Positions 1 to 36,091 of a stretch of 36,091 nucleotides of DNA are shown piece after piece. This DNA is from Planctomycetota bacterium (lineage in GTDB: Bacteria; Planctomycetota; Planctomycetia; Pirellulales; Pirellulaceae). The position numbers and the translations under genes were made by a program. Each line of letters begins with the position of its first letter. Position 1 is the first letter of the stretch. The stretch is from assembly GCA_026692885.1 (NCBI GenBank), contig JAPLNJ010000414.1, positions 1-36,091 of the forward strand, in the 5' to 3' direction. The notes under the pieces are model-generated. The model ran no database searches, was not told the DNA's origin, and saw only the letters and a program-made list of their open reading frames with translations.

Positions 1-69
1 AGATCATCGTACGTGCCGCACGGATCGGGATTCCGCTGGAAGGGTTCCGGTGAAAGAAGTAATTATGGA

Positions 70-213
70 CCGCCTCGCCGGTGACAGATGCTTTTCTCGC
101 GCGAACGCATCGTTGTGGTAAACCACCTTCAAGGCTTCCAGCACGTGGCGGCACTCTTCCGGAAAGTGCCTCCAAACGGCCCGTTTCTGGCACGACGTGG
201 ACCTCGCCGCCTC
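70..213 (-). pseudogene. IS66-family transposase fragment
   Basis: Read on the minus strand, one frame gives a stretch beginning CQKRAVWRHFPEEC and continuing HVLEALKVVYHNDAFAREK then HLSP. This matches my memory of the central part of IS66-type transposases in planctomycetes (FPEEC...VLE.L..VY.NDA.AR...LSP). Upstream the frame is closed by a TGA near position 229, and after LSPARR the similarity stops, so only about 45 codons remain with no start. It is an insertion-sequence remnant, not a working gene. I see no terminal repeats. The rest of positions 1-400 holds no gene I can support. Confidence 0.45.
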
Positions 214-293
214 CGACGCTCACGGTCCCCGTTTCCCTCGTCAGCGACATCGTCGAAGTCCTGGTTATTGCGTGAGAAGTCGGTGCACAGACC

Positions 294-358
294 GAAAAGG
301 GGACATTCCGCTTTTCCAGCTCAAGACCCCATACGAAAAAGTAGCATGTCCCCTTTTC
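294..358. repeat. Inverted repeat with GGGGACA arms
   Basis: Two perfect 12-bp arms, GAAAAGGGGACA at 294-305 and its complement at 347-358, enclose 41 nt. Similar GGGGACA-type palindromes are scattered in many environmental genomes and are often linked to IS200/REP-type transposases; that link is inference here. It lies between the IS66 remnant and the end of the kinase operon. Confidence 0.6.
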
Positions 359-400
359 CACGCCCGCTCCTTTTCCACGTCCGCGAGACGCCCGCAATCC

Positions 401-1591
401 TTATTCACTATTCAAGCTCTGATCGCGTACCCCCGTCGCCGTACCCCCGTCGTCGGTTTTCAGGCACACCAAGAGCCGGATTCCAGAAGGAGCCAGGTTT
501 TCCACGGACACCGTCCCGCCGTACAGCGTCACAATGCGCTCGGCCAGGGGCGGGCCGAGGCCCAAAGCGTCCACGCCGATGAAGGATTCGGAGACGGCCA
601 GCAGATCAAAAAAACGCGGCAGCACCGCGGGCGGGATCGTCCCTCCCTGCGTCTCAATGAACACGCTGATTTCGCCCGGTGCCGTCGCTTCGGTCAACCG
701 CACCGTTGTGCCCGCGTGGGCAAACTTGATGGCGGTTTCCAGCAGCGATTGCAGCGCCCGAGCGAGATAATTCTGGGTTCCCCGCACCTGGCCGGAGTTC
801 GGTGGCGCGGGGGCAACTTGGACGCCGCGGGTTTCGGCCAGGGGACTGGCCGCAGCGCGGGCACTATTCAAGGCATCCCCCAACCGGCAGGACGGAGTTG
901 CACCGGTTTCGGCGTCTACACCGATCTTTGTTAGCAGCAGGGCGTCATCAATCAGCGTTATCAGGCGGCGCCGGCTGACGTCATACATTTTGGCCCAATC
1001 CGCAGTGTCTGGGTGTTCTTCATGGGTCATCAGGAGCAGTTCTACGGCTCCGCAAATGCCGCTGAGCGGGGTGCGAATCTCGTGCGAGATGAGGGTCAGG
1101 AAATCACTCTTGGCCTGGTCCAGGATGGCCAGTCGGGCGTTCGCCCGGGCGAGCTCCCGGGTGCGGTGCGCCACCAGCTCCTCCAAGTCCCGGCGCAGAC
1201 ACGCTAATTCCAGGTGCGTGCGCACCCGGGATTCAACCTCTTCCAGATGGAACGGCTTGGCGATATGGTCCACGCCGCCCGCGCTAAAGGCTTTGACCTT
1301 GTCAATCACGCCGTCCATGGCGCTGATGAAAATGACCGGTATCGCCTTCAAGGTGGCGTCCGCCTTCAACCGTCGACAGACCTCGTAGCCGTCCATTTCC
1401 GGCATGTTGATGTCGAGCAGGACGAGATCCGGCGGCTCGCTCCGGGCCGCCTGCAAGGCTCGTTCGCCGCTGGCCACCGGCCGCACGCGGAATCCCCGGT
1501 CCTGGAGCATGCCGATCAGTAATTCGAGGTTGGCGGGCAAGTCGTCCACGATCAACAAGTTGGGGGCGGGGAGGCTTGAAGGTGTCTTCAT
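401..1591 (-). CDS. Receiver-histidine kinase protein with degenerate ATPase domain
   Basis: A 396-residue cytoplasmic signalling protein. Residues 10-125 are a response-regulator receiver with the acidic pair D16/D17, phospho-acceptor D60 (LLDINMPEMDG) and K112. A coiled-coil linker follows (about 120-160), then a HisKA dimerisation domain with H170 in SHEIRTPLSG and a HATPase_c-like domain. The ATPase half looks degenerate: the N-box reads ETAIKFAH, where the usual Asn is missing, and the G-box reads GLGPPLAE. It could therefore be a phosphatase or phosphorelay partner rather than an active kinase. The ATG overlaps the last 4 nt of the upstream giant kinase gene (ATGA), so translation is probably coupled. 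The natural inference is phosphotransfer with that kinase. Signal and output are unknown. Confidence 0.85.
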   Translation of the reverse strand: MKTPSSLPAPNLLIVDDLPANLELLIGMLQDRGFRVRPVASGERALQAARSEPPDLVLLDINMPEMDGYEVCRRLKADATLKAIPVIFISAMDGVIDKVKAFSAGGVDHIAKPFHLEEVESRVRTHLELACLRRDLEELVAHRTRELARANARLAILDQAKSDFLTLISHEIRTPLSGICGAVELLLMTHEEHPDTADWAKMYDVSRRRLITLIDDALLLTKIGVDAETGATPSCRLGDALNSARAAASPLAETRGVQVAPAPPNSGQVRGTQNYLARALQSLLETAIKFAHAGTTVRLTEATAPGEISVFIETQGGTIPPAVLPRFFDLLAVSESFIGVDALGLGPPLAERIVTLYGGTVSVENLAPSGIRLLVCLKTDDGGTATGVRDQSLNSE

Positions 1592-4500
1592 ACGTTGGGG
1601 GGGTCCGCTGCGAGTAGTTCATGGAGGGTGGCGTAGTCAAAGCGTTTTACCAACTGTCGGAGCAGGCGGCCGAGGCGTTTATCATGGGTGGCGGCCTGTT
1701 CCACCAGGTTGAGCATCTGCTGGTAATCCGCGCGGCAAGTAGCTTCGCGCAACGCGGCTACGAGTTCAGCCGGCAACCGGCACATCTCCCCGGCGGTCAG
1801 ACGTTCCGCTACCGCTTCGTCGTGGACCGTGGCTGCCGCTTCCTGCGGGGCAACGTCAACGTAATCCACGCCGACGAGGTCCTTGATCCTATCCAGCAGG
1901 TCGGCGGTCTGCAACGGCTTGCTGATGAAGGCGTCGGCCCCTTCGGCAAACGCCCGCTGCTTGCTCTCGGTGAACGCACTGGCACTCAGGGCGATGATCT
2001 TCACCAGCGCGCCGTGCGCCGTGCGAATCCGCCGGGTCGCTTCGTAGCCGTCCATCCCCGGCATACGCAGGTCCATCAACACCAGCTGCGGTGCCCACTC
2101 CTGGCAGTGCGCCACGGCCTCCACGCCATCGACGGCGGTGCGGACTTCAAAGCCGACGGGAGCGAGTAGTTGCACCAGTAAGTCACGGTTTTCCGGCAGG
2201 TCATCCACGATTAACACCCGGCAGGCCGGCTGGCCCGGCAGGAGTCGCACTGAGCCGGGGCCCGCGGTACGTTCCGCCCCGGCGGCGGTGGCCTGCGCCC
2301 GGCTCACCCGCACGTCAAACCGGAAGGTGCTGCCCACTCCAACTTGGCTGGCGACTTCCAACTTGCCTCCCATGAGGCGGACGAACTCCTGGCTGATGGG
2401 CAGCCCCAACCCGGTGCCGCCGGTGACTTGCCGGCCACTGGAGGTCTGGAAGAAAGGCTCGAACAAGTGCGGCAGGTCCTCCGGGGCGATCCCCAGGCCA
2501 GTGTCCTCGATTTCGGCGTGCAAGCGCAGCGCCCCGTCTGGCTCCGGTTCGGAGCGTACCCGCAAGGTGATAGCCCCGCCGTTGGGCGTGAACTTCACGG
2601 CGTTGCCCAGCAGGTTGATGAGCACCTGGCGCAGCTTGGTTTCGTCAGCCAGGAGGTGCTGCGGCACCTCGCCTTGGCGCTCGACGTGGAAGCGCAGTTG
2701 CTTGGTTTGAGCGCGCAGGCGGAACATGCGTTCCAGATCCTCCAGCAAGCGGTACAGGTCAAAGGGAGCCAGGTTAAGCGTCACCCGGCCGGATTCAATG
2801 CGCGCCATCTCCAGGATGTCGTTGATGATCCGCAGCAGGTGCTCCCCGCTGCGCAGGATGGTGGTTACATACTCTGGATGACCGCGGCCGGAGCGTTCCG
2901 CGTCGCGCAACAGCAGTTGGGAGAAGCCGAGAATGGCGTTCATCGGCGTGCGGATTTCGTGGGACATGTTCGCCAGGAACCGGCTCTTGGCCAGGTTGGC
3001 GGCATCGGCGGCTTCCTTGGCCTGCCGCAGTTCCTCGGCGACCCGCCGCCGCTCGGTGATGTCTTCCTTGATCGCCACGTAATGGGTCAGCCAGCCCGCG
3101 TGGTCGCGGATCGGCGCGATGGCGGCAGACTCCCAGAACGGAGTCCCGTCCTTCCGTTGATTGCACAATTCGCCGCGCCAGATGTGGCCGGCCCGCAGCG
3201 TCTCCCACATTTGCACGAAGAACTCGCGCGGATGCTGGCCGGATTGGAGGAAGCGTAGGTTCTGGCCCAGCGCCTCGGCGGCGGTGTAGCCGGTTTGCAC
3301 GGTGAACTGCGGGTTCACGTATTCGATGGCGCCGGTGGTGTCGGTGATGACCACCGCCGTCGGGCTTTGCTCCACCGCGCTTTGCAGCTTGCGCAACTGC
3401 GTCTCGGCTTGGCGGCGTTTCGTGATGTCATGGTCCAGGCCGCAGTAGCCGCGCAGCTTCCCGGTGGCATCCCGGATGGGCACGCCGTTGGTTTCCACAA
3501 TCACCAGCCGACCATCCTTATGGCGGCACGTATTCTCCAGCCCGCAGATCGGTTCGCCACAAGTCATGACCGGCAGAATCAAGGACGCCACCCGCTCGGC
3601 TTCTTCCGGCGGCATGAAGTCAAACGGACTTCGGCCCAGAATTTCCTCCGGCGTGTAGCCCAAGAGGTCGCCGCATTGTGCGCTGGCGAAGGTATAGACG
3701 CCGCGTTCATCCACCTCCCAGACCCATCCGGGGATGGTTTCCACCAAGTCGCGGTGGCGTTGTTCGCTGGCCTGCAGGCTGGCCTCGGTCTGTCGGCGGC
3801 GGGCAATTTCCCGCGAGAGTTCGGCGGTGCGCTCGGCGACGCGCTGCTCCAGTTGGCGGTTGAGTTGGGAGAGTTCTTCCGCGAGCAGCTTGCGCTCGGT
3901 GATGTCCACCACAACTCCCGCCACCCGCACCGCCTGGCCGGTGCGATCTGTCGTGGTGACGTTGCCTTTGGCCAGCACCCAGTGGCAAGCCCCGTCCAGT
4001 AAACGGGCGCGATGTTCGCAATCGATAGGCACCGATTCCTCCTTCGTGCGGCGGAAGGCTTCGGCCACGAGGGCGCGGTCGTCGGGATGGATTTGTTCCG
4101 CCAGACTCGTCCGCGAGGAGAATGGCGTTTGGTCCTTGCCGCGCGAGAAGTCGGCGGCGTTTGAGGAATAGCTGATCGTGTCGGAGGCGATGTCCCATTC
4201 CCAGGTGATGGCCCGGCCCGCGTCGAGCGCCAGCTTCAACTGCGCTTCCCGCGCCCGGAGCGCCTGCTCCGCCTGCTTCTGCTCGGTGACATCCAGGACG
4301 ACGCCGATAATTCGCTTGCCTTCACCGGCGGTTTCCGGAAGCACCTGCCCCCGCGAGCTGATCCACCGCAACTCGCCGTCTGGCCGCAAAATGCGGAACA
4401 GCATTTCGTGCTCTTCGAGGCTCTCCATCTGGTGCGCATACTGGGCTTGGACCCACCCCAAATCGTCGGGATGGATGCGCGCCCAGTAAAAAGTCTGGAA

Positions 4501-7311
4501 GTCGCCGGTGAAGTTTTCCGGCAAGCCCCAGATCGCCGCCCACTCCGGCGACCACCGGACGCGCGGGTTCGTGAGGTCCACCTCCATGGTGCCGATGTGC
4601 CCGATCTGGAGGGCGAGCCGCTGTAGCCGCTCGCTTTCCTGGAGCGCCGTTTTCGCCTGCCTGGCCGCAGTGATGTTGCGCACCACGCAGGTCAGACCGG
4701 TGGGTGGTCCGTCTTCTACCCGGAAGGCGGTGACGTGTATATCGAACCACGCCTGGCCCTGCGGCATGTCAAGCCAGTACTCCGCCTGGGTGGTGGTGCT
4801 GGTTTCCAAAGTCCGCGTCAGCGCGCCCTTGACGATGCCCAGAGCCGGTTCGGGAAAGCCGATCTCCTCAAACCGCTGGCCGACAAAGAATTCCGGCGCG
4901 ACGAGCAACTTGGCGGTGGGCGGTTGATGGTATTCTTGAAAAACGAAGTTCCGGTCTAGCACGAAGACCAGATCGTCCAGGCTGGCGAGGAGGGCGCGCA
5001 TCTGCCCGGCGCTGGCCTGCAACTCTTCTTTGGCGTGCAAGCGGTGGAGGAGTCCGCCCAGCAGGCCCGTGACCGTCTCCAGCGCCATGCGGGCGGCGGG
5101 CGGCATTTCGTCCACCGTGTGCGAGGTCACGTTCAGCACCGCCAGCAAGCGGCCGACGTAGTGGACCGGGAAGAGCGACAGCGCCCGCAAACCCTCCTGC
5201 TCCTCAATGGTCGGGGCGGGACGCCCTTGCGTCCGGGCCTGACCGTAAAGAATCTTGCCTTCCCGTGCCCAGCGGGCGTTGGCGCTGTCCGCCGGGAAGT
5301 GAGACACGGCGGCGACGAAGTCCGCGGACAGCCCGGCGTGGCAGACCAGTTTTAGGTCGCCGCTGGGTTCCTCCGCCAGATAAATGCCGCCGGCGTCCAT
5401 GCCGCCGACCTGGATGGCCGTCTCCAGGCAGAGGCGCAAGGTAGCGGGCAAATCAGAGCTGCTGGCCAGGGCGAAGCCCAGCTTCCGGAGCATCTCGAAC
5501 CGCTCCTCGGCTTGACGCCGCTCGGTGATGTCGTGCATGAAGCCGAAGGCGTAAAGCACCTTGCCCGCGGCATCCCGCACGGTCCCGGCGCGCTCCCAAA
5601 GCGGGAAACGCCGCCCCGTGCGGTCGAAGGTCTCCAACTCGCCCTCCCAGCTTTCGCCCCGCGCCAGCTTGGGGGCAACCACCTGGTTCAGCACGGCCAG
5701 CGATTCGGGGGGATAAAGGTCGCGAAAGTTCAGGCGGCGGGCTTCTGCCAGCGAATAGCCGAACAACTTTTCGTGGGCGGGATTGATGTAGCTGAGTTCA
5801 CCGGCCAGATCGCTGATGGCGACGGCTTCCTCCGCCGATTCGACAATCGCCTTGAAGAGCTGCAACGCGTCTTCCGCCTGCCGGCGTTCGGTAAGATCGC
5901 GGGTGATGCCCTGGATGTGCGTCACCAGGCGGTGGTCGTCGGCGATGAGCGTGGTGGCGACTTCGACGGGGACGACGGAGCCGTCGCGGCGAAACATGTC
6001 CAGCTCGTAGGTTTGGCTGCGGACGGAGTCATCGCCGACAGCGAAAGCCGCCAGCCGGGGCGGCAGCAGCGTCGCCACCTTCTGGCAGCTTTCCGGCGTC
6101 AGCGTATCGGCCAGCGTATGCTGGCTGACCTCTTCCGGGGTAAAGCCGCGCAGCTTCATCACGGCCGGGCTGGTGTAGGTGAAACGCTGGGTGCGGAGGT
6201 CGAGCAGCCAGATGACGTCGCTGCCGTTTTCGGCGAGGAGCCGGTAGCGGGCTTCGCTTTCCCGTAATTTGGCTTCGGCCTGCCGGTGCTCGGTGATGTC
6301 CAGCGCGTAGGCCACCCGCGAAACGGGCTGGCCCGCGGCGTCCCGGATCGTCGTCACGTCCACCAGCACCGGGAAGGTGGAGCCGTCCTTGCGGCGGTGG
6401 ACGGTTTCAAAGGCCAGATGCCCAACTTCGTCAATGGCGTTGAGCCGTTCCCGCATCGCCGGCAGCGTTTCCGGCGGATAGATCGTGGTGATCGGCTGGC
6501 CGACCAGTTCCGCCGGCGTGTAACCGCGTTGCCGGGCGCAGAAGTCGTTGACTTCCAGGAAAGTGTTGGTTGCCACGTCGGTGTGTACCAGGGAAAACCC
6601 CGCCGTCGTGAAGACCTGCTGCCAGCGGCGGGTCTGCGCCTCCGCTTGTTGGTGCTCGGTGATGTCCCGGAGCACGCTCAGGAAGTGCGGGCCGGTCGCC
6701 AACTGGATGATCTCGGTGGACATCAGGCAGGTCCGGCGGGTGCCTGACTTGGTGCGGAAGACGGCCTCGAAGTCCACCACCCGGCCCTCACGGCACACCA
6801 GAGCCACATACCGGTCGCGCTCGCCCGGATCGGCCCACAAGCCCAGCTCCACCGTTGTTCGCCCCAGCAACTCCTCCGGCGCGTAGCCGCTGATGCGGGT
6901 GACGGCGTCGTTGATTTCCGTGATCCGGCTGTCGGGGGCGCTGGAGAGGATGAAGGCGTCCGGGCAGGAGCGGAAGGCCTTGGCGAACTTCTCCTCCGAG
7001 AGGTGCAGCGAGGCTTCGGTCTGTTTGCGGGCGGTGAGATAGCGCGCATTGGCGTCGGCCAGTGCCGTCTGCGACTGGCGCAGCTCCTCGTTCTGCATCT
7101 CCAACTCGATCTGGTGGACTTGCAGTTCGTAGAGCAACCGCTGGGTGGCCTCGGGCGAAAGGGGCGCGCGGTCTTCCGGCAACTGCGCGGCTTGCTCCCG
7201 AAAGGCCGCTTCGGCGCGTTGGCGCAGATGCGGCCCGGAGTTGGCGGTCGGCAGGGCGGTTGCCGCCGCCGCCGGGTCAGCCGGGGCTGGTTGGTCAGTC
7301 AAGGTGCTCAC
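1588..7311 (-). CDS. Giant multi-PAS/GAF hybrid histidine kinase
   Basis: About 1907 residues. I chose the GTG at 7311 because an AGGGAG ribosome-binding site sits 5 nt upstream; an ATG 42 nt further out lacks one. No membrane segment is seen, so it is probably cytoplasmic. After a coiled coil come roughly nine PAS/PAC modules, with one GAF domain after the fourth (about residues 605-760). They are joined by helical linkers rich in ERRQAE. The transmitter follows: HisKA with H1451 in MSHEIRTPMNAI, HATPase_c with LINLLGNAVKFT and GTGLGLPIS, then a receiver with D1747 in LMDLRMPGMDG. The last 90 residues form a helical HPt-like tail, but I see no conserved phospho-accepting His. Such kinases integrate several redox or small-molecule cues; the ligands cannot be read here. 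It is first in a two-gene operon with the overlapping receiver-kinase gene. Confidence 0.9.
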   Translation of the reverse strand: MSTLTDQPAPADPAAAATALPTANSGPHLRQRAEAAFREQAAQLPEDRAPLSPEATQRLLYELQVHQIELEMQNEELRQSQTALADANARYLTARKQTEASLHLSEEKFAKAFRSCPDAFILSSAPDSRITEINDAVTRISGYAPEELLGRTTVELGLWADPGERDRYVALVCREGRVVDFEAVFRTKSGTRRTCLMSTEIIQLATGPHFLSVLRDITEHQQAEAQTRRWQQVFTTAGFSLVHTDVATNTFLEVNDFCARQRGYTPAELVGQPITTIYPPETLPAMRERLNAIDEVGHLAFETVHRRKDGSTFPVLVDVTTIRDAAGQPVSRVAYALDITEHRQAEAKLRESEARYRLLAENGSDVIWLLDLRTQRFTYTSPAVMKLRGFTPEEVSQHTLADTLTPESCQKVATLLPPRLAAFAVGDDSVRSQTYELDMFRRDGSVVPVEVATTLIADDHRLVTHIQGITRDLTERRQAEDALQLFKAIVESAEEAVAISDLAGELSYINPAHEKLFGYSLAEARRLNFRDLYPPESLAVLNQVVAPKLARGESWEGELETFDRTGRRFPLWERAGTVRDAAGKVLYAFGFMHDITERRQAEERFEMLRKLGFALASSSDLPATLRLCLETAIQVGGMDAGGIYLAEEPSGDLKLVCHAGLSADFVAAVSHFPADSANARWAREGKILYGQARTQGRPAPTIEEQEGLRALSLFPVHYVGRLLAVLNVTSHTVDEMPPAARMALETVTGLLGGLLHRLHAKEELQASAGQMRALLASLDDLVFVLDRNFVFQEYHQPPTAKLLVAPEFFVGQRFEEIGFPEPALGIVKGALTRTLETSTTTQAEYWLDMPQGQAWFDIHVTAFRVEDGPPTGLTCVVRNITAARQAKTALQESERLQRLALQIGHIGTMEVDLTNPRVRWSPEWAAIWGLPENFTGDFQTFYWARIHPDDLGWVQAQYAHQMESLEEHEMLFRILRPDGELRWISSRGQVLPETAGEGKRIIGVVLDVTEQKQAEQALRAREAQLKLALDAGRAITWEWDIASDTISYSSNAADFSRGKDQTPFSSRTSLAEQIHPDDRALVAEAFRRTKEESVPIDCEHRARLLDGACHWVLAKGNVTTTDRTGQAVRVAGVVVDITERKLLAEELSQLNRQLEQRVAERTAELSREIARRRQTEASLQASEQRHRDLVETIPGWVWEVDERGVYTFASAQCGDLLGYTPEEILGRSPFDFMPPEEAERVASLILPVMTCGEPICGLENTCRHKDGRLVIVETNGVPIRDATGKLRGYCGLDHDITKRRQAETQLRKLQSAVEQSPTAVVITDTTGAIEYVNPQFTVQTGYTAAEALGQNLRFLQSGQHPREFFVQMWETLRAGHIWRGELCNQRKDGTPFWESAAIAPIRDHAGWLTHYVAIKEDITERRRVAEELRQAKEAADAANLAKSRFLANMSHEIRTPMNAILGFSQLLLRDAERSGRGHPEYVTTILRSGEHLLRIINDILEMARIESGRVTLNLAPFDLYRLLEDLERMFRLRAQTKQLRFHVERQGEVPQHLLADETKLRQVLINLLGNAVKFTPNGGAITLRVRSEPEPDGALRLHAEIEDTGLGIAPEDLPHLFEPFFQTSSGRQVTGGTGLGLPISQEFVRLMGGKLEVASQVGVGSTFRFDVRVSRAQATAAGAERTAGPGSVRLLPGQPACRVLIVDDLPENRDLLVQLLAPVGFEVRTAVDGVEAVAHCQEWAPQLVLMDLRMPGMDGYEATRRIRTAHGALVKIIALSASAFTESKQRAFAEGADAFISKPLQTADLLDRIKDLVGVDYVDVAPQEAAATVHDEAVAERLTAGEMCRLPAELVAALREATCRADYQQMLNLVEQAATHDKRLGRLLRQLVKRFDYATLHELLAADPPNV

Positions 7312-7476
7312 GATAACTCCCTGAAACAGTGGGGAACGGCAGGAACAAAGCAAGCTTCGGACGGGGTGATTTATATCTTGGCCCCATTACCACCCGCCGT
7401 GAAGGGGTCATCGCTTTTGTCTGGCTGTCGTGCTCAGTGTCCGAAACAGTCGTCATGCTCCGGAGGGCCGGCATTA

Positions 7477-7560
7477 TACAAGCACGACGCGCAAGCGAGT
7501 GGGTCTGATCTTCGCTTGCCAGGCCGCCGCGGACCCACTCGCTTGCGCGTCGTGCTTGTA
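7477..7560. repeat. 29-bp perfect inverted repeat (MITE-like)
   Basis: Arms 7477-7505 and 7532-7560 are perfect reverse complements of 29 nt, separated by 26 nt. The arm contains ACGACGCGCAAGCGAGTGGG. This is a strong cruciform or hairpin between the converging ends of regulatory regions. No ORF is enclosed, so it resembles a short non-autonomous repeat of the kind common in planctomycetes (inference). Confidence 0.75.
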
Positions 7561-7604
7561 TTTTTAGCCCTTGGCTGGCTACGAAGAGGTTCACAGCAGT
7601 GGTG

Positions 7605-7735
7605 CTAGTGCGCCGTCAAGGCTCAAGCTTGGGGTGACCGATGCGGTGGCGTAAGCTTCCAGCTTGCGTTTGACGCGATGAATCGAAAGGCAAGCAGGAT
7701 GCTTACTCCACTTTTTGGCCTTGAAGACGTACTAG
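7605..7735. repeat. 131-bp element with CTAGTGCG... imperfect terminal inverted repeats
   Basis: The left end CTAGTGCGCCGTCAAGGCT (7605-7623) and the complement of the right end (7717-7735) match at about 14 of 19 positions. Similar ends occur at 20381-20398 and 32316-32420 in this window, suggesting one family of small non-autonomous elements. It lies directly downstream of the NtrC-type gene. Together with the palindrome at 7477 it fills the 432-nt gap between kinase operons, in which I see no gene. Confidence 0.5.
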
Positions 7736-7743
7736 GCGGATCT

Positions 7744-9129
7744 TCACAGCCCGTACTTGCGCAGCAGGGCGTGCAGGTTGGGCCGCTTGATGCCGATCTC
7801 CTCGGCAGCCCGACTCACGTTGTCGTCGTTCCGCCGCAGGACCTCGGTCAGGAACCGCCGCTCGAGATCTGCGACGGCCGCATCCAGGACTTGCTGCTTG
7901 AGTTGCTTGAACTCCTCCCACGTATGCGGTAACTGGGTCACCGTGCCCGCCACCGCCGCTTGGCGAATCTCGGCCGGGAGTTGGGGCAGTTCGATCCGCG
8001 GGCCGTCGCAGAGAATGGCCATCCGCTCGACGACGTTTCGCAACTCGCGGATGTTGCCGGGCCAGGCATAACTCTCCAGCTGGGCCATCGCCTCTTGGGT
8101 GAACCCCTTGACCGGCGTTTCCAATTTCTTGCAGAACCGGTCCAGGAAGATGCAGGCCAGCAAGGGGATGTCGCCGCGCCGTTCACGCAACGGTGGCAGG
8201 AAGATCGGCACGACGTTCAGCCGGTAGTACAGATCCTCGCGGAAGGATCCTGCCTTGACCAGGTCCTGCAGCTGGCGGTTCGTGGCGGCGATCAGACGGA
8301 TATCGATCTCCCGCTCGGCCGTATCGCCGACTTTCCTGACCTGCTTGCTTTCCAGCACGCGCAGCAGTTTACCCTGGGTTTCCAGCGTCAGGTTGGCGAC
8401 TTCGTCCAGGAACAAGGTCCCCTTGCTGGCGGCCTCGAACAGACCCTGCTTGGTCGCGATGGCCCCGGAGAACGAGCCTTTGACGTGGCCGAACAGTTCG
8501 CTTTCCAGCAGGGTCGGAGCCAAGGCGCTGCAGTCGCAGGCCAACAGCGGCGCGTTTTGGCGGCGGCTGAGCCGGTGGATGGCCCGCACCAACATCTCCT
8601 TGCCCGTGCCGCTTTCGCCCGTGACCAGAACCGTACCATCGGTCGGCGCCACACGTTTTACCAGGCCGAAGACGTGCTCCATCGGCCGGCTCTCGCCGAT
8701 GATCCCTTCGAAGCCGCGATTCAGTTCCAGCTCTCGCCGCAGCTCGGCGTTCTCACGAATCAACGTCGAGTGTTCCCACACCTTCTGCATGACCAGCTTC
8801 AGTTGAGCGGGAGAAAACGGCTTGCTCAAGTAATCGGTGGCGCCCTGCTTCATAGCCTCCACGGCGGTTTCGACGGTGGAATTCCCGGTGATGATCACCA
8901 CCTCGGAGGAGACGCCCGAAGCCTTGATGCGGGCGAGCAGCTCCAGACCGTGGATACCAGGGAGCATCAGGTCGAGAAAGATCACGTCGAAGCCGCCGGA
9001 CAACGCCGCCTGCAGGCCGGCTTGCGGATCCTGATAGACCTCGATCGCGTGGCCATCGGGACCGAGGATGCGTTTGATACTCAGGCCAATGACAGCTTCG
9101 TCGTCGATGACCAGGAGGCGTTGTGGCAT
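7744..9129 (-). CDS. NtrC-family sigma54-dependent response regulator
   Basis: A 461-residue transcriptional activator. Receiver, residues 1-120: D9/D10, phospho-acceptor D53 (FLDLMLPG) and K103. Sigma54-interacting AAA+ domain, about 140-375: Walker A GESGTGKE at 171-178, Walker B GTLFLDEV around 237-244, sensor motif RLIAATNR and the WPGNIREL segment. The C-terminal Fis-type helix-turn-helix reads NVSRAAEEIGIKRPNLHALL. The sigma54-contact loop reads GSFSGA (218-223) instead of the usual GAFTGA, a conservative but notable change. It begins 13 nt after the Cache histidine kinase, its likely phospho-donor. A near-consensus sigma54 promoter stands just across the divergent intergenic region before the hydrogenase genes, so it probably activates that operon (inference). 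Confidence 0.93.
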   Translation of the reverse strand: MPQRLLVIDDEAVIGLSIKRILGPDGHAIEVYQDPQAGLQAALSGGFDVIFLDLMLPGIHGLELLARIKASGVSSEVVIITGNSTVETAVEAMKQGATDYLSKPFSPAQLKLVMQKVWEHSTLIRENAELRRELELNRGFEGIIGESRPMEHVFGLVKRVAPTDGTVLVTGESGTGKEMLVRAIHRLSRRQNAPLLACDCSALAPTLLESELFGHVKGSFSGAIATKQGLFEAASKGTLFLDEVANLTLETQGKLLRVLESKQVRKVGDTAEREIDIRLIAATNRQLQDLVKAGSFREDLYYRLNVVPIFLPPLRERRGDIPLLACIFLDRFCKKLETPVKGFTQEAMAQLESYAWPGNIRELRNVVERMAILCDGPRIELPQLPAEIRQAAVAGTVTQLPHTWEEFKQLKQQVLDAAVADLERRFLTEVLRRNDDNVSRAAEEIGIKRPNLHALLRKYGL

Positions 9130-9142
9130 AGCTTGGCCTTTC

Positions 9143-11104
9143 TCACGTCGTCAGGAACGGATGCTCGCTGGGCACCGAGTTGGCGGTTTCACCGATCGGA
9201 GCTCGCCCCAAGGCGGGCAGCAAGATGGTAAAGGTTGTGCCCTGGCCCGCCGCACTGTTCAGTTCGATGACCCCGCCATGCTGTTGGAGGATGCCGTAAC
9301 TGACGCTCAAGCCCAAGCCGGTCCCTTTGCCGACCGGCTTGGTCGTAAAGAACGGCTCGAACACACGGTCGAAATGCTCCGGCTTGATCCCACAGCCCGT
9401 GTCGCTCAACCTGACCAGCACCCGATCCTCCTCGGCCACGGTACGAACCGTCAGCGTGCCCCCGCCGGGCATCGCCTCGCAGGCATTGAGCGACAGATTC
9501 AGCAGCACTTGCTGCAGTTGATTCATATCGCCACGAATGTCAGGCAGGTCGGGCGCCAATTCCTCGGCGATGACGATCTGGTCGAAGAGCTTCTGGTTGC
9601 GAATCAGACGCATCGTGCGCCCGATCACTTCGTTGATGTTCAGCGGCTCCATGACAACGGCCCGTTCGCGGGCGAAGTCCAGCAACCCGCGCACGATCTC
9701 CGCCGCGCGCGTGGTCTCGTGGATGATCAGATCCAGGTCTTGCCGGTCCTGCTCCTCCATATTGGACTTTTCCTTCAGCAAATGGGCGAAGGTCAGCACT
9801 CCGGTCAGCGGATTGTTGATTTCGTGGGCCACTCCGGCAGCCAGGCGTCCGAGTGAGGCCAGTTTCTCGCTACGGCCCAATTGCTTGCTGGTCGCCGCCT
9901 GCAACTGCTGTTCACGTTCCGCCAAGGCGTCGGCCATCTGATCGACGGCCTGGCAAAGAATGCCGATCTCGCCGGGCGGCCGGATCCCGACCCGCGCGGT
10001 GAAGTCGCCGCGGACCACGCGTTGGGACATCTCGATCACCTTCACGGCCGGCCGCAAGACCAAGTAGTTCATGAAATAGACCAGCAGGAAACAGGCCAGC
10101 GTGCCGGACAAGACCATGACCAGAACCACGCCTACCAGCGTGTTCCGCGTGTGCAGGAACGGCGCCTGCAGCAAGCCCACATACAAGGCGCCAACGATGT
10201 TCTGCTGGGAATCGCGGAGCGGTTCGTAGGCCGTGAAATACCAGTCGTTGACCACGAAGGCGGGTGCGGACCAGGTCACGCCCCGGACCAGCACCTGGTC
10301 GGCCACCTCCTGGCTCATCCGCGTGCCCACAGCGCGGGTGCCGTCGGATTGCAGCACGTTGGTGGCGATCCGCAGGTCGCCCAGGAAGATCGTCACCGTG
10401 TCCGCGGGTCCGGCACTCGGGTCCGCCGTTCGAAACACGACGTCGCGGAAGGCATCCGCCAAGTCGTCGCGGCGGTTCAATAAGTCGCCGCCGTACATCA
10501 CGCCCTGCAAGACACCTTGTCCGTCGACCAACGGCACGGCCACGGCGACGACCAGACCGTCGGTGCGAAACGTCTCCTGGCTCGGCTGGGTGCGCTCGGT
10601 CGGCAACGTTTCGATGGCAGCTCGAGCGGCCAACCCCTCGCCGTCTTTCGCGAGGCTGGCGACCGGCACGGCCAGCGTTCCGGTGATCGCCTCCCGCCGG
10701 CCGATGGCCGCCGCAATCAAGGGGTTCTCCGAGAGATCGTCGCCGTATTGGTCAGGGCGCCAAGCACGCACGAGCACCTTGCCATGCATATCGACCACGG
10801 TGAGAAAATCCATTCGCCCCCGGCTACAGAACTGCCGCAACAGATCCGGGAGTCGATTGCGATCCGCCGCGGCCGCGGCGGTCACCAACGTCTCATCGAC
10901 AGCGGCGGCCTGCAGATACACCGAGATATTGCGGAGGTGGCCGTCATAGGCAGCTCGGGCCGAATTCAGATTCAGCCGGACGCGGGTCTGCACGGACTCG
11001 AACCACACGCTTTCCAAATAGGTTACGACGGCCAGCGACAGGATCGCGTTGGCCACGAGAATCCCGGCGATGGAGAGGATCGTCAGTTTCAGTCGAATGG
11101 TCAT
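9143..11104 (-). CDS. Membrane Cache-HAMP sensor histidine kinase
   Basis: A 653-residue sensor kinase. I favour the ATG at 11104 (MTIRLKLTILSIAG) because a transmembrane helix follows at once; an ORF start 57 nt upstream would place an unlikely leader before the helix. The first membrane segment is near residues 8-30. A periplasmic Cache-type region of about 280 residues follows (including FLTVVDMHGKVLVRA and YEPLRDSQQNIVGALYVG), then a second membrane segment (VGVVLVMVLSGTLACFLLVY), HAMP, HisKA with H427 in GVAHEINNPLTG, and HATPase_c with LLNLSLNACEAM, SDTGCGI and [14 protein letters not shown]. NtrB-like transmitters of this type usually phosphorylate NtrC-type regulators, and one is encoded next. 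The extracytoplasmic ligand is unknown. It is transcribed divergently from the hydrogenase operon. Confidence 0.92.
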   Translation of the reverse strand: MTIRLKLTILSIAGILVANAILSLAVVTYLESVWFESVQTRVRLNLNSARAAYDGHLRNISVYLQAAAVDETLVTAAAAADRNRLPDLLRQFCSRGRMDFLTVVDMHGKVLVRAWRPDQYGDDLSENPLIAAAIGRREAITGTLAVPVASLAKDGEGLAARAAIETLPTERTQPSQETFRTDGLVVAVAVPLVDGQGVLQGVMYGGDLLNRRDDLADAFRDVVFRTADPSAGPADTVTIFLGDLRIATNVLQSDGTRAVGTRMSQEVADQVLVRGVTWSAPAFVVNDWYFTAYEPLRDSQQNIVGALYVGLLQAPFLHTRNTLVGVVLVMVLSGTLACFLLVYFMNYLVLRPAVKVIEMSQRVVRGDFTARVGIRPPGEIGILCQAVDQMADALAEREQQLQAATSKQLGRSEKLASLGRLAAGVAHEINNPLTGVLTFAHLLKEKSNMEEQDRQDLDLIIHETTRAAEIVRGLLDFARERAVVMEPLNINEVIGRTMRLIRNQKLFDQIVIAEELAPDLPDIRGDMNQLQQVLLNLSLNACEAMPGGGTLTVRTVAEEDRVLVRLSDTGCGIKPEHFDRVFEPFFTTKPVGKGTGLGLSVSYGILQQHGGVIELNSAAGQGTTFTILLPALGRAPIGETANSVPSEHPFLTT

Positions 11105-11289
11105 GGGCTGGAACTCTATACACTGTATGTCGCGACCATACACCACCAGGCCGAATTCCACAATGGGTTGCGGCGTCTGCGGACAGGGGAAGAAGTCGCT
11201 TCGAAAAGCGTTTCCAGCCGTGAATTACCGCCGGTTCCCGAGCCGCTTACCCCCGCCGAAACAGTCTCATTTGAACGCGTCGTGTGATG

Positions 11290-11305
11290 TGGCACGACGC
11301 TTGCT
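11290..11305 (+). promoter_or_regulatory. Sigma54 (-24/-12) promoter for the hydrogenase operon
   Basis: The sequence TGGCACGACGCTTGCT fits the sigma54 consensus TGGCACG-N4-TTGCW exactly, with the GG (-24) and GC (-12) elements correctly spaced. It faces the hydC start, giving a predicted transcript start near 11316 and a leader of about 110 nt. An NtrC-type activator and its kinase are encoded immediately upstream on the other strand. The 11105-11280 stretch would hold the activator sites; I could not define one confidently, though CGCTTCGAAAAGCG near 11200 is a small palindrome. Confidence 0.8.
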
Positions 11306-11330
11306 TAAGGCGTATTCCCGTTCGCTCAAA

Positions 11331-11397
11331 CCAGCCTGACACCATCCGCGTCAGGCTGGAAAGCCTGACCTACAACATGCACGCAGTTGGCGTGCAT
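11331..11397 (+). repeat. Two hairpins in the hydrogenase-operon leader
   Basis: CCAGCCTGAC (11331-11340) pairs perfectly with GTCAGGCTGG (11350-11359). ATGCACGC (377-384) pairs with GCGTGCAT (390-397) around a 5-nt loop. Both lie between the predicted sigma54 transcript start and the first gene, so the mRNA leader should fold into two stem-loops. The first resembles a dispersed REP-type repeat. A regulatory or stabilising role is possible but unproven. Confidence 0.55.
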
Positions 11398-11427
11398 CCG
11401 ACTCCAAATCGCATGCGGAGGCCCGCG

Positions 11428-11922
11428 GTGATCGCACTCATTCCCGATCTCGAATCGATTCTCGTGCACTACCCGAATGCCCGACGTGACTCGTTGATCC
11501 CGCTGTTGCAGGAAGTCCAGGAGCGGCACGGATACCTGTCGCGGCAAGCGATCGGCCGGATCAGCCAGCACCTGCGGTTGCCGACCAGCAAAATCTATGG
11601 TGTGGCGACCTTCTACAATCAGTTCCGGTTCCAGCCCCAGGGCAAGTTTCACGTGCAGGTCTGCCGCGGCACGGCCTGCCACGTGAAAGGCTCTGCGGCG
11701 ATTCTCGAAGCGATCAAGCGGGACCTGAAGATCGACGCCGGCCAGACCAGCCGAGACGGCGTATTCAGCCTGGAAGTCGTGGCCTGCATCGGGGCCTGCG
11801 GCTTGGCGCCGGTCATTTGCGTCAACGGCGAGTTCCACGCCGGCGTGTCGACCAAGTCGGTGGCAAAAATCCTGGACTCTTACCGCAGAAAGGCGGCCCA
11901 CAATGACGGCGAAGCTGCCTGA
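11428..11922 (+). CDS. hydC: NuoE/HydC-like [2Fe-2S] subunit of NAD-linked [FeFe] hydrogenase
   Basis: A 164-residue, 24-kDa-subunit-type thioredoxin-fold protein. I prefer the GTG at 11428 because CGGAGG lies 6 nt upstream; an in-frame ATG at 11413 would overlap that site. Four cysteines bind the [2Fe-2S] cluster: C79 and C84 in CRGTACHVKG, C120 and C124 in CIGACGLAPV. The helical N-terminal part (YPNARRDSLIPLLQEVQERHGYLS) is typical of NuoE, HoxE and HydC. With the overlapping hydB and following hydA it forms the trimeric HydABC arrangement that couples NADH and ferredoxin to H2. Its stop overlaps the hydB start by 20 nt, implying translational coupling. It is the first gene after the sigma54 promoter. 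Confidence 0.92.
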   Translation: MIALIPDLESILVHYPNARRDSLIPLLQEVQERHGYLSRQAIGRISQHLRLPTSKIYGVATFYNQFRFQPQGKFHVQVCRGTACHVKGSAAILEAIKRDLKIDAGQTSRDGVFSLEVVACIGACGLAPVICVNGEFHAGVSTKSVAKILDSYRRKAAHNDGEAA

Positions 11923-13894
11923 ATCGATGGCTACGGCCGGTGCCGCGAACAGCTACTCCACCTATCCCGAACTCCTGGCGTGGCTCATGGAGTGCGGTGA
12001 CTCGCCGGATGCGGCGGTCCGCCAGCAGCGGCAAGAGCGGCTGGCCGAACTGCGCCGTGAGCGGCTGGTGCGGCCGGCGATCTTTGTGGGCCTGGGTACC
12101 TGCGGCCTGGGGGCCGGAGCCCAACACACGCTGGACGCGATCCGCGCGTACCTGGACCGTCACGAAATCAAGGCCGACGTGGTCAAGGTCGGCTGCATCG
12201 GGCTGTGTTCCGCGGAACCGTTGGTCGAGGTGCAGCTGCCCGGCCGGACGCGGGTGATGTTCCAACGCGTCAGGGAAGATCAAGTCGATCGGCTGCTGGA
12301 CGCGGCCTTGGCCAGTCAGCTGCCCGACGACTTGGTACTGAGCCAGCACCGCCACTCGGCGTTACAGCCTTGGGAGGACGTTCCGTTCCTGGACGAGCAT
12401 CCGTTCTTCGCACCGCAGACCCGCTGGGTGCTGGTTAACTGCGGCCTGATCGACCCAGCTCAAATCGACGAATACATCGCGTACGGCGGCTACCAGGCCC
12501 TGGCCAAGACACTCCGCCACTATACGCCCGATCAGGTTTGCGACCTGGTCGAAGCCAGCGGTCTGCGGGGGCGTGGCGGCGGCGGGTTCCCGACGGGCAA
12601 GAAGTGGAAGTTCGCCCGCCAGACGCAGGGCGACACCAAGTACCTGATCTGCAATGCGGACGAAGGCGATCCGGGCGCGTTTATGGACCGGGCGGTAATC
12701 GAAAGCGATCCGCATCGGCTGGTCGAAGGCTTGGCCCTGGCCGCCTACGCCATCGGCGCGACCAAGGCGTACATCTATATCCGCGCCGAGTACCCCTTGG
12801 CGATCAAGCGTCTGCAGGCCGCCCTCGCTCAGGCCGAAGCGAGCCAGCTGCTGGGCCCGCACATTCTGGGCAGCGAATTCAGCCTGGAAATCGTGATCAA
12901 GATGGGGGCCGGGGCCTTCGTGTGCGGCGAGGAGACAGCCCTGATCCACAGCATCGAGGGTCGCCGCGGAATGCCCCGCCCCCGTCCTCCGTTCCCGGCC
13001 GTCAGCGGCCTATTTGGCAAACCCACGATCATCAACAACGTGGAGACGCTGGCCAACGTGCCGCTGCTCGTCGACCGGGGCGCCGACTGGTTCAGCGCCG
13101 TAGGCACCCCAACCAGCAAGGGGACGAAGGTCTTTGCCCTGTCAGGCAAGGTCGCGCGCACGGGCCTGGTCGAGGTCGCGATGGGCACCAGCATGCGGCA
13201 GATCGTGTTCGATATCGGCGGGGGCATCGCCAACGGCCGGAAGTATAAGGCTGTGCAGATCGGCGGTCCGTCGGGAGGCTGTATCCCCGACCAACATTTG
13301 GACATTGACGTCGACTACGAATCGCTCAAGACCGTCGGCGCCATGATGGGGTCCGGTGGTCTGGTGGTGATGGACGAGGACAACTGCATGGTCGACGTGG
13401 CCAAATTCTTCATGGACTTCATCCAGCGGGAGAGTTGCGGCAAGTGCATTCCTTGCCGGGAAGGAACGAAGCGGATGCTGGAGATTCTGCAACGGATCAC
13501 GCGCGGCCGACGGCGGGAGAAGGGCCTCGATGCCCTGGAACGCTTCCACAGTGTATTGCACTTGCAGGATCTGGCGACCACAATTCGCGACACCAGTCTG
13601 TGCGGTTTGGGCCAGACGGCGCCGAATCCCGTCCTGAGCACCCTGCGTTTCTTCCGTCACGAGTACGAGGCCCACATCTACGAGCGCCACTGCCCGGCGG
13701 GGATCTGCGCCGAATTGCTGACTTACAGCATCGATCCGGAGAAGTGTAAGGGCTGCACGCTGTGTGCGAAGAAATGTCCTGCAGACGCGATCGTCGGTGC
13801 GCCCAAGAAGCCGCACTACATCGTCGCCGACAAGTGCATCGGTTGCGGGGGTTGTCTGGATGCCTGCCGGCCAGGTGCGATTACTAAGCAGTAA
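11903..13894 (+). CDS. hydB: NuoF/HydB-like flavoprotein subunit of [FeFe] hydrogenase
   Basis: A 663-residue NADH-binding diaphorase subunit. The N-terminal thioredoxin-like [2Fe-2S] domain carries Cys in GTCGLGAG and CIGLCS. The NuoF core follows, with the glycine-rich nucleotide site GRGGGGFPTGKKW near residue 224, the FMN-site segment NADEGDPGAFMDR and GAGAFVCGEETALI. An SLBB segment and a [4Fe-4S] site, ESCGKCIPCREG near C512, come next. The C-terminus adds a two-cluster ferredoxin, CKGCTLCAKKCP (from C615) and CIGCGGCLDACRP. This extended architecture is that of HydB of electron-bifurcating hydrogenases rather than of complex I NuoF. It oxidises or reduces NAD(H) in the cytoplasm and passes electrons to HydA. 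It lies between hydC (20-nt overlap) and hydA (12-nt gap). Confidence 0.94.
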   Translation: MTAKLPESMATAGAANSYSTYPELLAWLMECGDSPDAAVRQQRQERLAELRRERLVRPAIFVGLGTCGLGAGAQHTLDAIRAYLDRHEIKADVVKVGCIGLCSAEPLVEVQLPGRTRVMFQRVREDQVDRLLDAALASQLPDDLVLSQHRHSALQPWEDVPFLDEHPFFAPQTRWVLVNCGLIDPAQIDEYIAYGGYQALAKTLRHYTPDQVCDLVEASGLRGRGGGGFPTGKKWKFARQTQGDTKYLICNADEGDPGAFMDRAVIESDPHRLVEGLALAAYAIGATKAYIYIRAEYPLAIKRLQAALAQAEASQLLGPHILGSEFSLEIVIKMGAGAFVCGEETALIHSIEGRRGMPRPRPPFPAVSGLFGKPTIINNVETLANVPLLVDRGADWFSAVGTPTSKGTKVFALSGKVARTGLVEVAMGTSMRQIVFDIGGGIANGRKYKAVQIGGPSGGCIPDQHLDIDVDYESLKTVGAMMGSGGLVVMDEDNCMVDVAKFFMDFIQRESCGKCIPCREGTKRMLEILQRITRGRRREKGLDALERFHSVLHLQDLATTIRDTSLCGLGQTAPNPVLSTLRFFRHEYEAHIYERHCPAGICAELLTYSIDPEKCKGCTLCAKKCPADAIVGAPKKPHYIVADKCIGCGGCLDACRPGAITKQ

Positions 13895-13906
13895 AGAGGT
13901 TCACGC

Positions 13907-15628
13907 ATGGTCACGATAGAAGTCAACGGTCGGCCGGTCGAGGCCCAGCCGGGTGAAATGCTCCTGAGCACGTTGCGGCGGGTGGGCGTCAAGGTGCCCA
14001 CCCTCTGCCACCTGGAGGGCTTGAATCCCAGCGGCGCCTGCCGGATGTGCGTCGTCGAGATCGAAGGCCAGCGCGGACTGATCCCCAGCTGTGCGTTCCC
14101 GGTCACGCAGCCGATCAAAGTCCAGACGCATTCCTCGCGCGCCGTGCTGGCCCGCAAGACGATCGTCGAATTGCTGCTGGCCAATCATCCCGATGACTGC
14201 CTGTACTGCGTCCGTAACACGAACTGCCAACTCCAAGGTCTGGCCAAGGAATTGGGGGTCCGGCAGCGGCGGTTCGCTGGCGAGAAAAATCGGCACTTCC
14301 TCGACATTTCCGGCCCGTCGATCATGCGGGATCCCGGCAAGTGCATCCTCTGTGGCAAGTGCGTGCGGGTCTGCGAAGAGACACAAGGCGTCGGCGCGAT
14401 CGACTTCATCGGCCGCGGTTCCCGCTCGAAAATCGGCACCGCGTTCGACGAAGGCTTGAACGTCTCCGGCTGCATCAACTGCGGACAGTGCGTCGTGGTC
14501 TGCCCGACCGGTGCCCTGAGCGAGCAAAGCCAGCTCAAGGAAGTCATCGAAGCCTTGCAGGATCCTCGGAAACTGGTCGTCGTGCAGCATGCTCCGGCCG
14601 TGTCGGTAACCGTGGGCGAGGCGTTCGGCCTGCCCACCGGTGCCGACACCGTGGGCGCCCTGACCGCAGCCCTGCGACGGCTGGGTTTCGACCGCGTGTT
14701 CGATACCAGCTTCACCGCCGACTTGACGATCATGGAGGAAGCTTCGGAGTTGGTCCACCGGCTGCAGCACGGCGGCGTGTTACCGATGATGACCAGTTGC
14801 TCGCCAGGCTGGATCAAATTTGTGGAAACGTATTACCCCGACTTCCTCGGCCATCTGTCCACGTGCAAGAGCCCGCAGCAGATGATGGGGGCGATCATCA
14901 AGAGCTACTTCGCCCAGCGCGAAGGCGTCGATCCGGCGAACATCTACAGCGTGAGCCTCATGCCCTGCACGGCCAAGAAGTTCGAGGCGGGCCGGCCGGA
15001 AATGGGCCGCCATGGCGTGGCGGACATCGACGCGGTCCTCACCACCCGCGAGTTGATCCAACTGCTCCACACGTACGGATTGGCTCTCAGCGAACTCCCC
15101 CCAGAAAGCAGCGACACGCCCTTTGGCGAACGCACGACGGCCGGTAAACTGTTCGGAGCCACCGGCGGTGTGATGGAAGCGGCCCTCCGGACCGCGCACT
15201 GGATGGTCGCCGGCCGGGACCTGGGCGAACTGACGGTCGCGGCGGTCCGCGGCTTGGAAGGGGTCAAGCAGGCCAGCGTCCAGGTCGAAGGGCTGACGCT
15301 GAACGTGGCCGTCGTGAGTGGCTTGGCCAACGCCTGCCGTCTGCTGGACCAGCTTCGCGCCGGACGGAACGACCTGCACTTCATCGAAGTCATGACCTGC
15401 CCCGGCGGCTGCATCGCCGGTGGTGGCCAGCCGCTGGGAACGAATCTCGACGCCGTCCGCGGGCGGCTGCAGGGGCTCTACGAATTGGACCGCCAGGAGA
15501 CCGCTCGCACCTCGCACAGCAATGCGTCGGTGAAACGGTTGTACGACGAGTTCCTGGGACAGCCCTTAGGCCACCAGAGCCACGAACTGCTACATACCCA
15601 TTACATCGCCCGCGAAACGCTGGCCTAG
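13907..15628 (+). CDS. hydA: [FeFe] hydrogenase catalytic subunit HydA
   Basis: 573 residues, close to the size of clostridial CpI. Domains in order: plant-type [2Fe-2S] ferredoxin (HLEGLNPSGACRMCVVEI...SCAFPV), a His-Cys [4Fe-4S] site (HPDDCLYCVRNTNCQL), a two-[4Fe-4S] ferredoxin (CILCGKCVRVCE, CINCGQCVVVCP), then the H-cluster domain. Its three signatures are L1 TSCSPGW (C298, S299), L2 MPCTAKKFEAGRP (C354) and L3 EVMTCPGGCIAGGGQP (C498, C502). L1 differs from the textbook TSCCPxW in having Ser as the second of the two usual cysteines. L2 and L3 are canonical, and the enzyme otherwise looks catalytic. With HydB and HydC it should interconvert H+ and H2 using NADH and ferredoxin. The start follows a GAGG site 7 nt upstream. 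No maturases (HydEFG) lie in this window. Confidence 0.94.
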   Translation: MVTIEVNGRPVEAQPGEMLLSTLRRVGVKVPTLCHLEGLNPSGACRMCVVEIEGQRGLIPSCAFPVTQPIKVQTHSSRAVLARKTIVELLLANHPDDCLYCVRNTNCQLQGLAKELGVRQRRFAGEKNRHFLDISGPSIMRDPGKCILCGKCVRVCEETQGVGAIDFIGRGSRSKIGTAFDEGLNVSGCINCGQCVVVCPTGALSEQSQLKEVIEALQDPRKLVVVQHAPAVSVTVGEAFGLPTGADTVGALTAALRRLGFDRVFDTSFTADLTIMEEASELVHRLQHGGVLPMMTSCSPGWIKFVETYYPDFLGHLSTCKSPQQMMGAIIKSYFAQREGVDPANIYSVSLMPCTAKKFEAGRPEMGRHGVADIDAVLTTRELIQLLHTYGLALSELPPESSDTPFGERTTAGKLFGATGGVMEAALRTAHWMVAGRDLGELTVAAVRGLEGVKQASVQVEGLTLNVAVVSGLANACRLLDQLRAGRNDLHFIEVMTCPGGCIAGGGQPLGTNLDAVRGRLQGLYELDRQETARTSHSNASVKRLYDEFLGQPLGHQSHELLHTHYIARETLA

Positions 15629-15635
15629 GAATCTC

Positions 15636-17627
15636 ATGGTCGCCGGCTACATCACCACGGTCAAAGAACGCTGCCGCATGTGCTACACCTGCGTGCGCGA
15701 ATGTCCCGCCAAGGCGATCCGGGTCGCTACGGGCCAAGCGGAGGTGATCGGCGAGCGGTGCATCGCCTGCGGCAACTGCGTCCGCGTCTGCTCGCAGGAG
15801 GCCAAACAGGTCCGCGGCACGACGGCTGAAGTCCGCACGCTGCTGGATTCGGACCTGCCCGTAGCCGCCTGCCTGGCGCCCAGTTTTCCCGTCGCGTTCG
15901 CGGAAACCGAATACCCTCGCGTCGTCGGGATGTTGCGCGCGTTGGGCTTCGATCTTGTCCTGGAGGTGAGCTTCGGAGCCGATCTGGTGGCGCGCGAGTA
16001 TCGCAAATTGCTCGGCGCCACGAACGGCCACCGCTACATCGCCACCACCTGTCCTGCGGTGTCCAGTTATGTCGAGAAGTACTATCCGGACTTGGTCGGA
16101 GCCTTGGCACCGATCGTCTCGCCCATGGTCGCCACGGCGCGGGTGGCTCGCCGCGTCTACGGGGAACGGCTGGCCGTCGTCTTCATCGGACCCTGCATCG
16201 CCAAGAAAGCGGAAGCGGACAGCCCCGGCATCGCAGGCGAAATCGACGCGGTGTTGACGTTCGAGGAACTGCGGCAGCTGCTGGCGGCCGCCGGCCTGAC
16301 CGCCGACACGGTCGAGCCGTCGGCTTTCGATCCGCCCTATGGCGGTGCGGGCGGTTTGTTCCCCATCAACCGCGGCCTGTTGCAGGCGGCCAATATTGAA
16401 GAAGACCTGATGACGGGCGAGGTCGTGTCCACGCAGGGACGCAGCCACATGTTGGACGCGATTCGAGAGTTCGCCGACGGCGATTTGGGCGCCAAACTGT
16501 TGGAGGCGCTCTGCTGCGAAGGGTGCATCACCGGAGCCGGGATTCGCAACAGTTTGCCCCTGTTCAGCCGCCGCCGACTGGTCCGCCGACACGTCTGTGC
16601 CCGGACAGCGATGCTCGACCAATGGCATTGGCAGGAAGACCTGCGGCGCGCGGAGGACCTGGACCTGTCCCGCTCGTTCCAGCCTCAGGACCAGCGGATT
16701 CGCACCCCCGCCCCGACACAACTGCGCGAGGTGCTGGAACGGCTGGGCAAGTCCGGGCCCACGGATGAACTCAACTGCGGCGCCTGCGGCTACGACACCT
16801 GCCAGGAACATGCCGTGGCGATTTGCAAGGGGCTGGCCGAGAACGCCATGTGCCTGCCGCATACGATCGATCAATTGCGCCGCGCGGTCTGCGAGGTCGA
16901 GGAATCGAACCGGCAGTTGGCCGAGGCCCAGGATGCGCTGATGCAGTCCGAGAAGCTGGCCAGCATGGGGCAGTTGGCGGCCGGCATTGCCCACGAGGTG
17001 AATAACCCCTTGGGCGTGGTGCTGATGTACGCCCATCTGTTGCTGGACAGCTGCCCGCCCGGGACCCCCATGCGCGACGATCTGGTGATGATCACCGAAC
17101 AGGCGGACCGCTGTAAGAAAATCGTCGCGGGACTGCTCCATTTTGCCCGCCAGAACAAAATCGTGCGCTCCCCGGCTGACCTGCGCGAGGTGGTCGAGCG
17201 GGCCTTGCGGGCCAGCAGAATCCCCGCTCAGATCACGGTCCGGGTCGAACATGAATTGACGGATTCGGTGGCGGAGATCGATCGCGATCAGATCGTCCAG
17301 GTGCTCACCAACCTTGTGAGCAACGCACTGGCCGCCATGGACGAGAGCGGCGTGCTGACGATCCAGACGAGCGGTGATGACCAGCAGGTCTTTCTGCGGG
17401 TGATGGATACGGGCAGCGGGATCCCTGAAGAGCACCTCAAGAAAATCTTTGATCCCTTTTTCACGACGAAGCCGATGGGCAAAGGGACCGGGTTAGGGTT
17501 GGCTGTAACTTATGGCATCGTCAAGATGCACTGCGGCGACATCCGCGTGAAATCGCAGGCCCACCCGGCCGCCGGACCCACCGGTACAACCTTTACCGTG
17601 GTGCTCCCGCGACGGGAGCAGGCGTAG
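15636..17627 (+). CDS. Sensory [FeFe]-hydrogenase-like domain fused to a histidine kinase
   Basis: 663 residues, starting 7 nt after hydA. A two-[4Fe-4S] ferredoxin ([12 protein letters not shown] from C13; [11 protein letters not shown]) leads into a hydrogenase H-cluster-type domain with divergent motifs: TTCPAV (C139), [11 protein letters not shown] (C187) and [12 protein letters not shown] (C293/C294/C297). The proton-relay cysteine of catalytic enzymes is Thr here, as expected of sensory HydS-type (group C) proteins. Next comes a Cys-rich [4Fe-4S] module, [11 protein letters not shown]...CKG...C (from about C381), a coiled coil, HisKA with H453 in [11 protein letters not shown], and HATPase_c ([33 protein letters not shown]). 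No PAS or membrane segment is seen, so it is cytoplasmic. It probably senses H2 or the redox state and signals to the stand-alone receiver downstream, adjusting hydrogenase expression. Confidence 0.9.
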
Positions 17628-17629
17628 CC

Positions 17630-17705
17630 TGGCTCTCCAGAGCCGGGCAGTTTTGGGGAGCAACGCGCCCCGGAGTAGTCGCACAGGCACGGCTCTGGAG
17701 AGCCA
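17630..17705. repeat. 16-bp inverted repeat between sensor kinase and receiver genes
   Basis: TGGCTCTCCAGAGCCG (17630-17645) is perfectly complementary to 17690-17705. The flanks GTAGC and GCTAC extend the pairing imperfectly. It fills most of the 119-nt gap inside the operon, and the right arm ends about 30 nt before the receiver ribosome-binding site. It resembles a dispersed palindromic repeat and could also lower downstream expression. Confidence 0.65.
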
Positions 17706-17746
17706 TGCTACTTGGTTGCGGCCGTGGGCCGCGTGAGGAGAACACG

Positions 17747-18184
17747 ATGAACGCCACTCCAGAGAAACGGACCGTGCTGTTGGTCGATGACGATAGCGAT
17801 TTCCTCTGGCTGCAAAAGACACAGCTCGAAGCCGCCGGCTTCGATGTCGTCACTGCTGTCGGCGAAGCCGAGGCCAAACAGGCCCTGGCCAGAAGCCGCC
17901 CGGACCTGGCGGTGATCGACGTGATGATGGACAACCCGGACACGGGCTTCATGCTGTGCTACTATATTCGTAAGACCGATCCTACGATCCCGTTGATCCT
18001 GGTCACGTCGATCGTCAGCGAGACCGGGATGGACTTTGCGCTGTCCAGTGAAAACGATCGTGCCTGGATTCGCGCCGATGCGTTGCTGGCCAAGCCCATT
18101 CGCTTCGAACAGCTCCAACGTGAGATCGACCGCCTGCTGACCCACGCGGCCGGGCCGCGGGGAGCGGCCTTGCAAGAATCGTAG
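17747..18184 (+). CDS. Single-domain response regulator (receiver only)
   Basis: A 145-residue protein consisting of one receiver domain: acidic DDD cluster in VLLVDDDSDF, phospho-acceptor D58 in LAVIDVMMDNPDTGF, the conserved Thr/Ser in LVTSIV, and Lys in LLAKPIRFEQL. There is no output domain, so it probably acts by protein contact or phosphorelay. I chose the ATG at 17747, which has GAGGAG 6 nt upstream. It follows the H2-sensor kinase and precedes a receiver-kinase; similar small receivers accompany sensory hydrogenase kinases in other genomes as far as I recall. Confidence 0.88.
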   Translation: MNATPEKRTVLLVDDDSDFLWLQKTQLEAAGFDVVTAVGEAEAKQALARSRPDLAVIDVMMDNPDTGFMLCYYIRKTDPTIPLILVTSIVSETGMDFALSSENDRAWIRADALLAKPIRFEQLQREIDRLLTHAAGPRGAALQES

Positions 18185-18238
18185 GGTGGGCTGTGCCCAC
18201 CACAACGGCTTGGGCCTGGTAGGTACAGCCCACCGTAC
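18181..18238. repeat. Short inverted repeat overlapping the receiver stop codon
   Basis: GTAGGGTGGGCTGT (18181-18194) and ACAGCCCACCGTAC (18225-18238) are complementary with one mismatch. The left arm includes the TAG stop codon of the receiver gene. It may act as a transcription-attenuating hairpin, though it has no U-tract, so it is better described as a dispersed palindrome. Confidence 0.5.
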
Positions 18239-18240
18239 AC

Positions 18241-18492
18241 CTAGCACCAAACGGTTTTCGGGGTTGTCGGTGTCAAGAATGGGGTTTTACGTTGTCGCCT
18301 GGACGAGGCTTGCCGTGAGGGCTCAGACGTACAGAATTCAAAATTGGCGGTTTGGTGACTTTGCCACGTCGGAGTGGTTTGTCCGCCAATTTTGAATTCT
18401 GTACGTCTGAGCCCTTGTCTCGCGCCCCGTCCCTGCTGAACCGTTAAGTCTCATTCTTTACGCGCAGGGGCCAAAATACCGTTTGGTGCTAG
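18241..18492. mobile_element. 252-bp MITE-like element with nested inverted repeats
   Basis: The outer ends CTAGCACCAAACGGT (18241-18255) and ACCGTTTGGTGCTAG (18478-18492) are perfect 15-bp terminal inverted repeats. Inside is a second, perfect 32-bp inverted repeat (18320-18351 with 18384-18415) containing GTACAGAATTCAAAATTGGC. No convincing ORF lies within and I see no clear target duplication. The size and structure suit a non-autonomous transposable element inserted between two signalling genes. Confidence 0.6.
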
Positions 18493-18568
18493 TGCAAGCA
18501 TCGTCAGCTGATTGGATTCTTTCACCGCCTCGGAGCGTGAGGCAAGACTCTAACGGAGCACACCATCG

Positions 18569-19693
18569 ATGGTCACCCTGCGGGTCTTGGTCACCGACGA
18601 CGAATTGGGGATGCGGCTGGGCGTGGCCCGGACCCTGCGAGATTTCACCGTACAGGTTCCCGACGTCGAGGAGCTCGTGTCGTTCACGGTCGACCAGGCC
18701 GACAGCGGCGAGTTGGCCTTGGAGAAGATTCGCCAGTCCCCGCCGGACATCCTGTTCCTGGACCACAAGATGCCCGGCCTGAGTGGCCTGGACGTCCTGG
18801 ATGTGGTCCAAGGCCAACCGACTGAAATGCTGACCATCATGATCACGGCCTACGCCTCGATCGAGACGGCAGTGACGGCGACGAAGCGCGGGGCCTACGA
18901 TTTCTTGGCCAAGCCGTTTACTCCCGATGAACTGCGGAACACGACCCGCAAAGCCGCCTGTCGCCTGGTCCTGGCTCAGCAGGCCCGCAAGCTGACCGCA
19001 GAGAAACGCCAGATTCGCTTTCAGTTCATCCGCGTGCTGGGGCACGAATTGAAGGCTCCCCTGAATGCCGTCGAAGGCTATCTGAGACTGCTGCAGGCCG
19101 GCACGCTGGGCGAGCGTATCGCGCAGTATGAGGAGGTCGTCGAGCGGAGCTTGGTACGGATCGACGGGATGCGTAAGTTGGTCGCCGACCTGCTGGACAT
19201 GACCCACATCGAATCGGGGCAGCGGACGCGGCAACTCGCGCAGCTGGACGTCGCCGACGTCGCGCGGGCGGCTCTGGAGACCCTGAGCCCTGACGCGGCC
19301 GCCAAACACCTGTCGATCACCCTCCAGGCCGACGGGCCAGTGCTGCTGGCGGCCGATCGGGGCGAGCTCGAGATGATCCTGAATAATCTGCTGTCCAACG
19401 CCATCAAGTACAACCGCGATGGCGGCAGCGTCAAGGTGCGACTGGGTTCGCAGGACGGCCAAGTGACCATCGCGGTGAGCGACACTGGGATCGGCCTGAC
19501 ACCGGAGGAAGCCGGGCGGTTGTTTGGCGAGTTCGTGCGGATCCGCAACGAGAAAACCCAGCAGATCCTGGGCAGCGGCCTGGGACTGTCGATCGTCAAG
19601 AAGTTGGCCTTGCTGTACGGCGGCGACGTGACTGTCATCAGCCAGCCCGACGTCGGCAGCACCTTCACCGTCGTGCTTCACGACGCGCCGTAG
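18569..19693 (+). CDS. Receiver-histidine kinase protein
   Basis: 374 residues. Receiver domain (1-125) with the acidic pair in VTDDE, phospho-acceptor D65 in FLDHKMPGLSG, and Lys in FLAKPFTPDEL. A helical linker leads to HisKA, H159 in VLGHELKAPLNAVEGY, then a complete HATPase_c: N-box MILNNLLSNAIKY, SDTGIGL and GSGLGLSIVKKL. Unlike the receiver-kinase at 401-1591, its ATP site looks intact. The receiver may be the target of an upstream kinase and control this kinase's activity. It sits in the same direction after the H2-sensor kinase and receiver but is separated from them by a MITE-like element, so co-transcription is uncertain. GGAG lies 11 nt before the ATG. Confidence 0.9.
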   Translation: MVTLRVLVTDDELGMRLGVARTLRDFTVQVPDVEELVSFTVDQADSGELALEKIRQSPPDILFLDHKMPGLSGLDVLDVVQGQPTEMLTIMITAYASIETAVTATKRGAYDFLAKPFTPDELRNTTRKAACRLVLAQQARKLTAEKRQIRFQFIRVLGHELKAPLNAVEGYLRLLQAGTLGERIAQYEEVVERSLVRIDGMRKLVADLLDMTHIESGQRTRQLAQLDVADVARAALETLSPDAAAKHLSITLQADGPVLLAADRGELEMILNNLLSNAIKYNRDGGSVKVRLGSQDGQVTIAVSDTGIGLTPEEAGRLFGEFVRIRNEKTQQILGSGLGLSIVKKLALLYGGDVTVISQPDVGSTFTVVLHDAP

Positions 19694-19840
19694 ATCGGCG
19701 CGGTGCAAGGCATCGTCTGTCCGGCATGGCCCACCACGCCCTGCGCTGCAGGGGGACGAGAATGATTGTCAGCGGCCGCGAAGAGTGCTATCATGCTGCG
19801 CGTTGTTCCGAACTTGGCCATCTCTTCGAGGAGTTTTCCC

Positions 19841-20068
19841 ATGCGACCTCCACACTGGTTGGACGGCATCATCGGCGAACTTCGGGAAGTGGACGACATC
19901 GCCCTAGCGATCGTCGAAAGCCCGAAGTTCCAGCAGGCAATTCAGCGGGGGATCGACGCCGGCTTTCAATGGGAGGGTCTGCACGAAAAAGACCCCAAGC
20001 GGCTGGCCAGCAGTTTCACCCAAGAGATCCGCATCGCCATCGTGGAAGCCGTGAAGGCTGAACATTGA
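19841..20068 (+). CDS. Small hypothetical protein
   Basis: 75 residues (MRPPHWLDGIIGELREVDDIA...), preceded by a GAGGAG site 8 nt before the ATG, which I chose over longer in-frame starts. It is amphipathic and probably helical, with no cysteine, signal peptide or membrane segment. I recognise no family. Its good ribosome-binding site and normal codon use argue that it is real. It stands alone between the signalling cluster and a gene-poor, repeat-rich stretch. Confidence 0.6.
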   Translation: MRPPHWLDGIIGELREVDDIALAIVESPKFQQAIQRGIDAGFQWEGLHEKDPKRLASSFTQEIRIAIVEAVKAEH

Positions 20069-20302
20069 ACCGGCGCGCGGAAGTGGTGTCTGTGCAGCAG
20101 CGGAAATAGCGTTGCGTCAATCGTACGGATGGCAGAGCCGGAGCACGGTTGTTCAATGTAGGATGGTCTTCCCAGACCGTCCCGATTGGCCCGGGAAGGC
20201 CGACCTGCGGGTAAATTATTTCCTGCCGCTCGCCTTGGGAGAAACTTCGCTGATGGCCGCCGTGCTCTGCCAGGTTTTCTCGCCGAGTTGGGGGCGCGAT
20301 GC

Positions 20303-20366
20303 GTGAGCGGCAAGGCGCTAGCCGCCGGTTCCGAACGCCACCGGCGGCTAGCGCCTTGCCGCTCAC
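20303..20366. repeat. 27-bp perfect palindrome and CACTAG-type element end
   Basis: Arms 20303-20329 and 20340-20366 are perfectly complementary over 27 nt around a 10-nt loop, with core GGCAAGGCGCTAGCCGCCGG. About 15 nt beyond, GCCTTGACAAAGCACTAG (20381-20398) matches the terminal sequence of the elements at 7605 and 32316. The palindrome is probably the body of a related small element whose left end I could not locate. Confidence 0.7.
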
Positions 20367-20608
20367 AACCCACGATCTTAGCCTTGACAAAGCACTAGCC
20401 AACTGGGCTGATTTGTTTGGCCTCTTCGGGGCGAGAAAACCAGGCACATCCACCGCCTTTGCCGCCCTACTTCCGTAAACAAAACCTGCCCGATGGCTTT
20501 CCTGCGCCAACCCCAACTTTGCCTCACCCTAGTCTCGGGCTGGGCCGCGCAGGATTGGGGAGTCGGGCGTCAAACGGATGGTCCTGTTTTCGTTCCGCCC
20601 CCATCCGG

Positions 20609-21004
20609 GCTTGCTCGAATGGCACGAGGTTAAGGACTGCAGGAGCGATTTCCCGTCACGACAGGGCTTGTCCCCGTCGAGCGATGTTCACTACCAGAAA
20701 TGTTAACCAACGATGTCTCCACGCCACCACGGAGCTCGCCTCCGTGGGGCGATGTTCCCTGGAAAAGCCTTGGGAAACACCGCTCCACGCGGGCCATGCG
20801 CGTGGTGGCGAAGTATCAGGATTGCAACGCCAATCTGGTTCTAAACACTCCTCCACGGAGGCAAGCTCCGCGGTGGGAGGACGGACGATCCATGACTGAA
20901 ACCCGTACCTCAACGCTTAACCTCGTACCATTCGGGGTAAGCCCAGTGGGGGAAGTGGCCGAATGACAACCACTTACGCTTGACCTCGTGCCATTCGAGC
21001 AAGC
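20609..21004. repeat. 22-bp inverted repeat pair about 350 bp apart
   Basis: GCTTGCTCGAATGGCACGAG plus GT (20609-20630) is repeated inverted at 20983-21004. The enclosed 350 nt contain two CCACGG/CCGTGG palindromic motifs but no gene. It may be a decayed non-autonomous element or two solo repeat copies. Confidence 0.55.
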
Positions 21005-21576
21005 TCGGCGGGGGCGGGTCCGCGACAAACGTGCAACTTCAAAAGCTTCAGTCGTCGCTGCGCGACTGGTTCCGATTCCTGCGGCCGATGTCCGCGGGTT
21101 GAAAGCCACGGCTACGTCCAGCAACCGCTACGCGGCAAATACGATGAAGCCGGGAAGCTATTGCGGCCCGCGTTGCTACAGTTGCTCCAGCCGGATGCCC
21201 TGGGAGTCACACCAGGAACCGGAATTGACGGTGGGAAGCGCGCGGATTTGTTCGAGCGGGCCTTGATCATAACGTTGCGAAATGCTGGCAGTGTCGTGAT
21301 CGTCCCCGAGAAGCTCCCGACGTAAGTCGGTGGGAGTGTTCCCGCCCTGTGCCTAACCCGGAGCCCCCTACCGGATTTCTGGCGTGGCGCAGGCGACGAG
21401 GTCGGGAGTCGTTTTCGGTCTATGATCTGCCACATGGCGAGGCAAATTTGACCGAAAACGACACCGGACCCATTTTCGCAATCACGCTACCCGACGCAGG
21501 AGCCACGTAGCCCGACAATTTTCTTCACCCACGAGACGAGCTCGTGGGGGTCGAGGCGACCAACGCTCATGCGCAC

Positions 21577-21912
21577 TTAACTCACCAATCTCCTGCACCA
21601 ACCAGACGCTTTTGGAGGGGGGCGCCACAGTGAACTTAGACCGTCAAATTCGTGAGTCCCTGCGCGATCGGCTGCGCTGGCTGAGAAAAAAGATGGATGG
21701 CCCCTTTCCGCCGGCCACAGCACCACGTCCACACCGCGCCGCAGCAACAGCGCCATGGCCGCGGCCGTGAGTTCGATGCGGCCGAACAGCAGCACTTCGT
21801 CGATCTCGCCCACCCGCACCCGGCGAAGTGCGGTCTGACCGCGGTACAGCACCAAGGTGTCGCCTTCGGCGTGCACCGACGTGCCTTGTTCGGAAACGGC
21901 TAAGGCGTGCAT
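21577..21912 (-). pseudogene. cas1: cas1 N-terminal fragment (CRISPR integrase)
   Basis: From the ATG at 21912 about 67 codons read like the Cas1 N-terminal beta domain: VSEQGTSVHAEGDTLVLYRG, then RVRVGEIDEVLLFGRIELT and AMALLLRRGVDVVLWPAERG. After AERG the similarity stops; the frame runs through unrelated sequence to a stop at 21577. The catalytic alpha-helical domain, with its metal-binding Glu/His/Asp residues, is absent. The fragment therefore cannot integrate spacers. Its start overlaps the 3' end of the next gene upstream by 13 nt, as in intact CRISPR adaptation operons. No cas2 and no CRISPR array are seen. Confidence 0.7.
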
Positions 21913-22563
21913 GGAACCTCGCCCTCCCACACCAGTTCCTCGACACCTTCGCGTTCGACCAGCCGATACCGTCCGCCTTCGCAGGCGATTACTCGGTCCG
22001 GCACGCTGCCCAGCGCGGCGACCAGGGCCGCCCGCAATTGCTCCCACTCCCGCTGAATCTCCGCGCGGCGACGCTCCAGCAGGCTGTAGCGTTGGGCGAG
22101 CACCGTCAGGCTGGCCGGCTGGGCGGCGGGTGAGCTCGGCGCCGTCACACGGGCGGGCAGGGTTAACAGATGCAGTACGGGATGCGGGTAGCGATCCTTG
22201 GCAAACTCGAACGGGCAGTTACAGGCCACGCGCCGGGTAATGTGCGGGATCTTCTTGCGGATCGATGGGCAGGACACCGGGTTGCCCTTGAGCCGGTCCT
22301 TCATGTACTTGTCCGAGCCGATGTCCACGCACTTGTTGAGCACGGCGGTGACCGCCTGCGGCCCGCCGTCGACATGGCCCACGGGCGGCGACGGCCGGCG
22401 CCGCCGGCTGCAATTCGGCGGACGGCGTGGCCGGGACGGGCGCGGCGGCACCGCCGGGCGGCGCCAGGCCCTTGAGTTGTTCCAAGGCTGCGTACAGCGC
22501 CGGGCGCGGCGCGCTGGTCGCGGCCCGCAGGGTGGCGAACGGGTCGGCGAGCGCGGTGTGCAT
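21900..22563 (-). pseudogene. Frameshifted cas1-adjacent gene, primase-polymerase C-terminal-like
   Basis: Starts at the ATG at 22563, which has CCGGAG 8 nt upstream. The first 60 codons are Ala/Pro-rich. Near 22375-22395 the frame must shift by one to continue into GHVDGGPQAVTAVLNKCVD, NPVSCPSIRKKIPHITRRV and ACNCPFEFAKDRYPHPVLHL. A charged coiled coil and a short C-terminal beta segment ending VWEGEVPCTP follow. The SCP.IR...P..T..V.CNC.F and YP.P.LHL pattern resembles the Cys-rich C-terminal part of archaeo-eukaryotic primase proteins found beside Cas1 (CRISPR-associated primase-polymerases). The primase catalytic domain is missing. This assignment is from memory of the motif and is tentative. 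With the cas1 fragment it forms a decayed adaptation module. Confidence 0.4.
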
Positions 22564-22751
22564 GGTGTGCTCCGGGGGAATAGGTTCGTAGGGCGGCAGG
22601 GTGGCTGGGGCAGGGCGCAGCGATGTCCCAGAAACCGCTTCGTTGATAGCCTCGAAAAAAGCGATTGGGCGGCACGCCCAGAGCCACAACGACGGGCGTG
22701 ATGGTCGTCAACCACGCCCTTCGCTTCGGCTTCGGAACAGGCCTCATCGCT

Positions 22752-22888
22752 GTAAACGACTCTTCCGCCCCAAAGGGGCATTAACAAATCAGCCCAGGGC
22801 AGCGCGCAGCGGCGTCAGCCGCGGAGCGACGCCCTGGGTACGGTATCGATTCAACACGGTAGCCCTGTAAGGGCGAAACAAATCGGTT
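22752..22888 (+). repeat. Dispersed 120-135-bp repeat, copy A
   Basis: Contains CGCCCCAAAGGGGCA, then CAAATCAGCCCAGGGCAG and a palindromic GC-rich centre, and ends GTAAGGGCGAAACAAATC. It is the same subtype as copy D (27436-27572, opposite strand), sharing CGATTCAACACGGTAGCCCT. No ORF is conserved between copies, so it is a structured non-coding repeat. Confidence 0.75.
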
Positions 22889-22970
22889 AGTCCCACACGT
22901 CTCGTTCGTCTTCCAACAAGATGGATGAGGTTCTGGACTAAGGATGGTAGCCTGATTGTGTTGCGCCGGC

Positions 22971-23093
22971 TTGTTTCGCCCCTTCAGGGCTGGCGTGCTT
23001 GATACTCCCATGACCCAGGGCGGCGCTACGCGGCTGACGCCGCGGCGCTCTGCCCTGGGCTGATTTGTGGCTGCCCCTATCGGGGCGAAAACT
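22971..23093 (-). repeat. Dispersed 120-135-bp repeat, copy B
   Basis: Reverse orientation to copy A, forming an inverted pair 82 nt apart. Begins CTTGTTTCGCCCCTTCAGGG and ends CCCCTATCGGGGCGAAAAC, with the shared CTGCCCTGGGCTGATTTGT. It is closest to copy C at 27279. Confidence 0.75.
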
Positions 23094-23381
23094 TGTGTCG
23101 GACAAGTGGCACCTAGGCAATTGTGGGGACTCCGCGCCGCGCTTGTTATCCGGCTTACAAGCGTGGCTGGCGAGGAGTGGAGGTTACTTCCACAGGGTTG
23201 GAAACTGCCCGAGTTTCAACGTCCGACGTCCTCCCTGCGTACCCACTGCTTGGTCGATACAGGTTTCCAGGAACGCGGCGATCTCCTCGGCCCGGGTGCG
23301 GTAAACGGTGGGGCTGGAGAAGGCTTGCTTACGTCAGTCTTCGCTCAGCCAGAGGCCGTCGAATTTACCTCGGCGGAGTTC

Positions 23382-23489
23382 TCACCTTCAGCCTAAGAAC
23401 GCGACCGTTCAAGTTCCCACCCTTCCCCTGCCGCCTCCGGCGGCGGGGGAAGAGTGGGTTCTTGGATCGCGTTCTTGCACTGAAGGTGA
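23382..23489. repeat. Imperfect 23-bp inverted repeat with inner hairpin
   Basis: TCACCTTCAGCCTAAGAACG plus CGA (23382-23404) pairs with 23467-23489 with three mismatches. A second palindrome built on CGCCTCCGGCGGCG lies inside. No gene is enclosed. Confidence 0.5.
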
Positions 23490-23644
23490 ACCTCCCCTGG
23501 GGTAAACAGATCGTCCCACTTTGATCCTGCTTGTTTTGCAGGACTTACGTCGTTTTGCGATAGGTTGTTTGTGCCCTTGCGGGGTCAATCCACCATCGGC
23601 CAGTCCCTTCAACCCATGCTTTGCCAAGAACATTCAGAAACGCT

Positions 23645-23855
23645 GGCCTTGATCATAACGTTGCGCACACTAGCCCGACGCGCCAGCGAGGGTGTCCCAA
23701 ACTTCGCCCCGGTGTTTTGCCTGAGATCTGGCTTCTTGCCGAAACCTACGACAATTCACAGACATTCACGTCGAGTGGGCCTCAACCACCCTCGCTGACG
23801 CGTCGGGCTAGTGTGGACGGCGGCTAGCGTCTTGCGCCACCTTATGATCAAGGCC
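23645..23855. mobile_element. 211-bp nested palindromic element
   Basis: Outer 14-bp perfect terminal inverted repeats GGCCTTGATCATAA (23645-23658, 23842-23855) enclose a 27-bp inverted repeat with one mismatch (23667-23693, 23788-23814; core TAGCCCGACGCGCCAGCGAG). The left 21 nt recur at 21259-21279. The layout is that of a MITE. It ends about 100 nt before the start of the first STAND gene. Confidence 0.6.
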
Positions 23856-23958
23856 ATGCCCGTCTTCGCTTGCGCGCGGACTCGGCGGTTGAGCTGCTTC
23901 CCGGCATGTGTTACGTTGCTGGCGTCTAAACCACCATTCAGCTTGCGGGGAGACCGCG

Positions 23959-26900
23959 ATGCACAAACCGTGCGTTTTCATCTCGTCCACGTGCGAGGAT
24001 CTGCAGGCCCACCGCCTGGCGGCGCGCGATGCGGCACTGGGCGCGGGGTTCTTCCCCGTGATGATGGAGTACTGGACAGCCGAGGCCAAAGATCCGCTGG
24101 ACGTCTGCCTGCGCCGCGTGGACGAGGCCGAACCGGTGGTCGTGATCGTGGCGCAGCGCTATGGTTGGAAGCCGAAAGATCAGCCCCAAGGTAAACTGCG
24201 CAAGAGCATCACCTGGCTGGAATGCCTGCGTGCCCCGGACGCGGGCAAAGACGTCCTGGCCTTCCTGCTCGACGACACACACCCCTGGGATCCAACGCTG
24301 TACGAGAAGTACCTGTTCACGTCCCTGGGTAGTGAAGACAAGTTGACCGCCTCACGCCAAAAAGAAATCCTGCGAGACATTGCGGCGCTCGAACAGTTCA
24401 AGAAGTGGTTGCGCACCAACGGCGTGGTCAAGTTCTTCACCACACCGCAAGACCTGCTGGCCAAGGTCCAGGCGGCACTGCAGCAGTGGCTGATCGACCA
24501 TGCCGACCGCTTGCCGTCGGCGGTCGTTCCGCAGCCGGTGCTGGTCGACCGTCCAGAGGACTACCTGCAGACGCTGTACGAACGCACGGGCAGCATCGAG
24601 ATCCGCGGTCTGCACGTCGGCAGCGGCCGGGCCTCCAGCTTTCCCATCGACGAGCTCTACATGCCGTTGACCACCGTCGCGCCCCGAAGCGACCGGCTGG
24701 CCAAGGCTCGGGAGGGCGAGGCTCCTGCCGACCCGCTTGGCGACTCCGGCGGGCGGATCGAATTGGACCAGGCCCTCGAACACCGCCGACTGGCCATTTT
24801 AGGCGATCCGGGCGCCGGCAAATCGACCTTCCTGCGGCGGATCGCCTTCCTGCTGTCCCGGTCCCTGTTGGGAAAGGATCCGCCTGGGGTTGGGGGACCG
24901 TTGGGCCTGGACGACCGACCGCTACCGGTGCTGATTACCGTCGCGGCCTTGGCCGACCACATCCGCCATTGCCTGGGCCGCGAATCCGGTGCTCCCCTGG
25001 CGGCCGACGCCGCGGCGTGGATCCCGCATTACCTGGGCACATCCTGCCGCGAAAGTAACATCGCCCTCAGCGAAACCTACTTTCGCAGCCAATTGGACGA
25101 AGGCCGCGTGATCGTGCTGATGGACGGCCTGGACGAAGCCGCCTCGGACCACGACCGGCGGCGAGTGGCGGCTGTGGTCCAGCACGCGGCCCAGGCCTAT
25201 CGAGGCTGCCGCCTGGTGCTGACCAGCCGCCCGGCCGCCTACGAGCGCGACGTGCTGCTGCGCGAATTCGCCTTGGTCCGCATCGAGCCGCTCGAGGACG
25301 CGGCCATCGGCGGCTTTCTGGACCACTGGTGCCGGGCCTTATTCGCCGAGCGGCCGACGCAGGTGGCGGCCCATCGCGCTGAGTTGCTGCACGCCCTGCA
25401 CGCGCGGCCTGAGATCCGGCGATTGGCCCGCAATCCCGTGATGCTGACCGCGTTGGCCGTGGTCCACTGGCACGAAAAACGCCTGCCCGAACAGCGCGCC
25501 GATCTGTACGAATCGATTCTCGACTGGCTGGCCCGCGCCCGGGAGAATCGGCCGCAGCGGCCGAACGCCGAACGCTGTGTGGCCCTGCTGCAGAAGCTGG
25601 CGCTGGCCATGCAGGAGCATGCCCAGGGGCGCCAGGTGCAGGTTCCGCGCCACTGGGCCGCGCGCCAGATCGCCGACGGTTGGCGCGAGATCCCGGAAGA
25701 CGAACGGGTCGCGCAGGCCCAGCAGTTCCTGGTCGAGGAGGAGTTGGACAGCGGCATCGTCGTGGGCCGCGGCGACGACCTGCGGTTCTGGCACCTGACG
25801 TTCCAGGAGTACCTGGCCGCGCGGGCCTTGGGCGCGCAGGCGGCCGATGTCCGGCAGCATCCGTTGTTTCGCCACGAGCAGCTGCATCGGCCCGAGTGGC
25901 GGGAGACGGTGCTGCTGCTGGCCGGCGTGCTGTACCACCAGGGCATCGATCGCGTGGACGCCATGATCTCGGCCGTGCTGGACGGGCTGGGCCAGCAGCC
26001 CACGCTCACCGACCAGGCCCGCGTCGTCGGTCTGTTGGGCGCTGCCGTGGCGGATTTGGCGCCGGTGAACTACCAGCCGGCCGACTCGCGTTACCGCCAG
26101 ACGCTGGACGCCGTGATGGCCATCTTCCGGCCGGACAGCGACGTGCCGATCGACCAGGCCATCGTCGCCGCCGACGTCCTGGGCCAAGCTGGCGACCCGC
26201 GGTTCGCGGACCGCCGCCGACACGAGAATCGGATTCCCATTGCGGCCGGCGAGTTCTGGATGGGAGCGCAGAACAACGATCCAGCGGCACCGAACCACGA
26301 CCCGGGGGCGCACGGCGACGAGGCACCGGTCCACCGGGTGCACTTGTCCGCCTATCGCATCGGCCGTTATCCCGTGACGGTCGGCGAGTACCGCGAGTTC
26401 ATGGAGCACGACGGCTACGACACGCAGGCATACTGGGCAGCCGGAGGCTTCCGCCAGTTCAAGGAACCCGACAAGTGGGAAGAGCAACTCCGGTATCCGA
26501 CTCGGCCCGTGGTATACGTCAGTTGGTACGAAGCGGCGGCCTACGCGGCCTGGGCGGGTTGCCAGCTGCCGACCGAAGCCCAGTGGGAGCGGGCGGCCTG
26601 CGGCGGCGATGGGCGCAAGTTCCCCTGGGGCAGCGACGATCCGGACCCGACGCGGATGAACTACGCCACAGGCAAAGCTGAGGACTATTCAAACTGGAAA
26701 CCGAACGTGGGCCATCCGACGCCCGTCGGCATCTATCCGCGAGGAGCCTCAAAAGAGGGCGTTGATGACATGGCCGGCAACGTCTGGGAGTGGTGCGCGG
26801 ATTGGTTCGGCGACTACATCCAGGAGCAAACCACCAACCCGAGTGGGCCGCCGGAAGGGAAGAGCCGCGTTGTTCGCGGTGGTGCTTGGCATGGTCACTC

Positions 26901-26997
26901 GGGGCTTTGCCGCTGCGCCTTCCGCGGCCCCTATGGTCCCGTGTATCGCCTCGATGCCATCGGTTTCCGTGTGGCGTGGCGCGGCCAGGACTCTTGA
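23959..26997 (+). CDS. DUF4062-NACHT/STAND NTPase with FGE/C-type-lectin variable domain (DGR target 1)
   Basis: 1012 residues; I chose the ATG at 23959, with GGGGAG 6 nt upstream. N-terminal DUF4062 (1-90): CVFISSTCEDLQAHR and MMEYWTAEAKDPLDVCLRRV. The NACHT/STAND NTPase follows: Walker A GDPGAGKST (282-290), Walker B RVIVLMDGLDEA (about 385-393), LVLTSRPAAYERD, and helical segments ending in RFWHLTFQEYLAAR. From about 759 comes a formylglycine-generating-enzyme/SUMF1 fold (IPIAAGEFWMG, YPVTVGEYREF, LPTEAQWERAA, DMAGNVWEWCADWFG), ending in a hypervariable tail RVVRGGAW...CRC...IGFRVAWRGQDS. FGE folds ending this way are typical targets of diversity-generating retroelements. Family knowledge suggests a conflict sensor: the variable lectin-like domain binds an invader molecule, the NTPase oligomerises and DUF4062 signals. 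That role is inference. It converges on a paralogue at 28668-31655. Confidence 0.88.
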   Translation: MHKPCVFISSTCEDLQAHRLAARDAALGAGFFPVMMEYWTAEAKDPLDVCLRRVDEAEPVVVIVAQRYGWKPKDQPQGKLRKSITWLECLRAPDAGKDVLAFLLDDTHPWDPTLYEKYLFTSLGSEDKLTASRQKEILRDIAALEQFKKWLRTNGVVKFFTTPQDLLAKVQAALQQWLIDHADRLPSAVVPQPVLVDRPEDYLQTLYERTGSIEIRGLHVGSGRASSFPIDELYMPLTTVAPRSDRLAKAREGEAPADPLGDSGGRIELDQALEHRRLAILGDPGAGKSTFLRRIAFLLSRSLLGKDPPGVGGPLGLDDRPLPVLITVAALADHIRHCLGRESGAPLAADAAAWIPHYLGTSCRESNIALSETYFRSQLDEGRVIVLMDGLDEAASDHDRRRVAAVVQHAAQAYRGCRLVLTSRPAAYERDVLLREFALVRIEPLEDAAIGGFLDHWCRALFAERPTQVAAHRAELLHALHARPEIRRLARNPVMLTALAVVHWHEKRLPEQRADLYESILDWLARARENRPQRPNAERCVALLQKLALAMQEHAQGRQVQVPRHWAARQIADGWREIPEDERVAQAQQFLVEEELDSGIVVGRGDDLRFWHLTFQEYLAARALGAQAADVRQHPLFRHEQLHRPEWRETVLLLAGVLYHQGIDRVDAMISAVLDGLGQQPTLTDQARVVGLLGAAVADLAPVNYQPADSRYRQTLDAVMAIFRPDSDVPIDQAIVAADVLGQAGDPRFADRRRHENRIPIAAGEFWMGAQNNDPAAPNHDPGAHGDEAPVHRVHLSAYRIGRYPVTVGEYREFMEHDGYDTQAYWAAGGFRQFKEPDKWEEQLRYPTRPVVYVSWYEAAAYAAWAGCQLPTEAQWERAACGGDGRKFPWGSDDPDPTRMNYATGKAEDYSNWKPNVGHPTPVGIYPRGASKEGVDDMAGNVWEWCADWFGDYIQEQTTNPSGPPEGKSRVVRGGAWHGHSGLCRCAFRGPYGPVYRLDAIGFRVAWRGQDS
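26866..26997 (+). other. DGR variable repeat VR1
   Basis: The last 44 codons of the first STAND gene. Relative to VR2 of the paralogue, the 35 codons from 26890 differ at 25 nucleotides, 22 of them at first or second codon positions. The final 12 codons plus stop differ at one position only, as expected of an initiation-of-mutagenic-homing segment. Versus the template relic (27171-27203), VR1 differs at 7 of 8 template adenines but at only 5 of 25 other bases. Confidence 0.82.
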
Positions 26998-27029
26998 AAA
27001 TCTTTCCCTCTCCTACCCTTTCCTAACCT

Positions 27030-27042
27030 GCCGCGCAGCGGC
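27030..27042 (+). other. GC-rich hairpin downstream of VR1
   Basis: GCCGC-GCA-GCGGC forms a 5-bp stem starting 33 nt after the stop codon, within a 3' flank nearly identical to that of the paralogue. DGR targets characteristically carry such a hairpin or cruciform just downstream of the variable repeat to direct homing. The function is inferred from position and conservation. Confidence 0.6.
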
Positions 27043-27143
27043 GCGCGAAAAATTTTCGGGTTTTCAGTCCGCCGTGTTTATTGTCTTGTGCGAGGAGCGT
27101 AGAATGGCCGACGTTCAGAGGAGGAAGGGTGTTCGGTCATTGA

Positions 27144-27243
27144 AGCCGCGTTGTTCGCGGTGGGGCTTGGCATAATTCTACGAGGAATTGCCGCTGCTCT
27201 TACCTTTGCTTTGCGGAGTGATTACGAAATCAGGGATGACCGA
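27144..27243 (+). other. Decayed DGR template repeat (TR)
   Basis: Positions 27144-27170 are identical to VR2 except for the first base, and differ from VR1 only by GGG for GGT (encoding RVVRGGAW). The codons CAT AAT TCT ACG AGG AAT, TGC CGC TGC TCT TAC then follow (27171-27203). Eight adenines lie in these 33 nt; VR1 differs at seven and VR2 at six of them, whereas non-adenines differ at five and three of 25. Downstream, a shifted frame keeps SDYEIRDDRVA-like vestiges to about 27243, after which repeat copy C begins. The 3' homing part (IGFRVAW...) is not preserved, so it cannot prime homing. It could instead be the end of a third lost target, but the adenine pattern favours a template. Confidence 0.72.
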
Positions 27244-27278
27244 GTGGCCCCTGGGGCACTCCTGGTCCTGATCCACGG

Positions 27279-27401
27279 GTTTTCGCCCCAAAGGGGCAGC
27301 CACAAATCAGCCCAGGGCAGAGCGGAGCGGCGTAGCCGCGTAGCGCCGCCCTGGGTTAGGAGAGGATGGAGAACACCAGCCCTGAAGGGGCGAAACAAGC
27401 C
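27279..27401 (+). repeat. Dispersed 120-135-bp repeat, copy C
   Basis: Begins GTTTTCGCCCCAAAGGGGCA and ends CCCTGAAGGGGCGAAACAAG, as in copy B read on the other strand. It starts where the template-repeat vestige ends, so its arrival probably helped destroy the retroelement. Confidence 0.75.
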
Positions 27402-27435
27402 TTGATCACGTCTGACGAACGATGCGCGTGAGAGG

Positions 27436-27572
27436 AACCGATTTGTTTCGCCCTTTCAGGGCTACCGTGTTGAATCGATCCAGTACCCAGGGCGGCACTC
27501 CGCGGCTGTCGCCGCTACGCTCTGCCCTGGGCTGATTTGTTAATGCCCCTATCGGGGCGGAAGAGTTGTGGT
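27436..27572 (-). repeat. Dispersed 120-135-bp repeat, copy D
   Basis: Reverse orientation, pairing with copy C across 34 nt. It matches copy A almost throughout, including AACCGATTTGTTTCGCCC and GGGGCGGAAGAGT. The spacing and orientation mirror the A/B pair upstream of the first STAND gene. Confidence 0.75.
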
Positions 27573-27657
27573 TAACGACGAGGGGCAAGCCGGGGGCATT
27601 CACCAGTTGCGGCCGGTATTCGCGACAGCCCCAGAACAAACGGGGAAGTTATTTTTT

Positions 27658-27715
27658 CTCGTTCCCACGCTCCGCGTGGGAACGCAAGTGTTTTGACGCT
27701 CCGCGTCGTCTGCCC
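27658..27715 (+). repeat. 58-bp repeat truncating the Avd gene
   Basis: Starts CTCGTTCCCACGCTCCGCGT and ends GCGTCGTCTGCCC. A copy at 35978-36035 is identical at 57 of 58 positions. The Avd coding similarity begins at the last base of this repeat, showing that the insertion, or a deletion anchored in it, removed the gene start. Confidence 0.8.
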
Positions 27716-28008
27716 TGTGGGCCGTCGCGCACACGGAGAAGTTCCCTCGCTCGCATCGGGCCGGTTTGGGGCGGAGAATCGACGACCGCTTGGAGTCGTT
27801 GCTGGACGATCTGATCGAAGCCAAATACACCAGCGACAAGGCCGAGATTCTGCGACGAGCGGGGCTGCAGGCGGAGCAGATCCGTTACCAATTCCGACTG
27901 GCCAAAGATCTCCGGTTGTTAGCTCCCGACAGCCACCGCCACGCGATCGTGCTCTTGGATGACATCGGCCGCCAGCTGGGTGGGTGGCGGCGGAAGAACG
28001 AGGGTTGA
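27715..28008 (+). pseudogene. avd: Avd-like DGR accessory protein, 5'-truncated
   Basis: In frame from 27715 the sequence reads LWAVAHTEKFPRSHRAGLGR, then RIDDRLESLLDDLIEAKYTS, ILRRAGLQAEQIRYQFRLAK and IVLLDDIGRQLGGWRRK. This is the four-helix-bundle Avd family of diversity-generating retroelements, in which FPRSHR..LG.RI.DRL and RLAKDL...IG..LGGW are hallmarks. Only the first 10-20 residues and the natural start are lost, replaced by a dispersed 58-bp repeat; a TTG at 27766 could allow a short product. Avd normally forms a basic pentameric barrel that binds the reverse transcriptase and template RNA. The stop overlaps the ATG of the reverse-transcriptase relic (TGATG), so the genes were once translationally coupled. 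Confidence 0.85.
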
Positions 28009-28430
28009 TGCAGCGTGCAGGCAACCTATTTCCGGAGATCACGTCGTGGGCCAACCTGCTACGGGCCTGCACGTCGAGCCAGGGCGTCAATTTCCTGGGC
28101 TACCGGTTGTTTACCGACCATCGTCGACTGCGCCGGGACAGTGTCAAACGCATGAAACACCGGATGCGGACCATGCAAGCCCAGTACGCTTGCGGTGAGC
28201 TCTCGATCCAGAAGATCACCGAACGCATCCGCAGCTGGATCGGACACGCTCAACACGCGGACACCTATCGCTTGCGTGAGCACATCCTGGGAGATTTTCC
28301 CTTTTGCCGGAAACGCGAGTCCCAGGACGTGGATGAATCAGGGACCGGGGAGAGTCCGGGTGACCCTGAGGCGGATGGACTGGGTCGGCAGGAATCCGAT
28401 GCCCTGGGGGACTTGGATTGGTTGGTTTGA
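28008..28430 (+). pseudogene. DGR reverse transcriptase with catalytic core deleted
   Basis: Starts at the ATG overlapping the Avd stop. The first 20 codons, MQRAGNLFPEITSWANLLRA, match the very N-terminus of DGR-type reverse transcriptases. The sequence then jumps to the C-terminal thumb region: GVNFLGYRLFTDHRRLRRDS, VKRMKHRMRTMQAQYACGEL, then IRSWIGHAQHADTYRLREHI. About 250 residues normally lie between these parts, including the palm and the YxDD active site; all are missing, so the product (at most 140 residues) cannot polymerise. The frame stays open across the junction, so a single in-frame deletion suffices. The acidic tail after FCRK is not recognised. It is the third component of the ruined retroelement, after template and avd. 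Confidence 0.88.
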
Positions 28431-28455
28431 CGCGGAGCGGGGTTAAAGCTGTCTT

Positions 28456-28575
28456 CCGCGACCCGGCGCGACCCGGAGAATAAACGAGGCGGTGCCGCGC
28501 GCTCCCCGCCGCAAGCTGCCGTCCTCGGTCCCTCACGCGGCAGAGCTCGGCACGGCAGCTTGCTCTGGGTCGCGG
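28456..28575. repeat. Nested palindromes between the RT relic and second STAND gene
   Basis: Outer CCGCGACCC (28456-28464) pairs with GGGTCGCGG (28567-28575). Inner CAAGCTGCCGT (28512-28522) pairs with ACGGCAGCTTG (28552-28562). The 237-nt gap holds no gene. The structure resembles the other small palindromic elements here. Confidence 0.5.
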
Positions 28576-28621
28576 TTAAACGAGCTGCTGCCGACGACCG
28601 CCCAAGAAATTTTTTTTCGCG

Positions 28622-28636
28622 CGCCGCTGCGCGGCG
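28622..28636 (-). other. GC-rich hairpin downstream of VR2
   Basis: On the minus strand CGCCGC-GCA-GCGGCG, a perfect 6-bp stem with the same 3-nt loop as behind VR1, begins 31 nt after the stop codon. The roughly 60 nt after the stops of the two STAND genes are nearly identical, ending in GCGCGCGAAAAA. This supports a shared homing signal. Confidence 0.65.
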
Positions 28637-28667
28637 GGTTAGGAAAGGGGATAAGGGAGAAAGATTT

Positions 28668-28799
28668 TCAAGAGTCCTGGCCACGCCACGCCACACGGAA
28701 ACCGATGTCATCGCTGCGAAGCTCGGGATCAAGGTGGAGGCGGCAAGAGCAGCGGCAACCCCACGACGGATTAGACCAAGCCCCACCGCGAACAACGCG
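28668..28799 (-). other. DGR variable repeat VR2
   Basis: The last 43 codons plus stop of the second STAND gene. In the 33-nt window 28743-28775 it departs from the template relic at six of eight template adenines (for example ACG to TCG, AGG to TGG, AAT to GGT, TAC to TGC) and at three of 25 other bases. The constant part IGFRVAWRGQDS is nearly identical to VR1. Confidence 0.82.
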
Positions 28800-31655
28800 G
28801 CGTTCCCCTTTGTCTGACCCCGTCGGATTACGGATACTCCTCGGTTCGTACGGGCCGAACCAATCCTCGCACCACTCCCACACGTTACCCGCCAGGTCCG
28901 CCAAGCCCTCGGGCGAGACTCCTCGGGGATAAATGCCGACCGGCGTCGCGTGTGTGACGTTGGACGCATAGTTCAGCAGTTCCGCCGTCGGTTCGTCGTT
29001 GCCCCAGGGGAATCGTCGTCCGTCGGTGCCTCGTGCGGCGCGTTCCCACTCGGCTTCGGTCGGCAGACGGTAATCCTCCCCGGCCCAGCGGCAGTAGGCC
29101 TGGGCCTCGAACCAGGACACGCCCGTCACGGGCCAGTTGGGATGCTGTTTCTGCTCGGCCCAACCGTCCGGCTCGGTGAATTGCTGCCAGCCGCCCGCGG
29201 CCCAATGCCGCTTGTCAGCGTAACCATCGTTATCGACGAACAGCCGGTACTGGGCCACGGTCACCGGATAACGTCCGAGCTTGTAGGCGTCCAGGTAGAC
29301 CGTGCGGACGGGCGATTCGTCATCGTCCGCTTCGGCATCGAAATTCGCAGCCTTTTTCTTCTTCTTTTGCGACCCCATCCGGAACTCACCCGCCGGAATC
29401 TTGACCCAGAGGTCCGGCGTGGGACCGTGGGGGAACCGCGGGTCCCCGGCTTGCCCCAAGGCGTCGGCGGCGTCAATGGCGTCGGCGATCGGCACTTGCC
29501 GCGAACGGATGGGATCGAAGATGCCCAACACGTCGTCCAGAATCTGCTGGTAACGCGGCTCTTTCGGCCGGTAGTTCACCGGCGTGAGATCCCGCACCAC
29601 AGAGCCCAGCAGCCCGGCACAACGGGCGTGAGCCGCTAACCTCGCGTTTTCTGGCAATTGGTCGATCACCACGCGAATCATCTGGTCCACACGCTCCATG
29701 CCGTGATGGTGCAGTACGCCTGCCAGCAGCAGGAAGACTTCACGCCACTCGGGTTGGTACAAACGTTCGGTGGCCAACAGCCGGTCGCGGCGCTCCTGGT
29801 CCGTGCAGGCGGCCAGGGCCCGGGCGGCCAGGTGCTCCTGGAACGTCAGATGCCAGTAGCGCAGGTCGTCGCCGCGGGCCACGACGATGCCGCTGTCCAA
29901 CTCCTCTTCGACCAGGAACCGCTCGGCCGCCTCGATGCGCTGCTGCGGATCGTCTTGGTCGCGAAACCCGTCCGCGATCTGTTCGGCGGCCCAACGCCGC
30001 CGGACCTGCACCTGACGGCCGTCCGGATGGCCCTGCATGGCCAACGCCAGGTTTTGCAGCAGGCCGATGCAGCGTTCCGGCTTGGGCCGGCCCGGTCTCA
30101 GGTCCCTGGCGCGGGCCAACCAGGTGATGATCGACTCGTACAAGTCGGCCCGCTGTTCGGGCAGGCGTTTTTCGTTCCAGTGCACGACGGCCATCGCCGT
30201 GAGCATGACCGGATTGCTGGCCAGTCGGCGGATGTCGTCGCGGGCTCGCAAGGCCGTCAGCAGTTCGGTCACGTGCAAGGTAGCCTGCTGCGGGTCGTCC
30301 ACGTACAGTGCCCGGCACCAACGGTCCAGAAAGACCTCGATGGCCTCGCTCTCCAACGGCGCGATCAGCACTGGCGCGAAGCCGGGCAAGGTCGTCTGGC
30401 CCTGCACGGCCGAGGGCCGGCTGGTGACGACGAATCGGCAGCGTTCGTAGGCGGTGGCCGCGTTTTCGATCAAGGCGACGAGCCTGCGGCGGTCGGCCTC
30501 GGACGGCGCTTCGTCCAATCCATCCAGCAGAACGATGGCTCGGCCGCTGCTGAGCAGATCTTGAAACCAGGATTCGTCGGCGCCCGGGCAGCCTGCGCGC
30601 CACGCGGACGCCAGGAAATGGGGCAACCAATCCGCCAGGTGTTTTATCGTGGGTCCGTCGCCCCGTTCATGGGCGGCGCGGATGTGTTCGTTCAGGTCCG
30701 ACAGCCGGAGGAAGAGGGGAAACGGCGGTTCGGCCGAGTCCCACCAGGGGCCTTCACGTGGACCGGTCTCTCCGAGACCGGATTCCGCGTCTCGGAGAGA
30801 CGCGGCCACGTGAGGGGCGTCTCGGAGAGACGCGTCTATGTCGACGCCGGAACGCTGTTCACACAGTTCGCAAGCGATACGGCGCAGGAAGGTGGTCTTG
30901 CCGGACCCGGGATCGCCGCTGATGACCAGCCGCGGCACGCGCAGCGATCGATGCAAGTCGACGCGCCGCTCGGCCAGCGCCAAGTGCGTCTTGTCGTCCG
31001 GCTGTTCCGCGTCCGCCGCCGGGCCGACGGAGGCCAGGGGGATGAACAACTGCTGGATGGGGAACCGATGCGCGCGGCCGCTGCCGACTTGCAGCCCGCG
31101 AATATCGATCCACCGCGTCTGGGCATGCAGCTGACGCAGGTAGGTCAATTCGTCGACCGGCGGCAGTTGGCCGGCATTACGCCGTTGTTGCAACCAGCGC
31201 CCCAGGGCCTTGTGGATGAGCACCGATTCGGGCTTGTGGTCGAAGAACCCCACGACGTGCTTGGCCTTCAGTTCACGGCGCCACGACTCCACGAGCGGGT
31301 CGGCCTGCCGTTCGTCATACTTGGCGCGCCAAAGGGCCTCGTCGTCCAGCAGGAAGACCAGCACGTCGATGTCCAATTCGCACGCGCGGAGGTATTCCAG
31401 CTGGGTGATGCTCTCGGTCTGACCTGTGGGCACACAGCCGCGGCGGAAGGCCACCAGCAGCACGCACAAGTCGCAGTCGTCGATGCGTTGGACGGAGACC
31501 TGCTGCGGTTCGCTGTTGTCGGCTGTCCAGTCCTCCATCGGGTCGACGTGCAGGCCCGACCCGCGCAGTTGATCGATCACGAACCTGCGGTGTTCCCGCA
31601 GATCGGCGAAGGTCGACGACACGAACGCGCGTGGGGGTTGGTTTGCAGACGGCAT
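28668..31655 (-). CDS. DUF4062-NACHT/STAND NTPase with FGE/C-type-lectin variable domain (DGR target 2)
   Basis: 995 residues from the ATG at 31655, which has CCGGAG 8 nt upstream. It is paralogous to the gene at 23959-26997 along its whole length. DUF4062: AFVSSTFADLREHR, PMEDWTADNSEPQQVSVQRI. NACHT: Walker A GDPGSGKTT (247-255), Walker B AIVLLDGLDEA (D378), VVTSRPSAVQ, then RYWHLTFQEHLAAR. The FGE/SUMF1 fold starts near 750 (VKIPAGEFRMG, YPVTVAQYRLF, LPTEAEWERAA, DLAGNVWEWCEDWFG) and ends in a variable tail RVVRGGAWSNPSWGCRCSC through IGFRVAWRGQDS. Between the Walker A helix and the next strand it carries an Asp/Arg/Gly-rich insertion of about 25 residues encoded by palindromic repeat DNA. 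It is probably a sensor NTPase of a bacterial conflict system with retroelement-made binding specificity (inference). It is transcribed towards the DGR relic and its paralogue. Confidence 0.88.
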   Translation of the reverse strand: MPSANQPPRAFVSSTFADLREHRRFVIDQLRGSGLHVDPMEDWTADNSEPQQVSVQRIDDCDLCVLLVAFRRGCVPTGQTESITQLEYLRACELDIDVLVFLLDDEALWRAKYDERQADPLVESWRRELKAKHVVGFFDHKPESVLIHKALGRWLQQRRNAGQLPPVDELTYLRQLHAQTRWIDIRGLQVGSGRAHRFPIQQLFIPLASVGPAADAEQPDDKTHLALAERRVDLHRSLRVPRLVISGDPGSGKTTFLRRIACELCEQRSGVDIDASLRDAPHVAASLRDAESGLGETGPREGPWWDSAEPPFPLFLRLSDLNEHIRAAHERGDGPTIKHLADWLPHFLASAWRAGCPGADESWFQDLLSSGRAIVLLDGLDEAPSEADRRRLVALIENAATAYERCRFVVTSRPSAVQGQTTLPGFAPVLIAPLESEAIEVFLDRWCRALYVDDPQQATLHVTELLTALRARDDIRRLASNPVMLTAMAVVHWNEKRLPEQRADLYESIITWLARARDLRPGRPKPERCIGLLQNLALAMQGHPDGRQVQVRRRWAAEQIADGFRDQDDPQQRIEAAERFLVEEELDSGIVVARGDDLRYWHLTFQEHLAARALAACTDQERRDRLLATERLYQPEWREVFLLLAGVLHHHGMERVDQMIRVVIDQLPENARLAAHARCAGLLGSVVRDLTPVNYRPKEPRYQQILDDVLGIFDPIRSRQVPIADAIDAADALGQAGDPRFPHGPTPDLWVKIPAGEFRMGSQKKKKKAANFDAEADDDESPVRTVYLDAYKLGRYPVTVAQYRLFVDNDGYADKRHWAAGGWQQFTEPDGWAEQKQHPNWPVTGVSWFEAQAYCRWAGEDYRLPTEAEWERAARGTDGRRFPWGNDEPTAELLNYASNVTHATPVGIYPRGVSPEGLADLAGNVWEWCEDWFGPYEPRSIRNPTGSDKGERRVVRGGAWSNPSWGCRCSCRLHLDPELRSDDIGFRVAWRGQDS
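30758..30840. repeat. Palindromic repeat inserted in frame within the NACHT domain
   Basis: GCGTCTCGGAGAGACGCG occurs twice (30787-30804, 30817-30834). It is flanked by CACGTGG/CCACGTG and preceded by GGTCTCTCCGAGACC. In the minus-strand gene these encode ASLRDA twice plus SGLGETGPREGP, absent from the paralogue. It appears to be a mobile hairpin that inserted without breaking the frame. Confidence 0.65.
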
Positions 31656-31777
31656 CAGGCGATCTCCGGGGTCCAAGAGTTGTTTATCGGCTGGCAGACG
31701 GGGGGACTTGGACAGGAAAATGGAGGACAGGAGAATAGATCCATGCCTTCATTTTCGAGAGTCTGGAAGAAGTGGCC

Positions 31778-31854
31778 AACCACGAAAAACACGAAATACA
31801 CGAAAGGATTCCCGATGTAATTCTTTTTCGTGTTTTTCGTGTCTTTCGTGGTTT
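31778..31854. repeat. CACGAAA-type inverted repeat
   Basis: AACCACGAAAAACACGAAAT and following bases (31778-31805) pair imperfectly with 31824-31854 (TTTTTCGTGTTTTTCGTGTC...). Runs of CACGAAA are common dispersed repeats in environmental bacterial genomes. It lies upstream of the second STAND gene and may mark the end of its promoter region. Confidence 0.6.
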
Positions 31855-31912
31855 CAGTTCGGAAGTGTCACGCAGTGTGCCGCTTGCGGTTAAACGATGA
31901 TACGGAATCCCG

Positions 31913-32219
31913 CTACAGATACTGCCGGAACGTGGTCAGCACGTGTTGCCACATGGTTTCCGACAGCACGTGGCCGGTATCGGCTTCGATGAACGACGTG
32001 AAGCGAGCTTGGGCGCCGGCGGCTTCGTAGGCGCGCGATCGTCTCGCTTCCGGCCCGGACTTCTGCGATCGGGCTGCCATCGTCCAATTCGCCGAAGTTC
32101 AGATGCAACGCGCGCGGCGCGGCATAAAAATGAGGTTTCACGGTTTCGCAGAGACGGATCGCCAGCTGGGGTTGTGCCATTCCGACCCGCGTGCTACCGA
32201 CAGGACGCGCCGAAGCCAT
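31913..32219 (-). pseudogene. C-terminal remnant of an alpha/beta-hydrolase (esterase-like)
   Basis: One minus-strand frame reads QPQLAIRLCETVKPHFYAAP then RALHLNFGELDDGSPIAEVR, and after a frameshift near 32040 another reads AYEAAGAQARFTSFIEADTG then HVLSETMWQHVLTTFRQYL, followed by a stop. LHLNFGELDDGSP and FIE..TGHVLSE.MW look like the end of planctomycete acetyl-xylan-esterase or dienelactone-hydrolase-type proteins, where the His of TGHV is catalytic. No N-terminal part with the nucleophile Ser is present. A relic with no evident tie to its neighbours; the assignment is by resemblance only. Confidence 0.4.
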
Positions 32220-32315
32220 GCCGCCGGTCGCGAAACAGCTGATCTACACGCACGCCCACAGTCACCACCCCACCAACAGGGTTGTCGCAAAGGACATTTC
32301 TACTCGTGGGAACTA

Positions 32316-32420
32316 GTGCGTTGTCCAGGCTAAACATTGGGGTAGCCACGGTCGCCAGACCGTGGAAATTCCGCACTCTGGCGAGTGCAGCTCCCCGAAG
32401 ACTAAGCCTGGACAACGCAC
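32316..32420. repeat. 105-bp element with GTGCGTTGTCCAGGCT terminal inverted repeats
   Basis: The 16-nt ends at 32316-32331 and 32405-32420 are perfect complements, and the left end is preceded by CTA as in the family at 7605. An inner inverted pair (CACGGTC/GACCGTG) lies near 32350. Copies of GGACATTTCTA flank the element on both sides (about 32292 and 32426), possibly target-site duplication or an older repeat. It lies in the 387-nt gene-free gap before the cupin gene. Confidence 0.6.
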
Positions 32421-32606
32421 CAGCGGACATTTCTATTCACGCAGGACATTTGCGGTCTTGCCAGTGTGCTCGCCAAGGGATAAAACATTTACGGCCGTGG
32501 TTTGCGCGCAGGGTGCGCCCACCGTGAGACCGGCGAGCGGGGGCCGCCCGGTCGTTTCAGGTTCAACCATCGTTCGACCCGTTTAGTCAGGGAGTTACAG
32601 ACGCCA

Positions 32607-33851
32607 ATGATCAAGCCGAATATCGTCAAGGGTGATAACGTCAAGAAAGTCCTGGAGAACGCTCTGGAGGCCGGGGAGGGCCTGCTGCGGCTGGTGCCGA
32701 ACTGGGTGCCGCGCAGCTTCCTGCATCCCGGCAAGCGGATCAAACTGCACCCGGATGATTACTACGCTTACGGCGCGCATCGCGGCGGTATCGACGAGCG
32801 GTGGTTCGCCAGTACGACCGACGCCGCCAACGAGGGCCGCGTGTGGCACGAAGGCCAAAGTTTCTGCTCGTTCCAGGGCAGCCAGTTCCTGCTGAAAGAG
32901 GCCGTGGCCGAAGCCGGCCTGCGGCTGGTCGGGAAGACGATGTTCGATAAGTATCAACGCTGGCCGGTGTACTCGAAGTTCTTCGACAACATGGGCCCAA
33001 TCCCGCACCACATGCACCAGAAGTTCGAGCATGCGGCGCTGACCGGCCAGGAAGGCAAGCCGGAGGCTTACTACTTCTCGCCGCAATACAACAACTGCGA
33101 TAACCACTTTCCCTACACGTTCTTCGGCCTGGAACCAGGAACCACCAAGGCCCAGGTCCGCAAGTGCCTGGAGGATTGGAGCAAGGGCGACAACGGCATC
33201 CTGGACCTGTCCAAGGCGTATCGCCTGAAACGCGGTGCGGGCTGGTTGGTGCCGCCGGGCGTGCTGCACGCGCCGGGTTCGCTGTGCACGTACGAACCCC
33301 AGTGGGGCAGCGACGTGTTTGGAATGTACCAGTCGCTGGTCGAAGGCCGCGAGGTGCCCTGGTCGCTGCTGGTCAAGGACGTGCCTAAGGACAAGCACCA
33401 GAACTTGGACTTCATTATCGAACAGTTGGATTGGGACAAGAACGTCGACCCGAACTTCAAGGACAATACCTACCTCGAACCGATGGTCGCCGCTGCTGGC
33501 ACAGGTTGGGTCGACCGCTGGATCGTGTACGGTCTGGTCGACGGTCAGCAGTTGTTCAGCGCTCGCGAACTGACGATCGAGCCCGGCGCGAAGTGCACGC
33601 TGAAGGACCCCGGCGCCAGCGGCTGGATCACGGTCCAAGGTAAGGGTCGCATGGGTAGACTCAACCTGCAGACGCCGGCCATGATCCGCTTCGGGGCGGA
33701 GACGGAGGACGAGGTCTACATCACCAGCGAGGCGGCAACCCGCGGCGTGGAGATCGAGAACAACGGCAGCGAGCCGCTGGTCAGCCTGCGATACTTCGGC
33801 CCGAACACGTGGCCGAAGGTGCCGAATGTGGGCGACTACAAGAACGGTTAG
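32607..33851 (+). CDS. Cupin protein, mannose-6-phosphate-isomerase-like
   Basis: 414 residues from the ATG at 32607 (MIKPNIVKGDNVKKVLENAL), with AGGGAG 12 nt upstream; the longer frame upstream lacks a better site. The overall plan, an N-terminal segment with LHPDDYYAYGAHRGGIDERW, a central cupin with GAGWLVPPGVLHAPGS, and a C-terminal cupin-like half with TIEPGAKCTLKDPGASGWIT, recalls class I phosphomannose isomerases and related sugar-binding cupins, where the His of the VPPGVLHAPG motif is a metal ligand. The substrate is unknown. It is probably co-transcribed with the TIM-barrel isomerase 12 nt downstream, pointing to carbohydrate metabolism. No signal peptide. Confidence 0.65.
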   Translation: MIKPNIVKGDNVKKVLENALEAGEGLLRLVPNWVPRSFLHPGKRIKLHPDDYYAYGAHRGGIDERWFASTTDAANEGRVWHEGQSFCSFQGSQFLLKEAVAEAGLRLVGKTMFDKYQRWPVYSKFFDNMGPIPHHMHQKFEHAALTGQEGKPEAYYFSPQYNNCDNHFPYTFFGLEPGTTKAQVRKCLEDWSKGDNGILDLSKAYRLKRGAGWLVPPGVLHAPGSLCTYEPQWGSDVFGMYQSLVEGREVPWSLLVKDVPKDKHQNLDFIIEQLDWDKNVDPNFKDNTYLEPMVAAAGTGWVDRWIVYGLVDGQQLFSARELTIEPGAKCTLKDPGASGWITVQGKGRMGRLNLQTPAMIRFGAETEDEVYITSEAATRGVEIENNGSEPLVSLRYFGPNTWPKVPNVGDYKNG

Positions 33852-33863
33852 GAAAGGAAAAAC

Positions 33864-34922
33864 ATGAACGTCAAACACCCTCATAACTTCCCCAAACTTC
33901 ACAACGCAGCGTGGCCGGGCGTGGTCGGCAAGGGCGGCCCGGGCGCCGAGCCGACCATCGATCTGGACACCATGCTGCACTTGACGGCCGCTGCGGAATT
34001 CGAAGGGGTCAAGTTCGATGGTTTCGATCTGTTCCTCTACCTGCCGCATATCAACATCGACGGCACCGACGACGATATCCAGGAATTGGCCGACAAGGCC
34101 CGTCGCCGGAATCTGGAGATCGGCACGGTGGTGGCTCCGATCTGGCAGGGCACGGGCGGCGGTTCCGCGATGGGAGATGCCGCCGAACGCGAGAAATTCC
34201 TCGGCCAGGTGCGCAAGGGCTGTCACTTCGCCCAGCGGTTGCGCGAGTTGGGCGTGCGGCCCAACGGTGCGGTGCGGATCGACGCGGCCGGCGGCGTGGA
34301 CGGCTGGCTGCAGGATCCCGTCGGCAATCAACAGCGGATCGCCGAGACGTTCCGGGAGGCCTGCCGGATCGCCGAAGACTTCGGCGAACGACTGGCGGCC
34401 GAGGGCGAAATCTGCTGGGGTGGGATGCACAGTTGGCGCAACATGGTGCAGCTGTTGGAAATGGTGGACCGCCCCCAGACGCTCGGCTTCCAGGCGGACA
34501 TGGCCCACACGCTGCTGTACTTGCTGGGCTACAACGCCCCGGAAGATCGCCTGCTGCCTGCGGACTTTGACTGGAACGACACGGCCACCTTCCAGGCGGC
34601 CTATCAGCAACTGACGGCCGCCTTGCGGCCCTGGACGATCGATTTCCACATCGCCCAAAACGACGCGACCGTCAAGGGTTCCAGTTCGCATGACAACACC
34701 GGTCGGCACTGTCTGCCCGGTGATCCTAACGGGAAGCTGAACGTCGTGCGCGAGGCGGGCGGCTGGCTCCGCGACGAGCAGGGCCGTCTGACGCAGAAGT
34801 TCCGCCATGTCTGTTGGGATGGCTGCATGTTTCCGAACGAAACCATGCTCCAGCCCGACACGTGGAATTCCATCTTGGCGACGATGGTGGCGGTCAGGGA
34901 TGCGCACGGTTGGCAGGCATGA
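33864..34922 (+). CDS. Sugar-phosphate isomerase/epimerase-like TIM-barrel protein
   Basis: 352 residues, start 12 nt after the cupin gene with AGGAAAGG before the ATG. Family signs of the xylose-isomerase/AP-endonuclease-2 barrel are a core strand FEGVKFDGFDLFLYLP and candidate metal ligands in GEICWGGMHSW (Glu), LGFQADMAHTL (Asp, His) and TIDFHIAQND (His). The C-terminal part CWDGCMFPNETM is not a standard motif I recognise. It probably isomerises or epimerises a keto-sugar together with the cupin partner; the exact reaction cannot be read. Cytoplasmic, no signal peptide. Confidence 0.72.
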   Translation: MNVKHPHNFPKLHNAAWPGVVGKGGPGAEPTIDLDTMLHLTAAAEFEGVKFDGFDLFLYLPHINIDGTDDDIQELADKARRRNLEIGTVVAPIWQGTGGGSAMGDAAEREKFLGQVRKGCHFAQRLRELGVRPNGAVRIDAAGGVDGWLQDPVGNQQRIAETFREACRIAEDFGERLAAEGEICWGGMHSWRNMVQLLEMVDRPQTLGFQADMAHTLLYLLGYNAPEDRLLPADFDWNDTATFQAAYQQLTAALRPWTIDFHIAQNDATVKGSSSHDNTGRHCLPGDPNGKLNVVREAGGWLRDEQGRLTQKFRHVCWDGCMFPNETMLQPDTWNSILATMVAVRDAHGWQA

Positions 34923-34932
34923 CGATAGGGCT

Positions 34933-35937
34933 ATGAATACGGGCGTTCCGTCCACGCCGCCGACGAACGAGGACGTCGCGCTCGCCCTGGATGCGGTGGC
35001 CGCGCTGCTGGAGACCCAGGGCGCCAATCCCTTCCGGGTGCGGGCCTACCACGTGGCCGCTCAAACCGTCCGCAGCTTAGCCAGTCCGCTGGCGCAACTG
35101 GTCCGGACCGAGGGCAGCGCCGGCTTGCTGCGGTTGCCGGGAATCGGCAAGTCGCTGGCCCACTCGATCGAGCACTTGGTCCGCAGTGGCCGCTGGCCGC
35201 TGCTGGAACGTCTGCGGGGCGAACACGCGCCCGAGCGGATCTTCACGTCGGTGGCCGATATCGGTCCCAAGCTGGCGCAGCGCATTCACGAGACGCTGGG
35301 CATCGAGAGTCTCGTCGAGCTGGACGCCGCACTGCACGACGGTCGCTTGGCCCAGGTGCCCGGCCTGGGCAAGAAACGGTTGCAGGCGGTGCGGGAAGCG
35401 TTGGTAGCCCGGCTGCAGCACCACCCACTATCCCACGCCGAGCCCCGGTTGCCGCCGCAAGTCGATCGGCAGGTGCCGGTGGCCGAGTTGCTGGAACTCG
35501 ATCACCAGTATCGTCGGCTGGCCAGTCAGGATCGGTTGCCGCGGATCGCCCCGCGCCAATTCAACCCCACGGGTCAGGCCTGGCTGCCGGTGCTACACAC
35601 CCTGTGTGCCGAGCGCCACTACACGGTCTTGTTTTCGAACACGGCGCGGGCCCATGAACTCGGCGCCACGCACGACTGGGTGGTAATCTACCGCGACGAC
35701 CACCAGCACAGCGGCCGCTGGACGGTCATTACGGCCAGTTTCGGGAAACTCCACGGCCAGCGCATCGTCCGGGGACGCGAGGACGAATGTCAGCTATACT
35801 ACGACGCGCTCGGCGAGGCGGGAGCGATTAAGAGTTCCGCAGTTTCGGAGACTGCGGAACTTGGCGCGCGGCACGCCAAGGCCGCTTTGCCCGAGCGAAA
35901 GCCACCGTTGCCGCTGTTCCCCGATTTCGATCCGTAG
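34933..35937 (+). CDS. Helix-hairpin-helix protein, PolX N-terminal-like
   Basis: 334 residues from the ATG at 34933, 10 nt after the preceding stop. Residues 1-175 match the DNA-binding front of family-X DNA polymerases: NPFRVRAYHVAAQTVRSL, an HhH motif LRLPGIGKSLAHSIEHLV, a second FTSVADIGPKLAQRIHETLG and a third AQVPGLGKKRLQAVREAL. The nucleotidyltransferase and PHP exonuclease domains of PolX are absent. Instead a C-terminal domain follows (VLHTLCAERHYTVLFSNTAR, HDWVVIYRDDH, ITASFGKLHGQRIVRGREDE) that I do not recognise. It probably binds DNA structures in repair. A small hairpin repeat lies in frame near the 3' end (35833-35861), lengthening the tail by about 15 residues. Confidence 0.75.
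   Translation: MNTGVPSTPPTNEDVALALDAVAALLETQGANPFRVRAYHVAAQTVRSLASPLAQLVRTEGSAGLLRLPGIGKSLAHSIEHLVRSGRWPLLERLRGEHAPERIFTSVADIGPKLAQRIHETLGIESLVELDAALHDGRLAQVPGLGKKRLQAVREALVARLQHHPLSHAEPRLPPQVDRQVPVAELLELDHQYRRLASQDRLPRIAPRQFNPTGQAWLPVLHTLCAERHYTVLFSNTARAHELGATHDWVVIYRDDHQHSGRWTVITASFGKLHGQRIVRGREDECQLYYDALGEAGAIKSSAVSETAELGARHAKAALPERKPPLPLFPDFDP
35833..35861. repeat. 11-bp hairpin within the 3' end of the HhH gene
   Basis: AGTTCCGCAGT (35833-35843) and ACTGCGGAACT (35851-35861) are perfect complements around a 7-nt loop. In frame they encode SSAVSETAEL. Like the insertion at 30758 it seems to be a dispersed palindrome tolerated inside a coding sequence. Confidence 0.6.
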
Positions 35938-35977
35938 CGGCCCTTAAGGACACTGCTGTGAACATCTTCACGCCTCC

Positions 35978-36091
35978 CTCGTTCCCACGCTCTGCGTGGG
36001 AACGCAAGTGTTTTGACGCTCCGCGTCGTCTGCCCAAGGACGCAGAGCGTCCGCGGCTTGCGTTCCGACGCAGAGCGTCGGAACGAGAAAA
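35978..36091 (+). repeat. CGTTCCCACGC-type dispersed repeat, fuller copy
   Basis: The first 58 nt are identical at 57 positions to the copy at 27658-27715. It then continues through GGACGCAGAGCGTCC and CGTTCCGACGCAGAGCGTCG to GGAACGAG, giving terminal CTCGTTCC/GGAACGAG inverted ends and several inner hairpins. It occupies the rest of the window after the HhH gene; no coding signal is seen. Confidence 0.75.

Follow-up and report, generated by a model that had tools for sequence, protein, structure and literature searches.

Diversity-generating retroelements (DGRs) that have lost parts of their machinery have been described in Thiohalocapsa PB-PSB1. As set out in the text of Dore et al. 2024 (PMC10907252), the DGR loci there have their machinery missing or pseudogenized, MITE-like repeats replace the reverse transcriptase (RT) or the template repeat (TR), and the targets include conflict-system proteins (NACHT, nSTAND1) with the variable stretch (VR) in a C-terminal lectin-type or FGE domain. 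The text of the DiGReF study (PMC3521204) describes truncated DGR RTs that arose via transposon insertions, nonsense or frameshift mutations, and that of Roux et al. 2021 (PMC8144416) classes some DGRs as 'inactive' by their VR variation. For the Bordetella phage BPP-1, Guo et al. 2011 (PMC3240598) report in their text that efficient homing depends on an inverted repeat downstream of the VR; the hairpin stem is 8 bp long in BPP-1 and 7–10 bp in the phage-related cases shown, with 4-nt loops.

Here, we analyzed a 36-kb stretch of DNA (hereafter the window) in which a short intergenic segment is probably the TR of a decayed DGR that served two DUF4062-NACHT-FGE targets. This kind of decay has already been described (PMC10907252), and the locus adds a well-preserved example. 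In the literature that we surveyed, which came largely from outside subscription journals, there was no precedent closer than Dore et al.

Gene neighborhood and target genes

The window carries two convergent DUF4062-NACHT-FGE genes, target 1 on the plus strand and target 2 on the minus strand. Remnants of an Avd gene and of an RT gene lie between them, downstream of the template-like segment and on the same strand as it (Table 1). Pfam profiles recovered all three domains in target 1 (DUF4062, 2.2e-19; NACHT, 2.2e-9; FGE-sulfatase, 5.4e-58) and in target 2 (2.1e-15, 2.4e-10 and 5.6e-59, respectively). The start of each gene was placed by alignment to a database protein: P0041, whose alignment to target 1 starts at residue 18, and P0024, which is the database's own call of the target 2 gene. 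The FGE-sulfatase domain forms the C-terminus of both proteins, with the VR at the 3' end of the FGE-type target, and both tails follow a common order of RVVRGGAW, a variable stretch and then IGFRVAWRGQDS. Elsewhere in the window, Pfam identified a 1921-aa multi-PAS hybrid histidine kinase (1588–7353, minus strand), which is adjoined by a sigma-54 response regulator (7744–9129, minus) and a Cache/HAMP histidine kinase (9143–11161, minus).

Table 1. Features of the locus, in coordinates of the window.
Feature	Positions	Strand	Remarks
Target 1, DUF4062-NACHT-FGE (STAND-type)	23959–26997	+	ORF from 23908; likely start 23959 via P0041 alignment
VR1 core	26890–26958	+	target 1; 23 codons flanked by RVVRGGAW and IGFRVAWRGQDS
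Conserved post-stop stretch, target 1	26998–27052	+	candidate homing signal; GC-rich inverted repeat 27030–27042
Probable template-repeat relic	27145–27204	+	RVVRGGAW codons, then HNSTRN-CRC-SY; 6/11 of the latter codons with adenine
Possible 3' remainder of the decayed template repeat	27205–27243	+	marginal likeness to the VR2 tail only
Palindromic dispersed repeat	27281–27562		between relic and Avd gene; other copy ~22756–23096
Second dispersed repeat	27658–27715		abuts the Avd remnant; 98% identical copy 35978–36035
Avd (DGR accessory protein) remnant	27715–28008	+	without the first ~15 residues
DGR reverse-transcriptase remnant	28008–28430	+	N-terminal ~20 residues joined in frame to the C-terminal end; catalytic core missing
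Conserved post-stop stretch, target 2	28613–28667	-	inverted repeat ~28622–28636
Target 2, DUF4062-NACHT-FGE	28668–31655	-	ORF from 31676; start via P0024 alignment
VR2 core	28707–28775	-	target 2

From IGFRVAWRGQDS to the stop, the two targets are identical at 39 of 40 positions. Behind the stop they agree at 49/55 nt, and in the next stretch at 19/58; upstream, the compared coding parts are 72% and 79% identical, and the one immediately ahead of RVVRGGAW 57%. The hairpins of the post-stop stretches are weak, with z-scores of -1.9 and -2.2 when folded over 62–66 nt and of -0.3 and -1.1 for 33-nt pieces, and Rfam at gathering thresholds gave no match in the window. The TR side of this candidate homing signal is lost or unrecognizable, and the 3' half of the relic, in which it would be expected, is itself barely recognizable. 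Two families of dispersed repeats, one of them palindromic, occur in the window with copies that are 82–98% identical. Each has one copy in the interval from the relic to the Avd remnant, and that of the second family occupies the site where relatives of Avd have their N-terminal residues.

Homology and adenine bias of the template-like segment

The earlier note had read a 100-nt segment (27144–27243) as a fossil TR that opens with the codons for RVVRGGAW and continues with a version of the tails. Homology of this kind to the start of both tails is secure for 60 nt (27145–27204), at 79% identity to VR1 over 61 nt and 85% to VR2 over 60 nt; by identities, the segment is nearer to VR2 (52/62) than to VR1 (48/62). 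The remainder of the claimed length, up to 27243, is marginal. The alignment score of 27205–27250 against the VR2 tail was matched by 139/4000 shuffles and by 30/978 unrelated tiles, and against the VR1 tail the same stretch gave no alignment beyond chance (340/500 shuffles equal).

Within the 33 nt that can be compared across all three copies (relic, 27171–27203; VR1, 26890–26922; VR2, 28775–28743 on the minus strand), the coordinates and counts given earlier proved exact: the relic has 8 adenines, of which 7 are changed in VR1 and 6 in VR2, as against 5/25 and 3/25 of its other bases. VR substitutions are thus enriched at relic adenines (one-sided Fisher p = 0.0012 for VR1 and 0.0017 for VR2). 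With VR1 or VR2 in the role of template, the four comparisons over the same 33 nt yielded p = 0.13 to 1. Over 60 nt the p-values fall to 3.2e-5 and 4.3e-5; these are inflated because 26 constant bases contain no relic adenine, and we do not treat them as the main evidence. When both strands of the window were scanned with tolerance for changes at template adenines, the relic scored 38.6 against VR1 and 46.9 against VR2, exceeded by the VRs alone. The next matches reached 17.0 and 14.8, and 12 triplet-shuffled windows scanned in this way peaked at 18.1. Apart from each other, the two tails therefore have one strong partner within the window, namely the relic. All 8 relic adenines fall at codon positions 1 or 2, a phase that does not single out the relic because the adenines of VR1 (2/2) and VR2 (2/2) share it.

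The fit extends to the level of codons, which we number x1 onward behind RVVRGGAW. At the six relic codons that bear adenine, 17 of the 18 residues found in VR1, VR2 and P0041 can be reached by adenine-only changes, the sole exception being S in VR2 for the relic CAT at x1. The relic TAC (Y) is represented in the tails by F, C and S, which are its three other outcomes, and the three adenine-free codons of CRC are unchanged in VR1, VR2 and P0041. At the two other adenine-free codons the tails depart from the relic: the residue at x3 is unreachable from it in all three, and that at x10 in two (VR1 and P0041).

As a yardstick, we sought intact TR/VR pairs in 30 loci, of which 22 gave at least one pair and 8 none. 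After L012 (which repeats the L003 stretch), L027 (with ambiguous bases) and a duplicate in reverse direction in L028 had been excluded, 20 pairs were counted. In these, 282/554 adenines and 10/1700 non-adenines were changed, the pairs having passed a filter that demanded mostly adenine mismatches. The non-adenine mismatches of the relic far exceed those of these adenine-filtered pairs. Both the non-adenine differences (20% for VR1 and 12% for VR2) and the residues that the relic could not have written (x3; x10 in VR1 and P0041; x1 in VR2) therefore point either to drift in the relic or to a different TR as the source of the latest tails. Like the relic, the TR/VR blocks of two intact FGE-type DGRs, L004 and L009, open immediately ahead of RV-RGG-W; in two others, L003 and L010, the reported block does not open until the first variable codon. 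At x2 and x6 the relic codon is AAT, and AAC stands there in all four elements.

Remnants of Avd and the reverse transcriptase

The Avd remnant matches NCBIfam NF033474 (DivGenRetAVD) at 2.9e-22 and 78.9 bits, just below the cut-off of 80, Pfam bAvd at 3.6e-15 and 56.8 bits against a cut-off of 40, and PHROG 3206 at 3e-18. Its alignment comprised 19 of 21 matches, including the window's own sequence (P0021 and P0023 were left out), and the N-terminal residues that it lacks are present in 17 of the 18 aligned relatives. The only Avd relative with an organism name, P0017 (55%), comes from a Pirellulales MAG.

The open reading frame of the RT remnant starts in overlap with the avd stop codon. It matches the PHROG 1423 reverse transcriptase profile at 6e-22 over profile positions 365–449, and no Pfam or NCBIfam profile matched it. 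Its opening, MQRAGNLFPEITSWANLLRA, aligns to residues 13–32 of the intact RT of L004, a Nitrospira DGR, and its C-terminal part aligns to residues 288–361; the YVDD of L004 falls between the two. About 250 residues, including the catalytic centre (YxDD), are thus gone, so the cis copy of the RT should be unable to write. The earlier note held that the machinery had died; this stands for the cis copy, in which the RT core and the start of Avd are gone, and is too strong for anything beyond it. The in-frame junction may be an assembly artefact.

Two database proteins resemble the RT remnant. P0146 (132 aa), an independent metagenome protein, is DGR RT-like with its leader joined to the C-terminal end and the core absent. 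We treat it as a lead rather than as evidence of selection because the search that yielded it was limited to proteins of ~0.55 to 1.75 times the length of the remnant. P0144 (88 aa) is 93% identical to the C-terminal end of the RT; its gene call starts at an internal Met, and its contig is 1.9 kb long. Its RT may also be broken, or may have been cut by the contig end. A speculation that we consider very improbable is that the RT remnant of the window, whose start still overlaps the avd stop, persists as a core-less 'mini-RT' that binds RNA or Avd and thereby modulates other DGRs of the genome.

Among genome contigs, the RT remnant retrieved 11 distant loci, none of them planctomycete-titled, and among viral contigs it retrieved 17 distant loci that served as a yardstick only; 24 stretches recovered from viral contigs with the Avd alignment held no relatives. 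In plasmids, tblastn found no close relative, all hits of the RT remnant (13 records) and of target 2 (538) being below 60% identity.

Template repeat, third variable tail or ordinary divergence

To weigh the explanations of the segment, we fitted a likelihood model of adenine mutagenesis plus drift, comparing the segment as a TR, as a third VR and as a product of divergence without any DGR over a grid of parameters. On 33 nt, the best log10 likelihoods were -42.1, -44.2 and -46.9, respectively, and the grid-averaged values -43.2, -44.9 and -47.8; the best TR fit lies at an adenine-change rate of 0.8, which is the grid edge and above the 0.51 of intact pairs. On 59 nt, the values were -62.1, -62.7 and -68.5. 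VR1 or VR2 as the template was tried and rejected, at -47.4 and -46.9 being no better than ordinary divergence at -46.9 (33 nt).

If no DGR had been involved, the three copies would be paralogous FGE tails that diverged ordinarily, with an adenine pattern due to chance. FGE tails do vary at these residues in many of the listed proteins, which may or may not be DGR targets. Nevertheless, the TR is preferred by ~10^4.6–4.8 on 33 nt, and the Avd and DGR RT remnants between the targets speak decisively against this explanation, whose probability we regard as negligible.

The closer competitor makes the segment the 3' terminus of a lost third target, a VR whose template adenines by chance escaped rewriting. 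The likelihood ratio against it is ~10^1.8–2.1 on 33 nt, or ~60- to 130-fold over the grid, and only ~10^0.6 on 59 nt. With one fixed parameter set, at which the observed log10 ratio is 1.2, 0.85% of 4000 simulated third VRs were as TR-like as the segment, and 25% of simulated TRs fell below the observed ratio. At five alignment columns that distinguish VR1 from VR2, the relic has a base other than adenine, as would be expected of a rewritten tail. Its residues, however, would be unusual for one: among the 66 tails that fit the motif, out of 120 listed FGE proteins, N occurs at both x2 and x6 in 3/66 and T at x4 in 1/66. A lost gene might also have left coding sequence upstream, where 91 nt align weakly to the coding sequence of target 1 (13/500 and 109/4000 shuffles equal), but against target 2 the same 27053–27143 score 25, which 1309/4000 shuffles equal, amounting to no homology. 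Finally, the homology of the relic has the same starting point as the TR/VR blocks in L004 and L009. We infer from these comparisons that the segment is a TR rather than a third VR, the latter being unlikely. FGE coding homology in the upstream stretch was rejected as a feature of the locus, its score of 30 against target 1 being equalled by 109/4000 shuffles and 17/434 unrelated tiles.

Hypervariation of the target 1 tail

P0041 is an ortholog of target 1 that is 94.7% identical over 1012 aligned residues. In this comparison, which covers one ortholog and target 1 only, 12 of the 23 variable-core residues differ as against 42/989 elsewhere (Fisher p = 1.3e-10), and the two flanking constant blocks show 0/20 differences. 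For target 2, nothing as close is listed, the best match (P0046) being 63% identical. The longest contig of P0046 and that of an Avd relative (P0009, 71%) are both 9026 bases; because of this shared length, the two may belong to one relative locus.

A decayed DGR with two targets is therefore indicated by the homology of the segment to both tails, its adenine bias and the variation of the tail against the ortholog, and most strongly by the downstream remnants of Avd and RT, to which the earlier note did not refer. The fossil-template reading of the earlier note is accordingly the best supported, although not over its full length.

A tail that departs at 12/23 residues from an ortholog so similar elsewhere implies that writing went on after the split, in at least one lineage. 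This bears on the possibility that, with the cis machinery dead, the targets are or were recently rewritten in trans by another DGR while the relic, now redundant, decays, a scenario compatible with the segment being a TR. Besides the divergent tail, it would fit the H at x3 and the A at x10 that VR1 and P0041 share and that the relic cannot encode, and the text of Dore et al. (PMC10907252) infers trans activity for degenerate Thiohalocapsa loci. On the other hand, no second DGR was recognized within the window, and writing may have ended just after the split or continued only in the other lineage. Rewriting in trans thus appears possible but somewhat doubtful; the probable identity of the segment as a TR is independent of it.

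Proposed history of the locus

Read as a decayed DGR, the locus suggests the following course; its general mechanism follows published work, and the sequence in which the parts decayed is conjectural. In the working element, an RNA copy of the TR would have been reverse transcribed by the RT with Avd, placing random bases at adenines, and the resulting cDNA would have replaced the C-terminal VR of each target. Decay would then have proceeded in cis: palindromic dispersed repeats now stand at the places expected for the remaining TR and the avd start, and the RT presumably lost its catalytic core. The target genes would have stayed open, retaining the tails last written.

The known DGR mechanism is unchanged by this finding. 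Its strongest points are that remnants of the TR, Avd and RT lie together with two targets and that hypervariation is visible against an ortholog. The ancestry of the locus can thus be read from 60 nt of a probable template, two tails and two broken genes, and large target genes can remain open after the loss of the cis mutator. Counts of such loci could indicate how frequently targeted hypermutation of conflict-system sensors arises and disappears in bacteria.

Comparison with known systems

Among intact elements, the locus resembles the Nitrospira DGR L004 (MAG UBA6909), which has a target with an FGE-like C-terminal VR, an Avd-like ORF and an RT with YVDD. The L004 TR reads RVIRGGSWNNKPEN and differs from its VR at adenines only (23/23 mismatches). 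Unlike in L004, where the TR lies behind the RT, the probable TR here lies before avd; the two elements are distant in sequence, the RT C-termini being 41% identical. With BPP-1, as described in the text of Guo et al. (PMC3240598), the locus shares the signature of adenine-directed rewriting from TR to VR and a GC-rich inverted repeat behind the VR, but the stem here is 5–6 bp with a 3-nt loop, lies ~32 nt behind the stop and is weak. Like members of the set described in the DiGReF text (PMC3521204), it has a DGR RT broken by mutation, the difference being that here the core was lost in frame. The closest counterparts are the Thiohalocapsa PB-PSB1 loci, which, in the account of Dore et al. (PMC10907252), likewise show broken machinery, repeats in its place and conflict-system targets with the VR in a C-terminal lectin-type or FGE domain. 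Unlike those loci as described there, the present one has targets of the DUF4062-NACHT-FGE type, the term DUF4062 being absent from the main text of that paper, and it brings a core-deleted in-frame RT together with Avd and probable TR remnants at a single locus.
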